Of a stretch of 64,000 nucleotides of DNA, positions 1 through 64,000 are shown piece by piece. Under the pieces are notes generated by a model that worked only from the letters and a program-made list of their open reading frames with translations, was not told where the DNA came from and made no database searches. A program made the translations under genes and the position numbers. The first letter of the stretch is position 1. Every line of letters starts with the position of its first letter. This DNA comes from Bacillota bacterium (GTDB lineage: Bacteria > Bacillota > Sulfobacillia > DUMF01), in NCBI GenBank assembly GCA_012840015.1, contig DUMF01000029.1, positions 62,001 through 126,000 on the forward strand, given 5' to 3'.

Positions 1-2
1 AC

Positions 3-776
3 CTTTTCTGCAGACCTGATCAGCTGAAGGCGGAAATCGAGGGCGTACTGGACCTCGCAGACTATATGTTGAAGAGCTTTGGCTTTAAGGAATACACCCT
101 CATGCTTTCAGTCAGGGATCCGATGAACAAGAAGAAGTATATCGGTAACGACCAGGTGTGGGAGATGGCTGAGAACGCCCTGAAGGAAGCACTCCAGGCG
201 AAAGGTTTGCCCTACGTTGTGGGAGAAGGTGAAGCTAAGTTCTATGGCCCGGCGATTGACATAACCATCAAGGACGCTTTGGGCAGGGGTTGGCAAGGCC
301 CAACCATACAGGTGGATTTTAACCTTCCGGAGAGGTTTGACCTGACGTACATGGGTGAAGACGGTCACCTGCATCGGCCGGTGATGATTCATCGAACTGT
401 ACTTGGTTCCATGGAACGCTTCTTGGGCTGTTTGATCGAGCATTACGCGGGCGCCTTTCCAGTATGGTTATCTCCCGTGCAGGCGGTGGTGATACCCGTA
501 GCCGATAGGCATTACGATTACGCGGAGGAACTCGGTGAAAGGCTCAAGTGTGCAGGCATCAGGGCTCAAGTGGATACCAGAAACGAAAAAGTGAGTTTCA
601 AGATACGCGATGCTGAGGTCAAGAAGATCCCCTATATGTTGGTGGTAGGGGACAGAGAAATGAACTCCGGGAGCGCTGCAGTGCGCAAGAGAGCTGTGGG
701 CGATACGGGGAGTAAGCCTACGGACGAGATCATCGGAGAAATCAAGCGCGAAGCGGCTCTACCGTCCTCGCATTGA
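3..776 (+). CDS. thrS: Threonyl-tRNA synthetase, C-terminal part (cut by window edge)
   Basis: Charges tRNA-Thr with threonine in the cytoplasm. The reading frame is open from base 3, upstream of the ATG used by the ORF track, so this is the 3' part of a longer gene. It holds the end of the class II catalytic core, including motif 3 (GSMERF near HRTVLGSMERF), and the C-terminal anticodon-binding domain (from about VQAVVIPVAD to the end). The N-terminal TGS and editing domains lie outside the window. A hairpin with a short T run follows the stop. Identification is firm. Confidence 0.96.
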   Translation, partial: LFCRPDQLKAEIEGVLDLADYMLKSFGFKEYTLMLSVRDPMNKKKYIGNDQVWEMAENALKEALQAKGLPYVVGEGEAKFYGPAIDITIKDALGRGWQGPTIQVDFNLPERFDLTYMGEDGHLHRPVMIHRTVLGSMERFLGCLIEHYAGAFPVWLSPVQAVVIPVADRHYDYAEELGERLKCAGIRAQVDTRNEKVSFKIRDAEVKKIPYMLVVGDREMNSGSAAVRKRAVGDTGSKPTDEIIGEIKREAALPSSH

Positions 777-789
777 GGCTCTGGGAAAG

Positions 790-841
790 AAGAGGAGATA
801 GCCCTTCCTGTGAAGACTGTGAAGAGCGATCTCCTCTTTTT
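790..841 (+). terminator. Rho-independent terminator of thrS
   Basis: A 10-bp perfect stem, AAGAGGAGAT (790-799) with ATCTCCTCTT (829-838), has a 29-base loop and runs into T residues (837-841). It sits 13 bases after the thrS stop and just before the end of convergent pheT. Read on the minus strand the hairpin is followed by only a weak T-rich stretch, so it may serve pheT poorly. Confidence 0.75.
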
Positions 842-867
842 GTCTGGTGAGCCTGCCGTGGCGGCCG

Positions 868-3270
868 TTAAGAGCGTAACGTGGCGCCAAAGCGTTCTAT
901 AAGCTCTTTCCGCACTTGTTGGTGTACCGAGTCTACTTCACTATCTGTTAAGGTCCTATCTTCAGCCCTATAGGTTATTCTAACTGCTAGACTCCGTTTG
1001 CCTTCCGGTACCCAAGAGCCCTTAAACACGTCGAAAAGCTTTGCTTCCACGGCTAAGGGGCGGCCTGCTTCGAGGATTGCCTTAGCGATCTGCCCGAAGG
1101 GTACACTTTCCCCGACTACGAAAGCGATATCCCTTTCCACACACGGGTAACGCGGTATGGGCTGGCATGTGCGGTTCATCTTCCTGAGCTCGAGCAGAAG
1201 ATCGAGGTCAAGCTCTGCGACCAGGACACGGGAAGGCAGGTCCCAGGCGGATTGTATGTCAGGATGGAGCTCTCCTATCGAACCCAGCGTATGTGGGCCA
1301 GCAATCACGAGAGCTTGGCGGTATGGGTGGTACTGCGTCTCGTGTGACTGGACGAAACCAGCATCGATTCCCAATCTCGCCATCAATGCTTCTACTATGC
1401 CCTTCATCCAATAGAAGTCGACCTGGCGCCGCGGATTATCCCAGTGAACGGGGAACTGCTCCCCAGTGGCGCCGATCGAGAGCTTCAAGCGCTCATCAGG
1501 AAGCTCCTGGAGGGGAAGGGACTTGGCGAAGTAGGCTTTTCCTATTTCGAACAATTTCAATCTGTTCGAGCCATGAGCTATATTGTAAGCCATTACTTTG
1601 AGCATGCCTGGCAAAAGGCTTCGGGGAAGTAGACTCTGGTCTTCCACTATTGGATTTGCCAGACGAATACTGTGTGCGATTTCGGCTTCCAGCCCAGAAC
1701 GCTTGAGGTCTCCCGGGCCGATCAAGGAGGGGGTAATGATTTCCTGAAGCCCACATCCCATCATGAACTCTCTCACCTGGTCCACAGCGGTCTGCTCGGG
1801 TGTCTTGCCACCCGGCACTGTGCTGTCGCGTAGGGAGGTTGCAGGGATGTTTTCGAACCCGTAAGTCCTTGCCAGTTCTTCTACGAGGTCTATTTCCGAA
1901 TCTATATCCACTCGCCTTGCAGGTACAGTCACGGCGAGTGTGTCACCGTGATCACGAATTTCGAAGTCGAGACTCTGCAATAGCGAGATGGCCTCCGGCT
2001 TGGGGATCTGGACGCCTATTATCTCCAACGCTCGATCGAGCCTCAGCGAAACCGTCTTCGGGCGGAGGGGGTTCGGGTGCTCGTCTACCACACCAGGCAC
2101 CGCTATGCCCGCCCCCAGGCGCTCGATCCATTGGGCAGCCCGTTCGGCTGCCAGAGGCTGGATAGACGGATCGACGCCCTTCTCGAACCTTATCGCTGCC
2201 TCGGATCTTATCCCCAGTGACCCGGACGTCCTGCGTATAGACGCCGGTTTGAAAAGGGCAGCCTCCAGGAGTACGGTCTTTGTATCGAGGGTCACTTCCG
2301 TATCCAAGCCGCCCATTACTCCCGCAATGGCCACAGGGCGGTGTGAATCGGTAATTAGCAGCATCTCTGGGCTAAGCTCACGTTTCTCGCCGTCGAGGGT
2401 AACGATCGTTTCTCCTTGGCACGCTCTGCGAACGACTATTTTGTTACCAAGCTTATCGAAATCGAAGGCATGAAGCGGTTGGCCCACTTCGAGCATCACG
2501 TAGTTGGTAACGTCTACGATGTTGTTTATGGGTCGCATTCCTGCCATGTGCAGTCGCCACTGCATCCACGGCGGTGACATACCCACTTCGACCGACCTTA
2601 CGAGCTTGGCCGCATAACGAGGGCACAATTCCGCATCCTCAATCGTGACCGACACTCCGGACAAACCTCGTGCCACGTCGGGGTGCAGCTTGAGAGGGTT
2701 ACGGACCGGCCGTTTGGTAATCGCGGCTGCCTCATAAGCCACCCCTAAAACGGAAAGACAAGAAGCATAGTTGGGCGTGAGATCTAGCACGAACACTTCA
2801 TCTTCCAAGTCCAGATAGGAGATGACGTCTTCACCAAGCGGCGCACTCTTGTCCAGAATAAGCACGCCCTCTCCCTCGAGGTGGGGCTTGCCGAAGAGGA
2901 TTTCAGTAGTGGCGCATACCATTCCCTGGGATTGGACGCCATCGAAATCAGCTACTTCTATCTTCTTCCCACCGGGCAGTACGGAGCCGGGGAGTGCCAG
3001 GGGTACTTTATCCCCCACCGCGATATTGGTAGCTCCGCAAATCACTTGGAAGGTGCCTTCCGGCACCTGCACTTGAACGACGCTGAGACCTCGTGAACTG
3101 GGATGAGGCTCGATCTTGGCGATCTCCCCAACTACGACGCCTCTGCACTCGGGCCGCATTCGTTCAACGGCCTCCACGGCCACCCCTTGCATGGTTAGCC
3201 GTTCGGCCAGCTCCTGGGGGGAATAGTCTAGATCTACGAATTCTTGAAGCCAGTGCAGGGGTACTCTCAT
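868..3270 (-). CDS. pheT: Phenylalanyl-tRNA synthetase beta subunit
   Basis: Beta chain of the alpha2-beta2 PheRS that charges tRNA-Phe. At 800 residues it has the usual bacterial length. The N-terminus (VPLHWLQEFVDL) is followed by the tRNA-binding OB fold (about residues 39-150), the B3/B4 editing region (about 210-380), B5, a catalytic-like core, and the C-terminal anticodon-binding ferredoxin-like domain (YPCVERDIAFVV to the end). ATG start with a GGGTGG sequence upstream. It lies 27 bases after pheS in the same direction, a pheS-pheT operon. The pair converges on thrS. Confidence 0.97.
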   Translation of the reverse strand: MRVPLHWLQEFVDLDYSPQELAERLTMQGVAVEAVERMRPECRGVVVGEIAKIEPHPSSRGLSVVQVQVPEGTFQVICGATNIAVGDKVPLALPGSVLPGGKKIEVADFDGVQSQGMVCATTEILFGKPHLEGEGVLILDKSAPLGEDVISYLDLEDEVFVLDLTPNYASCLSVLGVAYEAAAITKRPVRNPLKLHPDVARGLSGVSVTIEDAELCPRYAAKLVRSVEVGMSPPWMQWRLHMAGMRPINNIVDVTNYVMLEVGQPLHAFDFDKLGNKIVVRRACQGETIVTLDGEKRELSPEMLLITDSHRPVAIAGVMGGLDTEVTLDTKTVLLEAALFKPASIRRTSGSLGIRSEAAIRFEKGVDPSIQPLAAERAAQWIERLGAGIAVPGVVDEHPNPLRPKTVSLRLDRALEIIGVQIPKPEAISLLQSLDFEIRDHGDTLAVTVPARRVDIDSEIDLVEELARTYGFENIPATSLRDSTVPGGKTPEQTAVDQVREFMMGCGLQEIITPSLIGPGDLKRSGLEAEIAHSIRLANPIVEDQSLLPRSLLPGMLKVMAYNIAHGSNRLKLFEIGKAYFAKSLPLQELPDERLKLSIGATGEQFPVHWDNPRRQVDFYWMKGIVEALMARLGIDAGFVQSHETQYHPYRQALVIAGPHTLGSIGELHPDIQSAWDLPSRVLVAELDLDLLLELRKMNRTCQPIPRYPCVERDIAFVVGESVPFGQIAKAILEAGRPLAVEAKLFDVFKGSWVPEGKRSLAVRITYRAEDRTLTDSEVDSVHQQVRKELIERFGATLRS

Positions 3271-3297
3271 GGGACCACCCTTTCACGCCGATTGCGA

Positions 3298-4326
3298 TCA
3301 GTGAAACTGGGAAAGAAAACGTATATCGTTCAGAAGGAACAGGCGTAGATCGTCGATACCGTATTTCAGCATTGCGATGCGTTCTACGCCCATGCCGAAA
3401 GCAAATCCGGTTACCCTCTCGGGATCATACCCACCATTACGGATCACGGATGGGTGTACCATTCCGCTCCCGAGGATCTCTAGCCAACCACTGCCTCCGC
3501 AAGTCCGGCAACCCTTCCCCTTACACACTGTGCACGAAACATCCACTTCCGCGCTGGGCTCGGTGAACGGGAAGTAGCTCGGTCGCATCCGGATCACGGT
3601 ATCGGGCCCAAACATTCGACGGGCGAAGACAAGCAGCGTGCCCTTTAGGTCACTGAAGCGTACCCCTTCGCCGATAGCCAGACCCTCCACTTGATGGAAG
3701 ATGGGGGAATGTCTGGCATCTGCCTGGTCTCGACGATATACCGTTCCGGGCGCGATCAGGCGGACAGGCAGCCTGGGGTACCGAGCGCGCATGCCGCGGA
3801 TTTGTACGGGAGAAGTGTGAGTCCTCAACAAAATCTCGCTGGTTATGTAGAATGTTTGCTGCATATCTCTTGCAGGATGGTCCTTCGGTATATTCAGTGC
3901 TACGAAGTTATTTTGGTCTGTTTCCACCTCGGGACCTTCGGCTATTTCAAAGCCCATCCCAGAGAAGATATCTATTATTTCCTGGGTGATCGCCGTGAGC
4001 ACGTGCCTGTTGCCAGCGTCGAAAGGCAGGCCGGGCATGGTGATATCGATTTTTTCGCTTTCGAGTTTAGCCTGCAGTTCCGCACGGCGGAGCCTAGCGG
4101 TTTGCTCCTCGAAAACATTCTCGAGGTCTGACTTGACTTGGTTCAGGAGCTTGCCCAAAGTGGGCCTGACTTCCTGGGGCATTGTGGGAAGTCTCTTCAG
4201 AAGAGAGTTCAATTGGCCTTTTCTTCCCAGGTACTTCGCCTTTAGTGACTCGAGTTCCTCCATTTTCGTCGCAGCAGAAAAAGCATTGATAGCCTCCTGC
4301 TTGAGGAGGAGAATTTGCTCTTCCAA
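3298..4326 (-). CDS. pheS: Phenylalanyl-tRNA synthetase alpha subunit
   Basis: Catalytic alpha chain of PheRS. It has an N-terminal coiled-coil arm followed by the class II core, with the motif 2 region around HSPIFHQVEG and motif 3 GFAFGMGVERIAM near the C-terminus. A zinc-ribbon-like insert, CTVCKGKGCRTCGG, is visible. The ORF track starts at a GTG (4332) that is only two bases after the AGGGG Shine-Dalgarno. The TTG at 4326 is spaced eight bases from it and gives the usual length (342 residues) and the MEEQI-type N-terminus, so I prefer it. The 260-base leader upstream has hairpins but no T-box signature. Confidence 0.96.
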   Translation of the reverse strand: MEEQILLLKQEAINAFSAATKMEELESLKAKYLGRKGQLNSLLKRLPTMPQEVRPTLGKLLNQVKSDLENVFEEQTARLRRAELQAKLESEKIDITMPGLPFDAGNRHVLTAITQEIIDIFSGMGFEIAEGPEVETDQNNFVALNIPKDHPARDMQQTFYITSEILLRTHTSPVQIRGMRARYPRLPVRLIAPGTVYRRDQADARHSPIFHQVEGLAIGEGVRFSDLKGTLLVFARRMFGPDTVIRMRPSYFPFTEPSAEVDVSCTVCKGKGCRTCGGSGWLEILGSGMVHPSVIRNGGYDPERVTGFAFGMGVERIAMLKYGIDDLRLFLLNDIRFLSQFH

Positions 4327-4369
4327 CGTCACTACCCCTCATTTACATCTGTTGTTTGGTGAAATCTTC

Positions 4370-4407
4370 GATCCAACGAAGGATCCGTTCGCTTGCGGCA
4401 GATCCTT
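4370..4407 (-). promoter_or_regulatory. Possible attenuator-like alternative hairpins in the pheST leader
   Basis: About 45-80 bases upstream of pheS on the minus strand, AAGGATC (4401-4407) can pair with GATCCTT (4379-4385). The downstream copy can instead pair as GATCC with GGATC at 4370-4374. The two pairings are mutually exclusive. No T run follows either one and no T-box core motif (TGGNACCGCG) is present, so this is only a candidate. The rest of the 4333-4588 gap shows nothing I recognise. Confidence 0.25.
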
Positions 4408-4588
4408 GCTTAGAGGATTCAGCGCAGAGCTCTCTGTAGAGTAGATACACGGAGATGGACCCAGTGATTTCGAAAAGCTTCCAGAGGACCGCTATGAAGT
4501 CCAACGGATCACGTCCTTTCAGAAATCACCAGAAGCGCCTCAACCGTCTAAGCCATTATAGCAAGCTCTCTTTTAGTGCTTCAAGTAA

Positions 4589-5239
4589 CTAGAAATCTTT
4601 GGTAACCGGTGGTTGCAGCTTAAGGTGGTTCGTATCATTCATCGAAACCAGAACAGGCAGACCTTTGCCATCGTGTTCGGCCACGGAGATCGAGGCATTA
4701 TCCACACGCAATCGCCAGAAGGCCGAGAGAGGAAGGCCAAGCAAGCTCATGATCATGAGTTTGATGGGTACTCGGTGAGAAACCGCGATTACGCAACCTT
4801 CTTTTAGCGTCAAAAACTCCCGCGCGAGAAAGGTTTCGATGCGACCGGCGGCTTCCTGCAAGGACTCGCCTCCAGGAAAGACTACGGCTGCTGGATCAGC
4901 CCGCCAGGTGAGGTAGACCCCGGGGAAGCGTTTTTCTGCTTCCTCCACAGTACATCCTTCCAGCGCTCCGTAGTCCAGGTCCGAAAGCCCTTCGTCTGTG
5001 CTCATTGGAAGACCTGATACCGTTTGGAGGGCTTGGGCTGTAGCGGATGCCCGGGCGAGCGGGCTGGAGATTATCTTCGCGGGTGTCAGGGGCAACACCA
5101 ACCAGGGCCAGATCGCTCTGGCAGCTGCCTCAGCCTGTGCAAGTCCTGTCTCATTGAGTTCCACGTCTCTTCTGCCGCGGAAGAGGCCGTCTCTGTTCCA
5201 CTTCGTCTCTCCGTGTCTTAGCATGATCAACCGGACCAA
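4589..5239 (-). CDS. Histidine phosphatase family protein (phosphoglycerate-mutase-like)
   Basis: A branch-1 histidine phosphatase that cleaves a phosphoester through a phosphohistidine. The catalytic RHGE box (LRHGETKWN) is at the N-terminus, and the second catalytic histidine is in AVSHRVPIK. At 216 residues it matches GpmB/CobC/PhoE-type enzymes. The substrate cannot be told from sequence, and a true glycolytic mutase is unlikely at this size. The ATG at 5245 directly abuts AGGAGGG. The TTG at 5239 has a proper six-base spacing and is the better start. It is divergent from polX and upstream of pheS in the same direction. Confidence 0.88.
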   Translation of the reverse strand: MVRLIMLRHGETKWNRDGLFRGRRDVELNETGLAQAEAAARAIWPWLVLPLTPAKIISSPLARASATAQALQTVSGLPMSTDEGLSDLDYGALEGCTVEEAEKRFPGVYLTWRADPAAVVFPGGESLQEAAGRIETFLAREFLTLKEGCVIAVSHRVPIKLMIMSLLGLPLSAFWRLRVDNASISVAEHDGKGLPVLVSMNDTNHLKLQPPVTKDF

Positions 5240-5321
5240 AGGCATCCCTCCTGTATTCTGCTTTGTTTAAAGTATATACTGTTATGGCGAGACAAGCGGC
5301 TGATGCGAGAGGGGATGCGGC

Positions 5322-7007
5322 TTGAAAAACTATGAGGTGGCTAGCCTGCTTGAAGAAATCGCTGACCTAACAGAGATAATCGGGGAAGAAGCATATAAAG
5401 CCACAGCATACCGTAGAGCTGCGCAGAGTGTGGCCAAACTTGGGGCAGACATCCGGCAATATTCCCAAGAAGGCAGATTGAGAGAGATTCCTGGGGTTGG
5501 GCCTGCGATTGCAGGAAAGATCGAAGAAATACTCAAAACGGGCAGTTGCAGACATCTGGAGAAGCTGAGGGCCAGGGTGCCGAGGAGCGTTCTGGGGCTA
5601 TTGAAGGTACCTGGGTTGGGCCCTAAAACTGTGTCGTTGCTGTGGAACCAGGCCCGCGTTGCCAGCCTCGTCGATCTCGAAGAAGCACTTTCTGGCGACC
5701 GGTTGAAAAGGATTAGGGGTATAGGGGACAAGAAGATCGCTATGTTGAAGGCTGCGCTCGGCAAGTACAGGCTTCTCTCGGAAAGAACTCGGACGCTGCT
5801 CGCCATGGCACTCCCCGTGGCGGAAGATATTCGGGAGAGAGTAATGGCGATCCCGGGCATCCACAGGGTTGAGATCGCAGGAAGCCTCAGGCGAGGGGCT
5901 GAGACGGTAGGTGATATCGATATAGTCTTATCTGCGGATGACGTGCAGACTGCGACGAAAAGAATCGGCGAGCTGCAGTGTGTAACTAGTGCGAGCGTAA
6001 TGCGCGATGGCATGTTGAAAGCCTCCATCGCGTCCCAGATCGATGCGGAGTTTTTGATCGTTCAGCCATGCGAGTTCATCAGGGCGTGGCACAAGATGAC
6101 AGGTTCAGAGGTCCACTTAGCGCAGCTGCGCGAGATGGAGCAGGAACAACCAGATGGTTACATTCGTTCGGAAAGAGAAATATATGAGGCTCTCGGACTG
6201 CCTTACATACCCCCGGAACTGAGAGAGGGACGGGGAGAAATCGAAGCTGCACGCACTAACACCCTGCCTGCGCTTGTGGAGGCTCGTGACATAAAGGGAG
6301 ATCTGCATACCCATTCTAATTGGAGCGACGGCACTGCTACTTTGGAGCAGATGGCAGCTAGGGCCAAGGAGCTCGGCTACGAGTATTTGGCTATAACTGA
6401 TCATTCTGTCTCGCTGGGTGTGGCGCATGGGCTCGACGTGAATCGGTTGATGGAGCAAATCCGAACTATAAAGCAGTTTAACGAGGCTCACAAGGACTTT
6501 CGAATACTCTCCGGGATCGAGGTAGATATCAAGAAGGACGGCTCGCTGGATTTACCTGATGAAGTGTTGGAACAGCTCGACATAGTTGTGGCCTCAGTTC
6601 ACTCTGGATTCTCTATGCCCGGAGAAGCCATGACCAGGAGGATGGAAGCGGCTATCGAGAATCCCCACGTGGACATAATTGGCCATCCCACCGGTAGACT
6701 CCTGGGGCATAGAGAGGCAAGTAATATCGACATAGGAGCTCTCCTCAAAAAAGCCGCTGAACGACATTGTGCTATGGAAATCAATTCCTCTCCGGACAGA
6801 CTCGACTTAAAGGACGTGCATGCGAGACAAGCAGTGGAAATGGGTGTTAAAGTGGCCATCAACACGGATGCCCACGGGCTCGCTGGGCTCAACGATATGA
6901 TATTAGGCATATACACTGCAAGAAGGGGTTGGGTTTCCAGGAAGGATGTGCTAAACTGCATGAGCTTGGATGAATTACTTGAGTGGCTAGCGGAAAAACA
7001 TAGATAG
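5322..7007 (+). CDS. polX: Family X DNA polymerase / 3'-5' exonuclease PolX with PHP domain
   Basis: Bacterial PolX combines gap-filling DNA synthesis with a PHP metal-dependent nuclease for repair. Visible are helix-hairpin-helix repeats (GVGPAIAGKI, VPGLGPKTV, IRGIGDKKI), the nucleotidyltransferase site GSLRRG...GDIDIV (Asp at about 198 and 200), and the C-terminal PHP domain from about residue 326 (DLHTHSNWSDG, AITDHS, EINSSP, NTDAHG). At 561 residues it is slightly short. The segment between MTGSEVH and the LGLP...PPELREGRGEIEAA stretch is compressed relative to the family as I know it. TTG start with AGAGGGG upstream. The next gene follows after 24 bases. Confidence 0.94.
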   Translation: MKNYEVASLLEEIADLTEIIGEEAYKATAYRRAAQSVAKLGADIRQYSQEGRLREIPGVGPAIAGKIEEILKTGSCRHLEKLRARVPRSVLGLLKVPGLGPKTVSLLWNQARVASLVDLEEALSGDRLKRIRGIGDKKIAMLKAALGKYRLLSERTRTLLAMALPVAEDIRERVMAIPGIHRVEIAGSLRRGAETVGDIDIVLSADDVQTATKRIGELQCVTSASVMRDGMLKASIASQIDAEFLIVQPCEFIRAWHKMTGSEVHLAQLREMEQEQPDGYIRSEREIYEALGLPYIPPELREGRGEIEAARTNTLPALVEARDIKGDLHTHSNWSDGTATLEQMAARAKELGYEYLAITDHSVSLGVAHGLDVNRLMEQIRTIKQFNEAHKDFRILSGIEVDIKKDGSLDLPDEVLEQLDIVVASVHSGFSMPGEAMTRRMEAAIENPHVDIIGHPTGRLLGHREASNIDIGALLKKAAERHCAMEINSSPDRLDLKDVHARQAVEMGVKVAINTDAHGLAGLNDMILGIYTARRGWVSRKDVLNCMSLDELLEWLAEKHR

Positions 7008-7031
7008 GGAGTCTCGTGGAGGGGTTCACGG

Positions 7032-7631
7032 ATGCAGCACCTGCTGGCAGATATATGGATCGGTGTATATCGCACCGTGATCCTGTATATCACAGTGATC
7101 GTCATGGTGCGCCTCGTGGGAAAACGTACTGTTGCGCAGCTTGCACCCTTCGACCTCGCCGTGATAATCATTGCGGGTTCTGTAGCTGCCATACCCATCG
7201 AGAATGCGGATCTTTCGGTGGTGTCAGGTATAGTCCCAATTGCGATGCTGGGCATACTACAGTACTTCCTTGCTTGGCTAAACATGAGAAGCAGGCTACT
7301 AGAGAAAATAACGCAAGGCACCTCTACCGTGCTCGTTCAGGATGGACAGATACTGGAAGAGAATCTCAAAAAAGAGAGGATTACGATGTCCGACCTCAAT
7401 ATTATGTTGAGACAAAAAGACGTCGAGAAAATCGGCGATGTAGAACTCGCCACTATTGAACCCGACGGAATGGTAAGCGTGATCAAAAAGAAGCAGGCTC
7501 AACCGATTACTACCGAAGAGCTGCAAAATTCCGTACTCACGCACCTCAACGATATTCTTTCACAGAACGCATGTCGTTCAAGACAACGGTTTGAGGAGCT
7601 TTTCTCGCATCTTGATGTAAAATACAAATGA
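7032..7631 (+). CDS. DUF421 (YetF/YcaP-like) membrane protein
   Basis: A small integral membrane protein with hydrophobic helices at about residues 5-25, 35-55 and 58-75, followed by a cytoplasmic alpha/beta domain. The signatures VGKRTVAQLAPFDL and VIIIAGSVAA in the membrane part, and VLVQDGQI and ITMSDLNIMLRQK in the soluble part, are those of the YetF/DUF421 family. The family lacks a settled biochemical role; spore-forming Firmicutes often carry several copies. ATG start preceded by GTGGAGGGG. It lies between polX and a metalloenzyme gene six bases downstream, probably co-transcribed. Confidence 0.9.
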   Translation: MQHLLADIWIGVYRTVILYITVIVMVRLVGKRTVAQLAPFDLAVIIIAGSVAAIPIENADLSVVSGIVPIAMLGILQYFLAWLNMRSRLLEKITQGTSTVLVQDGQILEENLKKERITMSDLNIMLRQKDVEKIGDVELATIEPDGMVSVIKKKQAQPITTEELQNSVLTHLNDILSQNACRSRQRFEELFSHLDVKYK

Positions 7632-7637
7632 GCGAGA

Positions 7638-8591
7638 ATGAAACTGTTCTTTTTATTCCTCGATGGCTTTGGAATAGGGGATCAAAATCCGTACACCAAC
7701 CCGATGGTCTCCGCTGATCTGCCCGCCCTGCGATATTTGTGCGGCGGGGATTTGTTGTTTACCGGGAGTGAAGTCACAGAAGGAGAACACTCGGTAGCCA
7801 TACCCGCTGATGCGCGTCTCGGGGTGGAAGGCATCCCGCAAAGCGCTACGGGCCAGGCGGCATTGCTTACGGGATATAATGCTCCACAGATCGTAGGGCG
7901 TCACGTGAATGCATTCCCCACCGGAATTCTGAAAAAACTGATCGTAGAGAAAAGCATCTTCACCAGGGTACTCGCTTGCGGGAAAAAGGCTACCTTCATT
8001 AACGCTTTTAGAGAAGACTCGCTTTCCAGAATCCAAAGAGGAACTTACAAGATGTCGGCTTCCTCCGCAGCCGTTCTTGGAGCCGGACTCTCGGTGAGGC
8101 CCGCCTCTTGGATTAAGTTGAGACAAGCAATCTATCACGACATCACCGGGGACATCCTGCGACAATTCGGTTACGATGTACCGAAGCTCTCTGCTGTTGA
8201 AGCGGGCGAGATAGCCGCCGAAATCAGTTTCAACTACGATTTCTCCATGTTCGAATTCTTCCTCACGGATAGAGCGGGGCATTCACAGGACATGAAGACT
8301 GCGATAGAAGTGCTGGAACGCGTGGACTGCTTTGTGAGCGCGGTCCTCAAAAAGCTGGACTTGGGCTCGCAAGCCCTGCTGATTACCAGCGACCACGGCA
8401 ATATCGAAGACCTTTCCGTCCCCACTCATACGTTGAACCGAGTTCCGGTGATACTCTACGGCTTAACCCGCCGGGAGAGATTGGACATGGCTGCACGAAT
8501 CAGAACGATAATGGACGTGAACGCTGTAATGACTCATTTGGTGTGCGGTCAATACAGGTACTATTACGGAGGAGACGATCTCGATGGATGA
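7638..8591 (+). CDS. Alkaline-phosphatase-superfamily metalloenzyme (phosphomutase-like)
   Basis: A 317-residue protein with metal-binding motifs of the phosphoglycerate mutase/phosphopentomutase/alkaline phosphatase superfamily: LDGFGIGD at the N-terminus, the ATGQAALLTG nucleophile region, TDRAGHSQDM, and the C-terminal SDHGNIED followed by THTLNRVPV. It is much shorter than cofactor-independent phosphoglycerate mutase (about 510 residues) and lacks its large inserted domain, so I leave it unnamed. It probably acts in the cytoplasm on a phosphoester or sulfoester. It overlaps the start of ogt by eight bases. Confidence 0.85.
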   Translation: MKLFFLFLDGFGIGDQNPYTNPMVSADLPALRYLCGGDLLFTGSEVTEGEHSVAIPADARLGVEGIPQSATGQAALLTGYNAPQIVGRHVNAFPTGILKKLIVEKSIFTRVLACGKKATFINAFREDSLSRIQRGTYKMSASSAAVLGAGLSVRPASWIKLRQAIYHDITGDILRQFGYDVPKLSAVEAGEIAAEISFNYDFSMFEFFLTDRAGHSQDMKTAIEVLERVDCFVSAVLKKLDLGSQALLITSDHGNIEDLSVPTHTLNRVPVILYGLTRRERLDMAARIRTIMDVNAVMTHLVCGQYRYYYGGDDLDG

Positions 8592-9081
8592 TAGCCGAGA
8601 GTCGGTCGTATTCCAGACTAGCTGGGGATGGCAGAGGCTTACCTGGCGGGGGGAGAAGGTAGTGAGCCTTAGTTTGCCGTCCTCAGAACAGCCTGCTGAG
8701 CGATCACCTGCCAAGTATTCTGTTGAGCCCCCGTTTTGGATACGAGAGTTGATAAACCGGTTACGCGGCTACTTCGAAAGCCGGGAAGTGGATTTTTCCG
8801 ACATAGAGGTTGACACTTCAGGCGCCACCGAATTTGACCAGAAGGTATGGGCATGTCTTAGGAATGTACAAAGGGGCAGCATCGTTACCTATGGAGAACT
8901 GGCTAAAAGGATAGGGAGGCCGGGAGCTGCTCGCGCAGTCGGGAATTGTTGTGCCAGAAACCCGGTCCCGATAATAATACCCTGCCACAGAGTTGTGCCT
9001 GCTGCTGGAGGCGTAGGGGGGTTTAGCGGAGGGCCAGAGATGAAGAGGCGCATGCTCAAGATGGAGGGTGTGTATCGTTAG
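8584..9081 (+). CDS. ogt: Methylated-DNA--[protein]-cysteine S-methyltransferase
   Basis: A suicide enzyme that removes methyl groups from O6-methylguanine in DNA onto its own cysteine. The C-terminal domain is complete: a winged-helix segment TYGELAKRIGRPGAARAVG, then the acceptor motif PCHRVV, then GGFSGG. The N-terminal domain is short and poorly conserved, usual for Ogt-type proteins. Its length (165) is normal. The start overlaps the upstream gene, and the stop is directly followed by the mutS2 GTG, so translation of the three genes is probably coupled. Confidence 0.94.
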   Translation: MDDSRESVVFQTSWGWQRLTWRGEKVVSLSLPSSEQPAERSPAKYSVEPPFWIRELINRLRGYFESREVDFSDIEVDTSGATEFDQKVWACLRNVQRGSIVTYGELAKRIGRPGAARAVGNCCARNPVPIIIPCHRVVPAAGGVGGFSGGPEMKRRMLKMEGVYR

Positions 9082-11469
9082 GTGAACCAACATACGTTAC
9101 GAGTGCTCGATTTCGATAAAATCGTACAGAAGCTGGCAGATTCCTGCCTTACAGCGGAAGGGATTAGGCTTGCTTCCACTCTACAGCCGAGTCAGGACGA
9201 TGGAACGGTAAGCGAAAGGCTGGATGAGACTGAGGAATTCTTCAAGGCGCTGCAGAAAGATCCTCATTCTCCGATCCAGCCATTGCAGGAGTTGAGGGAG
9301 GCGATACGTGCGGCACAGGCAGGAGCTATGCTGCCAGCGGGCACGTTATGGCAGTTGAGTGAAATGATACGCGTCGGTGAGGCCGCAAAACAGTACTGCG
9401 AGCGGTTGGGGCCGGGGTTCCCGAGGATGTCCAGAATCGCCGACGGGTTACATCCTCTCGCTGAACTGAGAGAGCGGTTGCAACGCTCAGTTAACCGGGA
9501 CGGCGATGTCCTGGATTCGGCCAGCGATGCTTTGACCAAGCTTAGGATCGGGAAGCGTAACCTGGCTGCCAAGCTCCGAGACAGGCTTGACTCGATGGTT
9601 CGGTCTGAACTGGCGAAGTATCTGCAGGAACCTATCGTCACGATCAGGGGCGGCCGCTACGTACTTCCTGTAAAACAAGAATACAGGCAGATGGTGCCGG
9701 GACTCGTCCACGATCAGTCGGGGAGTGGGGCTACACTGTTCATCGAACCTTTAGCAGTGATAGAGCTGGGTAACGAGATCAGGCGCCTGGAATCGATGGA
9801 AAAGGAAGAGGTCGAAAAAATACTCTTCGAACTGTCGAGACTCGTGGGTACTTACAGCGACGAACTCACTGATACTTTGGAAGCTATAGGTCGCCTGGAC
9901 TTCGGATTCGCCAAGGCCAGGCTGGCCATGGAAATGGCAGCGACTAAGCCTGTTCTCGAACCGGGCGGCAGTATATGGCTGAAGGGAGCAAGGCATCCGT
10001 TACTGGGACCCGGCGTGGTACCTATAGACATCGAATTAGGAAAACGTTTTACGACGCTGATAATAACGGGGCCAAACACCGGTGGCAAGACCGTGACCTT
10101 GAAGACTGTCGGCCTTCTTACTTTGATGGCACAAGCTGGCTTGTTCATCCCTGCGGCACACGGCTCGCGCATCGGAGTATTCAGAGACGTGCTTTGCGAT
10201 ATCGGTGATGAGCAGAGCATTGAGCAAAACCTGAGCACCTTCTCAGGCCACATGTCCAACATCGTAACGATCATCCAGCAGTTAGAGGAAGGCGAGGCTG
10301 AGAGGAAACTGGTCCTCCTCGATGAACTGGGGGCGGGAACGGACCCTACTGAGGGGGCTGCCTTGGGCATGGCCGTGCTGGATCACCTCGTGGCAATGGG
10401 TGCGAGAGTATTGGTTACTACCCATTACTCTGAACTCAAGTTGTATGCGTACAAGCGAGATAATGTGGAAAACGCCTCCGTGGAGTTCGATGTGCAAACC
10501 CTCAAGCCTACCTACAGGATCGTGATAGGCATACCTGGCAGGAGCAATGCGCTGGAGATATCTGCGCGGCTCGGATTGAGAGAGAGCATTATAGAAAAGG
10601 CCAAGGAATACTTGTCGGGCGGCTACAGGGATTTTGAAACCGTAATAGGGGAGCTCGTGCGCTCGAAAGCCGATGCTGAGCGGGAATCAGAAGAAGCCGC
10701 GAAACTAAAAGAAAGGGCCCGGCGTCATGAAGAACAGGCGAGAAAAGAACTTGAGGAGATCAAGGCCAAGAAACGGGCGCTGCTAGATGCGGCACGTCAA
10801 GAGGTTGCGGACGTGCTGAAAATGGCACGGGAGCGCGCGGAAGAGATAGAGCGGCTGGCTAAAAAGGCGAGGGAGGTTGGCCAAGCTGATGAAAGCCTAG
10901 TAAGTAGCGCGAGGGGAGCCCTCGATGTCAGCAGAGAGGCGCTGGCAAGGGTGGAAGCCCAAGCAACCCAACTTGAGACTGCTGAAAACGTACGGCCGGT
11001 GGATGCAGTAAGGCCGGGCATGAGCGTGTACGTGCCCAAGATGAAGAGCGATGGCATTGTGATCTCTGTAGAAGGAAACGGTCAGATCGCTGAAGTACAG
11101 GTAGGTTCCATGAGAATCAGATTGAGTCGGGATGAATTGCGAATGCCCATGCCTTCCCAGCCTGATAAAGAAAACCGTAGGCTCCAGATATGGCGTATGG
11201 CGAGAGAAAAAGCCAGGACAGTGGGCTCATCACTGGACGTGCGTGGGAAAACCGTGGCGGAGGCGCTTGCAGATGTAGACAAGTACCTCGATGATGCCGT
11301 ACTGGCTGGCCAGAGCGTGGTAACCATAGTGCATGGCAAAGGTACCGGCGCTCTGAGAAGCGCGATCGCCGAGTTCCTCAGGCTTCATCCCCAGGTATCC
11401 TCTTCTAGGACCGGCACTCTCGAAGAAGGCGGAGAAGGCGTCACCGTGGCACAGCTTAAGAGCTACTAA
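9082..11469 (+). CDS. mutS2: Endonuclease MutS2
   Basis: A MutS paralogue lacking the mismatch-recognition domain; family members act on recombination intermediates and, in some Firmicutes, on collided ribosomes. It has a coiled-coil core (about residues 1-300), an ATPase with Walker A GPNTGGKTVTLKT near residue 330 and Walker B LLDELGAGTDP, a long charged coiled coil (about 525-630), a KOW-like segment, and a C-terminal Smr nuclease domain (LDVRGKTVAEA, VHGKGTGALR). Length 795 is typical. GTG start immediately after the ogt stop. The stop codon overlaps that of convergent PBP1A by four bases. Confidence 0.96.
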   Translation: MNQHTLRVLDFDKIVQKLADSCLTAEGIRLASTLQPSQDDGTVSERLDETEEFFKALQKDPHSPIQPLQELREAIRAAQAGAMLPAGTLWQLSEMIRVGEAAKQYCERLGPGFPRMSRIADGLHPLAELRERLQRSVNRDGDVLDSASDALTKLRIGKRNLAAKLRDRLDSMVRSELAKYLQEPIVTIRGGRYVLPVKQEYRQMVPGLVHDQSGSGATLFIEPLAVIELGNEIRRLESMEKEEVEKILFELSRLVGTYSDELTDTLEAIGRLDFGFAKARLAMEMAATKPVLEPGGSIWLKGARHPLLGPGVVPIDIELGKRFTTLIITGPNTGGKTVTLKTVGLLTLMAQAGLFIPAAHGSRIGVFRDVLCDIGDEQSIEQNLSTFSGHMSNIVTIIQQLEEGEAERKLVLLDELGAGTDPTEGAALGMAVLDHLVAMGARVLVTTHYSELKLYAYKRDNVENASVEFDVQTLKPTYRIVIGIPGRSNALEISARLGLRESIIEKAKEYLSGGYRDFETVIGELVRSKADAERESEEAAKLKERARRHEEQARKELEEIKAKKRALLDAARQEVADVLKMARERAEEIERLAKKAREVGQADESLVSSARGALDVSREALARVEAQATQLETAENVRPVDAVRPGMSVYVPKMKSDGIVISVEGNGQIAEVQVGSMRIRLSRDELRMPMPSQPDKENRRLQIWRMAREKARTVGSSLDVRGKTVAEALADVDKYLDDAVLAGQSVVTIVHGKGTGALRSAIAEFLRLHPQVSSSRTGTLEEGGEGVTVAQLKSY

Positions 11470-13739
11470 CCACCCAGGCTAGGCTCGGGCGTAGGTAGGG
11501 CTGGTGGCACTGGCAAGGCCGACGGTGCTCCGGTGTGAATGTGGCAAGTTTCTGCTGGCAGTTCCTGAGAGGCGTCGGCAGGGACTCCGGCTGAACGATC
11601 ATAAGCCTGTGGCCTGCGGATGAACACTTTGGCAACCCGGGTTGGGCAGAATGGCCCAGCCAGTTCGGATGGATTCTCGGCGCACACTAGCGCCATGACG
11701 TGGACATCACAGGTTTCAGTAGGCTCTCTGCCTTTCAGGAATATCTCATCCGTGAGCTCTTCTGCTGGGCAAAACGGGCCGGGTAGTTTGCCCGACTTCT
11801 TGCAGATCTTCACTCTAATGAAGCCTTGAGGTTGGGGGAAATCCTTTCTTTGCGCCGGTATAGCCGACATGATAGCACGCCAGATACGTGCCGGGTAGGT
11901 GCCACCGGTCACCCTATCCTTTTCCATAGTAAGATCTTTATCGTACCCTATCCACACAGAGCAGACTAAATCCGGCGTGTAACCCACGAACCAGGCATCA
12001 CGGTAATCACTGGTGGTACCAGTCTTTCCGGCGGCGGGCCTGCCGATATTCGCTGCTGTGCCGGTACCATAGGGAAGATTGATTACGCCTTCGAGCATGT
12101 TCGTAACAGTCCATGCAGTCTGCTCGCTCAAAACTCTCTTGGGCTTGGGCACATGCTCTTCTAGTACGTTGCCATCGGCGTCCAGTACTTTGAGTATCGC
12201 CACAGGTTCGTTCTTGATGCCTTTGTTAGCCAGTACGCCGAATGCAGTGGCCATGTCCAGCGGAGTGACCCCCTCAGTCAGGCCGCCAAGAGCGGCGGAC
12301 GGTACATAGTCTGTATGCCCATTCTTTGGTGATGTAACTAGTGTGGTGAGGCCCATCTTGATTGCGTAATCCACCCCGGTCTTAACGCCTATCTGGTAAA
12401 GCAATTTGGCCGCAGGCACGTTGAGGGAGCGTACCAATGCTTCCCTCAGGGTCACAAGGCCCATGTACGTATGCGAATAGTTTGAGGGCGACCAGTTGTT
12501 GTATTCCGGAAAAGTCACTGGGGTGTCGTCAATGGCGTTGCCTGGGCTATACCCGAGTTCTATCGCGGGCGCATAGTCTATTATCGGCTTGATCGCCGAG
12601 CCTGGTTGCCTCGGTCGGAGGGCACGGTTGAGCCCCAGCAACTTCGTGTGAGTCCTTCCTCCGAGCATGGCCTTTATGTAACCGGTGTGCGGGTCAATCA
12701 CGACCACTGCGGCTTCAGGATATGGCTGCCCCTCTTTCATGGGGTAAGCACTATCCATCACCTTTTTGACGGCTGCGTCTACTTTTTCCTGAATAGCTGG
12801 ATCGAACGTGGTATAGACTTTCAGCCCACCGTTATATGTTTTCTCTGCTCCGTACTTCTCCAGCAGATACGAGAGCACATAATCGTAAAAGTAAGCTCCA
12901 AGCCGGTCTTGCTGGAAAGATTTCTTCTTAACGATTTTGAGTTCTTCTGCTGCGGCGGCCTTGGCTTCGCTTTCCTGGATAAACCCGAACTTTACCATCT
13001 GGTTGAGTACCGTCAGCTGACGCTGTTTGGCTGCGCTAAACCTGGTATAAGGATCATAAGCGGACGGCGCCTGTATTATCCCAGCCAGGAATGCTCCTTC
13101 TGCCAAAGTGAGCTGGCTTACGTCTTTATTGAAATAAGTATCGGCAGCTGCCTGGATGCCGTATGCTCCGTTTCCGAAAGGTATCTGGTTCAAATACATT
13201 TCCAGGATCTCGTCCTTAGTGTAGCGGCGTTCTATTTCTATCGCGAGGAACGCTTCTTGGACCTTGCGTTTAAGTGACACCTCTGGGCTCAGGAAGGCGT
13301 TCTTGGCCAGCTGCTGTGTTATGGTACTGCCACCTTGGAACCCCTTCCCCGTGAGAATGACATAGAGGGCCCTCAATATAGCTTTGGGGTTGATGCCGTG
13401 ATGGGTGTAAAAAGTGGCGTCTTCCGTGGCCAGAAATGCGTTCCTGACATGAATGGGGACCTTTTTAAGGGGTACGAGAATACGATTCTCTTCTGCGAAC
13501 AATTCTGCAAACAGTTTACCGTTGGCATCGAATACCTGGGAGGAAAGCCTTACTGTGGGTCGTAGATCCGCGAATGCGGGAGAGTCTAGCTGCTTTAGCG
13601 CCGTGATCACAAAGCCGGTCACAAGGCCGGTACCGCAAACGAATGCGATGAGGCCTACCACGAGCAATAGCCTGCCCACGGACAACCGTTTTGTCGGTTT
13701 GGTTCGATTCAATCTTCTTGACCCTGCCTGACCTGCCAA
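11466..13739 (-). CDS. Class A penicillin-binding protein 1A (transglycosylase/transpeptidase)
   Basis: A bifunctional peptidoglycan synthase anchored in the membrane. A basic cytoplasmic tail precedes one membrane helix (about residues 24-46). The GT51 glycosyltransferase domain shows [10 protein letters not shown] and [12 protein letters not shown]. The transpeptidase domain carries the catalytic serine in GSAIKP (about residue 380), the SLN motif (RSLNVPA) and KTGTT. The C-terminus has cysteine-containing repeats with PFCP and ends in a proline-rich tail. TTG start with GGAGG seven bases upstream. It is a single gene between convergent mutS2 and divergent tyrS. Confidence 0.95.
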
Positions 13740-13806
13740 AGGGATGCCTCCAGCTCCTCATTTTAATCTATTTTATATGATATGTTACTACATTAGGAGA
13801 CGAGCT

Positions 13807-13835
13807 TTGGGGACAGAGGTTCCGTGTGCTATAAT
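13807..13835 (+). promoter_or_regulatory. Probable sigma-A promoter of tyrS with extended -10
   Basis: A perfect TATAAT (13830-13835) is preceded by TGC, an extended -10 element. Seventeen bases upstream lies TTGGGG, a weak -35. The predicted transcription start, around 13842, is downstream of most start codons in the tyrS ORF and leaves a leader of about 20 bases with GGGGG before the GTG at 13864. Confidence 0.6.
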
Positions 13836-13863
13836 TGCTTGGATGATCAGGGGGAATGTTACC

Positions 13864-15096
13864 GTGACAGCCAGGGAAGAAGCAGAGAGACAGCTTGAAA
13901 TACTGAAACGAGGGGTGGCTCAAATTGTTTCCGAAGAGGAACTCCTCGATAAGCTAGAGAAATCTGTGGCTGAAGGTCGGCCGCTCAAGATAAAGTACGG
14001 TGCTGACCCTTCTGCACCTGACATTCATCTGGGGCACACCGTCTGTCTTAGGAAAATGCGCCAGTTTCAGGAGCTAGGCCATGAAGTGCTTTTCATTATT
14101 GGCGATTTCACGGGTCGCATCGGAGATCCGACCGGGAAGTCTGAGACCCGAAGGCAGCTGTCGGAAGAAGAAGTGCAGGCGAACGCCCGTACATATAGAG
14201 AGCAGGTTTTCAAAATCCTGGATCCCGCGCGCACCCGTGTACTGTTTAATTCGGCTTGGCTCGGTAAGCTAAACTTCTATGACGTCATCAACCTGAGTGC
14301 GAAGTATACAGTAGCGCGGATGCTCGAACGAGACGAATTTCAAAAGCGCCTGAGCGAAGGTCGCCCACTGGGCATACACGAATTGCTGTATCCTCTGGCC
14401 CAAGCTTACGATTCAGTGGCAATCGAGGCGGATTTGGAACTCGGAGGGACTGATCAGACCTTTAACTTCATGGTAGCTCGGGACATACAAAGGGAATTCG
14501 GACAGGAACCTCAGGTCGTACTCACTATGCCCATTTTGGTGGGCACTGACGGGGTCAACAAGATGTCCAAGAGCCTGGGCAATTACATAGGCATAAACGA
14601 CGAGCCCAGCGACATGTACGGTAAATGCATGTCCATACCTGATCAGCTGATCCTACAGTACTTCGAGCTTGTGACTGATGTGCCCATGGCCAAGGTGAGG
14701 CAAATGGAGGCAGATATGAAATCGGGCAAGCTCAATCCCATGGACGCTAAGATGTGGCTTGCCAGGGAAATCGTTACGCTTTTTCATGGGAAAGAGGATG
14801 CAGAACTGGCGGAACGAGAATTCGTGAGAGTGTTTAGGCAAAAGGACGCTCCTCACGAGATTCCGGTGGTAACAATTCCCGCCGCTCAATTAACTGATGG
14901 TAGGATGCCCATTGTCGCTCTGCTTTCACTGACCGGGCTTGCTCCGTCAAACAGCGAGGCCAGGCGTTTGATCGCTCAGGGCGGAGTGAGATTGGATGGT
15001 TCAAAAGTGTCGGACGAGAGAGCGCTGGTGGACGTACGAGACGGGATGTTGCTCAAAGTAGGGAAGAGGAGATTCGCAAAACTCGCTCTCAAGTAA
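13864..15096 (+). CDS. tyrS: Tyrosyl-tRNA synthetase
   Basis: Charges tRNA-Tyr. The class I core shows [17 protein letters not shown] (HIGH-like HLGH), [14 protein letters not shown], the tyrosine pocket, and the KMSKS signature as [13 protein letters not shown]-terminal S4 RNA-binding domain ([15 protein letters not shown]) follows. The ORF track begins at 13744, but the first 40 codons do not look like TyrRS and a promoter lies inside them. GTG 13864 follows GGGGG by nine bases and gives a normal length of 410 residues. I saw no T-box leader. Confidence 0.96.
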
Positions 15097-15169
15097 CTTC
15101 AGTCGCTGCTCACTACATCTCCGCCTGGCACATATAATCCCAGTGAGTGTCTGAAAGTGGGGATACTTC

Positions 15170-15784
15170 ATGAGAAGAGGTGCCAGGAGGCTGAGGGTGG
15201 CGGCAGTCGTTGCAGCTTTTGTTCTCGTTTACGGGGGCAAGAGTGTAGAGAAGGCGGCGCGGGAAAATCTTAAGGCGTTCGCCGAGATACATATATGCAG
15301 GACAGTTACCGAAATAGTGACCCAGGCAGTGAACGAGTCTTTGGCAGGAATAGACTGCAGCAGAATCGTAAAACTGCATCGGAATTCGAAGGATGAGGTC
15401 GAAATAGTTGAAGTGGATGCCTTACTCGTAAACCTTATTCAGGCCAGGTGCGTTGCGGCTATGCAGAGGGCTTTAGCACAGCTCGGCAAATATAAAGTTG
15501 AAATTCCTGCTGGGCAGTTCCTGGGGAGCGTGTTGTTTGCCAACTTAGGGCCCGAACTTCCCATCACTATCCAGCCCCTCGGTTTTGTCGGGGCGACAGT
15601 GAGAGATAAGTTTGAGTCAGCTGGCATAAACCAGTCGCGGTTGTCGTTCTACGCAGACATTAGTATGACTGTCCGAGTGGTTGTGCCACTACTGAGTTAT
15701 GATCTGAACGTAAACACCTCCCTCCCGCTTTCCGCGGTTGTCATTCCCGGGAAAGTGCCGGGTGGGTTGCTATCAGTTTTGTGA
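15170..15784 (+). CDS. yunB: Sporulation protein YunB
   Basis: A 204-residue protein with an N-terminal membrane segment (about residues 9-24) and an extracytoplasmic domain that matches YunB: AEIHICRTVTEIVTQAVNESL, the GQFLGSVLFANLGPELPI stretch, and a C-terminal VRVVVPLLSYDLNVNTSLPLSAVVIPGKVP. In Bacillus subtilis yunB is a mother-cell sporulation gene of unknown mechanism. ATG start with GGGG upstream. CATATAAT at 15131-15138 resembles a sigma-E/sigma-K -10 element, but I see no convincing -35. Confidence 0.85.
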   Translation: MRRGARRLRVAAVVAAFVLVYGGKSVEKAARENLKAFAEIHICRTVTEIVTQAVNESLAGIDCSRIVKLHRNSKDEVEIVEVDALLVNLIQARCVAAMQRALAQLGKYKVEIPAGQFLGSVLFANLGPELPITIQPLGFVGATVRDKFESAGINQSRLSFYADISMTVRVVVPLLSYDLNVNTSLPLSAVVIPGKVPGGLLSVL

Positions 15785-15838
15785 AGGCTTTCGATATGGC
15801 GAGGTCGAATAGAAGATTATCCAACAGAGGTGAGCAGC

Positions 15839-16576
15839 TTGGATGCAGAAAAGGTAGCATCTGGAATAGCTTCGTGGATGAGGGACATTCTTGAAAAGTC
15901 AGGTGCCCGTGGATTTGTGGTAGGGGTTAGCGGGGGCGTGGATTCTGCAACGGTTTTGGGTTTGGCTTGCCGAGCGGCTCCGGATCACGTACAGGCGCTC
16001 ATATTACCCTGCGAAAGTCAACCCAAGGACTTAGAAGATGCTGCCGCCGTCATTGAACGTTTTGGCGTTCCCCATTGTACGGTGGAGCTTACCCCGGTGT
16101 ACCGATGTTTTCTCGAGCAGCTGCCCGCTCTTAAGGATGTGCCTGGGTTGGTCAGGGCCAATCTCAAACCAAGACTGAGAATGATGGCCCTTTATTACTT
16201 CGCAAACGCGTTGAACTACCTCGTGGCAGGGACGGGTAACCGTTCGGAGGCCGTAATGGGGTATTGTACGAAGTATGGCGACGGCGGAGTGGACTTGCTG
16301 CCTATAGGCTGCCTATTAAAGAGAGAGGTGCGGGAGCTCGCACGATACCTCGGCGTACCGGAGAGAATCATCACCAAGCCTCCAACGGCTGGCTTGTGGC
16401 CCGGTCAGACGGATGAGGCGGAGATGGGAATCACGTATGCCGTTATCGATGAGTTTCTTCTTACCGGGGCCGCAACGGAAGATGTGGCCGAGAAGATACG
16501 CCAGCGATACAGGGCATCTTATCACAAGAGGGCTGTGCCCCCTGTTCCTGATCGAGATCGAATTGGGTTGGCTTGA
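15839..16576 (+). CDS. nadE: Ammonia-dependent NAD+ synthetase
   Basis: Amidates nicotinate adenine dinucleotide to NAD+ using ATP and ammonia. It has the N-type ATP pyrophosphatase P-loop SGGVDSATV, then GTGNRSEAVMGYCTKYGDGGVDLLPI and KPPTAGLWPGQTDEAEMG. There is no nitrilase-type glutaminase domain, so ammonia is the direct donor. The ORF-track GTG (15830) lies inside the SD AGAGGTGAG. The TTG at 15839 is spaced five bases from it and is preferred (245 residues). The next gene's start lies 18 bases beyond the stop. Confidence 0.95.
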   Translation: MDAEKVASGIASWMRDILEKSGARGFVVGVSGGVDSATVLGLACRAAPDHVQALILPCESQPKDLEDAAAVIERFGVPHCTVELTPVYRCFLEQLPALKDVPGLVRANLKPRLRMMALYYFANALNYLVAGTGNRSEAVMGYCTKYGDGGVDLLPIGCLLKREVRELARYLGVPERIITKPPTAGLWPGQTDEAEMGITYAVIDEFLLTGAATEDVAEKIRQRYRASYHKRAVPPVPDRDRIGLA

Positions 16577-16593
16577 CGGGAGGGAGCCTGGTA

Positions 16594-17355
16594 ATGTCTG
16601 GTCATTCGAAATGGGCGAACATAAAGCACAAGAAAGCTAAGGCCGACGCTCAAAGAGGGCAAACGTTTTCCAAACTTACCAAGGAGATAGTGATGGCTGC
16701 GCGGCGAGGAGGAGGTAACCTGGAGTTCAACCTTCGCCTGAAGACTGCGGTGCAGAGAGCTCGGGAAGCCAATATCCCCATGGACACAATAACGAGGGCC
16801 ATAAAGAAGGGAACCGGTGAGCTGGAAGGAGTGAATTATGAGGAGCTCACTTACGAAGGGTATGGCCCTGGTGGGGTGGCCATGATGGTGGACGTGGTGA
16901 CCGATAATCGCAACCGTGCTGCGAGCGAAATACGCTACATCTTCTCCAAGCATGGGGGGAACATGGCGGAAGCGGGTGCTGTGGCGTGGATGTTTGATAA
17001 AATGGGATACATCTGCATAGACAGGGAAGATTACCCCCAACTCGGAGAAGACGAAGTGCTGGCCTTGGCTCTTGAGGCTGGGGCTAATGACGTTAAGACG
17101 TCTGACGAGAACTTCGAACTTTTCTGCGGACAGGACGAGGTGGAAAGCATTCGGACGTTTTTGATGTCGAAAGGAATCAAGCCTTCCGTGGCGGAAGTGA
17201 CGATGGTTCCGAAAACGACAGTTAAGCTTGACGAATCTCAGGCAGAAAAGATGTTGCGGTTGATGGACGCCCTCGAGGCTCACGACGACGTGCAAAAGGT
17301 CTACGCGAACTTCGATATCCCTGAAGAAATCTTGGAGCGATTGGCTGTGGAGTAG
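16594..17355 (+). CDS. yebC: YebC/PmpR family regulator or translation factor
   Basis: A conserved 253-residue cytoplasmic protein beginning MSGHSKWANIKHKKAKADAQ, the hallmark of the family, with a three-domain alpha/beta fold. Members have been described as DNA-binding regulators, and recent work links some to relief of ribosome stalling at proline tracts; which applies here cannot be told. The ORF track starts seven codons early. ATG 16594 follows GGGAGGGAG at good spacing. It follows nadE, whereas in many Firmicutes it sits next to ruvC, which here lies 9 kb away. Confidence 0.93.
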   Translation: MSGHSKWANIKHKKAKADAQRGQTFSKLTKEIVMAARRGGGNLEFNLRLKTAVQRAREANIPMDTITRAIKKGTGELEGVNYEELTYEGYGPGGVAMMVDVVTDNRNRAASEIRYIFSKHGGNMAEAGAVAWMFDKMGYICIDREDYPQLGEDEVLALALEAGANDVKTSDENFELFCGQDEVESIRTFLMSKGIKPSVAEVTMVPKTTVKLDESQAEKMLRLMDALEAHDDVQKVYANFDIPEEILERLAVE

Positions 17356-17376
17356 CTGCTGAATTGAAGCCAAGAA

Positions 17377-17409
17377 CCTGGAAAGACTACAGATGAACAT
17401 CTTTCCAGG
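17377..17409 (+). promoter_or_regulatory. Inverted repeat overlapping the SD of the bofC-like gene
   Basis: CCTGGAAAG (17377-17385) and CTTTCCAGG (17401-17409) form a perfect 9-bp stem with a 15-base loop. The right arm overlaps AGGGAG (17407-17412), the likely ribosome-binding site of the gene starting at 17421. No T run follows, so it is not an intrinsic terminator. It may limit translation or stabilise a processed end. Confidence 0.45.
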
Positions 17410-17420
17410 GAGTGTAGGGC

Positions 17421-17954
17421 ATGTGGTCACGGATGGCGTGGGCCATAATCGTAGGCATAGGGGTAGTGCTTGCGATATCATTGTCGGCGTCAACCATCCT
17501 TGATTCCGACAGGGGAAGCCAACGCGATGCATGGATTCCTCGGATAGCAGTCTTGTCAGCCGATGCTCAACTGGTAAAGCGAGTATCTTACACTCGCTGC
17601 GGTCATACGCTTACCGCTACTGAGAAAGCCGGTCCGGAGCTCGCCGGGCGTTCTCTTGAAGCTCTGACCTCTGCTTACAGTGGCTGGTCTGTTAAGCATT
17701 TCGGAGAGGGAGCAGTTGAACTGGAGAAAGTGGTTGACGGTTTTTGCCCGGAGGACAGTACATACCGCCTGATAAAACTGTCAGGGGATTACGTAACTGT
17801 CTACTGGGGGCGAAGACCGGAGCGTGTCAAAGCCGTCCTCGAGCACATCCCTACGGCACTGCTGAGCCAGCTCGATAAGGCCCAGCTTGAGGAGGGAATA
17901 GTTGCACTGGGCGATGAGGAAGTCGCCCGACTGCTCGAGGGTCTTGCCGAATGA
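17421..17954 (+). CDS. BofC C-terminal-domain-like protein
   Basis: A 177-residue protein with an N-terminal membrane or signal segment (about residues 5-25). Its C-terminal part (about 90-177) resembles the BofC C-terminal domain: SAYSGWSVKHFGEGAVEL, YVTVYWGRRPERVKAVLEHIPTALL, then EEGIVALGDEEVARLLEGL. BofC in Bacillus is secreted from the forespore and restrains the SpoIVB protease in the sigma-K checkpoint. The N-terminal region does not match BofC well. A 9-bp hairpin overlaps its SD. Its stop is one base away from that of the convergent TRAP permease gene. Confidence 0.72.
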   Translation: MWSRMAWAIIVGIGVVLAISLSASTILDSDRGSQRDAWIPRIAVLSADAQLVKRVSYTRCGHTLTATEKAGPELAGRSLEALTSAYSGWSVKHFGEGAVELEKVVDGFCPEDSTYRLIKLSGDYVTVYWGRRPERVKAVLEHIPTALLSQLDKAQLEEGIVALGDEEVARLLEGLAE

Positions 17955-17955
17955 G

Positions 17956-19230
17956 TCACGGCATCAGCCAATTGGGTATTGCCAACACCGTCGTCGGTAA
18001 GTAGGTCACAACCAATAATACACCTACCAACGCTATCACCATGGGTACGACCGCCTTGCTTATCCTCTCCATAGAGATGCCTGCTACTGACCCTGCTACG
18101 TAAAGGTTTATCGCCACCGGAGGCGTAATCATCCCGATCGCGAGGCCTATGGTGATAATCAGGCCAAAGTGAACCAGATCGATGCCAAGCTTGTTCACCA
18201 CGGGGAGGAATATCGGCACGGTTAAGATCAGAGCAGAGGCGGTCTCCATAAAGGTGCCGATGAGCAATATTATGGCGTTTATGATGAGGAGTACCAGGTA
18301 TTTGTTCGTTGTGATGGAAAGCAGGCCGCGGGCAATTGCCTCAGGAATTCTCAGGCTAGCCATGACCCAGGAGAATATGTTGCAAGTTGCTATGACAAAC
18401 ATGACCAGACACGTGGTGACTGCGGAATCGACAAAGATCTTATAAAGGTCCCTTAACTGTAAGTCTCTGTATATAAAGAGGGAGACCACGAGCGCATAAA
18501 CCACGGCAATGCAGGAAGCTTCCGTGGCGGTGAATTTGCCCGAAAAAATCCCTCCGAGTATGATGACGGGAGTTGCCAAGCCGAGGATCGACCTATTGAG
18601 GCCCCCAATTGCGTCCACCAGTTGGAAGGGTTTCCCTGAAGGGAGGTTTTTCTTGTGGGCGACAAATAGGTTGAATGCCATCAACACTACACCCATCATG
18701 ATGCCTGGGAGGAACCCGCCCAGGAAAAGCCTAGCCACAGACTGATCGGCCACGGTTGCGTAAAGCACCATCGGCACGCTCGGTGGTATCACTACTCCGA
18801 TAGTCCCGGCAGCGGCTATGAGGGCTGCGGAAAAATCCATATCGTAGCCTCGTTCCTTCAACTGGGGCACGAGGGGCGCTCCAACCGCAGCGGCCGTGGC
18901 CGCGCCGGAACCGCAGATTGCCGCGAAAAACATCGATGCGAGCACTGCTACGATGCCGAGCCCGCCTTTGACATAGCCCACGAAATTCTCCGCGAACTCC
19001 ACAAGGCGTTTAGACATCGTGCCCTTGGCCATGATATCTCCTGCCAGGACGAAAAAGGGGACTGCCATCAACGGAAAAGAGTCTGCACCGGCAAACATTC
19101 TTTGCGGCACCACTACCAGGGGTACCTTTGCCAGTGCGAGCGTACACGCTGAAGCAAGCCCTATAGACACGCCTATAGGTACACCCACAAGTAGAAACGT
19201 CAAAAAGAGGATAAATAGCGTGATAGTCAT
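17956..19230 (-). CDS. dctM: TRAP transporter large permease (DctM)
   Basis: The 12-helix membrane subunit of a tripartite ATP-independent periplasmic transporter, driving sodium- or proton-coupled uptake of organic acids. The 424-residue sequence is hydrophobic throughout, with GVPIGVSIGLAS near the N-terminus, ICGSGAATAAAVGAPLVPQL, GVVIPPSVPMVLYA and the C-terminal GMITPPVAINLYV, all typical of DctM. ATG start overlaps the dctQ stop (ATGA). It is the last gene of the minus-strand run regulator-ilvD-dctP-dctQ-dctM. Confidence 0.95.
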   Translation of the reverse strand: MTITLFILFLTFLLVGVPIGVSIGLASACTLALAKVPLVVVPQRMFAGADSFPLMAVPFFVLAGDIMAKGTMSKRLVEFAENFVGYVKGGLGIVAVLASMFFAAICGSGAATAAAVGAPLVPQLKERGYDMDFSAALIAAAGTIGVVIPPSVPMVLYATVADQSVARLFLGGFLPGIMMGVVLMAFNLFVAHKKNLPSGKPFQLVDAIGGLNRSILGLATPVIILGGIFSGKFTATEASCIAVVYALVVSLFIYRDLQLRDLYKIFVDSAVTTCLVMFVIATCNIFSWVMASLRIPEAIARGLLSITTNKYLVLLIINAIILLIGTFMETASALILTVPIFLPVVNKLGIDLVHFGLIITIGLAIGMITPPVAINLYVAGSVAGISMERISKAVVPMVIALVGVLLVVTYLPTTVLAIPNWLMP

Positions 19231-19688
19231 AGCTTGCCACTTCCTTCAAATAGGTTCGCCATAAAATGGATCAGTGCCAAGACGCCGCTGATGGGGAGCA
19301 CTGCATATACCGCACTCATGGGTATGTTCAAAGATGGTGAAGTCTGAGCACACTGCAGTTGCATCAGCCTGACTCCGTATATGCTTACCAAGAAGAAGAA
19401 CGCCAGGCAGAGCAAAGTCACGAGCTTTTGGAAGAAGGCCCTGGTTGCCGGGCGTAATAATGTGACCAGGGCCGTTACGGCCATGTGACTTCCGCGCTTG
19501 AAACCAATGGTTGCTCCTAGAAAGGTGATCCAGACCAACAGGTAACGTCCCAACTCTTCGGACCAGCCCAGAGCCGAGAAGTATAGCCTGCATATCACCT
19601 GCAGCGTGATAACTACCACCATCGCCGCCAAAGCCAGGAAACATACCCTTTCCGCCAGCTGGTTCAGCACATCGGAAACCTTCTTCAT
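19227..19688 (-). CDS. dctQ: TRAP transporter small permease (DctQ)
   Basis: The four-helix small membrane subunit of the TRAP system, required to couple DctM to the binding protein. The 153 residues contain hydrophobic segments at about 14-34, 45-65, 88-108 and 125-146, with the DctQ landmark YLLVWITFLGATIGFKRGSH after the second helix. ATG start follows AGGAGTGGGAGG. It is 12 bases downstream of dctP and overlaps dctM by four bases. Confidence 0.93.
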   Translation of the reverse strand: MKKVSDVLNQLAERVCFLALAAMVVVITLQVICRLYFSALGWSEELGRYLLVWITFLGATIGFKRGSHMAVTALVTLLRPATRAFFQKLVTLLCLAFFFLVSIYGVRLMQLQCAQTSPSLNIPMSAVYAVLPISGVLALIHFMANLFEGSGKL

Positions 19689-19700
19689 GGCCTCCCACTC

Positions 19701-20714
19701 CTACTTGGTGTTAATTATCGCCTCTATCAAGTCTTTGCCGAATTTGTCCTGGTATTTGTCGTAAATACTCTTCACTGCTTTGCGGAAGGCCTCGGTATCG
19801 GGTTTTTCCACTTTCATGCCGTTCTCGGTAATCGCTTTAAGCTGCGTTGCCTCGTTATCCGCGTCCCATTTCCTCTCGTACTCCGCTGCCTCCTGGGCTG
19901 AGGTTTCAATGATTTTCTGCTGCTCCGGAGTCAGCGAGTTGAATAGCTTGAGGCTCATCACGAATATCGCCGGCGAATAGGCGTGGGCAGTCAGAGACAT
20001 GTATTTTTGTGTTTCCCACAGCTTATAAGCGTAGATTACGTTGATCGGGTTCTCTTGCCCGTCAATCGTCTTTTGCTGTAGAGCTGTAATGACTTCTGTC
20101 CAGGACATGGGCACCGCGTTAGCGCCGAGCGCTTTGAATGTATCCTGGAACACGGGGTTCTGCATGACGCGGATCTTCAGCCCTTTGACGTCTTCGGGAG
20201 TCTTTATGGGGCGTTTGGAATTGGTCAGGTGCCGAAACCCACGCTCGGCAAAGGCCAGACCCTTTAGTCCAGATGGCTCGAGTTTCTTTAAAAGTGATTT
20301 CCCAATAGGCCCATCGAATACCTTATAGGCGTGCGGTGCGTCTCTGAACAGAAACGGCAGGTCGACTACCCCAAACTCCGGCACGAAATTTACGAAGGGG
20401 CCACTCGTTATTACGCCCATGTCGACGCTACCCATCTGCATCCCTTCGAGCATGGTCCGCTCATCGCCGAGCTCCCCGTTGGGATGCAGTTCGATCTTGA
20501 CAGTTCCATTTGACTTGGCTTCTACTAGTTCCTTGAATTTGACAGCTGCTACGTGAAAAGCGTCTTTTTCGTTCACAGTATGACCGAGTTTGATGGTAAC
20601 CGGTTTAGCGCTTTCCTTCGGCTTCTCCGGCGCGGGTGCGCCACTGCTGCATGACGCCAGTATAAGCGAGCTGAGAAGAAGGCCTACCACCAAGATTATC
20701 CCGAACCTCTTCAT
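19701..20714 (-). CDS. dctP: TRAP transporter substrate-binding lipoprotein (DctP)
   Basis: The extracytoplasmic solute receptor of the TRAP system. It starts with a lipoprotein signal peptide ending in the lipobox LASC (cysteine at about residue 21), then a Ser/Pro/Lys-rich linker. The DctP fold shows IKLGHTVNEKDAFHVAAVKF, the FLFRDAPHAYKV stretch and LKIRVMQNPVFQDTFKALGANAVPMSWTEV, where the arginine of KIRVM normally binds the substrate carboxylate. The ligand is therefore probably an organic acid. Its neighbours, a dehydratase upstream and the divergent aldolase, suggest a hydroxy or sugar acid. SD AGGGGG. Confidence 0.94.
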   Translation of the reverse strand: MKRFGIILVVGLLLSSLILASCSSGAPAPEKPKESAKPVTIKLGHTVNEKDAFHVAAVKFKELVEAKSNGTVKIELHPNGELGDERTMLEGMQMGSVDMGVITSGPFVNFVPEFGVVDLPFLFRDAPHAYKVFDGPIGKSLLKKLEPSGLKGLAFAERGFRHLTNSKRPIKTPEDVKGLKIRVMQNPVFQDTFKALGANAVPMSWTEVITALQQKTIDGQENPINVIYAYKLWETQKYMSLTAHAYSPAIFVMSLKLFNSLTPEQQKIIETSAQEAAEYERKWDADNEATQLKAITENGMKVEKPDTEAFRKAVKSIYDKYQDKFGKDLIEAIINTK

Positions 20715-20742
20715 ACCTGCTACCCCCTTTTGTTCTAAGTAC

Positions 20743-22443
20743 TTATGTCATAACGGCTCCTTTACTCGCAGAGCTCACGAGCCGAGCGTAACGGTGTAGG
20801 TAGTAGCCGTTTGTGGCTTTGATGGGCGGCTGTTTCCACGAAGCCAGCCTTCCTTGAAGTTCCGAGTCGCTTATCTTTAGCTCGAGCCTTCGAGCCGGTA
20901 TGTCTATACTGATCATGTCCCCGTCGCGAACGGCACAGATGGGCCCGCCTTCCATCGCTTCGGGGGATACGTGGCCTATCGATGCGCCCCTGGTACCGCC
21001 GGAGAACCGTCCGTCGGTAATAAGGGCGACTTTATCGTCCAGGCCCATCCCTGCCAGGGCGGCAGTGGGACTCAACATCTCCCGCATACCGGGCCCACCT
21101 TTGGGACCTTCGTACCGGATGAGCACCACGTCCCCGGGACGGATCTGGCCTCCCGTAATGGCGCGGAAAGCCTCATCTTCAGAATCGAAAACGCGAGCCG
21201 GTCCCTCATGGCGCATCATCGAGGGAGCTACGGCGGACTGCTTGACCACTGCTCCATCTGGAGCCAAATTGCCCCTGAGTACCGCGATACCGCCTTCTTT
21301 TAGGTACGGATCCTCAACTGGGCGAATCACGTCGCTATCCAGGACTCGGCCTTCCTCCGCGATTTCTCCGATACTCTTTTCCCCGACGGTAAGGGCATCG
21401 AGATGTAGCACTCCCAACTGTGCTAGCCTGTTCAGAACGGCGGGAATCCCGCCCGCCTTATGGAGGTCCTCGAGGTGATGCTTGCCTGCCGGGCTAAGCT
21501 TACAGAGGTTAGGGACTTGTCGGGAGACCCTGTCAAAGGTGTCGAGGGAGAGGGGTATGCGTGCTTCATGTGCTATCGCCATGAGGTGAAGCACGGTATT
21601 CGTAGAACCCCCTATGGCCATGTCCACCGCGATGGCATTTTCGAAAGCGTCAAGCGTGAGGATATCCCTGGGCCTGACGTTCTTCCGCCACATTTTAACT
21701 GCCTGATGCCCTGCAAGGTTGGCTAACTGGAGCCGACGCCCTGTGACAGCAGGTACCGTCCCGTTACCAGGCAAGGCCAGGCCTAGCACTTCCGCGATAC
21801 AGTTCATTGAGTTCGCGGTAAAGAGCCCCGCGCAAGAGCCACATCCCGGGCACGCGTCGAGTTCGAGCCTTTCTAGTTCCTCCAGAGAGATTTTGCCCGC
21901 CGCATATGCCCCAACTCCTTCAAACGGTCCGGAGATCAGGTCGGTTACTTTGCCTTTATGCCAACCAGCGAGCATGGGGCCGCCGCTCACATATACTGCT
22001 GGGACGTTGAGTCTGGCAGCAGCCATTAGCATCGCGGGGACGATCTTGTCGCAGTTGCCGATCAGCACCATCCCATCGAAGCCGTGAGCGATCATCATGG
22101 CTTCGATGGAATCGCATATGAGTTCCCGCGAGGCGAGGGGATATTTCATCCCCGTATGGTTCATCGCAATTCCGTCGCAAATCCCGATCACCGGAAACTC
22201 AACCGGAGTCCCGCCTTCTTCCAAAATACCTCGTTTTACGCTGTAGGCGATGAAATCCAGGTGATAGTGACCGGGGATTATCTCATTGTGCGCATTAACC
22301 ACGGCAATCAGCGGCTTTTTCAATTCCTCCGGGGTGTATCCCATAGCGTAAAATAAAGACCTGTGTGGTGCCCTTTCCGGCCCCGCCTTAACGCAATTGC
22401 TGTACAAAGCTGACCTCTCCTTTCGCCGGAAGGTTGTAGCCAT
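20743..22443 (-). CDS. ilvD: Dihydroxy-acid dehydratase / IlvD-Edd family dehydratase
   Basis: An Fe-S hydro-lyase of the IlvD/Edd family. The 566 residues carry [23 protein letters not shown], the cluster cysteines in [21 protein letters not shown] and [18 protein letters not shown], and the C-terminal [19 protein letters not shown]. The match is closest to dihydroxy-acid dehydratase of branched-chain amino acid synthesis. No other ilv or leu gene is here, and it sits between an AraC regulator and a TRAP operon. A role in dehydrating an imported sugar or hydroxy acid is a real alternative. Confidence 0.88.
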
Positions 22444-22492
22444 AATTCTGTTCGAAAGCCTTTTTACCTGCTAAGAATTTGGAGGAAATGTA

Positions 22493-23728
22493 TCACTTTT
22501 TTGATAAGAGGGACTGCCTGAACTGCGAAGGGGTCTTACCTTCTATCGTGGAGAAGACTCGGCCGAAGTAGGCGGTGCTTTGAAATCCAAGCTGGCTCGC
22601 TATCTCTTTTATAGTCATATCGGTGGACGCGAGGAGGGCCTTGGCTTTGAATATTTTGAGGAGATTACAGTATTTGACGAAGGAGACACCCATTTCTCGA
22701 GAAAACAAGCGCGAGAAATGAGACGCGCTCATGCCCACCATGCGTGCCGCGTCGGACAAAGTGAGTTTCCGGTTGCTGTTGGAATGGAGCGCCGATACTA
22801 CCCTAGCCACCGCGCTGTTTCTAATGGTACGGCGGTCTGTGATGGCGGTGCGCTCGGTAGCGGAATCGTTGTGAACCTTCGGAGAAAAGGAAAGTATTTG
22901 CTCGGCGACGGCCAATTCCAGTTCTCTCTGAGACGCTACCGCTTCGATGAGGCGGGCGATCGTCTTTATGCTTTCCATGACCGTGTATAGCCTGCTGCGT
23001 GGGACGACTCGCTTCCCCCTCAAATTTATGGGCCCCGCGACAACGGTAAAACGCGTCTTGCCAGGATTGACCATCTTGGAAAGAGGCACCATCACGAAGT
23101 AGCTGCTAGGGCAACATTGGACCAGACGCTCTTGGTCGCACCACAGGTGCGTGCTCCATGGCCTGTTGCCTTTCACAAGTAGGCAAGAGGCGCATTCCGG
23201 CGGAAGGTTTACCGACTCAGCATATATTTCTCCGGCTGAATCGACGAGCAAGATGCCCAGGTCCAATAAAGAGCCCAGCTTTGATAGGCTTTCCGCCAGC
23301 ATAGGTGTTTGAAGTACTGCCTTCAAGAAAAGGGCATCGGTACGAAAGTAAGAAGGAGATATGGCGTTTACATCCAGCGGAGCCGGGGCATAAACTATCA
23401 GCATTTCCAAGGCTGATTCCCTTGAGGCGATGAGTTCGTGAGTGCCATAGGCGGGGAGGTGTATGAGCTTCCCCGGCGCCAACTCTGTGCGGATGCCGTC
23501 GAATATCGAAATACCGTGGCCGGACAGGACGTAAACGCACTGCTCGTCCGAGGAATGACTGTGGGGCGGCTGACGGGCTCCTGGATCAAATCGAACCAGG
23601 GCTGCACTGAGCCTGTCGCGGGTCGGGTCAGAAGGTTCCCACAGCCATGTGTAACTTCCCCACTCAGTTTGCTGGTACTTGTCCACGCGCGACACTCCAG
23701 TTCCACAGGTTTGGCCTGGTACGCTCAA
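22493..23728 (-). CDS. AraC-family regulator with N-terminal cupin
   Basis: A 411-residue transcription factor in three parts. Residues about 30-115 form a cupin (PGARQPPHSHSSDEQCVYVLSGHG). A middle part (about 130-275) is cysteine-rich (ECASCLLVKG, HLWCDQERLVQCCPSS) and may be a sensory domain related to PocR, though I cannot confirm this. The C-terminal AraC double helix-turn-helix is clear (KLTLSDAARMVGMSASHFSRLF and IKEIASQLGFQSTAYFGRVF). The TTG at 23728 overlaps a TATAAT. GTG at 23695 or 23686 with GGAG nearby are plausible later starts. It probably controls the flanking catabolic genes in both directions. Confidence 0.88.
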   Translation of the reverse strand: MSVPGQTCGTGVSRVDKYQQTEWGSYTWLWEPSDPTRDRLSAALVRFDPGARQPPHSHSSDEQCVYVLSGHGISIFDGIRTELAPGKLIHLPAYGTHELIASRESALEMLIVYAPAPLDVNAISPSYFRTDALFLKAVLQTPMLAESLSKLGSLLDLGILLVDSAGEIYAESVNLPPECASCLLVKGNRPWSTHLWCDQERLVQCCPSSYFVMVPLSKMVNPGKTRFTVVAGPINLRGKRVVPRSRLYTVMESIKTIARLIEAVASQRELELAVAEQILSFSPKVHNDSATERTAITDRRTIRNSAVARVVSALHSNSNRKLTLSDAARMVGMSASHFSRLFSREMGVSFVKYCNLLKIFKAKALLASTDMTIKEIASQLGFQSTAYFGRVFSTIEGKTPSQFRQSLLSKK

Positions 23729-23742
23729 TTATATAACGTGCA

Positions 23743-23765
23743 CCTCCCCCTCTGGGAGTGGGAGG
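23743..23765. promoter_or_regulatory. Quasi-palindrome between regulator and aldolase genes
   Basis: CCTCCC-C-CTC-TGG-GAG-T-GGGAGG is a 23-base inverted repeat with one mismatched pair, in the 112-base divergent gap. It lies just upstream of the regulator start and about 75 bases before the aldolase start. It could be an operator for the AraC-type regulator or an RNA hairpin. AraC proteins more often bind direct repeats, so the assignment is tentative. Confidence 0.35.
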
Positions 23766-23840
23766 AATCCGAACTCACACATAGAAAGAAGAGAAGAGCG
23801 GTATTGATTAGACGACAGTATATGGGGGAGGAATCTACCT

Positions 23841-24755
23841 GTGGCCGAGGTTTCGAAACTGGAGGGGATTTTCGCTCCTATAGCGATACCGTTCGAAAAC
23901 CAGGAGCTATCGATCCCTAGACTCAAGGAGAATCTGGACAGATGGAACAGGTCAAGACTCCGCGGGCTGGTTGTGCTGGGCTCCAATGGGGAATTCCCGT
24001 TGCTGGACAGAGCAGAAAAACGGTCGGTCCTGGAGTGCGTCAGGGAGAATGCTAGTCCCGATAAAGTGCTTATTGCTGGCACGGGCGACGAGTCTACTCG
24101 GGAGACGATTCGTCTGTGCAAGGAAGCAGCGGAAATAGGCTATGACGCTTGTCTAGTGGTGAACCCCAGCTATTACAAGGGAAGCATGACCGACGCAGCA
24201 CTGAAAGCCTTCTATGACGAAGTAGCGGACCACTCTCCGATTCCAGTACTGGCATACAATGTCCCTCGGAACACGGGTATCAATATGTCGTCCCAACTGA
24301 TGATACGGATCTCCGAGCACCCGAATGTGATAGGCGTGAAGGACTCTTCTGGTAATATCGTGCAAATCAGCGAGATACTGGCTGAAGCGAAGCCTGGTTT
24401 TCGAGTTTTCGCCGGCTCGGGCAGTTTTTTGCTGCCATCGCTCTGCATGGGTGCTGTGGGCGCGACAGCGGCTGTCGCGAACGTGTTCCCAGACGAGTGT
24501 GACGAGATTGTGAACGCATTCAAGAAAGGGGATTTACACACTGCCCGACAACTTCAGCTTGCGATTCTAGACGTGAACGCTGCCGTTACTACGCGTTGGG
24601 GGGTCGCGGGGCTGAAGGCGGCCATGGATATAGAGGGTTACTTCGGGGGCCTGCCCCGTAGACCTATTCTGCCGCTCACGGAGGCTCAAGTGGTTGAACT
24701 GAAGGGAGTTGTCAAGCAGTTCAAGCTGAGAGTCCAACAAATAAGGGGGGCTTAG
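23841..24755 (+). CDS. DapA/HOGA-type aldolase, probably 4-hydroxy-2-oxoglutarate aldolase
   Basis: A pyruvate-dependent class I aldolase of the dihydrodipicolinate synthase superfamily. The Schiff-base lysine is in VIGVKDSSGN (about 167) and the catalytic tyrosine in AYNVPRNTG (about 140). DapA has GTTGE, but here the loop reads GSNGEFP. The stretch NAAVTTRWGVAGLKAAMD followed by GYFGG also recalls mammalian HOGA1, which splits 4-hydroxy-2-oxoglutarate into pyruvate and glyoxylate. A 2-keto-3-deoxy sugar acid aldolase is the alternative. GTG start with GGGGGAGG. It is the first gene of a run that continues with a glyoxylate-type aminotransferase. Confidence 0.82.
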   Translation: MAEVSKLEGIFAPIAIPFENQELSIPRLKENLDRWNRSRLRGLVVLGSNGEFPLLDRAEKRSVLECVRENASPDKVLIAGTGDESTRETIRLCKEAAEIGYDACLVVNPSYYKGSMTDAALKAFYDEVADHSPIPVLAYNVPRNTGINMSSQLMIRISEHPNVIGVKDSSGNIVQISEILAEAKPGFRVFAGSGSFLLPSLCMGAVGATAAVANVFPDECDEIVNAFKKGDLHTARQLQLAILDVNAAVTTRWGVAGLKAAMDIEGYFGGLPRRPILPLTEAQVVELKGVVKQFKLRVQQIRGA

Positions 24756-24757
24756 TC

Positions 24758-25924
24758 GTGAAAGAAGTTCCTGAACTGATGCTGATGGGCCCGGGGCCCA
24801 GTACGGTTCCAAGTAGAGTACTAAGAGCTATGAGCAAGCCCACGTTGGGGCACCTTGATCCCAGATTCATCGAGATCATGGGCGAGACGATGGACTTACT
24901 CAGATATGTTTTTCAAACTAAGAACGAGGTTACCCTTCCTATGTCTGGTACGGGCAGCGCTGGTATGGAAACGGTGCTGGTCAATCTGCTGGAACCAGGC
25001 GATAAAGCTATAATATGCATTTGCGGTGCCTTTGGGTTGAGAATGGCAGACATCGCTGAGCGGTGCGGGGCCCGGGTGGTCAAGGTAGAGTCCCCGTGGG
25101 GTTACCCCATATACCCGGATGATGTGCAAAAGGCTCTCGCGAAGAACCCGGACGCCAGGCTCCTGGCCATAGTGCATGCTGAGACTTCAACTGGGGTACT
25201 TCAGCCGCTTCAAGAGATATCGAGGCTCTGCAAGAAATATGGAGTTCTCCTCGTGGTTGACACAGTTACTTCTCTCGGTGGGGTAGAGTTCAGGTGCGAT
25301 GAATGGGGGGTAGACGCAGCGTACTCTGGAACTCAAAAATGCTTGAATTGCCCACCCGGGCTCAGCCCTGTAACTTTCAGTCCGGCAGCCCTGGAGAGGC
25401 TGGAAAAGAGGAAATCCAAAGTATCCAGCTGGTACCTGGATATGACCATGATACGCCGTTACTGGGGACAAGAAAGGTTTTACCATCATACTGCGCCGGT
25501 GAACATGATCTATGCCTTGAACGAGGCTCTCCAGATAGTCAAGGAAGAGGGCCTGGAGAACAGATGGGCAAGGCACAGGCAGAGCCAGAAAGCATTCATA
25601 GCAGGTATTAAGGCTATGGGTTTGGATATGCTCGTGGACGAACCTTACCGCTTACCGAGTCTGAACACGGTGAAGATTCCAGATGGAATCGACGACGCCA
25701 AGGTCAGGGGCGCTTTGCTGAAGGAATATAATATCGAAATAGGGGGCGGCCTTGGAGAACTGAAGGGGAAGGTCTGGCGGATAGGCCTCATGGGGAACAA
25801 TGCCAGGAAACGGAACGTGATATGGCTGTTATCCGCTTTGGAGGACGTTCTCTCGAGATTGGGGTACAATCTCGAAAGAGGATCGGGGGTAAAGGCAGCC
25901 TCACTCATTTATGAAGGGACGTAA
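24758..25924 (+). CDS. Class V aminotransferase (alanine-glyoxylate / serine-pyruvate type)
   Basis: A PLP enzyme that would transfer an amino group to glyoxylate or a similar oxoacid, giving glycine. The opening MLMGPGPSTVPSRVLRAM is the family signature. The cofactor region has GTGSAGMETV, VVDTVTSLGG and the PLP lysine in SGTQKCL (about residue 193). Length 388 is standard. GTG start directly after the aldolase stop with GGGGGG in front, so the two are almost certainly co-expressed. The pairing fits disposal of glyoxylate made by the aldolase. Phosphoserine or purine-linked aminotransferase roles cannot be excluded. Confidence 0.87.
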   Translation: MKEVPELMLMGPGPSTVPSRVLRAMSKPTLGHLDPRFIEIMGETMDLLRYVFQTKNEVTLPMSGTGSAGMETVLVNLLEPGDKAIICICGAFGLRMADIAERCGARVVKVESPWGYPIYPDDVQKALAKNPDARLLAIVHAETSTGVLQPLQEISRLCKKYGVLLVVDTVTSLGGVEFRCDEWGVDAAYSGTQKCLNCPPGLSPVTFSPAALERLEKRKSKVSSWYLDMTMIRRYWGQERFYHHTAPVNMIYALNEALQIVKEEGLENRWARHRQSQKAFIAGIKAMGLDMLVDEPYRLPSLNTVKIPDGIDDAKVRGALLKEYNIEIGGGLGELKGKVWRIGLMGNNARKRNVIWLLSALEDVLSRLGYNLERGSGVKAASLIYEGT

Positions 25925-25932
25925 CCATTTGA

Positions 25933-26703
25933 ATGCCTTTGAGGATCGGCGTGTTCGATTCTGGTTCCGGTGGATTGACTGTCGTTAGGCAGATACGTAG
26001 ATTGCTTCCGAGCGCTGGCATTATTTACCTGGCAGATACGGCGAATCTACCCTATGGGGAGAAAAGTGCGGAGACAATAAAGCGTTTAGCGGTAAATAAC
26101 GTTAGATTTCTCCTGTCGCATGGAGCTGGGGTAATCGTGGTGGCCTGCAATACTTCCAGCTCTCAAGCAATGAGTGAGATGGAGGAGGTTTCGACCGTAC
26201 CGGTGCTGAGCGTGGTCCGGGCAGGTGCCAGGTTGGCTGTGAGCGACCGGGCTCCTCGGAAGATTGCTCTGGTGGCCACACAAGGGACCATAAGAAGTGG
26301 CGCCTACCAGCGCGAGATAAGACGCCTGGCACCTCAGTGCACGGTAGAAGGCGTAGCATGCCCTCAGCTCGTGCCCTTGATCGAATCCAATGCGGGAGAT
26401 GAGGAGATCGAGCCGTGGGTGCGTTATTACCTTTCACAGATTAGCCCGGGCTACGAGAGGCTGCTCCTGGGCTGTACTCACTATCCACTGATAGCAGATT
26501 TATTCAAGCGTAACCTGCCGTCCGACATTCCAGTTATAGATCCCGCGGAAGAACTGGCCCAGGAACTCGCTGCGTTACCAGCGTGCTGGGAAGAGGGGGA
26601 CGTAGACTTTTACGCAACTGGTGAGATGCAGGTACTAAAGCAGAAGGCACGGGAAACCCTCGGTTTGAAGAAGGTGAGCGTGAAAAGGGCGGTGACGGAG
26701 TGA
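25933..26703 (+). CDS. murI: Glutamate racemase
   Basis: Makes D-glutamate for peptidoglycan through a two-base cysteine mechanism. Visible are the N-terminal FDSGSGGLTVVRQI, the first catalytic cysteine in VVACNTSS, the second in LGCTHYPL, and YLADTANLPYG. The 256 residues are normal. It starts eight bases after the aminotransferase stop with only a weak GGGACG upstream, and its 3' end overlaps the ruvC GTG (GTGA). It links the catabolic pair and the ruv operon by position only. Confidence 0.95.
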   Translation: MPLRIGVFDSGSGGLTVVRQIRRLLPSAGIIYLADTANLPYGEKSAETIKRLAVNNVRFLLSHGAGVIVVACNTSSSQAMSEMEEVSTVPVLSVVRAGARLAVSDRAPRKIALVATQGTIRSGAYQREIRRLAPQCTVEGVACPQLVPLIESNAGDEEIEPWVRYYLSQISPGYERLLLGCTHYPLIADLFKRNLPSDIPVIDPAEELAQELAALPACWEEGDVDFYATGEMQVLKQKARETLGLKKVSVKRAVTE

Positions 26704-27200
26704 GCCTTCGGGTGGTGGTAGGCGTCGACCCGGGAGTAGCGAGGACCGGATACGGTGTAGTGGAGGCTGATGGGCAGCGCTGCTCAATGCTGGAATGCGG
26801 CTGCATTGAAACCCCTAGCGACATGGAGACGGGGGAAAGGCTTGAGATAATATGGGAGAGCCTGGGCGAGCTGTTTAGGAAACACACGATCCACGTGGTC
26901 GCCCTGGAGCGTCTATTCTTCACGAAGAACGTGACATCAGCTATCAGCGTAGCGCAGGCGCGGGGAGTCATCCTCCTCAGGGCGGCTCGCAGCAAGATAC
27001 CTGTAAAGGAATTCGGCCCACGCCAAGTCAAGCAAGTGATAACTGGTTACGGTGCTGCGGACAAGCTGCAAATGCAGAGGACAGTTGCCATGCTGCTCGG
27101 ATTGAAGAGGCTACCAGAGCCAGACGACAGCGCGGATGCTTTGGCTTTGGCTCTGGCCGGTGCTATCTGCTCCTCACATTCTCCGGAGGTGATCCGGTGA
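26700..27200 (+). CDS. ruvC: Holliday junction resolvase RuvC
   Basis: An endodeoxyribonuclease that cuts Holliday junctions. The acidic catalytic residues are in VGVDPGVARTGYG, ALERLFF and DDSADALALAL, and the length (166) is typical. GTG start overlaps the murI stop by four bases, and its own stop overlaps the ruvA start in the same way, so ruvC-ruvA translation is coupled. Confidence 0.96.
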   Translation: MSLRVVVGVDPGVARTGYGVVEADGQRCSMLECGCIETPSDMETGERLEIIWESLGELFRKHTIHVVALERLFFTKNVTSAISVAQARGVILLRAARSKIPVKEFGPRQVKQVITGYGAADKLQMQRTVAMLLGLKRLPEPDDSADALALALAGAICSSHSPEVIR

Positions 27201-27820
27201 TTCACTTCGTGCGCGGGTTGTTGACAGAAGTAGGCACGGGGTGGGTCGTGGTTGACCTGGGGGGGATCGGACTCAAATTGGCGGTACCCGCCTCTACCAC
27301 CGAAAAGCTTCCAGAAATAGGGAAAACGGTTCTGCTGCTGACCGAGCTCCAGGTGAAGCAGGATGGCATTTCCCTTTATGGGTTTCTCACAGAAGACGAA
27401 CTCAACCTGTTCCACTCACTCACGTCAGTCAACGGAGTGGGGCCAAGAGTTGCTCTCGGCATAATGTCCGGTGCACCCGCGCGAGAAATCATTTCGATGA
27501 TATGTTCTGGCGACGCGAACTCGCTTCAGCGTCTGCCAGGGGTGGGGAAGAAAATTGCGGAAAGGCTTGTGGTTGAGTTGCGAGAGAAGCTACGGGATAA
27601 AGCGGTTCCAGCTGGACCTGCCCGGACAGACCATGCTGAACTAATTGAGGGACTTATGGCCTTGGGTTACAATCGTGAGGAAGCCAGCCGAGCTCTGGAA
27701 GGTGCCCTCAAGGCCTTACCGAAAGGCGCCAAGGAGAACGCAGACGAGCTTATGGCGAGTGCCTTGAGGCTTTTGGGGCGGCAGGAGGTTTGTCCATTTG
27801 GAAGAGAGACAAGCAAGTAG
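27197..27820 (+). CDS. ruvA: Holliday junction branch migration protein RuvA
   Basis: The tetrameric junction-binding partner of RuvB. The N-terminal OB fold ([21 protein letters not shown]) is followed by two helix-hairpin-helix motifs ([13 protein letters not shown] and [19 protein letters not shown]) and a C-terminal domain that contacts RuvB ([15 protein letters not shown]). It has 207 residues and a GTG start. The C-terminus overlaps the ruvB start by 23 bases. Confidence 0.96.
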
Positions 27821-28829
27821 AGTGGTTTCACCAGAACCCCAGCCAGACGATACTGAGCTGGAGCGCAGCCTTAGACCCAGGACTTTGCGGGATTATGTTG
27901 GCCAAACCAGGATAAAGCAACAACTGGAGATATACATACGCGCGGCGCTCGAACGCGGTGACCCTTTGGATCACGTGCTGCTATATGGTCCCCCCGGATT
28001 GGGGAAGACGACTCTTGCGCACGTCATTTCGCACGAGTTAGGGGTGGGAATCCGGGTCACCTCCGGGCCAGCCATCGAGCGGCCAGGTGACATGGTAGCG
28101 ATACTGACGAATCTCGAGGACCGCGAGGTGTTGTTCATAGACGAGATACACAGGCTGAACAGGATCGCCGGAGAGGCGCTTTATCCCGCTATGGAAGATT
28201 TCTTGTACGACTGGGTTGCAGGAAAGGGCCCGAGCGCTCGAACGTACAGGATAAAACTCCCCCGGTTTACCCTCGTGGGGGCAACGACACGGGCGGGGCT
28301 CATCGCTTCACCACTTCGAGACAGATTTGGGATTACAGTGAGGCTCGAATATTATACCCCAGAGGAGTTGGCCTGCATCATAAGGCGATCTGCGGGAATA
28401 CTCAACATAGACATCGACGAGGAGGGCGTGAGTGAGATATCGCGGCGCTCGAGGGGCACTCCGAGGGTGGCTAACAGGCTATTGAAGCGCTTGAGGGACT
28501 TCGCTCAAGTGCGGGCCAATGGCGTTATCACGGGGGAAGTGGCCCGTGAAGGCCTTGAGCTTCTCGAAATCGATGATATCGGATTAGACGTGACTGACAG
28601 GGAGATGCTGAAAGCGCTGATCCTGAAGTATGGAGGAGGCCCGGTGGGGATAGATGCGCTTGCGGCCAGCATCAGCGAAGAGCCTGAGACAGTGGAGGAC
28701 GTTTACGAGCCATACCTGCTCCAGATAGGTTTCCTGAGAAGGACACCGCGTGGCAGAATGGCCACGCCGCTGGCGTATGCGCATATGAACGTGGATCTTC
28801 CAGAGGAAAGCCAAAGAAGGTTGGTGTGA
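27798..28829 (+). CDS. ruvB: Holliday junction branch migration helicase RuvB
   Basis: An AAA+ motor that drives branch migration with RuvA. Walker A is [12 protein letters not shown] and Walker [11 protein letters not shown], with the sensor region [18 protein letters not shown] and a C-terminal winged helix ([20 protein letters not shown]). The 343 residues match the family. TTG start with GCAGGAGG nine bases upstream, inside ruvA. Confidence 0.97.
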
Positions 28830-28835
28830 TACCGG

Positions 28836-29411
28836 TTGGTATTACTGCATATTTGCTGCGGGCCCTGCAGCGTTCATCCGTTCGAGGTGCTGAAGCGCGA
28901 GGGAAAAGAGTTTTTGGGGTTCTTCTATAACCCCAACATCCAGCCTTATAAAGAATACGTTAGACGACTTGAAACCTTGAAGAAATGGACCGAGTCCCAG
29001 CAGGTACCGCTGAAAGTCTCTAAAAGCTACGATATCATAGGGCACCTGAAAAGGGTATTGCCTTATGCTTTGTCTGACGAACGTTGCTTGGAGTGTTACA
29101 GAATGAGGATGACGGAGACAGCTCGTACTGCAAAGCGACTGGGGCTTACACAGTTCACTACGACGTTGCTTGCAAGCCCTTATCAGAAACACGAGCTGGT
29201 GGTAGCCGCGGCTGAAGAAGCAGAAGAGCAAACCGGGGTAAGGTTCGTGTACTATGATTTCAGGCCCGGATACCGCGCTGGGATTACCCTGGCGAGACAG
29301 TCTGGAATGTATTTGCAGCCGTATTGCGGTTGCGTTTTGAGCGAGGTCGAAAGATACCACAAGGGGGGCCTGAGGGAGTGGATCAGTTCGAATTCTTGGG
29401 CAAATCCTTGA
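28836..29411 (+). CDS. queH: Epoxyqueuosine reductase QueH
   Basis: Catalyses the last step of queuosine synthesis, reduction of epoxyqueuosine in tRNA, in place of QueG. The DUF208/QueH signatures are present: the N-terminal HICCGPCSVHPFEVL, FYNPNIQPYKEY, the mid-protein CLECYRMRM, and the C-terminal YCGCVLSEVER. The cysteine pairs hold Fe-S and metal centres. TTG start. It follows ruvB by six bases and shares the run with queA and tgt, which make the preceding intermediates. Confidence 0.92.
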   Translation: MVLLHICCGPCSVHPFEVLKREGKEFLGFFYNPNIQPYKEYVRRLETLKKWTESQQVPLKVSKSYDIIGHLKRVLPYALSDERCLECYRMRMTETARTAKRLGLTQFTTTLLASPYQKHELVVAAAEEAEEQTGVRFVYYDFRPGYRAGITLARQSGMYLQPYCGCVLSEVERYHKGGLREWISSNSWANP

Positions 29412-29611
29412 TATGGTTAGGAGTCGTAGTAGTTTTAATCGGTCTTGCCATTACTTATGGGCCCAGGCTGATAGGTTCGTGGCGGCTGCCGGGAGACATC
29501 GTGATCAAAAAAGGCAACTTCACGTTCTTCTTCCCTCTTGCCACGAGCCTACTGCTAAGCCTTGTGCTGACATTGGGGTTCTTTTTGCTAAACCTTTTGA
29601 GTCGGAAATGA
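29378..29611 (+). CDS. DUF2905 small membrane protein
   Basis: A 77-residue protein with two hydrophobic helices (about residues 6-26 and 49-72) separated by the conserved GSWRLPGDIVIKKGNFTFFFPL segment that defines DUF2905. The function is unknown. The gene is commonly found just after ruvB in Firmicutes. The ORF track starts at a TTG inside queH. The GTG at 29378 follows GGGGGG by nine bases and gives the family's usual N-terminus, so I place the start there, overlapping queH by 34 bases. Confidence 0.85.
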   Translation: MDQFEFLGKSLIWLGVVVVLIGLAITYGPRLIGSWRLPGDIVIKKGNFTFFFPLATSLLLSLVLTLGFFLLNLLSRK

Positions 29612-29626
29612 CCCAAACCGAGAGAC

Positions 29627-30310
29627 ATGGTGCGAATATCTATGGAGGAAGATAAAGCGTCAGTATCTGATTTGTTGAAGCGAGCAATGGATGGAGACCT
29701 CGAAGCACGGGGCGCTCTTCTGGCCAAGTACAAACCCTTCGTGCTGAGCGCCGTATCCAAAGTGCTTGGTAGGTTCATAACAGACTGCGACGACGAGGTT
29801 TCCATCGGCTTGCAGGCGTTTGACGAGGCTCTTCTCAAATTCCGACCCTCAAAATCCACGAGCTTCTTAGCGTTCGCTGGCCTCGTAATTCGCCGAAGAC
29901 TGGTGGACTTCATCCGGCAGCAAAAGCAGAAACGCGGCAATGAAATATCGCTGGATGAGACGCTAAACATAGAAGATGTAGATCAGTTTGAAGCAGTTGA
30001 AAGAAGGGACGAAATAGAGCGGTTCAAGGCAGAGCTTGCTGGCTTTGGAATTCGCCTAGAAGAGGTCGCAGAAAACTGCCCGAGGCGCCTCGATGCCAGG
30101 GAACGAGCTCAACAGGCTGCAAGGCTTTTGGCTGAGGACGACAGCATCTGGGCTTACGTCCAAAGGCGTGGCCACATACCCATTTCCAGGCTGGAAGGAG
30201 CCAGTGGGCTACACCGCAAGACCGTGGAGAGACACAGAGTGTACATAATAGCAATCGCGCTGATATACCGTGGGCCGTATTTCTACCTGAGGGACTACCT
30301 GGAACATTGA
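29627..30310 (+). CDS. sigI: RNA polymerase sigma factor SigI
   Basis: A sigma-70-family factor of the SigI group, linked to heat and cell-wall stress in Bacillus and to cellulosome control in some clostridia. The 227 residues include the region 2 helix with FLAFAGLVIRRRLVDFIRQQ and the C-terminal HTH RLEGASGLHRKTVERHRVYIIAIALI, followed by the typical YFYLRDYL ending. Pairing with rsgI immediately downstream (16-base gap) supports the call. I found no clear SigI-type promoter directly upstream. Confidence 0.92.
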   Translation: MVRISMEEDKASVSDLLKRAMDGDLEARGALLAKYKPFVLSAVSKVLGRFITDCDDEVSIGLQAFDEALLKFRPSKSTSFLAFAGLVIRRRLVDFIRQQKQKRGNEISLDETLNIEDVDQFEAVERRDEIERFKAELAGFGIRLEEVAENCPRRLDARERAQQAARLLAEDDSIWAYVQRRGHIPISRLEGASGLHRKTVERHRVYIIAIALIYRGPYFYLRDYLEH

Positions 30311-30326
30311 TTGGAGGATCGCCCAG

Positions 30327-31415
30327 ATGGTCAGTAAGAAGGGCGTACTTATGCAGGTCTCTGGTAACACCGGGGTGGTGTTGACCAGAAACGGCCAGTT
30401 TCGAAAGGTTAGGCTGATAGGAGAGGGGCCATACGAAGTCGGCTACGAAGTGGAGTACCAGGAAAGCTTGGTTACACTTAGCACTGTGGCCCTGGTGGCT
30501 GCTGCTTGCCTGGCAGTAGTGGTCCTTAGCTGGAGTGTACTCACGAGTTTTCGGCCTGGTCTGCTCCAGGGTCGCGTCCTGGCGTATGTCTCAGTGGATA
30601 TCAACCCCAGTGTCCAACTAGGAGTAGATGAGCGGCATATCGTTTGCTCTGCCGAAGGTTTAAACGAGGATGGCCGAGCGTTACTCGCTCAAGTGCCAAC
30701 CTCTGGGAGAAAACTGCATGATGCGGTGCTCGATTTAGTAAGCGCTGCCGTAAAGGCGGGTTACATGTCTCACGGACAAGAGAACGCCATATTGATAGCC
30801 AGTGTGCCTGGAGAAGGAGATTCAGTGCCGGAGCCGCTACTGGCCAACATATCAAGCATTAAGCGGGATGTAGAGCGTGAGTTGAACTCTCGATCGATCT
30901 CCGCAGTCGTAGAGAGCGTTAGCGGCGGCAGCGAGCTCAGGACAAAAGCGAGGGAGCTGAATATATCCCCCGGTAGAATGGCACTCGCTCTTAAGGCGCT
31001 ATCGGAAGGAGCAGAACTTTCTGAGGATCAGGTTCGAAGGGGGCTTTTGGGACAAATCGCTGGGGGCATCGAACGCTTGAAGGGTTTCAAGCTGGGTGAC
31101 AGTAAGCCCAAGCAGATAGACGAACTGTTGAAGCAGTTTGAAGGTAAGAAGCTTAAGTTCCAATCTTCGAGTACTCCCGCGGCGGAGCAGGTGGGATCTG
31201 AATCCTCAGACGATAGGCGTGGAGAGAGGGAAAACTTGGGCAAGGAACATGTCGAAACACACCCTGCGGGTGGGAAGCCCTCAAACGCGAAGCCTTCTGA
31301 GACAAAGATTAAGGACTCTAGGGCGTCAGACTCGAATGGATCCCATTCACAAGGCCAGCAGCGTAATGATGAAGGGCGCAAGGCTAATGGCCGAGGCGAG
31401 AATTCTAAACGGTGA
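30327..31415 (+). CDS. rsgI: Membrane anti-sigma-I factor RsgI
   Basis: Binds SigI through its cytoplasmic N-terminal RsgI domain (about residues 1-48, KKGVLMQVSGNTGVVLTRNG). One membrane helix (about 51-73) follows, then an extracellular domain with the conserved VSVDINPSVQLGV and EGLNEDGRALL motifs (about 85-190). The last 100 residues are hydrophilic, Ser/Lys/Glu/Gly-rich and low in complexity. I see no carbohydrate-binding module like those of cellulosomal RsgI proteins. ATG start with GGAGG. It probably senses an envelope signal and frees SigI by proteolysis. Confidence 0.9.
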   Translation: MVSKKGVLMQVSGNTGVVLTRNGQFRKVRLIGEGPYEVGYEVEYQESLVTLSTVALVAAACLAVVVLSWSVLTSFRPGLLQGRVLAYVSVDINPSVQLGVDERHIVCSAEGLNEDGRALLAQVPTSGRKLHDAVLDLVSAAVKAGYMSHGQENAILIASVPGEGDSVPEPLLANISSIKRDVERELNSRSISAVVESVSGGSELRTKARELNISPGRMALALKALSEGAELSEDQVRRGLLGQIAGGIERLKGFKLGDSKPKQIDELLKQFEGKKLKFQSSSTPAAEQVGSESSDDRRGERENLGKEHVETHPAGGKPSNAKPSETKIKDSRASDSNGSHSQGQQRNDEGRKANGRGENSKR

Positions 31416-31432
31416 GGCAGAAGTGATGCAAT

Positions 31433-32452
31433 TTGAGAACGGACGAATTCGATTACGATTTGCCGGAAGAACTGATTGCACAGGAACCAGCGGAGCCTAG
31501 GGATTCATCCAGGCTTATGGTCCTGAAGCGGAGAACCGGTGAGGTAGATCACCGGGTTTTTTGTGACTTGCCAGTGTTGCTCAACCCTGGCGATTTGCTC
31601 GTAATGAACGATTCGAGAGTAATTCCTGCCAGGTTATTTGGATACAGACGTGGCGGGGGCAAGACTGAGGTGCTGCTGCTGCGAGATATGGGCGACGGCG
31701 TTTGGGAGTGCCTGGTCCGGCCAGGAAACAAAGTAAGGCCTGGATCAACTCTTTCGTTCTCGGACGGAGAGGTTACCGCGGAGGTGCTGTCTAAAACGGA
31801 CGCCGGGGGGAGGCTAGTACGCTTCAGCAGCCGGGCTCCTCTGGAGGAGGCTCTAGAGCGCATAGGGAAGGTGCCGCTTCCTCCTTACATCAAACGCGAC
31901 ATCGACGATCCGGAAAGATATCAGACCGTGTATGCCAAAGTTAAGGGGTCGGCGGCGGCTCCCACTGCAGGGCTACATTTCACGCGTAAGCTTCTAGACG
32001 AGGTGGAAGCGAAGGGAATAGGGATCAGCTTTATTACCTTACATGTGGGAATAGATACGTTTAGACCTGTCAGAGAAGAAGAAATTGAGCAGCACGTGAT
32101 GCACTCAGAGGTGTACACCGTGCCGCCTGAAGTGGTGGAGAAGATCAGGAGTACAAAGCGAGCTGGAGGCAGGGTAGTTGCAGTGGGCACGACGGTCGTG
32201 AGGAGCCTTGAGTCTGCCTCTGCGTCGGGGGAGCTCAAGCCGAGTTCCGGTTGGACATCCCTTTTCATTTACCCGGGTTATAAGTTTAAAACTGTGGACT
32301 GCCTGATAACCAACTTCCACCTGCCGCGATCTACTCTCCTAATGCTGGTTTGTGCGTTCGCGGGTAAGGAGCTGGTCTTGCGAGCCTATCGTGAGGCAGT
32401 GGACAAGCGATATCGGTTCTTTAGTTTCGGGGATGCTATGCTGATATTATAG
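31433..32452 (+). CDS. queA: tRNA preQ1(34) S-adenosylmethionine ribosyltransferase-isomerase
   Basis: Transfers the ribosyl part of S-adenosylmethionine to preQ1 in tRNA, making epoxyqueuosine. The sequence opens with TDEFDYDLPEELIAQEP and contains GRTEVLLL-like GGKTEVLLL, APTAGLHFT, FITLHVGIDTFRPV and the C-terminal NFHLPRSTLLMLVCAFAG. It has 339 residues. The TTG start has only a distant GGTGAGG in front, but it matches the family N-terminus and I see no better start in frame. It follows rsgI by 17 bases and precedes tgt by 32. Confidence 0.95.
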   Translation: MRTDEFDYDLPEELIAQEPAEPRDSSRLMVLKRRTGEVDHRVFCDLPVLLNPGDLLVMNDSRVIPARLFGYRRGGGKTEVLLLRDMGDGVWECLVRPGNKVRPGSTLSFSDGEVTAEVLSKTDAGGRLVRFSSRAPLEEALERIGKVPLPPYIKRDIDDPERYQTVYAKVKGSAAAPTAGLHFTRKLLDEVEAKGIGISFITLHVGIDTFRPVREEEIEQHVMHSEVYTVPPEVVEKIRSTKRAGGRVVAVGTTVVRSLESASASGELKPSSGWTSLFIYPGYKFKTVDCLITNFHLPRSTLLMLVCAFAGKELVLRAYREAVDKRYRFFSFGDAMLIL

Positions 32453-32484
32453 GGATATACTGAGCACGCGAAACGGAGGGAGAA

Positions 32485-33606
32485 GTGGCGTTTAGCTTCG
32501 AGTTGATCAAGGGTGTAGCACGAGGCCCCAGGCTCGGCCTTCTGACGACGCCGCACGGACAGGTGATGACACCCGTGTTCATGCCGGTCGGAACGCAAGC
32601 TACCGTCAAGGCTGTGACTCCTACGATGCTGGCGGAAGTCGGCGCGAAGATGATTTTATCTAACACCTATCACCTATTCCTGCGGCCCGGGGCGGATATC
32701 GTTCAGCAGGCAGGGGGACTCCATCGTTTCATGAACTGGCAAGGTCCAATACTTACTGATAGCGGCGGATTCCAGGTTTTCAGCCTTTCTAAGCTGGCGA
32801 AAGTCTCCGATGAAGGAGTAGAATTCCGGTCGCACATAGATGGATCCAAGAGGTTCTTGTCCCCGGAGGAGTGCGTCAAGATACAGGAGAAGCTGGGTTC
32901 TGACGTCGTCACTTGTCTGGACCAGCCGGTTCATCCGTCGGCAGACCGTGCTCTCACAGAGGAAGCCTTGGAACGTACGGTGAAGTGGGCATCTCGGTGC
33001 CTGGCTACCCGGACTCGAGAAGATCAGGCGATGTTCGGGATCGTTCAGGGTGGAATGTTCCCGGATCTAAGAGAACAGTGTATCAACGCGCTGACCATCC
33101 TCCCATTCGATGGGTTCGCAATAGGAGGGCTGAGCCTTGGAGAAGAAAAGAAGCTCACGTACGACTTAACCCAGCTCTGCTGTGAATTGCTACCACAACA
33201 AAAACCGAGGTATTTGATGGGTGTGGGAGCGCCTTTGGACATCATTGAAGGAGTAGCTCGTGGGGTAGACATGTTCGATTCGGTTCTGCCTACGAGGCTT
33301 GCCAGGCATTCGGCTGTCTTCACTTCGGAAGGCCGAATCAACCTAAAGAATCAGCAGTACATGAGGGATTTCAGTCCATTAGACCCCCAGTGCGATTGCT
33401 ACACTTGCCGCAGTTTCAGTAGAGCCTACTTGCATCATCTTTTCAGGGCGGGGGAAATCCTCGCGCAGATTCTCACTACGGTTCATAACATACGATTCAT
33501 GACGCGCCTTATGGAGGACATCCGCCAAGCCCTTAGAGAGGATAGGTTTGACGAGTTGAAGCGACGATGGGAAAACTCAAGTTCGTGGAAGGAATTGTTG
33601 CCATGA
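32485..33606 (+). CDS. tgt: tRNA-guanine(34) transglycosylase
   Basis: Exchanges guanine 34 of tRNAs with GUN anticodons for preQ1. The catalytic aspartates are in DSGGFQVFSL and in VARGVDMFDSVLPTRLARH. The zinc site is CDCYTCRSFSRAYLHHLF near the C-terminus. Its length of 373 is normal. GTG start after GGAGGGAG. With queA and queH it forms the tRNA-modifying end of the queuosine pathway. The preQ1-making genes (queCDEF) are not in the window. Confidence 0.96.
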   Translation: MAFSFELIKGVARGPRLGLLTTPHGQVMTPVFMPVGTQATVKAVTPTMLAEVGAKMILSNTYHLFLRPGADIVQQAGGLHRFMNWQGPILTDSGGFQVFSLSKLAKVSDEGVEFRSHIDGSKRFLSPEECVKIQEKLGSDVVTCLDQPVHPSADRALTEEALERTVKWASRCLATRTREDQAMFGIVQGGMFPDLREQCINALTILPFDGFAIGGLSLGEEKKLTYDLTQLCCELLPQQKPRYLMGVGAPLDIIEGVARGVDMFDSVLPTRLARHSAVFTSEGRINLKNQQYMRDFSPLDPQCDCYTCRSFSRAYLHHLFRAGEILAQILTTVHNIRFMTRLMEDIRQALREDRFDELKRRWENSSSWKELLP

Positions 33607-33665
33607 GTGTAAAATAGGAAAAGAGTACATAAGAGATAAGCCTGACTGGTTAAGGAGGTAGCAGT

Positions 33666-33929
33666 GTGGCAAGTCAAAACTGGGGTAGCCTCATCTGGCT
33701 GGTGGTATTCTTCGGAATAATGTACTTTGCTATGATTAGGCCGCAACAGCAGCAGCAGAAGAAACGGAACGAGATGTTGGCATCGATTAAGGAAGGGGAC
33801 AAGATAGTTACAGTGGGGGGTATTTACGGTTACGTAACGAAGGTGGATAAAGACACACTCTGTGTGCGCATTGCGGAAAAGACCGAAGTAGAAATGCAAA
33901 AAAGCGGAGTTGGAGCGGTTGTGCGATAA
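33666..33929 (+). CDS. yajC: Preprotein translocase subunit YajC
   Basis: A small single-span membrane protein that accompanies SecDF. The 87 residues have one helix (about 9-27, LIWLVVFFGIMYFAMIRPQ) followed by the family signature RPQQQQQKKR...MLASIKEGDKIVTVGGIYG. GTG start behind a strong AAGGAGG. A terminator follows 19 bases after the stop, so secD/secF, which often follow in this operon type, are not adjacent here. Confidence 0.95.
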   Translation: MASQNWGSLIWLVVFFGIMYFAMIRPQQQQQKKRNEMLASIKEGDKIVTVGGIYGYVTKVDKDTLCVRIAEKTEVEMQKSGVGAVVR

Positions 33930-33947
33930 TCTCACCTCGCTGTTTGG

Positions 33948-33990
33948 ACACCCGGAAACTGCATAAACGTTGCCGGGTGTTTTCATTTTA
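33948..33990 (+). terminator. Rho-independent terminator after yajC
   Basis: ACACCCGG (33948-33955) pairs with CCGGGTGT (33973-33980). After a 1x1 A/G mismatch, an inner AAC/GTT extends the stem. TTTTCATTTTA follows. It closes the ruv-queH-sigI-queA-tgt-yajC run. Confidence 0.85.
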
Positions 33991-34081
33991 TTGGCAGGAA
34001 TCTCTCGTTTGATATCGAAAACTATACAAGAGAATGGGCCAGGCCAATTACAGTCCAATGTTAGATCAGCGGGTGGTTGGA

Positions 34082-35068
34082 ATGGAGGTTCCCCAAATTT
34101 GTTTAAGCAAACGCAGCGGCACCCCGATATACCTGCAGATCAGCTCAGAAGTGAAAAGACTGATAGAAACAGAGGTGTGGCCTAAGGGCCACAGGCTACC
34201 TACTGAGAGGGAGCTGGCTAAAGCACTCGGGGTTAGCAGGAATACCGTAAGTCAGGCGTACAGGGAACTCGAAGCTGAGGGGATAATCACTTCGAGGCAG
34301 GGCAGAGGGACTTTTGTCGCCAGCGGCGGTAGCGCGCTCGTTAGGTCCACTAAGAGGGAGCGCCTGCTCAGGATGATTGACCTCTCGCTTGAAGAGGCAA
34401 TGGACCTTGGCTTTTCGCTGGACGAATTTGCTGCGATGGTGCAGAGCAGATGCCGGGAGAAGAAGGAAGTTTTCCGCCACATGCGCGTCGGCTTTGTAGA
34501 ATGCAACCGAGAACAGCTCGACAGCTTTTCCAGGCAGATTCAGTTGGGTGCAGGGGTAACCATCCAACCACTGCTTCTGGACGATCTACGTAACGGGTTG
34601 TCAGTTGATTGCATTAAAACGATGGACCTTATCGTCACCACGTTCTTCCATCTGAACGAGGTGAGATCTCTCACCGCAAACTGGGCTCACGTAATCGCAA
34701 TTGCGCTCAACCCGGAACCCCAAACTTTAGTGAGGATTGCCAGGCTTAAAAGGGGTTCTAAGGTAGGGCTTATCTGTATAACGGAGGCTTTCGCTCGAGG
34801 CGTTGTGGCTTCAATCAGAGAGGCCGGGATACTGGATCTAGAGTTTCGTTTCAGCACTGCGCGTGGGGACAAGGATCTCAGAGGCGTACTTCAAGAGGTA
34901 TCTGCGGTCATTGTGTCACCGGGGAGGCGCAAGCAGGTCGAGAGGTTGATTCCGGCGGGCATGGAATTGATCGAATTCGAATATGTACCAGATCCTGTTT
35001 CGATAAGCCTTCTGAAGAGCGTGATCCTCGAGAAGAAGCCATGGTTCAGGCAGGAAGAGGTGAGTTGA
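34082..35068 (+). CDS. GntR-family transcriptional regulator with unassigned effector domain
   Basis: Residues about 10-80 form a GntR winged helix (GTPIYLQISSEVKRLIE, LPTERELAKALGVSRNTVSQAYRELEAEGII, RQGRGTFVA). The remaining 240 residues form an effector domain I cannot assign; its alternating hydrophobic strands suggest an alpha/beta ligand-binding fold. The ORF track starts 16 codons early. ATG 34082 follows GGGTGGTTGGA. TTGGCA at 33991 could be a -35, but the -10 is poor. It lies one base before korD, same direction, so it may regulate the oxidoreductase-mutase operon. Confidence 0.82.
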   Translation: MEVPQICLSKRSGTPIYLQISSEVKRLIETEVWPKGHRLPTERELAKALGVSRNTVSQAYRELEAEGIITSRQGRGTFVASGGSALVRSTKRERLLRMIDLSLEEAMDLGFSLDEFAAMVQSRCREKKEVFRHMRVGFVECNREQLDSFSRQIQLGAGVTIQPLLLDDLRNGLSVDCIKTMDLIVTTFFHLNEVRSLTANWAHVIAIALNPEPQTLVRIARLKRGSKVGLICITEAFARGVVASIREAGILDLEFRFSTARGDKDLRGVLQEVSAVIVSPGRRKQVERLIPAGMELIEFEYVPDPVSISLLKSVILEKKPWFRQEEVS

Positions 35069-35069
35069 G

Positions 35070-35285
35070 TTGGCGCGCACAAAAAAATACCGAATAGAAC
35101 TGGACCGCAAGTGGTGTAAGGGGTGTGGCATATGCGTGGCGTTTTGCCCCAAGAAAGTTTTCGATCAAGGGGAAGATATGCGGCCTATCGTTTCCAAGCC
35201 CGATGAATGTATCGGGTGTAAGCTGTGCGAATTGCGATGCCCGGACTATGCACTGTACGTAACGGAGGAAGATGAAAATGGTTAA
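35070..35285 (+). CDS. korD: 2-oxoacid:ferredoxin oxidoreductase delta subunit (ferredoxin)
   Basis: A 71-residue 8Fe ferredoxin-like subunit that carries electrons from the TPP site to ferredoxin. Two clusters are visible: CKGCGICVAFCPKKVF and CIGCKLCELRCPDYAL. TTG start after AGAGGTG. It overlaps the alpha-subunit start by 14 bases, and the order delta-alpha-beta-gamma is that of four-subunit 2-oxoglutarate-type enzymes. Confidence 0.92.
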   Translation: MARTKKYRIELDRKWCKGCGICVAFCPKKVFDQGEDMRPIVSKPDECIGCKLCELRCPDYALYVTEEDENG

Positions 35286-36417
35286 GACGGGTAAGGGCAT
35301 TCTGATGCAGGGTAACGAAGCTTGCGCCGAAGGAGCTATCGCCTGTGGCATGAGGTTCTTTGCCGGGTACCCAATTACACCTTCGACGGAGATCGCTGAG
35401 CTCTGTGCCTTGCGCCTGCCTCAAGAAGGCGGGGTTTTCATTCAAATGGAGGACGAGCTTTCGAGCATGGCCGCAGTGGTGGGAGCTTCTCTCGCCGGGG
35501 CCAAAGCCATGACTGCGACCAGCGGGCCAGGTTTTTCCCTCAAACAAGAGAACATTGGATTCGCCTGCATGGCCGAAGTACCTTGCGTGGTGGTAAATGT
35601 CCAAAGGGTTGGGCCTAGCACTGGCATGCCGACCTCCCCGGCTCAAGGCGACGTGATGCAAGTCCGCTGGGGGACACATGGAGACCATCCGATGATAGCT
35701 CTCTGTCCGTGGTCGGTTCAGGAAACGTACAATATCGTCATTCGTTGTTTCAACATCGCGGAGACTCTCAGAACTCCAGTGATTCTCCTCATGGACGAGA
35801 TCGTGGGGCACCTCCGTGAGAAAGTGGTCTTACCTGATCCCAGTACTTTGACGATAGTGTCTAGGAGGAAACCGCAAAAGTCATCCCTACCGTACTTACC
35901 CTACAAGCCGGTTTATGGAGACGTTCCTGCAATCGCAGATTACGGTGATGGTTTTCGTTTCCACGTGACCGGCTTGTCGCATGACTATACTGGCTTCCCC
36001 ACCAACGATGCCAACGTTGCCGCAGAAGAAATTAAGCGGCTTCATAGAAAGGTTCAGGCGGCTAGAAACGAGATTACCTTTGTGCACAAGTACAGGTTAG
36101 AAGATGCAGAAATAGCGGTGTTTGCATACGGAGGGGTAGCAAGGTCTGCGATGGAGGCAGTGATGCGCGCGCGTGAGCAGGGGATACGCGCAGGACTATT
36201 CAGGCCAATCACAATTTGGCCTTTCCCAGAGGAAGAGGTTAGGCAGTCTCTTGGGGCTCTGAAGGCGGTCGTAGTTGCGGAATTAAACCTCGGTCAGATG
36301 CGGCTGGAGGTGGAGAGATGCCTAGGAAAGGGCATCGAGGTCATCGGACTGAACAGGGTAGGAGGTCAAATAATAACCCCCGATGACATCCTGGAGACGC
36401 TAAGGGGGGTGAAGTAA
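35272..36417 (+). CDS. korA: 2-oxoacid:ferredoxin oxidoreductase alpha subunit
   Basis: Carries the pyrimidine-binding side of the TPP site and the transketolase C-terminal domain. It has GNEACAEGAIACGMRFFAGYPITPSTEIAE at the N-terminus, EDELSSMAAVVGASLAGAKAMTATSGPG, and LFRPITIWPFPEEEV near the C-terminus. The 381 residues suit KorA rather than the fused pyruvate enzyme. The exact oxoacid (2-oxoglutarate or a branched-chain oxoacid) is not fixed by sequence, but the adjacent glutamate dehydrogenase favours 2-oxoglutarate. The stop overlaps the korB start (TAATG). Confidence 0.92.
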   Translation: MKMVKTGKGILMQGNEACAEGAIACGMRFFAGYPITPSTEIAELCALRLPQEGGVFIQMEDELSSMAAVVGASLAGAKAMTATSGPGFSLKQENIGFACMAEVPCVVVNVQRVGPSTGMPTSPAQGDVMQVRWGTHGDHPMIALCPWSVQETYNIVIRCFNIAETLRTPVILLMDEIVGHLREKVVLPDPSTLTIVSRRKPQKSSLPYLPYKPVYGDVPAIADYGDGFRFHVTGLSHDYTGFPTNDANVAAEEIKRLHRKVQAARNEITFVHKYRLEDAEIAVFAYGGVARSAMEAVMRAREQGIRAGLFRPITIWPFPEEEVRQSLGALKAVVVAELNLGQMRLEVERCLGKGIEVIGLNRVGGQIITPDDILETLRGVK

Positions 36418-37256
36418 TGGCTGAAGTCCAAAACAACCCGATTCTCAAATATTTTAGAGCATCTAAGCTACCCCACATCTGGTGCCCAGGTTGCGGTCAC
36501 GGGATACTGATGGGGGCACTCGTAAGGGCTATCGATAAGGTAGGCTTGGACCAGGACCGCACCGTGATAGTCTCTGGCATAGGTTGTTCTTCTCGAGCAC
36601 CGGGATATTTAAACTTCGATACCTTGCACACGACCCACGGGCGGGCGCTGGCATTCGCTACTGGGATAAAGCTTGCCAGACCGGAGCTCAAGGTGATAGT
36701 ACTGGGCGGCGATGGCGACATTGCGGCGATTGGGGGCAACCACCTCATCCATGCCTGCCGTAGGAACATCGATCTGCTTTTGATATGTTTTAACAACAGC
36801 ATTTACGGAATGACCAGCGGTCAATACTCCCCGATGACGCCCACGGGAAGATTGGCTACGACGGCCCCGTATGGCAATATCGACAGGCCTTTCGATTTAT
36901 GCCAACTGGCAGCGGCGGCAGGGGCCACGTACGTAGGTCGTGCCACGAGCTATCATGTCACACTGCTCATCGAGCTAATCGCCAAGGGCTTGAAGCACAA
37001 AGGTTTCGCCTTCATCGATGCGCTAAGCCAATGCCCAACCTACTATGGTAGGAGGAACAAATTGGGCCCAAGCGTGAAAATGATGGAGTGGTTCAAAGAA
37101 GTGTGTATACCAGTGGGGGCAGCTAAGAAGATGACTCCGGAGCAGCTCCGCGACAAGATCGTCATTGGAGAGATGGTGAACACTCCCGACGTGCCCGAAT
37201 ACACCGAGGAGTACGAAAAAGTCAAGGCGCGGGCAAAGGAGATGAGTGCGGGATGA
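36417..37256 (+). CDS. korB: 2-oxoacid:ferredoxin oxidoreductase beta subunit
   Basis: Binds thiamine diphosphate and an Fe-S cluster. It shows HIWCPGCGHGIL, the TPP motif GGDGDIAAIGGNHL continuing to FNNSIYGMTSGQ, and SGIGCSSR. The 279 residues are standard for KorB. It overlaps the gamma-subunit start by four bases. The product of the reaction on 2-oxoglutarate would be succinyl-CoA, CO2 and reduced ferredoxin. Confidence 0.93.
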   Translation: MAEVQNNPILKYFRASKLPHIWCPGCGHGILMGALVRAIDKVGLDQDRTVIVSGIGCSSRAPGYLNFDTLHTTHGRALAFATGIKLARPELKVIVLGGDGDIAAIGGNHLIHACRRNIDLLLICFNNSIYGMTSGQYSPMTPTGRLATTAPYGNIDRPFDLCQLAAAAGATYVGRATSYHVTLLIELIAKGLKHKGFAFIDALSQCPTYYGRRNKLGPSVKMMEWFKEVCIPVGAAKKMTPEQLRDKIVIGEMVNTPDVPEYTEEYEKVKARAKEMSAG

Positions 37257-37870
37257 GGATGGAATTCAGACTGGCGGGATCAGGGGGACAGGGCGTGATA
37301 TTAGCCGGCGTCATACTCGCAGAAGCCGCGGTGAGTTATGAAGGGCTGAACGCTGTTCAAAGCCAATCGTATGGCCCGGAATCGCGCGGAGGTGCCTCCA
37401 AGTGCGAAGTGATCATTTCTGACGGGGAGATTTACTTTCCCAAGGTGATATCTCCTGACGTCATGCTGATCATGAACCAGAGTTCTTGGAACAAGTATAT
37501 ACATGACCTGAAAAAAGGAGGGATAGTGGTTGCCGATTCAACCCTGGTCAAGGAGCTCACACCGGTCGACGGGCATGTCTTCCCGTTTGAGATAACCGGA
37601 TCAGCTATCCATGAATTCGGCAGACCAGTGGTTGCAAACATAATTGGCTTGGGGTGTTTGGCAGGTGTGACGGGGGTGATATCGAAGGAAGCAGTCCGAA
37701 AAGCGATCATGAAACGAGTACCTAAGGGCACGGAAGAGTTGAACGAAAGGGCGCTAGAGCTAGGGTATCAAATGGGTATCAGAAAAACGCTTGAATTCAC
37801 CGGGAGGGGTGAGTCTAATGGCGGAGAAGACTTTGAACCCATTCGAGATCGTTCAAAAGCAAGTGTTTGA
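37253..37870 (+). CDS. korC: 2-oxoacid:ferredoxin oxidoreductase gamma subunit
   Basis: The gamma subunit, with the typical start [21 protein letters not shown] and the motif [21 protein letters not shown]. The 205 residues are normal. ATG start inside the korB stop. Its 3' end overlaps the glutamate dehydrogenase start by 53 bases, which ties the two enzymes together in one transcript. Confidence 0.93.
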
Positions 37871-39068
37871 CGCTTGCCAGGCGCTGGGGACGGATCCGGC
37901 TGTATACGAGATTCTGAAAGAACCACAGAGGACGCTTGAGGTGAGCATTCCCGTAAGAATGGACGATGGCTCCATAAAGAGCTTTTTGGGCTATAGGGCA
38001 CAACATAACGATGCTCTCGGTCCCACGAAAGGCGGGATCCGTTTCCATCCAAACGTCTATATGGACGAAGTTAAGGCGTTGGCTATGTGGATGACTTTCA
38101 AGTGTGCAGTGCTTGGGCTGCCTTATGGTGGGGCAAAGGGTGCTGTAAAATGCGACCCCAAGTCGATGTCGCAAGGGGAAATCGAGAGACTTTCGAGAGG
38201 CTATATGAGAGCGATCAGCCAGATCGTGGGCCCGGAAAAGGACATACCTGCTCCCGACGTTTATACCAACCCGCAAATAATGGCGTGGATGGCTGACGAG
38301 TTTTCAAAGATGCGAGAGAAGAATGTCTTTGGGATAATCACCGGGAAACCGCTCATCATGGGCGGATCCGCAGGCCGAAATTCGGCCACCGCCCGCGGCT
38401 GTGTATTTACCATTGTCCAGGCCGCGAAGAGACTGGGCATTGATCTGAATGGCGCGAGGGTGGTGGTTCAAGGGTTCGGAAACGCAGGTAGCTTTGCAGC
38501 GGAGCTGATGGCGCAGCTTGGCTCGAAGATCATTGCCGTGAACGATTCGAAAGGCGCTGCAGTTAACCCCAAAGGTCTTGACCCGAAGGCAGTTAAAGAA
38601 TTTAAGGCGAAGACAGGTACAGTTAAAGGGTTCCCTGGGAGCTGTGACGCCAGTAACGATGAGGTCTTGACGATGGATTGCGAGATACTTATCCCGGCGG
38701 CGTTGGAGAACCAGATAACAAGCCAAAACGCTGCTCAAGTGAAGGCAAAGATCATCGGCGAGGCTGCAAACGGACCCACTACGCCGGAAGCGGATGAGAT
38801 ACTCGCGAAGAATGGAGTCCTGGTGATACCGGACATACTGGCAAACGCTGGAGGGGTCACGGTCTCATACTTCGAGTGGGTCCAGAACCTTCAGAACTTC
38901 TATTGGACAGAAGAGGAAGTTAACTCCCGGCTTGAGAGGATGATGGTAGCAGCCTTTGACGCAGTGTATGATATGCATGTGGAGAAGAAGGTCAAGATGA
39001 GGGATGCGGCCTACATGAGAGCCGTAGCCCGCGTCGCAGAGGCGATGAAGGTTCGCGGTTGGCTCTGA
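37818..39068 (+). CDS. gdhA: Glutamate dehydrogenase (Glu/Leu/Phe/Val family)
   Basis: Oxidatively deaminates glutamate to 2-oxoglutarate, or works in reverse. The 416 residues include [14 protein letters not shown], the catalytic lysine in [11 protein letters not shown], and the Rossmann motif [15 protein letters not shown]. The family also holds leucine dehydrogenases, but the length and sequence favour glutamate. The ORF track starts nine codons early. ATG 37818 follows GGGAGGGG and overlaps korC. Its placement directly after the oxidoreductase suggests that the two act in sequence. Confidence 0.93.
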
Positions 39069-39077
39069 TCATGCCAA

Positions 39078-39105
39078 GAGGGTTCGCCCATCTGGGTGAG
39101 CCCTC
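39078..39105 (+). other. Intercistronic hairpin between gdhA and the mutase gene
   Basis: GAGGGTTCGCCC and GGGTGAGCCCTC form a nearly continuous 12-bp stem (two G-T pairs) around a four-base loop. No T run follows, and the mutase SD begins about eight bases later. It looks like an mRNA stability or processing element, or a weak translation brake, not a terminator. Confidence 0.4.
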
Positions 39106-39125
39106 AGGGTTCGGAGGTGGTAACC

Positions 39126-40787
39126 GTGATAAAGCCCGAAACGGCTGAGGCCATACAGAAGGCCAAGCAGGAGTGGTTGGCCACTCACAAGTTTAAGGAA
39201 ACCAAGAGCGAGTTCAAGTCGGTGTCAGGGATAACGATCGAGAGGCTATACACTCCAGCAGACATCGACGTGGATTACCTCGAGGACCTTGGGTTTCCTG
39301 GCGAGTACCCGTTTACGAGAGGTATACAGCCTACCATGTACAGGGGGCGCCTTTGGACGATGCGGCAGTACGCGGGTTTCGGCACGGCCGAAGAGTCGAA
39401 TAGGCGCTACCGCTATCTGCTCGAACAGGGGCAAACCGGACTGAGCGTGGCCTTTGACCTTCCAACCCAGATAGGGCTGGATTCGGACGATCCGATGGCT
39501 GAAGGCGAAGTGGGCAAGGTAGGCGTGGCCATAGATTCTCTGGAAGACATGGAGGCTTTGTTCGACGGGATACCTCTTGAGAAGGTATCTACCTCGATGA
39601 CTATCAACGCTCCGGCTGCGGTTTTGCTTGCTATGTACGTGGCAGTGGCAGAAAAGCAAGGCACAAGGCCAGACCAACTGGAGGGCACTATCCAAAACGA
39701 CATTCTCAAGGAGTATGCGGCCAGAGGAACTTACATTTTTCCGCCGGAGCCTTCAATGAGGCTGATAACGGATACTTTTGAGTTTTGTTCCAAATACATG
39801 CCCAGGTGGAATTCGATTTCGGTGAGCGGATACCATATCAGGGAAGCTGGCGCTACTGCAGTCCAAGAACTGGCCTTCACGCTTGCCGACGGTATCGCTT
39901 ACGTAAGGGCGGCCGTGGAAAGGGGACTCGACGTAGATCAATTCGCCCCCAGGATTTCATTCTTCTTCAATGCCCACTCCAACTTCTTTGAAGAGATAGC
40001 CAAGTTTAGGGCAGCCCGGCGACTCTGGGCTCGGATAATGAAGGAGCGATTCCATGCTCGAAACCCCCGGTCCTGGATGCTGAGGTTCCACACGCAGACT
40101 GCTGGATGTACCCTTACGGCACAGCAACCAGACAATAACATAGTGAGAGTTGCCCTTCAGGCTTTGTCTGCGGTGCTAGGCGGTACCCAGTCTCTCCATA
40201 CTAATTCGAGGGACGAAGCGTTAGCGCTGCCCAGTGAGGATTCAGTGCGAATAGCCTTACGCACTCAGCAGATCATAGCCTATGAAAGCGGAGTCGCTGA
40301 CACAATCGATCCGCTGGCTGGAAGCTACTTCGTGGAATGGTTGACAGGCGAGATCGAGAAAAAGGCGGAGGAATATATCGAAAAGATAGAAGCTATGGGT
40401 GGGGCTCCCAAGGCCATAGCCAATGGCTATATACAAAAGGAGATACAGGAGAGCGCTTACAGGTACCAGAAGGAAGTAGAGTCCGGAGAGAGAATTGTAG
40501 TAGGTGTAAATATGTTCCAAACGGAGGATTCCGGCCACAGAGAGTTACTGAAGGTAGACCCAGCGGTTGCCGAGAAACAGGTGTTGAAACTGAACGCGTT
40601 GAAGTCCCGACGTGACAACGTGCTTGTTAAAGAAAGACTGGAGATGCTGAGGAAGGCTGCAGCCGGCAGCGATAACCTAGTACCGGTTATCCTGGACGCG
40701 GTAAAGGCGTACTGCACACTGGGCGAAATTTGCGGTGCCTTGCGGGACGTGTTCGGGGAGTACAAAGCGAGGGATTACAATGGCTAG
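39126..40787 (+). CDS. Methylmalonyl-CoA mutase family, large (catalytic) subunit
   Basis: The TIM-barrel subunit of a B12-dependent acyl-CoA mutase in the split form (about 553 residues, no C-terminal B12 domain). It shows FPFTRG-like [67 protein letters not shown] and [15 protein letters not shown] 39126 follows GGAGGTGG and is preferred over the track start. The neighbouring epimerase supports methylmalonyl-CoA as substrate. Isobutyryl- or ethylmalonyl-type mutases share this architecture, so substrate is inferred. Confidence 0.9.
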
Positions 40788-41184
40788 TCGTCCGATCAGA
40801 GTGCTCGTCGCGAAGCCCGGGCTCGACGGTCACGACCGCGGAGCTAAGGTGGTGGCCAGGGCGCTTAGAGATGCCGGGATGGAAGTGATCTACAGCGGCT
40901 TGAGGCAGACTCCCGAGCAGATCGTGAAGACGGCCATCGAGGAAGACGTAGATGTCATCGGGTTGAGCTGCCTATCTGGAGCGCACCTTACATTATTCCG
41001 AAAAGTCATTGAGCTACTGCATCAAAACAATATAAAGGATATACTGATAGTGGGTGGAGGTATTATACCCGAAGAAGACGTGGAGGCTCTGAAGGAGATG
41101 GGAGTGAAGGGGATATTTGGGCCGGGAACGCCCACTTCGGAGATCGTAGATTTCATACAGCGGGAGGTCGGCCTGATTGGTTGA
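40780..41184 (+). CDS. Methylmalonyl-CoA mutase family, B12-binding small subunit
   Basis: A separate 134-residue cobalamin-binding domain with the base-off B12 motif [18 protein letters not shown] (histidine in DGHDRG), then [11 protein letters not shown] and [12 protein letters not shown] 40780 lies within the end of the large-subunit gene, so the two are translationally coupled. Split mutases of this form are common in archaea and anaerobic Firmicutes. Confidence 0.93.
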
Positions 41185-41575
41185 ACTTATCGACCACATT
41201 GGAATAGCGGTACCAAGCCTCGAGCCGATGATACAGGTATTCAAAACGGGATTGGGAATCGAACATTGCGAGATCGAGGAAGTGGGCTCTCAAAAGGTAA
41301 GAACCGCAATCTTCACAATCGGCGACACTAGAATCGAGCTTCTTGAACCAACCGCGAAAGAGTCTCCTATCGCAAAGTTCATTGAGGAGAGAGGCGTAGG
41401 AATCCACCACATTGCATTCAGAGTGCGCGATATCGAAGAGGCGATAAGTCGAGTCAAACAAAGCGGCATGCGAATGATCGATGAAAAGCCTAGAGAAGGT
41501 GTACATGGCTCTAAAATCGCGTTTATCCACCCTAAATCCTTTGGAGGAGTGCTTGTGGAATTGGTGAAAAGGTAA
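41177..41575 (+). CDS. mce: Methylmalonyl-CoA epimerase
   Basis: Interconverts the (R) and (S) forms of methylmalonyl-CoA. A 132-residue vicinal-oxygen-chelate protein with metal ligands in [14 protein letters not shown] and the GIHHIAFRV histidine, and the ending [13 protein letters not shown] start after GGAGGT, overlapping the small mutase subunit by eight bases. Its place directly after the mutase is the best evidence that the mutase handles methylmalonyl-CoA. Confidence 0.94.
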
Positions 41576-41588
41576 TGGGGGGAACTGA

Positions 41589-41936
41589 ATGAGGGCGCTG
41601 AATTTTTATTCATCTATTTACCAGGCCAACCTGGTAGTAAGAAGCAAGCGCTGTACTATCAGGCTGGGCGACAAACGCCAGAAGTATAGTGAAGGCGACA
41701 TCGTGATGGTGACCTACGGAGATCGCTTCAAGCCCCGCAAACGGATTTTCAATGCCGTGATCGATCGAGTGATAGTGAAGACGATCGGAGAGTTGACCCA
41801 AGAAGACTTGCTAGCTGAGAATCCCGACATGAAGACCCCCAAAGACGCCCTCGATTTCCTCAAGCGGATTTACGAAGTTCCGATGGACGAAAACACATTG
41901 GTTACGGTGATTTATTTTTCAGAGGTGATGGACTAA
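41589..41936 (+). CDS. ASCH/PUA-like domain protein of unknown function
   Basis: A 115-residue protein. The part RCTIRLGDKRQKYSEGDIVMVTYGDR followed by RIFNAVIDRVIVKTIGELTQEDL resembles ASCH domains, a PUA-like fold thought to bind RNA or nucleotides. It ends DALDFLKRIYEVPMDENTLVTVIYFSEV. ATG start with GGGGGGAA. It follows the epimerase by 13 bases and shares the operon, but nothing in its sequence ties it to acyl-CoA chemistry. Confidence 0.65.
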   Translation: MRALNFYSSIYQANLVVRSKRCTIRLGDKRQKYSEGDIVMVTYGDRFKPRKRIFNAVIDRVIVKTIGELTQEDLLAENPDMKTPKDALDFLKRIYEVPMDENTLVTVIYFSEVMD

Positions 41937-41957
41937 CTTAACGGGAGGAGGTACCCA

Positions 41958-42152
41958 ATGGGAGACACCGGAACCGTCGTAGAGTACTTCTGCCCGGCCT
42001 GCGGTACCCAAGGTATGATGATAGTGGGCATAGAGCCGGGCGGGGGTGAAGGCAGGCTGGGTAGTAGTATGCGGTGTCCCAACTGCGGCAAGACCGTGCT
42101 GGTAGGTAAGAGCTCCCAGAAGAGGCCCGAGGAGACCGTTGTGGCACCTTAG
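41958..42152 (+). CDS. Small zinc-ribbon protein
   Basis: A 64-residue protein with two CxxC knuckles (CPACG and CPNCG) about 28 residues apart, a zinc ribbon. The stretch between is glycine-rich (GIEPGGGEGRLGSS). The role is unknown; similar small ribbons bind nucleic acid or proteins. ATG start after GGGAGGAGG. It is the last gene before a strong terminator. Confidence 0.75.
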   Translation: MGDTGTVVEYFCPACGTQGMMIVGIEPGGGEGRLGSSMRCPNCGKTVLVGKSSQKRPEETVVAP

Positions 42153-42171
42153 AACCACACCTCTAAGAGCG

Positions 42172-42210
42172 GAGAGGAGGGGGTAAAAGCCCCCTCCTCT
42201 CTTGCGTTTT
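42172..42210 (+). terminator. Strong rho-independent terminator before mraZ
   Basis: GAGAGGAGGGGG (42172-42183) and CCCCCTCCTCTC (42190-42201) form a perfect 12-bp stem with loop TAAAAG, followed by TTGCGTTTT. It separates the oxidoreductase-mutase operon from the dcw cluster. Confidence 0.9.
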
Positions 42211-42250
42211 GTTACAAATAGCAGAAGGATATTGCAAAGCGATGGAGAAT

Positions 42251-42290
42251 AGTGAACCAGAGTGGGTTATAGTGGTGTAGAGTGGAGTAA
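42251..42290 (+). promoter_or_regulatory. MraZ-box-like operator: four 10-bp direct repeats
   Basis: The 40 bases ending six before the mraZ ATG read as four consecutive 10-mers, each beginning AGTG. The last three fit AGTGGnnTAn exactly (AGTGGGTTAT, AGTGGTGTAG, AGTGGAGTAA), and the first (AGTGAACCAG) is degenerate. In Escherichia coli MraZ binds three TGGGN repeats spaced by five bases, the same 10-base period. This is therefore probably the autoregulatory MraZ operator. I could not place a convincing -35/-10 pair. Confidence 0.78.
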
Positions 42291-42296
42291 ATTCCC

Positions 42297-42728
42297 ATGC
42301 TCATTGGCGAGTACCAACACACTATAGACGAAAAGGGACGGCTTACAGTGCCAGCCAAGCTGAGGGATGCTCTTGGAGATCGGTTCATCCTAACGAAAGG
42401 ACTGGACGGCTGCCTTTTCGGCTACCCGGTTGAAGAATGGAAGCAGCTCGAGGCCAAGTTGAGAGAGCTGCCCCTGACGAAGGCGGACGTCAGGGCTTTC
42501 GTAAGGCTTTTGCTCGCCGGAGCGAGCGAATGCGAGCTCGACAGGCAAGGGAGATTCGTCCTGCCCAACAACTTGAGGGCGCACGCAGACATAGACAAGG
42601 ACGTCATCATAACAGGGGTTTCCACCCGGATAGAGATCTGGAGCAGGCAACGCTGGGAAGAATATAGAGATAAAGCTGAAAAGAACTTCGAAGGCGTTGC
42701 GGAGGGAATTGAAGGACTTGGGTTCTAG
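42297..42728 (+). CDS. mraZ: Transcriptional regulator MraZ
   Basis: An AbrB-fold regulator, forming rings, that represses its own dcw operon. The 143 residues contain two tandem MraZ domains: GEYQHTIDEKGRLTVPAKLRD at the N-terminus and the second half with ECELDRQGRFVLPNNLRAHA. ATG start. The four 10-bp repeats just upstream are its likely binding site. It is the first gene of the cluster, after a terminator. Confidence 0.96.
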   Translation: MLIGEYQHTIDEKGRLTVPAKLRDALGDRFILTKGLDGCLFGYPVEEWKQLEAKLRELPLTKADVRAFVRLLLAGASECELDRQGRFVLPNNLRAHADIDKDVIITGVSTRIEIWSRQRWEEYRDKAEKNFEGVAEGIEGLGF

Positions 42729-43635
42729 GGAGAGGACCTTCTCGCACATCCCCGTGATGGTGGAAGAAGCTATGCATTATCTCGCTCCACGCGATGGAGG
42801 CTTGTATTTCGATTGCACAGCTGGAGCGGGAGGCCACTCCAAAGAAATACTCAGGCGTAGTGCCCCGAATGGTAAAGTTGTATGCATCGATACTGATCCC
42901 TGTGCGATCGAAGTACTGCGCTCTGCTTTAGGCGAGTTCGGCGAGAGAGCTGTCGTGGTGCAGGCGAACTTCACCGAACTAGCTCAGGTTGCGGACAGGC
43001 TCGGCATAAGCCAAACAGATGGGATTCTATTCGATCTGGGCGTGAGCTCGCTGCAACTGGATTTGCGGGAGCGCGGGTTCTCGTACAGTATGGATGCTCC
43101 TCTCGATATGAGGATGAATCCACAGCAGGTTTTGACTGCTCGGACCCTGGTGAACGAGCTCGACGAGGCTGAACTGGCAAGGATCTTCTGCGAGTATGGG
43201 GAAGAAAGGTGGGGCGGTCGGATCGCTCGGTTCATTGTGGAACGACGCGCGAGGAAGACCATAGAGACTACCGGAGAGTTGGTGGACGTGATTAAGGCGG
43301 CGATCCCGGCATCGGCTCGTCGCAAGGGGCCTCACCCGGCCAAGCGGGTTTTCCAAGCTTTACGTATAGCTGTAAACGGCGAACTGGAAGCCTTGAGACA
43401 AGTACTGCCGGTTGCTACGTCCATTTTGAATTGCGGGGGACGGATCGTAGTAATCTCATTTCACTCCCTGGAAGATAGGATCGTCAAGGACTGGTTCAAG
43501 AACTGTGCGGAGTTGTGCGTGCTTACAAAGAAACCGATAAGACCCGCTGCCGATGAGATTACGGCCAACCCGAGGTGCAGGAGCGCCAAGCTGAGGGCGG
43601 CCGAACGGGTTCTAGCTGTGGTGGAGGGTGAATAA
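42718..43635 (+). CDS. rsmH: 16S rRNA (cytosine(1402)-N(4))-methyltransferase
   Basis: Methylates N4 of C1402 in the ribosomal P site (also called MraW). It shows HIPVMVEEAM, the AdoMet site DCTAGAGGHSKEIL, FDLGVSSLQLD, RGFSYSMDAPLDMRM and the C-terminal VISFHSLEDRIVK. The ORF track starts at TTG 42697. GGAGGGA at 42701-42707 suits the TTG at 42718 (305 residues), so I use that, with some doubt. It overlaps the end of mraZ. Confidence 0.95.
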   Translation: MGSRERTFSHIPVMVEEAMHYLAPRDGGLYFDCTAGAGGHSKEILRRSAPNGKVVCIDTDPCAIEVLRSALGEFGERAVVVQANFTELAQVADRLGISQTDGILFDLGVSSLQLDLRERGFSYSMDAPLDMRMNPQQVLTARTLVNELDEAELARIFCEYGEERWGGRIARFIVERRARKTIETTGELVDVIKAAIPASARRKGPHPAKRVFQALRIAVNGELEALRQVLPVATSILNCGGRIVVISFHSLEDRIVKDWFKNCAELCVLTKKPIRPAADEITANPRCRSAKLRAAERVLAVVEGE

Positions 43636-43636
43636 C

Positions 43637-44071
43637 ATGTTTTGTCAGAAGAAGTACAGGCGCAGAAGGAAAAGCGCACGTGGCCCCCTGGTGGGGCTTA
43701 CCTTTCTCGTAATAATGGTGACTGGGCTTGCGCTGGGTGTGGGAGTACAGTACACCGCCCTAGCTCGTGCCGAGATCTCGCTCGACTCGGCACGCTCCCG
43801 TTTGCAGGAGCTTAAACGCCAGGCAGACTGGCTGGAGACCCAACTCGCCAGTCTGACATCTCCGGCACGCATAGAACAAGTGGCCACTACGAAGCTCGGT
43901 ATGGTGCGGCCCACAGAGGTCAGGGAAATAGAAAAACCGGTGCCACCCGTTGTGGCTGCGTCTCTGGTCCCGCCTGCTGAGGACCGTAACACAGAGGGGG
44001 GCGTACTGCAAAAGCTCGTTGACAGGTTGTCGCAGGGCATTCAACGGGCGCAAGCCAAACCTAGGAAATGA
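43637..44071 (+). CDS. ftsL: Cell division protein FtsL-like
   Basis: A bitopic septal protein. A very basic cytoplasmic tail (KKYRRRRKSARG) precedes one membrane helix (about residues 20-40) and an extracellular coiled coil (SRLQELKRQADWLETQLASL), followed by the conserved ARIEQVATTKLGMVRPTE, then a proline-rich tail. Position between rsmH and a class B PBP is that of ftsL. Sequence conservation in the family is low, so position carries weight. ATG 43637 has GGAGGG eight bases upstream. Confidence 0.86.
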   Translation: MFCQKKYRRRRKSARGPLVGLTFLVIMVTGLALGVGVQYTALARAEISLDSARSRLQELKRQADWLETQLASLTSPARIEQVATTKLGMVRPTEVREIEKPVPPVVAASLVPPAEDRNTEGGVLQKLVDRLSQGIQRAQAKPRK

Positions 44072-44085
44072 AAGGGCTGGTTTGA

Positions 44086-46218
44086 TTGCTGGCTGTAACC
44101 GGCGTAAAGACGAAGAAAAGAATTCTGGCCCTTTTCATAGGTTCGACGGCTTTCCTGTTCGCGTTGGTAGTGAGAGTTGGTTACCTGCAGTTCATTAGGG
44201 GGCCGGAACTGTCGGCCCAGGCGTTGGAAATCCGCACTTTGGACGTTCCGGTGCTGCCGCAGCGGGGCATGATTTGCGATCGAAATGGCAAGGAGCTTGC
44301 GGTCAGTATCGACACGGAATCCGTTTATGCGTTTCCGTCACAGGTAAAGCAGCCCGAAGAAACGGCACGCACGCTCTCTGCCATTTTGGGAATGAGCTAT
44401 GAGGAAGTCTACGAAAGAATAACGCGTAACACGTATTTCGTTTGGTTGAAACGCCAGGTAGATGCTGAGACTGCAAGCAAAGTAAGGTCTCTGAAACTCA
44501 GCGGCATCAACCTCACCCCGGAGCCAAAGCGGTTTTATCCGAACGGAACGTTGGCTGCTCACGTGCTGGGCATATCGGGTATAGATAACCAGGGGCTCGA
44601 GGGAATTGAGGCTGAGTACGATGCGGACCTCAGGGGTACACCGGGCCGGATAGTCGTGGAGACCGATGCGATCGGCCGGGAAGTACCAGATGCTCTCCAC
44701 GCGTACGAGCAACCAAAGCCGGGCAAGACACTCTTCCTGACTATAGACGAAATCCTCCAGCATGTAGCCGAAAGGGAATTGGACCGTGCCATGCTCGAAA
44801 CCAAGGCCAAGGGTGGAACGGTCATACTCATGGACCCGCGTAACGGCGAGATCCTCGCTCTTGCGATTAAGCCCGATTTTGACCCCAACCACTACGATAA
44901 ATACCCGAACGAGAATCGAAGGATTAGTGCGATCTCCGATACGTACCCCCCGGGCTCCACATTCAAGCCGGTGACTGCTGCAGCAGCTTTAGAGGAAGGC
45001 GTCACAAGTACCAAGGATAGGTTTTTCTGCGGGGGTAGCATCAATGTACCTGGTGCTACACTGCATTGCTGGGTTCCCGAAGGCCACGGTTCGCAATCCT
45101 TTGACGAGGTGATCATGAACTCCTGTAACGTGGGATTTATCACGATGGGATTGCGGCTTGGAGCGGAGAAGTTCTATAAATATCTGGAGGCCTTCGGTTT
45201 CACGGAACCCACGGGGATAGACCTTCCGGGCGAAGGGATAGGCATCCTTCCAGATAAGTCTGATGTTAAGCCAGTGGACGTGGCCGTGATGAGTTTCGGC
45301 CAGACTCTTACGGTTACGCCAATGCAACTGATACGTGCGATAGGCGCCATCGCCAACGGCGGAATACTTGTGCAGCCGCACCTCTTGAAGGAGATGCGCG
45401 ATCAAGATGGCACTGTGGTACGGAGATGGCAAGGGAGTGAAAGACGGGCTATTTCGGCGGGTACCGCTGCGGAGCTCAGACGATCCATGGAACTGGTTGT
45501 CCAAAAAGGCACGGGGCGGCAGGCTTTTGTAGAAGGTTACAAGCTTGCTGGCAAGACTGGCACCTCTAATAAAGTGATCGGTGGGACGATAGCCACTGGA
45601 AAGTACGTGGCTTCGTTCGTGGGATTTGCACCCTCTGACGATCCACGTATCGTTGGACTCGTAATTCTGGACGAACCGCAAGGGGCTTATTACGGCGGGC
45701 AGATCGCTGCCCCACTATTCTCCAGAGTAATGGCTGATGTGTTGCGTTACCTGGAAGTGCCTGCTAGACCAGATATCAGGAAGCCAGTTCAGCCATGGGA
45801 GACGCCCGTGAAGCCTGACGCCAACGGCGTGGAACGCTTGATGGAGATAGAGGTGCCGTCGATACTGTTCGATGACGTGGAGACGGCTCGCCGGAAGGTG
45901 GTCTCGTTAGGGCTGACTTTGACGATAGAAGGGTCCGGCAGTTACATAGTTTCCCAGGTGCCTGCTGCGGGAGCGTTGGTGGCATCGGGTACCACTGTTA
46001 TCGCGAAGCTGGGGGAACCTCCTGTCTCTCCTGGGAAGGTAATCGTACCAAACTTAAAGGGCAGGACCATGAAAGAGGCTATGCAACTACTAGGGGAACG
46101 AAAGCTCACCATGGAAGCGGAGGGCAGTGGAATCGCAGTAAGACAGGAGCCTGAACCTGGAACAGCTGTGCCTGCAGGCAGTAGTATCCGGGTTTGGTTT
46201 GAATATCCAAAGGAGTGA
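44086..46218 (+). CDS. spoVD: Class B penicillin-binding protein with PASTA domains (SpoVD/PBP2B type)
   Basis: A monofunctional transpeptidase for septal or spore-cortex peptidoglycan. One N-terminal membrane helix (about residues 14-33) is followed by the dimerisation domain (RGMICDRNGKELAVS) and the transpeptidase domain with active-site serine in PGSTFKP (about 291), SCN (about 346) and KTGT (about 489). Two PASTA repeats end the protein (PSILFDDVETARRKVVSLG and VPNLKGRTMKEAMQLL), as in SpoVD. Bacillus has pbpB and spoVD in tandem. Here there is one gene, so it may serve both vegetative division and sporulation. TTG start. Confidence 0.93.
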   Translation: MLAVTGVKTKKRILALFIGSTAFLFALVVRVGYLQFIRGPELSAQALEIRTLDVPVLPQRGMICDRNGKELAVSIDTESVYAFPSQVKQPEETARTLSAILGMSYEEVYERITRNTYFVWLKRQVDAETASKVRSLKLSGINLTPEPKRFYPNGTLAAHVLGISGIDNQGLEGIEAEYDADLRGTPGRIVVETDAIGREVPDALHAYEQPKPGKTLFLTIDEILQHVAERELDRAMLETKAKGGTVILMDPRNGEILALAIKPDFDPNHYDKYPNENRRISAISDTYPPGSTFKPVTAAAALEEGVTSTKDRFFCGGSINVPGATLHCWVPEGHGSQSFDEVIMNSCNVGFITMGLRLGAEKFYKYLEAFGFTEPTGIDLPGEGIGILPDKSDVKPVDVAVMSFGQTLTVTPMQLIRAIGAIANGGILVQPHLLKEMRDQDGTVVRRWQGSERRAISAGTAAELRRSMELVVQKGTGRQAFVEGYKLAGKTGTSNKVIGGTIATGKYVASFVGFAPSDDPRIVGLVILDEPQGAYYGGQIAAPLFSRVMADVLRYLEVPARPDIRKPVQPWETPVKPDANGVERLMEIEVPSILFDDVETARRKVVSLGLTLTIEGSGSYIVSQVPAAGALVASGTTVIAKLGEPPVSPGKVIVPNLKGRTMKEAMQLLGERKLTMEAEGSGIAVRQEPEPGTAVPAGSSIRVWFEYPKE

Positions 46219-46248
46219 TCATAATATGCCTTGGAGGTTCGTGACTGC

Positions 46249-47706
46249 ATGAGACTCGCGGAACTGCTCAGCTGCTTGAACGAGCCAAACCTGCAGGTTG
46301 CGGATGTGGAGGTAACAGGGATAACATACGACTCTCGTCGGGTGAAGCCTGGCAACGTGTTCGTATGCATCAAGGGGTTCAGCCATGACGGCCATGCCTA
46401 CGCAAACGAGGCCGCCAGAAAAGGCGCGGTGGCCATCATAGCGGAGCGATCGATTCCGATCTTGGGAATCCCGGTGGTCCTTGTGGAGGATACCCGCCTC
46501 GCACTTTCCAAGTTGGCAGAGCGGTACTTCGATGAGCCCACAAGTAAAGTGAGACTGATCGGTGTCACGGGAACAAAGGGCAAGACTACCACGACATTTC
46601 TTATTAGGAGCATACTCCAAAAGGCTGGAATGAAGACGGGCTTAATGGGCACTGTCCTGAACATCGTGGGGGATGACGTACAGCCGGTCAGCCACACTAC
46701 CCCGGAGGCTCCGGAGCTTTGTGCTGCCATAGCCAAAATGGCGGCATCGGGCTGTACGCACGCGGTAATGGAAGTGTCTTCTCATGCGATAGCCTTGAAA
46801 AGGGTGGCGGGCTCTCGCTTTAAGGGAGCTGTGTTCACGAACCTCAGCCAGGACCACTTGGATTTTCACGGAAATATGGAAAGCTATTTTCAAGTGAAGG
46901 CGAGTTTTTTACGGGGGATTGCCACGGCCGCAGGCCCAGAGTATGTGGCTGTGAATGTGGATGATCCATATGGCGTGAGAATAGCGGGCGAGCTTTCGGA
47001 GTACGCGATAAGTTACGGAATCAGAGAGCCAGCTATGATCCGCGCCACCGATGTGGAGGTCAGTCCAAAGGGGACGAGGTTTAAAATAGGCTTCCCAGGC
47101 GGGCGAAGTGAGCGTGTCAAGGCGAAGCTGATCGGCATGTTCAACGTATACAACCTCCTAGCGGCTTCGTCCGTGAGCTTTAGGGAAGGCGTGAAAATAG
47201 AAGACATCGTAGAGGCCATCGAACTATTCGACGGCGTGCCGGGGAGATTTGAATCGATAGATGAGGGTCAGGATTTTACTGTAGTGGTCGATTATGCTCA
47301 CAGCCCTGCCAGCCTGGAGAACGTTTTGCTCACGGCGAGAGAATTGGGCCCGGAGAGGATCATCACTGTGTTCGGGTGCGGCGGAGACCGGGACCGAAGC
47401 AAGAGGCCAATCATGGGCGAAGTAGTATCTCGACTCAGTGACTATGCCATAGTAACCTCGGATAACCCGAGGAGTGAAGAGCCGGAAGAGATCATAAAAG
47501 AGATCCTGCCGGGCTTTCGTACATCTGCGTATGAGGTAATTCCGGATCGAGGGGAAGCCATATTCCGGGCGCTTAACATGGCAAAGTCTGGAGACTTCGT
47601 GCTGATCGCCGGCAAAGGGCACGAGACATACCAGGTGCTCAAAGACAGGGCCATTCATTTCGATGACAGGGAAGTCGCGCGGGATGTGCTGCGGAGGTTG
47701 AAATGA
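46249..47706 (+). CDS. murE: UDP-MurNAc-tripeptide synthetase MurE (meso-DAP type)
   Basis: Adds the third residue of the peptidoglycan stem peptide. It has the ATP loop GVTGTKGKTTTTFLI, TTPEAPEL and the substrate motif DNPR in TSDNPRSEEPEEI, which marks enzymes that add meso-diaminopimelate rather than lysine. Length is 485 from ATG 46249, which has TTGGAGG 11 bases upstream; the track start is six codons earlier. It overlaps murF by four bases. Confidence 0.95.
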   Translation: MRLAELLSCLNEPNLQVADVEVTGITYDSRRVKPGNVFVCIKGFSHDGHAYANEAARKGAVAIIAERSIPILGIPVVLVEDTRLALSKLAERYFDEPTSKVRLIGVTGTKGKTTTTFLIRSILQKAGMKTGLMGTVLNIVGDDVQPVSHTTPEAPELCAAIAKMAASGCTHAVMEVSSHAIALKRVAGSRFKGAVFTNLSQDHLDFHGNMESYFQVKASFLRGIATAAGPEYVAVNVDDPYGVRIAGELSEYAISYGIREPAMIRATDVEVSPKGTRFKIGFPGGRSERVKAKLIGMFNVYNLLAASSVSFREGVKIEDIVEAIELFDGVPGRFESIDEGQDFTVVVDYAHSPASLENVLLTARELGPERIITVFGCGGDRDRSKRPIMGEVVSRLSDYAIVTSDNPRSEEPEEIIKEILPGFRTSAYEVIPDRGEAIFRALNMAKSGDFVLIAGKGHETYQVLKDRAIHFDDREVARDVLRRLK

Positions 47707-49073
47707 GAGAGGGAGCCCTTTTCCATTTACAGGAAGCAGCTTCTGCGATTGGGGCGAAATTGAAGGGAGCAAGCAACCCCATTGTGATGGGAGTGGGCAT
47801 TGACTCAAGGCTCATCAAACCTGGTGAGCTTTTTGTAGCGCTACAAGGGGAACACACTGACGGCCACCTGCACGTAGCCGAAGCCTTTGCAAGAGGTGCA
47901 TCTGCTGCAATGGTTTGCAGGCGGGTGGAGGCAGAGGGGCCGCTGTTGGAAGTAGATGACTGTCTCAGAGGCCTTTCAGACCTAGCAAAGTGGCACAGGT
48001 CCAGGGTGAACCCTATGGTCATAGGGGTCACGGGTAGCGTGGGCAAGACCACTGTTAAAGAAATGATAGCTTCGATAGCTGCTACGAGGTTCAGGACGCT
48101 CAAATCGGAAGGGAATTTCAACACCGAAATCGGCCTGCCGCTCACTTTGCTGCGGTTGAAGCCCGCCACTGAAGTGGCAGTAGTTGAAATGGCCATGAGA
48201 GGGCTTGGCCAGATTCAGAAGCTTTGTGAGATAGCCAGGCCTTCGATTGGAGTGATCACGTCCATCGGGGAAACTCACCTAGAACTGCTCGGTTCTGTAG
48301 AGAATATAGCCAGGGCCAAGTGGGAACTGGTGGAAAGCCTTCCTGCGGACGGGTGGGCTATCCTCAATTGGGATGAACCCTGGCCAAGAAGGCTCGCTCC
48401 TTCGGCAAGGTGTAGGCTGGTACGTTTCGGGTTTAGCCCGGAAGCCGACGTAACAGCTAGGGATGTCCGGGACAGAGGGGAAGAAGGCATGAGCTATACT
48501 CTCGTGACCGTCAAGGGTGAAATCAATGTAAATCTACCCGTGAACGGCAAGCACATGGTCTGCAATTCCCTGGCAGGGGCGGCTTTCGGACTCATAGTAG
48601 GTCTGGAACTAGAGGAGATCCGTTTCGGACTGGAGCACTTTTCAAGTTCCAAAATGCGGTTGGAACTGCTTAGGATCGGAGACGTACTCGTGATAAACGA
48701 TGCATACAACGCCAATCCCAGTTCGATGAAGGCTGCTCTCGAAGTATTGAAGAGCATGGCGAAGGGTCGATGTATAGCTGTGCTTGGGGACATGCTGGAG
48801 CTGGGGACAAGGGCTGTGGAAGGTCATCGCGAGGTCGGGCAGAAGTGCGCGGAAGTGGGCATAGATATTCTCGTGGGAGTGGGCCCGCTTTCCAAAAACA
48901 TCACAGAAGCTGCGATAACATCTGGTGTCGGGGCATCTAGAGTCTACTGGTGCAAAGACAGAGCAGAAGCCAGCCAGTTACTCAGCTCCCTCGTTAAACC
49001 CGGAGATACCGTTTTGGTAAAAGGGTCGAGGGGTAGCAAGATGGAAGAAGTGATTGTCGGATTGAAGGGTTGA
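47703..49073 (+). CDS. murF: UDP-MurNAc-tripeptide:D-alanyl-D-alanine ligase
   Basis: Adds D-Ala-D-Ala to complete the pentapeptide precursor. The Mur ligase pattern is clear: GVGIDSRLIKPGELFVALQGEHTDGH, the ATP loop GVTGSVGKTTVKEM, NFNTEIGLPLTLL, NDAYNANPSSMKAAL and LGDMLELG. Length 456 is typical. ATG start overlaps the murE stop, and mraY follows after three bases. Confidence 0.96.
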   Translation: MREGALFHLQEAASAIGAKLKGASNPIVMGVGIDSRLIKPGELFVALQGEHTDGHLHVAEAFARGASAAMVCRRVEAEGPLLEVDDCLRGLSDLAKWHRSRVNPMVIGVTGSVGKTTVKEMIASIAATRFRTLKSEGNFNTEIGLPLTLLRLKPATEVAVVEMAMRGLGQIQKLCEIARPSIGVITSIGETHLELLGSVENIARAKWELVESLPADGWAILNWDEPWPRRLAPSARCRLVRFGFSPEADVTARDVRDRGEEGMSYTLVTVKGEINVNLPVNGKHMVCNSLAGAAFGLIVGLELEEIRFGLEHFSSSKMRLELLRIGDVLVINDAYNANPSSMKAALEVLKSMAKGRCIAVLGDMLELGTRAVEGHREVGQKCAEVGIDILVGVGPLSKNITEAAITSGVGASRVYWCKDRAEASQLLSSLVKPGDTVLVKGSRGSKMEEVIVGLKG

Positions 49074-49076
49074 GGA

Positions 49077-50063
49077 ATGCTTGGAGTTTTGGCTTTCGTC
49101 AGCGCGTTGCTCATAGTACTAATCTTAGGACCAGTGATGATCCCATCTCTCAAAAAGCTAAAGATGGGGCAAAAAGTCCGAGACGACGGACCGGCCAGTC
49201 ACAAGATAAAGGAAGGTACTCCTACTATGGGTGGCATCCTTATCCTGGCTGGTCTGGTACCTGCTTCGCTCTTTTTCGGCAGGCTGGCGTCGGAGCAAAG
49301 GATTCAGCCGGGTAAATTCGAGGTACTAATATCTTTACTCATATTGGTTTTGGGATATGCTGCAATGGGCTTTACCGACGATTATATCAAGGTCGTGCGA
49401 AGGCGGTCGTTGGGCTTACGAGCCAGGCAAAAGCTATTGTTGCAGACCCTCTTTGCAGCGGTAATTGTGATTACGGCGCAGCGACTTGGCATGGGAACCC
49501 ACGTGACGGTGCCGTATACTTTCACACAAATCGACCTGGGAGCGGCAGCGTATTCTATGTTTGCGTTGCTGGTCATCATCGGGAGCGCAAACGCAGTCAA
49601 CCTCACCGATGGCCTAGACGGGCTGGCTGCGGGTACGGCGGGGATAGCATTCGCCGTCTATTGGCTCATAGCTAGCGTGGCAGGCCGGACTGAACTGGCG
49701 ATTTTCTGCGGCTCGGCTGCCGGCGCGTGCTTCGGTTTCCTTAAATTCAATTCCTACCCGGCGAAAGTCTTCATGGGTGACACGGGATCCCTGGCTTTGG
49801 GGAGCGCACTTGGAGGTCTCGCTATACTTACTAAGACCGAACTGGTGCTCCCAATCGTCGGTTTCGTCTTCGTTATCGAGACGCTGTCGGTCATAATTCA
49901 AGTGCTGTCCTTCAGACTGACGGGCAGGAGAGTGTTCAGAATGAGCCCGCTCCATCACCATTTCGAGCTGTGTGGTTTCAAAGAAAAGTCAATCGTAACT
50001 TGCTTTTACGTAGTGGGCATATTAGCTGCTGTAGCAGCGTTAATGGGCCTAAGCGGCCTGTGA
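49077..50063 (+). CDS. mraY: Phospho-MurNAc-pentapeptide-transferase
   Basis: An integral membrane enzyme that attaches the UDP-MurNAc-pentapeptide to undecaprenyl phosphate, making lipid I. About ten hydrophobic segments, with the conserved GTPTMGGI, TDDYIKV, NLTDGLDGLAAG, MGDTGSLALG and PLHHHFEL. The 328 residues are normal. In most dcw clusters murD follows directly, but here the next gene is the SEDS protein, ten bases downstream. Confidence 0.96.
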   Translation: MLGVLAFVSALLIVLILGPVMIPSLKKLKMGQKVRDDGPASHKIKEGTPTMGGILILAGLVPASLFFGRLASEQRIQPGKFEVLISLLILVLGYAAMGFTDDYIKVVRRRSLGLRARQKLLLQTLFAAVIVITAQRLGMGTHVTVPYTFTQIDLGAAAYSMFALLVIIGSANAVNLTDGLDGLAAGTAGIAFAVYWLIASVAGRTELAIFCGSAAGACFGFLKFNSYPAKVFMGDTGSLALGSALGGLAILTKTELVLPIVGFVFVIETLSVIIQVLSFRLTGRRVFRMSPLHHHFELCGFKEKSIVTCFYVVGILAAVAALMGLSGL

Positions 50064-50072
50064 GGTGCCACC

Positions 50073-51173
50073 ATGAAACATCAAGGAAGGCCCGTCGATG
50101 GGTTGTTATATTCCGGTTGTATGGTGCTACTCGCCATAGGCATCGTAATGGTTTTCAGTGCCAGCTCAATCCGTGCAATGAAGAGCTACAACGACCCATA
50201 CTATTTTCTCAAGCGCCAACTGATATGGGCAGGCCTGGGGCTTATCATCATGACCGTGCTGGCCAACATACATTACGTTAGATTAAGGAAAATCGCTACG
50301 ACTGTAATGGCCATAAGCCTGCTCTTCTTGGTGCTCGTACTGGTGCCTGGTATAGGCAAGGTTATAAACGGATCACGACGGTGGATCGGCATCGGTCAAA
50401 TCGGATTCCAGCCTTCAGAGCTTTGTAAAGGCGTTTTCGTTTTGTTCATGGCAGCCAGCCTTTCCGAACGAGGGAAAGAGCTCAACAACCCTGTCAAAGG
50501 GCTGCTGCCGTATGTCCTGCTGATCGGCGTCATTTTCGGGCTGGTACTGAAAGAGCCAGACCTGGGTACCGGAATAGCTATCGCAGGGACTGGATTCATG
50601 TTGCTGTTCGCTGGCGGCATTGCTGTCTGGCAATTGACGGCGATCGGGGTAGTGGCTCTGCCCGTGCTTTGGCATGCCATAAACAGTGCTACGTATCGCA
50701 GGAACCGATTCCTCGCTTTTTTAAACCCGTGGGCCGACCCAACTGGTACCGGTTACCATATCATCCAGGGGCTATATGCTCTGGGATCGGGCGGGCCTTT
50801 CGGCTTGGGTTTCATGAGGAGCCGGCAAAAGTGGCTGTACTTACCAGAACCTCACACTGACTTCATCTTCGCAGTCATAGGCGAAGAGCTTGGATTCATT
50901 GGCTGCCTGGCAGTCATTTCCCTCTTTATGTTGATAGCGTGGAGAGGCTACAGGATATCGATGACAGCTCCAGACAGGTTTGGCAGCCTCCTGGCCGCAG
51001 GCATGACCACCATGATTATCCTGCAGGCTATCGTAAACATCGGCGTAGTTACGGCATCGCTGCCTGTCACAGGGATTCCCCTTCCGTTCATAAGTTCGGG
51101 CGGATCGTCTCTGATGACTAACCTGGCAGCTGTAGGGGTTCTGTTAAACATATCGAGATATACAGTGGAGTGA
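50073..51173 (+). CDS. ftsW: SEDS glycosyltransferase FtsW/SpoVE
   Basis: A polytopic peptidoglycan polymerase acting with the class B PBP at the septum. The 366 residues form about ten helices, with VFSASS, SRRWIGIGQIGFQPSEL, KEPDLGTGIAI, LFAGGI, HTDFIFAVIGEELGFIG and the C-terminal PLPFISSGGSSLMTNLAAVG. As for the PBP, the cluster carries one SEDS gene, so FtsW and SpoVE roles are not separable here. ATG start after GTGAGGTG. Confidence 0.93.
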   Translation: MKHQGRPVDGLLYSGCMVLLAIGIVMVFSASSIRAMKSYNDPYYFLKRQLIWAGLGLIIMTVLANIHYVRLRKIATTVMAISLLFLVLVLVPGIGKVINGSRRWIGIGQIGFQPSELCKGVFVLFMAASLSERGKELNNPVKGLLPYVLLIGVIFGLVLKEPDLGTGIAIAGTGFMLLFAGGIAVWQLTAIGVVALPVLWHAINSATYRRNRFLAFLNPWADPTGTGYHIIQGLYALGSGGPFGLGFMRSRQKWLYLPEPHTDFIFAVIGEELGFIGCLAVISLFMLIAWRGYRISMTAPDRFGSLLAAGMTTMIILQAIVNIGVVTASLPVTGIPLPFISSGGSSLMTNLAAVGVLLNISRYTVE

Positions 51174-51178
51174 CCCAG

Positions 51179-52303
51179 ATGAGGTATCTTATTTCTGGAG
51201 GGGGCACTGGTGGGCACATATATCCGGCGCTCGCCGTCTGTGAGGCATTAAACGAAGTTGACGAGAATTCCGAGGTGTTGTATGTCGGGACGCGTAACGG
51301 GCTTGAGTCTCGCATAGTACCTGCGTACGGTATACGCCTAGCTACGATACAGTCGGGTGGGATCGCAGGCAAGTCCCCGATAAAAGCCCTCAAGGGCGCT
51401 ATGGCGGCAACGAAAGGATTCGTCGAGAGCACGAAGACCGTGAGATCATTTCGCCCGGACGCGGCTCTGGGGACTGGCGGCTATGTCTCGGGCCCCGTCA
51501 TGCTGGCGTGCTGGCTGGCTGGGGTACCTATCGGTATCCAGGAGCAGAACGCGATGCCAGGCATGACCAATCGTATCTTGTCCAGGATAGCAAACCGAGT
51601 ATTCTTAGCTTTTCCCGGCTCGAAAAGATGTTTTCCGACCGGTGCCACCCGTAAAGCGGTTGTCCTGGGCAATCCGATCAGGAGGTCGATTGTGACGACT
51701 CCCAAGGGCGCGGGATACTGGGCTTTCGGCATTGAACCAGGATGGAGGACAGTCGTGGTTTTCGGCGGGAGCCGCGGAGCCGAGCCGCTCGTCTTCGGAG
51801 CGCTCGATGTGGCGAAGGAGTCTCGTCAGAGACGCGTAGTTTTCCTGGTAATAACGGGTAATGCCAGTTTCGAGCGGGCAAGGGCGATTGTGGAAACGAG
51901 TGGTATATCCTACGATCAAGGTGGAAACGTTATACTGAGACCATACGTGGAAGAAATGCATCTCGCCTACAGCGTCGCAGAACTGGTAGTTGCTAGGGCC
52001 GGAGGGTTGACTGTGTCTGAGCTGGCGGCACGTGGGATACCAAGTGTACTCGTCCCTTCTCCGTATGTTGCAGGACGACACCAAGAGCACAACGCGGCGG
52101 TGCTGGCAGAGAGCGGAGGGGCAGTTGTGGTGCACGAAGGCAAGCAATTCGTAGTCCAACTGAAACGGGTGCTTGACGATCTGCTCGGTGACGCGGAGAA
52201 GCTCAAGCAAATGGGAGAACGTGCTAAGCGCGTGGGAAAGCCTGATGCCGCCCGGGATATAGCTTGCCAGCTCTACGAAATGGCACGACGCTCTCATCGT
52301 TGA
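51179..52303 (+). CDS. murG: UDP-GlcNAc:undecaprenyl-PP-MurNAc-pentapeptide transferase MurG
   Basis: A peripheral membrane glycosyltransferase making lipid II. It shows the N-terminal glycine loop ISGGGTGGHIYPALAV, TGGYVSGPVMLA, QEQNAMPGMTNRIL, VFGGSRGAEPL and the UDP-GlcNAc site VARAGGLTVSELAARGIPSVLVPSPY. It has 374 residues from ATG 51179, which has GTGGAG eight bases upstream inside the ftsW end. murC follows after 38 bases. Confidence 0.96.
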   Translation: MRYLISGGGTGGHIYPALAVCEALNEVDENSEVLYVGTRNGLESRIVPAYGIRLATIQSGGIAGKSPIKALKGAMAATKGFVESTKTVRSFRPDAALGTGGYVSGPVMLACWLAGVPIGIQEQNAMPGMTNRILSRIANRVFLAFPGSKRCFPTGATRKAVVLGNPIRRSIVTTPKGAGYWAFGIEPGWRTVVVFGGSRGAEPLVFGALDVAKESRQRRVVFLVITGNASFERARAIVETSGISYDQGGNVILRPYVEEMHLAYSVAELVVARAGGLTVSELAARGIPSVLVPSPYVAGRHQEHNAAVLAESGGAVVVHEGKQFVVQLKRVLDDLLGDAEKLKQMGERAKRVGKPDAARDIACQLYEMARRSHR

Positions 52304-52341
52304 AGCATATCATGTAGTACCTGATTAGAGGTGGACTCATA

Positions 52342-53700
52342 TTGAATCATATCTACTTCATCGCGATCGGCGGCGCGGGTATGAGCGCCATCGCGCGGGT
52401 ACTTTTAGCCAAGGGATACAAGGTATCTGGGTCTGACGTCAAGGAAAACGAAGCAACGTCCAGGTTACGTAAGCTCGGTGCGACCATATATTTGGGACAT
52501 CGGGCCGAAAACCTTGAACCCACAGTGGACCTGATCGTCATATCGTCCGCCATACACGAGGACAACCCCGAGGTGCAGGAGGGCAGACGTAGGAATCTGC
52601 CTATTGTCCACCGGTCCGACGTTTTAGCCCAACTCCTAAACGGAGCACGCGGAGTCGCTGTAGCCGGGGCGCACGGCAAGACTACTACCACGTCCATGAT
52701 AGGTCTAGCATTTGAAGCAGCCGGCCTGCGGCCCACGATTCTCGTCGGAGGGGAAGTGCTGGATTTCGGTGGCAACGCTCTGGTTGGAAACGGGGACTAC
52801 CTGATTGCAGAAGCCGACGAAAGCGATGGATCTTTTCTCAAACTGAAAGCGAAGGTGGCAGTCGCCACAAATATCGATAACGATCACCTCGATTACTGGA
52901 AAACAACGGAGGCTTTGCGGCAAGCCTTTCGTGAGTACCTGCAAAATGTGAAGCCGGACGGCTACGCCGTAGTATGCAACGATGATGCCCTCCTCAGAGG
53001 GATGGTCCCCCAACTGCGCGTACCCGTAGTGACTTACGGTCTAACGCCTGGAGCAAAGGTGAGCGCAACGGAGATTCATCTCGATAGGTGGGGCTCGAAG
53101 TTTACGCTCTCCGTAGACGGATTACGTCTGAGACGCGTGAGCTTAAGCGTTCCCGGCCTACATAATGTCCAGAACTCCCTTGCGGCTTTTGCAGTTAGCC
53201 TCAGAGAAAGTTTACCCTTGGATAGGGTGCAGAGCGCCCTCGAAAATTTTAAGGGTGTCGATAGAAGGCTGCAAAAGATCGCCGAGGTAAATGGTATTAC
53301 AGTTATGGATGATTATGCTCATCACCCTACTGAGATCCAAGCCAGTCTGGCTGCGATACGGTTGGCGGGTTTCAACAAGGTGATCGTCATATTTCAGCCT
53401 CACAGATACTCCCGTACCAGGATACTGGCTGAACAGTTCGGTAAGGCATTCGATCAGGCGGACCTGGTAATCATAGCTCCCATTTACGCGGGACCAGGTG
53501 AGAGAGTCATTCCAGGCGTCAGCTCTAGGCTGATCGTGGATTCCATTCGAGAGCACGGGGGCCGGGTTTTATTTGCTGAGGACCTGGAGGAGATATGCAA
53601 GCTCGCGGTCGAGAACGCGGGGAAAGGTGACGTCATAGTGACGATGGGGGCCGGGGATGTATGGAAGGCGGGGAAGACCCTACAGGAGATGCTGCAGTAA
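52342..53700 (+). CDS. murC: UDP-N-acetylmuramate--L-alanine ligase
   Basis: Adds L-alanine to UDP-MurNAc, the first stem-peptide residue. It has HIYFIAIGGAGMSAIARVL, the ATP loop VAGAHGKTTTTSMIG, EADESDGSFL, DDYAHHPTEI and FQPHRYSRT. Length 452. TTG start eight bases after AGAGGTGG. It is a true MurC, not a MurC-MurB or MurC-MurD fusion, so the missing murB and murD are not explained here. Confidence 0.96.
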   Translation: MNHIYFIAIGGAGMSAIARVLLAKGYKVSGSDVKENEATSRLRKLGATIYLGHRAENLEPTVDLIVISSAIHEDNPEVQEGRRRNLPIVHRSDVLAQLLNGARGVAVAGAHGKTTTTSMIGLAFEAAGLRPTILVGGEVLDFGGNALVGNGDYLIAEADESDGSFLKLKAKVAVATNIDNDHLDYWKTTEALRQAFREYLQNVKPDGYAVVCNDDALLRGMVPQLRVPVVTYGLTPGAKVSATEIHLDRWGSKFTLSVDGLRLRRVSLSVPGLHNVQNSLAAFAVSLRESLPLDRVQSALENFKGVDRRLQKIAEVNGITVMDDYAHHPTEIQASLAAIRLAGFNKVIVIFQPHRYSRTRILAEQFGKAFDQADLVIIAPIYAGPGERVIPGVSSRLIVDSIREHGGRVLFAEDLEEICKLAVENAGKGDVIVTMGAGDVWKAGKTLQEMLQ

Positions 53701-53745
53701 CCGCTTACTGCAGACTCACGTAAGATGGGTTAGAGGTGCGCTCTC

Positions 53746-55014
53746 ATGGAACGTTATATTATTGCGGGCCCCAGAAAACTCGTGGGAAAAGTGCGAGCCA
53801 GCGGGGCGAAGAACGCCGTTTTGCCCGTCATGGCTGCAACGGTATTGACCAGGCATTGTTGTATCATACATGACGTGCCCTACCTGAAGGACGTATATGT
53901 CATGAGCGACATCCTTCAAACGCTGGGGTGTGCCGTCGAACTAATGAAGAGCTCTACCGAAGGGAATTCCCTGATCGTAGATCCTATCAGGGTTGTCTCC
54001 CATGAGGTCCCCGAAGAGCTCATGAGGCAAATGCGTTCCTCGATATTCCTGATGGGGCCCCTTCTAGCCAGGCTGGGCCGGGTTAAGGTGTCTTATCCTG
54101 GAGGGTGCGCCATAGGTCCAAGACCCATCGATCTGCATCTAAGAGGGCTCAGAGCGTTGGGGGCTACCATAACCGAAAGGGCCGGATACATTGTTGCAGA
54201 AACCGACGGTCTTCGTGGTTGCGAAATTCATTTAGACTTTCCGAGCGTCGGAGCGACGGAGAACATCATGATGGCGGCCGTGCTGGCAAAAGGTACTACT
54301 ATCATCCGCAATGCGGCCAAAGAACCCGAGATAACCGAACTGCAAAACTTCTTGAATGCTATGGGTGCCAAAGTTAAAGGCGCAGGGACAGACTTGATTC
54401 GGGTTGAAGGAGTCGACGAGTTGGGGCCTGCCGAACATACGGTGATCCCCGACAGAATCGAAGTAGGCACTTTCATGGTGGGCGCGGCCTTAACGGGCGG
54501 TTGCGTGGAAATTATTAACTGTATTCCCGAACATGTCCAGGCAGTGACTGCGAAGCTCAGGGAAGCTGGTGCCAAAGTCACCGAAGGGAAGAGTACCATA
54601 ACGGTTGAAGCTAATGATAGACCTCTTGCGATTGACATCAAGACCTTACCCTATCCTGGTTTTCCAACGGATATGCAGCCGCAGATCATGGCGCTCATGT
54701 GCATAGCCAATGGGACCAGCGTAATTACCGAAACCATTTTCGAAAGCCGCTTCAAGCATGCCGAGGAGTTCAGGCGAATGGGAGCGAAAATCCGAACGGA
54801 AGGGCGGGTAGCTGTCGTAAAAGGAGTCCCGTCTTTGTCCGGAGCTTCTGTAGAGGTTTCGGATCTTCGAGGCGGTGCGGCGCTTGTACTGGCTGGGATC
54901 GCGGCAGAAGGAGTGAGTGTAATCGAGGACATCCACCATATTGAACGTGGGTACGAAAAGTTTGACGAGAAACTACGGGGCTTGGGCGCAGCGATTGAAC
55001 GGTCATCTAGATAG
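53746..55014 (+). CDS. murA: UDP-N-acetylglucosamine 1-carboxyvinyltransferase
   Basis: The first committed step of peptidoglycan synthesis, the target of fosfomycin. SGAKNAVLPVMAA is near the N-terminus. The loop SYPGGCAIGPRPIDLH holds the catalytic cysteine, so fosfomycin sensitivity is expected from that residue alone. Other motifs are TENIMMAAVLAKG and YPGFPTDMQPQ. The 422 residues are standard. ATG start preceded by AGAGGTG. In many clusters murB would precede or follow this gene; here it does not. Confidence 0.96.
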   Translation: MERYIIAGPRKLVGKVRASGAKNAVLPVMAATVLTRHCCIIHDVPYLKDVYVMSDILQTLGCAVELMKSSTEGNSLIVDPIRVVSHEVPEELMRQMRSSIFLMGPLLARLGRVKVSYPGGCAIGPRPIDLHLRGLRALGATITERAGYIVAETDGLRGCEIHLDFPSVGATENIMMAAVLAKGTTIIRNAAKEPEITELQNFLNAMGAKVKGAGTDLIRVEGVDELGPAEHTVIPDRIEVGTFMVGAALTGGCVEIINCIPEHVQAVTAKLREAGAKVTEGKSTITVEANDRPLAIDIKTLPYPGFPTDMQPQIMALMCIANGTSVITETIFESRFKHAEEFRRMGAKIRTEGRVAVVKGVPSLSGASVEVSDLRGGAALVLAGIAAEGVSVIEDIHHIERGYEKFDEKLRGLGAAIERSSR

Positions 55015-55047
55015 GTCTGTGCTACAATGATATGAAAGTCAGCATTC

Positions 55048-55752
55048 ATGGCGGTGACGGGCATGCGCTGGTGGGTGTGGTTGGTGGCCCTTCTTTTGCT
55101 GTTAGGAAGTTGCTTTGCTTTCGTTAGCGATGCTATCTTTACCTGCCGGAATGTGGCCATTGAAGGGAACTCTCTCGTGAGTCGAGAAGAGGTTTTGGCA
55201 GCCTCCGGTCTGAGACCTGGGATGAATCTCCTGACCGTAGTGCCGCCGCTAGTACGCAATAGACTGTTGAGGTTGCCTGCTATCAAAGAGGCCACGGTAG
55301 AGCTGAAGTTGCCCGACACCATACGAATCGCCCTCAAGGAACGCAATAAATTTGCACTATACAACAGCGGGGGCAAATTCTTTTTTCTAGACGAAGTCGG
55401 GACAGTACTCGGGCAGACTCGAGCAGATGCCTCGTTACCGATCGTATCCTACGTTGGGGAAGAAGTAGTGCGAATAGGAGACCAACCACCTCCGGCTGTC
55501 AACGGCCTTCGGGTGATAAGGGCAACTGCGGAGCTAGCCCCACGGATATCGGAGGTGTCCTGCGATGCCTCTTACGGGATGAGGCTTTTCCTTCGCGAAG
55601 GTACTTGCGTAGAATTAGGACAAGCAGATAGTTCACTTGAAAGCAGGTGCAGAACGGCGGTGGAGGTAATCAATCACCTAAAAGATCTCTCTACGGTCAA
55701 GAAGATAGACGTCAGATTCTCAAAACCGGTGATCACGGGGGTGATCCCGTGA
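55048..55752 (+). CDS. ftsQ: Cell division protein FtsQ/DivIB
   Basis: A bitopic division protein: one membrane helix (about residues 7-28), a POTRA domain (CRNVAIEGNSLVSREEVLAASGLRPGMNLL) and a beta domain (IRIALKERNKFALYNSGGKFFFLDEVGTVL). Length 234. The stop overlaps the next gene's GTG. It forms the FtsQ-FtsL-FtsB type complex, for which ftsL lies 11 kb upstream in the same cluster. Confidence 0.9.
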   Translation: MAVTGMRWWVWLVALLLLLGSCFAFVSDAIFTCRNVAIEGNSLVSREEVLAASGLRPGMNLLTVVPPLVRNRLLRLPAIKEATVELKLPDTIRIALKERNKFALYNSGGKFFFLDEVGTVLGQTRADASLPIVSYVGEEVVRIGDQPPPAVNGLRVIRATAELAPRISEVSCDASYGMRLFLREGTCVELGQADSSLESRCRTAVEVINHLKDLSTVKKIDVRFSKPVITGVIP

Positions 55753-56465
55753 AGGGAATCGGGAACAAGTCAGCTCTGGCTTTTGTATGTTTACTCCTAG
55801 GCATCATGATTTCTATTCAGTTCAGGGTCCAAAAGGACATAAAGAAATCCAACGCTATGCAGCGTACCGAAGAGCTTGTGGTTAGGCTTCAAGACTCTGA
55901 AAAGCAGCGTGAGGCGCTCGAGAGGGAAGTGAGCGACTTACGCAACAGGATTGCCGAGATGGCCAGCGGGGCAGATACCATAAAAGCCCTATCGGCTGAG
56001 CTCGAAAACATGCGATTGGCACTGGGGCTTGTGGATCTAAAGGGCCCTGGCGTGACGGTGCTTATGGAGGATTCAAAGAGGGCTGCAAAGCCTGGTGATG
56101 ACCCGAACGCTTTCCTCATACACGATGACGACGTGCTAAGGGTGATAAACGAACTGCGGGCATCCGGAGCAGAAGCCATCTCTGTAAATGGGCAAAGAGT
56201 AATGGCTCGCACCGAGGTGAGGTGCGTGGGCCCTACCATTTCAGTGAACGGAGTCAGATTATCTCCGCCAATCGTGATCCACGCCATTGGAAACGCTGAT
56301 ACAATGGAAGCTGGCCTAAAAATGAGGGGCGGTGTTATAGACGCAGTGGCCGTTTGGGGGATAGAAGTCAAGGTCAAGAAGGAGACGGAAGTGATTGTCC
56401 CTGCATATAAGGGGAGCCTGAAGTTCGAATACGCTATGCCCGTCAAGAAAGCTGGTGATCAATGA
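55749..56465 (+). CDS. DUF881 family protein (YlxW/YlxX-like)
   Basis: A 238-residue membrane-anchored protein: one helix (about residues 7-22), an extracellular coiled coil (about 40-90), then the DUF881 domain (GPGVTVLMEDS, HDDDVLRVINELRASGAEAISVNGQRV, PPIVIHAIGN). The function is unknown; such genes lie beside divIB and sbp in many Gram-positive dcw clusters. The GTG at 55749 gives the family's start. The ORF track began 34 codons upstream inside ftsQ. Confidence 0.9.
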   Translation: MKGIGNKSALAFVCLLLGIMISIQFRVQKDIKKSNAMQRTEELVVRLQDSEKQREALEREVSDLRNRIAEMASGADTIKALSAELENMRLALGLVDLKGPGVTVLMEDSKRAAKPGDDPNAFLIHDDDVLRVINELRASGAEAISVNGQRVMARTEVRCVGPTISVNGVRLSPPIVIHAIGNADTMEAGLKMRGGVIDAVAVWGIEVKVKKETEVIVPAYKGSLKFEYAMPVKKAGDQ

Positions 56466-56839
56466 TGTGGGTTGCAGCACTTGCTCTGGCTGCTGGGCTT
56501 GTGCTTGGCTTCAATTTGCCACTCCGCATTCCGATATCATATGCGAGATATCTTTCCATAGCCGTGCTCGCGGCACTTGACTCTGTGTTCGGGGGGCTCA
56601 GGGCTTCTCTCGAAGGGAATTTCGACAGCGCCGTTTTCGTCACCGGATTGATAGCCAATTCGGGTCTGGCAGCTGCTCTTACCTTCATTGGAGATACTCT
56701 AGGTGTAGAGCTGTATTATGCTGCACTCTTCGCTTTTGGCTATAGGGTTTTCCTCAATCTTGGCGTTATACGCAGAGACCTGCTAAGGATCTACTACCAG
56801 GGAAGACAGCCTCGAGAAATGAGCTCCCAATGGAGGTGA
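56462..56839 (+). CDS. sbp: Small basic membrane protein (Sbp/DUF1290 family)
   Basis: A 125-residue protein with three to four hydrophobic segments and the family signature GFNLPLRIPISYARYLSIAVLAALDSVFGGLRASLEGNFD. Named sbp in Bacillus, where it sits next to ftsA, as here (four bases before ftsA). Function unknown, presumably linked to the division membrane complex. ATG start overlaps the DUF881 stop. Confidence 0.9.
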   Translation: MMWVAALALAAGLVLGFNLPLRIPISYARYLSIAVLAALDSVFGGLRASLEGNFDSAVFVTGLIANSGLAAALTFIGDTLGVELYYAALFAFGYRVFLNLGVIRRDLLRIYYQGRQPREMSSQWR

Positions 56840-56843
56840 GAAC

Positions 56844-58076
56844 TTGGCCCGGCGGCGATATGTCACGGGTTTAGACTTGGGTAGCAGTAAGGTGTCGGCC
56901 GTTGTGGCGGAGCTGCGAGAAGACGGACTCCCAGTCATAGCTGGGGTGGGGACGAGCACCTCTGCTGGGATGAAGAGGGGCGTGGTGGTCGACATCGAGC
57001 GCACTGTTAAGAGCATCGCAGAAGCAGTGGAGAGGGCGGAGCGGATGTCTGGCGTTCCGGTCAAATCCGCTTACATAAACATATCTGGTGCGCACGTGGG
57101 GACGTGCAACAACAGAGGGGTGATTGCCGTCTCCAGAGAGGACAAGGAGATCACCCAGGAAGACGTGGATCGGGTGATGGAAGCTGCCAGGGTGATTAAT
57201 ATACCCTCCGATAGAGAGATCGTGCACGTTTTGCCTCGCCAGTTTGTGGTAGACGGTTATGAGGGCGTACGGGACCCGGTAGGCATGATGGGGGTCCGAC
57301 TGGAAGTGGAGGCTCAAATTGTAACCGGTGCGGTGACATCGATTCAGAACGTGCTTCGCAGCGTTTACCGAGCGGGATTGCAGGTGGACGATGTGGTACT
57401 GGCGGCACTAGCTTCGGGCGAAGCGGTACTCCAACCTGCAGAGAAAGAACTTGGGGTGGTCGTTGTCGATATTGGAGGTGGCACGACCGATCTGGCTATC
57501 TTTGAGCAGGGCAGCCTCTGGTATGCTGGGGTGATTCCAATCGGTGGAGAACACATAACCAACGATCTGGCGGTAGGTTTACGCACGCCTATCAACCAAG
57601 CAGAGAGCGTGAAGGTACGGTACGGGAAGGCTCTCGCTTCTCTGGTCCCCGATGACGCATATATCACTGTGACGGGGGTGGGGGGGTCTTCCAAGAGGGA
57701 GGCCTCTCAGAAGACGGTATGTACCATCATCGAGGCACGTGCTCAGGAGATTGCGGAAATGATCGGCGCCGAAATCCAGAAGTCAGGCTATTCACGGATC
57801 ATCCCGGGGGGGCTGGTAGTGACAGGTGGGTGTTCTGAATTGCCAGGGTTCATCGATCTCCTTTCGGAGAGGCTCGATATGCCCGCGAGGAAGGGAACAC
57901 CCGGCGGCGTCGCCGGATTAGTGGATGCCGCTTCTTCGCCATCCCTGGCGTGCGCCGTGGGACTGGTGATTTTCGCCAGCAAACAGCTTGGATCGAAGGA
58001 GCCCGGAGGGGAAGTTCTCTCCGAAGATGAATCCTTTATGGGACGGGTAGTTAATTTTTTCAGAAGTCTCTTCTGA
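56844..58076 (+). CDS. ftsA: Cell division protein FtsA
   Basis: An actin-like ATPase that tethers FtsZ to the membrane. It has the phosphate-1 motif [14 protein letters not shown], phosphate-2 [15 protein letters not shown] and adenosine motif [11 protein letters not shown], plus a C-terminal amphipathic helix ([11 protein letters not shown]) that serves as the membrane anchor. Length 410. TTG start after GGAGGTGAG. It is 22 bases upstream of ftsZ. Confidence 0.96.
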
Positions 58077-58098
58077 GAGTGGGGGGCGGAGTCCAAAA

Positions 58099-59148
58099 AT
58101 GGGGGACAAAGAGGAAAGATATGCTTCCTTGAGAGTTATCGGAGTTGGTGGTGGGGGATGTAACGCGGTTAACCGGATGATTGCGGCAGGCCTCAAGGGA
58201 GTTGATTTTATCGCCGTAAATACAGACGTGCAGGCTCTTCAGCGTTCGGCTGCCCCCACAAAGGTACAGGTGGGCTCTAACCTTACGAGAGGGTTGGGTG
58301 CAGGGGCCAATCCTGAGATAGGCCAAAAGGCGGCTGAAGAAAGCAAGGAGGAACTAATTAAGTATCTCAAAGGTGCGGATATGGTTTTCATTACCGCAGG
58401 GATGGGCGGGGGTACTGGCACGGGAGGAGATCCCGTGATAGCCGAACTGGCGAAAGAATCGGGAGCGCTGACGGTTGGCGTTGTGACCAAACCTTTCTCT
58501 TTTGAAGGGCGACGCAGAATGAGCGTGGCGGAAAAAGGGATCAGTACCTTACGCGAGAAAGTGGACACGCTCATAGTGATTCCTAATGACAGGCTTTTGC
58601 AGGTGGTAGATAAGAAGACCCCTATCCTAGAGGCGTTCAGAATCGCCGACGATGTGCTACGACAGGGGGTCCAAGGCATTTCGGACCTGATTGCTGTCCC
58701 TGGATTGATAAACCTGGATTTTGCAGACGTTCGCACGATCATGAAAGACACGGGCTCGGCTCTCATGGGCATCGGGGTGGCTTCTGGAGAGAATCGTTCG
58801 GTGGAGGCTGCCAAAGCAGCCATATCGAGCCCCCTGCTTGAAACCTCTGTCGAGGGTGCCAAAGGTGTGCTGCTGAATATAACGGGCGGCAGCGACCTGG
58901 GACTGTTCGAAGTCAACGAGGCAGCAGAAGTAGTCGCGCAAGCGTGCGATCCGGAGGCGAATATCATTTTCGGTGCTGTAATTGACGAGGAACTTAAAGA
59001 TGAAGTGCGTGTCACCGTAATAGCGACTGGCTTTACCGGCCAGCGAGCTCCCAGGATGCTGGAGCAACTTAAAGAGCTGGAGGTAGTTCCCAGAGGCGGA
59101 AGTGAACTGGATATCCCAGCTTTCTTGAGGCGGAGGAGCAGCAACTAG
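58099..59148 (+). CDS. ftsZ: Cell division protein FtsZ
   Basis: A tubulin-like GTPase forming the Z ring. It contains [13 protein letters not shown], the tubulin signature GGGTGTG (about residues 103-109), FDF-like [12 protein letters not shown], and the C-terminal interaction peptide [10 protein letters not shown]. Directly after the signature this protein reads GDP where most FtsZ have AAP. Length 349. ATG start. spoIIGA-sigE-sigG, which follow ftsZ in many spore formers, are absent here. Confidence 0.97.
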
Positions 59149-59205
59149 GCTTTCTGCAGTATGTGCCGCGTGCCTTCATATAATGTTGCGAAGGGGGGCG
59201 CGCAA

Positions 59206-59442
59206 ATGGCTAAGCTATCTGACTTGGAAGGAAGAGACGTGATAAGCGTCAACGACGGGAGGCTGCTTGGAAACATTGCCGACGTCGAGATAGACATAAC
59301 CTCCGGCTGTATAGAAGCGGTGATAGTGCCAGGACCAGGTAGAGTAATGGGGCTCTTCGGCCAAAAAACTGAATTTCGAATTCCCTGGCAGAACATAAAG
59401 AAGATCGGCCCGGATGTCATTCTGGTAGACATGACTGTGTGA
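59206..59442 (+). CDS. YlmC/YmxH family PRC-barrel protein
   Basis: A 78-residue single PRC-barrel domain (LSDLEGRDVISVNDGRLLGNIADVEID and ending EFRIPWQNIKKIGPDVILVDM). The YlmC/YmxH family is widespread in spore formers and is often annotated as sporulation-related, without a defined activity. The ORF track starts 15 codons early. ATG 59206 follows GAAGGGGGG. In Bacillus, ylmC likewise lies between the ftsZ region and the ylmD-ylmE genes. Confidence 0.88.
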   Translation: MAKLSDLEGRDVISVNDGRLLGNIADVEIDITSGCIEAVIVPGPGRVMGLFGQKTEFRIPWQNIKKIGPDVILVDMTV

Positions 59443-59465
59443 TTTTGTCTGGAGGACGCTAGGAC

Positions 59466-60185
59466 TTGAGTTGTATTGTGAGCGATCGAGGCTACGTGGA
59501 AATCTGGTTTGAGGGATACCCTGGCATTGAGGACATCGTTTCTGCCGGTTTCAGTACGTTGCTCTGCGATTCGTCCACGGATTTCGTAAAGCTGATCGGT
59601 CTAGATGAAGGGACGTTTGTACGGGGTAGACAAGTGCATGGAGACAGAGTTGTCCTGGTGGGAGAGGGCGACAGTGGCTCGACGGTCCCTGCTGCCGATG
59701 GACTGGTCACTTCTCAAAGACGTCTGGCGCTTACCGCTACTTTCGCAGACTGCGTGCCATTGTTTATGGTAGAACCATCGGCGGGGCTGATCGCTCTCGT
59801 CCATGCTGGTTGGCGAGGCACGGTGAAACGCATAGCGGAGAAAGCCGTACAGGTCATTGTGGATAATGGCGGACTGAGGGAGCGTATTTTAGTCGCGCTG
59901 GGGCCGCACATATGCAAACGTTGCTACGAGGTGGACGAGATGGTACTCCGTCAGTTTTCATGCAGTTATTCACGAGCTGACGAGTTCTTTGAAGCCTCAA
60001 GGCCGGGGCACTGGTTGCTCGATCTGGATCGCGCTAACCGCCGGTGTTTGGAAGAGGCTGGCGTACTAACTGATCATATTTCCTCGTGTGGTCTCTGCAC
60101 CTCTTGCAGCGTGGGGCTGTTGAGCTCGCGACGTCGGGATGGAGAACGCGCGCCCCTTATGAGGGGGGCGATATTTCTTAAGTGA
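59466..60185 (+). CDS. pgeF: Peptidoglycan editing factor PgeF (YlmD/YfiH family)
   Basis: A multicopper-laccase-like fold with a zinc site, reported to cleave UDP-MurNAc-L-Ser (or related mis-made precursors) so that L-Ala is kept in the stem peptide. The metal and catalytic residues are in RQVHGDRV, ADCVPLF, HAGWRGTVKRI and GPHICKRCYEV. Length 239. TTG start; GTG at 59478 is an alternative. Its stop overlaps the next GTG by four bases. A cell-wall role fits the cluster. Confidence 0.9.
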   Translation: MSCIVSDRGYVEIWFEGYPGIEDIVSAGFSTLLCDSSTDFVKLIGLDEGTFVRGRQVHGDRVVLVGEGDSGSTVPAADGLVTSQRRLALTATFADCVPLFMVEPSAGLIALVHAGWRGTVKRIAEKAVQVIVDNGGLRERILVALGPHICKRCYEVDEMVLRQFSCSYSRADEFFEASRPGHWLLDLDRANRRCLEEAGVLTDHISSCGLCTSCSVGLLSSRRRDGERAPLMRGAIFLK

Positions 60186-61414
60186 GCCGACGCGTGGGAC
60201 CCAGGAAGAGACGCGCTACGATTCGTAAACGTAGGATTCCGGCGAAGTTCGTGGTGGGGTTGGGGCTGCTTCTGTGCCTGGGTTTGGGGGCAAGGAGAGC
60301 AGCTTCATGGCTTTTGGTGAGGCCAGTTAGGGTGGAAGAAGGTACTGTAGAACAGACCGTGAGCGGTGAAGGGGTCGTCATCAGGGACGAAGAGGCGTTT
60401 ACTGTACCTCCGGGCGCTGAACTGAAAGCGCTGGTAAGAGAAGGAGACAGAGTCCGAGTAGGTACTCCGATAATGGAAGCTGAGGACGATTCTGCTTCGA
60501 AGGAACTCAAAAGAGTGCTCTCCGAGGCGGAGGCAGAACTGGCCGAATGGACAGCGCAGAACCAGCCTAAAGTCACTTCTCTGAGCGAGCAACTGAGCGC
60601 TTGCCGGTCCAAGCTGGATGACTTGCTCAGCCAGGTACTGGCCAGCCTGAGTGCGGGCGATGCCGCCAGGGCAAAGGCTCTGGAAGCCGCTATAAGCAGC
60701 GAGCTGGCGACACACCGGGATCTTACGGGTGAGTACGACGGCATCTTGGCCAGGGGCAACAGGCTGATCGAACAGAAAGCCTCTGTGGAACGTGCGCTAA
60801 GCAGCGCTGTAGCGAGAGTCTGTGCTACGATTCCAGGTGTGGTTAGCTTCAAGGTGGATGGGCTTGAGAGTTGTCTCTCAGGGTCGCCATTATCTTTGCT
60901 AAGCCCAAGGGCATTGAAGGTGATCGTGCAAAACAAGCCTAGCAGTATCCCCGGTGGTTCCTATAAAATCGTTCGATCTCAGGACGTCACAGTCGGTGTG
61001 GTATGTTCTGTAGAAAAGGCGGCCCAGGTGATAAGTAAAGGCATCCTGGACCTAAAGATAGGGGAGAAAAGCTACAAGGCTAGGGTAAAGCAACTTTCAC
61101 AACAAGACCCTCCGGGTTTTGTAAATGTGTTCTTCGACGTACCTGACGCAGCGCAAGATTTGATCGATGCGCGGCAGGTACAGGTGGATATCGTGCTAGG
61201 GAGACTCTCGGGTGTATTGGTGCCGAAGAATTGTCTTACTCGGCGGGGCGAGGTGACCGGAGTTTTCGTGGTAAAGAAAACGATTGCACGATTCCAGCCC
61301 GTCGAAGTGCTCGGAGAGGTTCCTGGAAAGGGAATACTGGTCTCGGACCTTCTCCCGGGTCAGTACGTTGCTACTCACCCGTGGCTCGTGAAGGAGGGAC
61401 AGGTAATTCGATGA
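60182..61414 (+). CDS. HlyD-like membrane-fusion/adaptor protein
   Basis: A 410-residue protein with a basic N-terminus, one membrane helix (about residues 21-43), a biotinyl-lipoyl-like segment (GVVIRDEEAFTVPPGAELKALVREGDRVRVGTPIMEAEDD), a coiled-coil hairpin (about 110-205) and C-terminal barrel domains, as in HlyD-family adaptors. No transporter gene is adjacent. Comparable genes occur between pgeF and yggS in other Clostridia, so a cell-envelope role is more likely than drug efflux, but it is unproven. Its stop overlaps the yggS ATG by four bases. Confidence 0.8.
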   Translation: MSRRVGPRKRRATIRKRRIPAKFVVGLGLLLCLGLGARRAASWLLVRPVRVEEGTVEQTVSGEGVVIRDEEAFTVPPGAELKALVREGDRVRVGTPIMEAEDDSASKELKRVLSEAEAELAEWTAQNQPKVTSLSEQLSACRSKLDDLLSQVLASLSAGDAARAKALEAAISSELATHRDLTGEYDGILARGNRLIEQKASVERALSSAVARVCATIPGVVSFKVDGLESCLSGSPLSLLSPRALKVIVQNKPSSIPGGSYKIVRSQDVTVGVVCSVEKAAQVISKGILDLKIGEKSYKARVKQLSQQDPPGFVNVFFDVPDAAQDLIDARQVQVDIVLGRLSGVLVPKNCLTRRGEVTGVFVVKKTIARFQPVEVLGEVPGKGILVSDLLPGQYVATHPWLVKEGQVIR

Positions 61415-62133
61415 GTCTAGAGGATAACTTAGTGAGAGTGCGGCAGAGAATTGCGGAAGCCTGTAAAAGGGCAGGAAGGCCAATCGAGGCCGTGAAGTTG
61501 GTGGCGGTCACCAAGAATGTTAGCCCGGACAGAATACTTGAGGCCGCGGGGCTAGGGGTAACGTACTTCGGCGAAAACCGGGTACAGGAGGCGAAGAAGA
61601 AGATATCCGTTCTGGGGGATAAAGCTCAGGGGCTGCGGTTTCACATGATAGGCCACCTTCAGCGAAACAAAGTGGCCCCTGCTTTAAGGATGTTCGAGCT
61701 AATCCATTCCGTGGATAGCCTTAGGTTATTGCAAGCGATAGAACGGAAAAGTGACGAGTTGGGAATCACGGCGAAGATCCTACTGCAAGTGAACGTCTCA
61801 GGGGAGAGCACCAAAAGCGGCTTTAGCCCGCAGGAACTCAACAGCGTTTTGGAGGTAGCAACAGGACTTAGGCACATACAAGTGATGGGGCTAATGACCA
61901 TCGCGCCGTATACCGAAAACCCGGAGACCGTAAGGCCTTATTTCGCACAATTGCGCGAGCTAACCGAGATCGATCCCTCCGTGTTGCGCGAGCTTTCAAT
62001 GGGCATGAGCGGCGATTTCGAGGTGGCGATCGAAGAAGGAGCCACGATGGTCCGGATAGGTACTGCCATATTCGGGTCAAGATGTTATACTCGGGAGGAG
62101 AATTCCATTGGAATGGATTCTAGCGCTGGCTAA
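61411..62133 (+). CDS. yggS: PLP homeostasis protein YggS/YlmE
   Basis: A PLP-binding alanine-racemase-fold protein without known catalysis that controls free pyridoxal phosphate and amino-acid pools. It has VKLVAVTKNVSPDRI (PLP lysine), YFGENRVQEAKKK, FHMIGHLQRNK, LLQVNVSGESTKSGF and SMGMSGDFEVAIEEGATMVRIG. ATG 61411 gives the usual 240 residues; the track start lies inside the HlyD-like gene. sepF normally follows yggS, but here yggT overlaps its end. Confidence 0.94.
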   Translation: MSLEDNLVRVRQRIAEACKRAGRPIEAVKLVAVTKNVSPDRILEAAGLGVTYFGENRVQEAKKKISVLGDKAQGLRFHMIGHLQRNKVAPALRMFELIHSVDSLRLLQAIERKSDELGITAKILLQVNVSGESTKSGFSPQELNSVLEVATGLRHIQVMGLMTIAPYTENPETVRPYFAQLRELTEIDPSVLRELSMGMSGDFEVAIEEGATMVRIGTAIFGSRCYTREENSIGMDSSAG

Positions 62134-62374
62134 CGTAATCTTGGATTTTTTCACGTGGGCAATAATCTTGAGGGCATTGTTCAGTTGGATTGCTCCCGAG
62201 CGCGGGAACGCAGTACTTCAGAATATACAACGAGGCTTGTACCGCGTTACCGAACCCATCCTGGCCCCGATCAGGAGGACAGTGAAAGTTCAAGGCCTCG
62301 TAGATTTTTCCCCCGTGATCGCTCTGCTCATTATATATTGGATAAGAAGACTGCTGGTGATATTACTCCGGTAG
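62108..62374 (+). CDS. yggT: YggT family membrane protein
   Basis: An 88-residue, one-unit YggT domain protein with two membrane helices (about residues 4-27 and 66-86) and the conserved RALFSWIAPERGNAVLQNIQRGLYRVTEPILAPIRR between them. It is near cell division genes in most Firmicutes (ylmG); function is not settled, with links to osmotic stress and septum placement reported. TTG start after GGGAGGAG, overlapping yggS by 26 bases. Confidence 0.92.
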   Translation: MEWILALANVILDFFTWAIILRALFSWIAPERGNAVLQNIQRGLYRVTEPILAPIRRTVKVQGLVDFSPVIALLIIYWIRRLLVILLR

Positions 62375-62404
62375 AGACCAGGGATTGAGAACAGGAGGGA
62401 TTCG

Positions 62405-62929
62405 ATGCTTACGCCGCTTGATATCCATAATAAAGAGTTCCGCAGATCATTTCGTGGATACAATGAGGACGAGGTAGATGAGTTCCTTGACCAGGTGGTT
62501 AGGGACTTCGAAATCATGACGAAGGAAAACGCTGAACTCAAGGAACGGCTGGCAGAACTAGATTCGGAAGTAGCGAGGTTTAAGAAACTGGAAGAAACGC
62601 TTAATAATACCCTCGTCGTAGCCCAGGCTACTGCGGAAGAAGTGAAGAATAACGCCCACAAAGAGGCGGAGCTAATCATAAAGGACGCCCAGAGACAGGC
62701 AGCAGAAATCCTGGAGGAGGCACGTCGGAAATACAGGGAGTGTGAAGCGAGTTTCGAGAACCTCAAAGGCGAGATTCAGACATTCAAAGCTCGGATGCGT
62801 GCAATGCTTCATTCATACCTTGAACTGTTAGACGAGGAGGGGGCAGAAAACGTTGACGGCCGCAGTGCCACGGGCGACTTTGGGCGTGACGGTCAAACCA
62901 AGGGCAAGCAAGTGTCGGGTGACGAGTGA
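62405..62929 (+). CDS. divIVA: Cell-pole/septum protein DivIVA
   Basis: A curvature-sensing coiled-coil scaffold. The N-terminal lipid-binding domain is clear (LTPLDIHNKEFRRSFRGYNEDEVDEFLDQVVRDFE), followed by a long coiled coil (about residues 35-145) and a hydrophilic tail. Length 174. ATG start after CAGGAGG. It overlaps yggU at its 3' end and lies near ileS, as in Bacillus. The ylmH gene usually found between yggT and divIVA is missing. Confidence 0.94.
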   Translation: MLTPLDIHNKEFRRSFRGYNEDEVDEFLDQVVRDFEIMTKENAELKERLAELDSEVARFKKLEETLNNTLVVAQATAEEVKNNAHKEAELIIKDAQRQAAEILEEARRKYRECEASFENLKGEIQTFKARMRAMLHSYLELLDEEGAENVDGRSATGDFGRDGQTKGKQVSGDE

Positions 62930-63158
62930 TGGTAATTGCCTAACCGTATGTCTCACGGCACACCCGGTTGAAGGTAAAGCGAATGAGCAACTATTGAGGC
63001 TGCTAAAGGAGTACCTCGCCGTTCCTACACAGCAGATGGAGATCATTGCAGGAAAGAGTTCTAGGAGGAAGCTCGTGAGGGTGAACGGCATAACGCAGGA
63101 AAAGCTCGACGAAATACTCCGCAAAAAGATGGAAATAATAGCAGCCAATGGGAGTTGA
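62853..63158 (+). CDS. yggU: DUF167/YggU family protein
   Basis: A small conserved protein of unknown function (101 residues) with the DUF167 signature [38 protein letters not shown] and [19 protein letters not shown] start with GAGGAGGGGG about 12 bases upstream, overlapping divIVA by 77 bases in another frame. Its stop overlaps the ileS ATG by one base. Confidence 0.9.
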
Positions 63159-64000
63159 TGCGGTTGGACTATTCGGACACGCTTAACTTACCAAAGACGA
63201 AGTTCCCTATGAAGGCAAACTTGCCCACCATGGAGCCGCAGATCCAGGAATTCTGGGAGAAGAAGCAGATCTATAAGAAACTGCTGGAGCGTTCAGCGGG
63301 GCTCCCGAAGTTCATACTTCATGATGGCCCTCCTTATGCTAACGGGGATATCCACATCGGTACAGCCCTGAACAAGGTTCTGAAGGATATAGTAGTCCGT
63401 TTTGCCTCGATGGACGGCTACAACGCACCGTACGTTCCGGGCTGGGATACTCACGGTTTGCCCATTGAGCTTCAGATGCTCAAGAGCCTGGGCATGAGGA
63501 GAGAAGCCGTTAGTGCGGTCCAACTTCGCAAAGCGTGCAGGGAGTTTGCTCTCAAATTCTTGGAAATCCAAAAGAAGGAATTCAAACGGCTGGGTGTACG
63601 GGGAGACTGGGAGGCGCCGTACGTTACCCTCGATCCTAAATATGAAGCGAGGCAGATCCTCGTCTTCGGCGAGATGCTGAAGAAAGGGTATATATACAAG
63701 GGCCTCAAGCCGGTTTACTGGTGTACTTCTTGTGAGACGGCTCTGGCTGAAGCGGAAGTAGAGTACAAGGAGGCCAGGTCCCCTTCAATATACGTAGCCT
63801 TTCCTGTGGTTGACGGAAAAGGGGTGGTGGAAAACGGTGCGAGGTTCGTGATATGGACTACCACTCCCTGGACGATACCGGCTAATTTGGCCATATGCCT
63901 GCACCCGGCTAAGGACTACGCGGTGGCGAAAACGAGTGCGGGTAAGCTGATTGTGGCTGACGAGCTCGTTGGAAAATCGATGGCCGCAATGGGGATCAAA
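63158..64000 (+). CDS. ileS: Isoleucyl-tRNA synthetase, N-terminal part (cut by window edge)
   Basis: Charges tRNA-Ile. The frame is open from ATG 63158 to the last base (281 codons) and is missing from the ORF track because it runs off the end. It has the start of the class I core: [35 protein letters not shown] (HIGH motif as HIGT, about residue 66), [26 protein letters not shown] and the start of the editing domain ([14 protein letters not shown]). GGGAG is five bases upstream; TTG 63164 is an alternative start. There is no T-box leader, since the gene overlaps yggU. Confidence 0.96.

Follow-up and report, generated by a model that had tools for sequence, protein, structure and literature searches.

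The DNA analysed here, a window of 64,000 nucleotides from a Bacillota bacterium of the class Sulfobacillia, carries on its forward strand a dcw cluster headed by mraZ (42297..42728). The product of mraZ is a transcription factor of 143 amino acids (PF02381, E 7.7e-44) with two DxxxR motifs, DEKGR and DRQGR, and is related to proteins with solved structures (1n0e, 9qlr, 9qlg and 9sx6). The second gene of the operon, rsmH (mraW; 42697..43635, forward strand, PF01795), overlaps the end of mraZ, and the rest of the cluster (43628..59148, forward strand) runs through an ftsL-like gene, a gene for a PASTA-domain penicillin-binding protein, murE, murF and mraY, and extends to ftsA and ftsZ. Pfam is the basis for the ftsL-like gene, the penicillin-binding protein, ftsA and ftsZ, while murE, murF, mraY and the other mur genes were assigned from ORF translations and gene order. 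The spoIIGA-sigE-sigG genes are absent after ftsZ (59149-59465). How is this operon transcribed? The upstream unit is ended by a strong intrinsic terminator (42171..42202, forward strand) with a 14-pair stem and a T-rich tail, and mraZ therefore needs its own promoter.

Directly in front of mraZ, positions 42251-42290 read AGTGAACCAG AGTGGGTTAT AGTGGTGTAG AGTGGAGTAA on the forward strand. The last three decamers, at 42261..42270, 42271..42280 and 42281..42290 (referred to here as boxes 1, 2 and 3), are perfect AGTGG copies, backed by the sequence itself, shuffles, a genome scan and relatives, and they are preceded by a weak copy in the same phase (42251..42260). Six bases, 42291-42296, separate the array from the ATG at 42297. 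An earlier note on this DNA had described three exact decamers and a degenerate copy, head to tail and ending six bases before the ATG, and re-reading the sequence agrees with it. The features that mark an MraZ operator are found together: direct repeats with a GTG(G) core and a period of about 10 bases, a position upstream of mraZ at the head of the dcw cluster, and conservation together with mraZ in relatives. The pattern is also rare. The three-copy pattern had 0 matches across 100 shuffles of the 64-kb window, and a pattern scan of the genome (2,037,039 bases) returned the site before mraZ as its sole perfect GTGG triplet at period 10. Elsewhere in the genome the best partial match, one with two boxes, lies inside tpiA. 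A wider MraZ regulon was considered and rejected, as one-mismatch matches in the genome, apart from one overlapping the present site, are about as many as those of a reversed-pattern control.

Are the repeats kept in relatives? The earlier note had proposed to compare upstream regions of mraZ, and this was done for a class sample of 114 species, with the window's own species among them, for 80 named loci, nearly all from Bacillota, and for a phylum sample of 89 loci. At least three GTGG at an exact period of 10 precede mraZ at 91 of the 114 class loci, against 0.02 expected from shuffles, and the same holds for 79/80 named loci and 82/89 loci of the phylum sample. The repeats are thus conserved across class and phylum, and E. 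coli K-12 has them as well. The earlier idea that the operator is special to this lineage finds no support. Within the class the box chain is present in 33 of 40 families. In one family (f48) the two loci L131 and L144 have their chain about 195 bases upstream of mraZ, so the class count is a lower bound; in another (f24), the search over 200 bases upstream of mraZ showed no box chain at loci L009 and L024. At further class loci (L132, L154, L201, L213 and others) mraZ has a long GC-rich leader, the boxes standing about 85-150 bases ahead of the gene. When 136 class genomes were scanned, perfect AGTGG triplets numbered 53, spread over 48 genomes (3 matches for a control pattern), and comparison with mraZ coordinates placed all 53 within about 200 bases upstream of mraZ. 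What is conserved is not quite the unit first proposed. AGTGGnnTAn was rejected as the conserved unit: its 'nnTAn' part is not kept, and the consensus box of both class and phylum is AAAGTGGnGn. The boxes of the window retain GTGG and the preceding A, with G, T and G two bases before GTGG where most relatives have A.

Conservation before mraZ at an exact period, with no other perfect sites, strongly supports the proposal of the earlier note that the repeats are an MraZ operator, although regulators besides MraZ could in principle use them. Could the array instead be a G-rich ribosome-binding or RNA feature, and not a DNA operator at all? The only Shine-Dalgarno candidate, GGAG at 42284-42287, does lie within box 3, 9 bases before the ATG, and from its position is likely to serve in ribosome binding. 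Across the class, however, the last box stands anywhere from 4 to 147 bases before the start codon and the 10-base period stays exact, which makes such a reading very improbable; an RNA element was also discarded because no Rfam family reaches threshold.

A second question concerns the number of boxes. The earlier note had treated all four copies alike, but it is three that are supported; class relatives do not keep the first copy as a box. A search for a fourth upstream box gave three of four matches in 6/80 in the class, against 8.2 for an out-of-phase control, and in the phylum there was likewise no clear conservation over such a control. A conserved fourth upstream box was rejected because it does not rise above the control, so three boxes can be called certain and the fourth, AGTGAACCAG, possible. 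A variant in which all four boxes are functional and the MraZ ring touches each of them falls somewhat short of an even chance: the AGTG at 42251 is in exact phase, at least four perfect boxes occur at 11/114 class loci, and four repeats are reported in Burkholderia cenocepacia (PMC7761207), whereas the lack of conservation just described speaks against it.

Which promoter reads into this operator? SigH is a sigma factor that serves when cells pass from growth to sporulation. Between the terminator and the repeats, positions 42224-42250 read GAAGGATAT-TGCAAAGCGAT-GGAGAAT, a perfect fit to the sigma-H consensus RMAGGRWWW-N11/12-RRMGAAW used for Listeria (PMC4754846). The -35 element, GAAGGATAT (42224..42232, forward strand), is followed after 11 bases by the -10 element GGAGAAT (42244..42250, forward strand), and both are conserved in relatives. 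The shorter pattern RNAGGA-N17/18-GAAT precedes mraZ at 66/114 class loci and 62/89 phylum loci, with fewer than one in shuffles and 0 on the reverse strand upstream of mraZ in class and phylum loci. A search open to spacings of 15 to 19 gave 17 and 18 alone (class loci: 62 and 10; phylum loci: 50 and 13), and in 105 aligned promoters the columns that the search did not constrain match the sigma-H consensus, with A/C before AGGA at 0.89 and before GAAT at 0.96. The full Listeria consensus is strictly met at 10/114 class and 22/89 phylum loci (0.07 and 0.2 in shuffles). The shorter pattern, taken strictly, is seen in 24 of 40 class families and is missing at 48/114 class and 27/89 phylum loci; other promoters may serve at some of these. 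It seems most likely that SigH is used at the mraZ promoter, a reading taken from the motif, and motif matches alone are no proof of sigma-factor use. A literature search short of most subscription papers found nothing linking SigH and mraZ, and no priority is claimed.

Might a housekeeping sigma factor read the promoter of a real MraZ operator, with the AGGA...GAAT elements unused or serving as a second promoter? Cells require the dcw genes all through growth, a phase in which SigH is usually not very active. At 58/80 named loci, mostly from Enterococcus, Vagococcus, Tetragenococcus and relatives (L039-L110), the same MraZ boxes lie over an extended -10, GTGGTAGACT, of housekeeping appearance. 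For the window this alternative is nonetheless unlikely: no sigma-70-like promoter (TTGACA-N16/18-TATAAT-like hexamers) occurs within 41900-42400, on which ground a sigma-70 (SigA) promoter was rejected, and the SigH signature stands at fixed spacing directly before the repeats at most class and phylum loci. Since in the Enterococcus group the boxes overlap a housekeeping-looking -10, the operator is the constant element and the class of promoter varies.

The organism itself has a gene for a SigH orthologue (402 bits against a cut-off of 208), as have 126 of the 136 class genomes. Spo0A is encoded too, and another contig (L127) carries what we read as a spoIIGA-sigE-like gene pair. With SigH, Spo0A and this pair in the genome, the organism probably forms spores. 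A strict SigH pattern has 27 sites in the genome against 4 for a control, most of them outside long ORFs. One of the 27, a perfect SigH-type pattern, sits 29 bases before minC (G000:C2:34877-34902, L231), so minC may be a second division gene under SigH in this genome. Elsewhere in the window (29627-31415), a sigma-factor-like ORF of 227 amino acids followed by a membrane protein resembles, by eye, a SigI-RsgI pair.

How do promoter and boxes fit together? In the window, the first perfect GTGG begins after 12 bases from the final T of GAAT. Across 115 loci the gap between GAAT and the first box varies, from 1 to 16 bases apart from one exception, and its values gather near 3, 8 and 12-13; a fixed distance was therefore dropped. 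Judged from the -10 element, transcription would start at about 42258-42260, within the first repeat, and the leader of about 38 bases would then consist almost wholly of boxes. The earlier suggestion that the repeats overlap the place of ribosome binding or transcription start thus holds by inference, with GGAG in the last repeat and the predicted start in the first.

The best explanation, held with good confidence, is an MraZ operator laid over a SigH-type promoter, at which bound MraZ would block SigH polymerase and repress the dcw operon. From sequence and by analogy, the following steps can be proposed. SigH polymerase would start the dcw operon here. Each turn of the helix would present one AAAGTGG box on the same face of the DNA, and neighbouring subunits of the MraZ ring would bind these boxes in succession. 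The operator lies just downstream of the SigH-type promoter, covering the presumed transcription start and ribosome-binding site, and since it covers the presumed start, bound MraZ would block SigH RNA polymerase there, lowering expression of mraZ, rsmH and the downstream division genes. By analogy, MraZ might also block the start of translation of its own operon.

On balance, we lean slightly towards a broader view, in which a SigH promoter whose start site carries the MraZ operator would drive the whole division and cell-wall operon in a large part of Bacillota; this layout would date far back in the phylum, and Lactobacillales would have exchanged the SigH promoter for a housekeeping one while keeping the boxes. 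If so, MraZ would restrain a promoter of septation genes that is tied to the transition phase or to sporulation. In many spore formers a growth-phase sigma factor would set the timing of the dcw cluster, with MraZ as feedback, should the SigH promoter be real. Loss of mraZ in E. coli has no apparent phenotype (PMC8475190), and a real SigH promoter would offer a clear setting in which to seek one for MraZ.

The operator itself is a further case of an already known kind, and confirms the uniformity of the MraZ switch between E. coli and deep-branching Bacillota. The mraZ leader of E. coli K-12 reads ctttcAGTGGGAAATTGTGGGGCAAAGTGGGAATAAGGGGTGAGGCTGGC-ATG, with the repeats AGTGGGAAATTGTGGGGCAAAGTGGG; like the window it has a GTGG core, an exact 10-base period and three perfect copies directly before mraZ and the dcw cluster. 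Of the earlier comparison with E. coli, the shared 10-base period stands and the differing core does not, since K-12 also reads GTGG: the contrast of TGGGN with GTGG is a mere difference in how the repeat is written. The promoter does differ, as that of K-12 looks by eye to be of sigma-70 type (TTGACA in the leader), compared with the SigH type in the window. For Mollicutes, PMC8475190, citing Fisunov et al. 2016, gives direct repeats of AAAGTG[T/G] as the MraZ site and, for M. genitalium, places the sole MraZ site before mraZ. Window and Mollicutes share an AAAGTG-type box, repeated before mraZ at a single chromosomal site, although the boxes of the window are AxAGTGG, with G, T or G two bases before GTGG in place of the usual A. 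MraZ of B. cenocepacia binds a fragment with four 7-base repeats and 3-base spacers, and in its promoter PmraBc the repeats lie downstream of the -10, over the transcription start (PMC7761207). The window likewise has 7+3 base repeats past the -10 and over the start, a predicted one in this case, but with three strong copies and one weak in place of four, and with another type of promoter. As for the promoter, GAAGGATAT-N11-GGAGAAT perfectly matches the consensus of the Listeria sigma-H promoters, whose listed members include competence genes and lytG (PMC4754846), whereas the target in the window is a dcw operon with MraZ boxes at its start.
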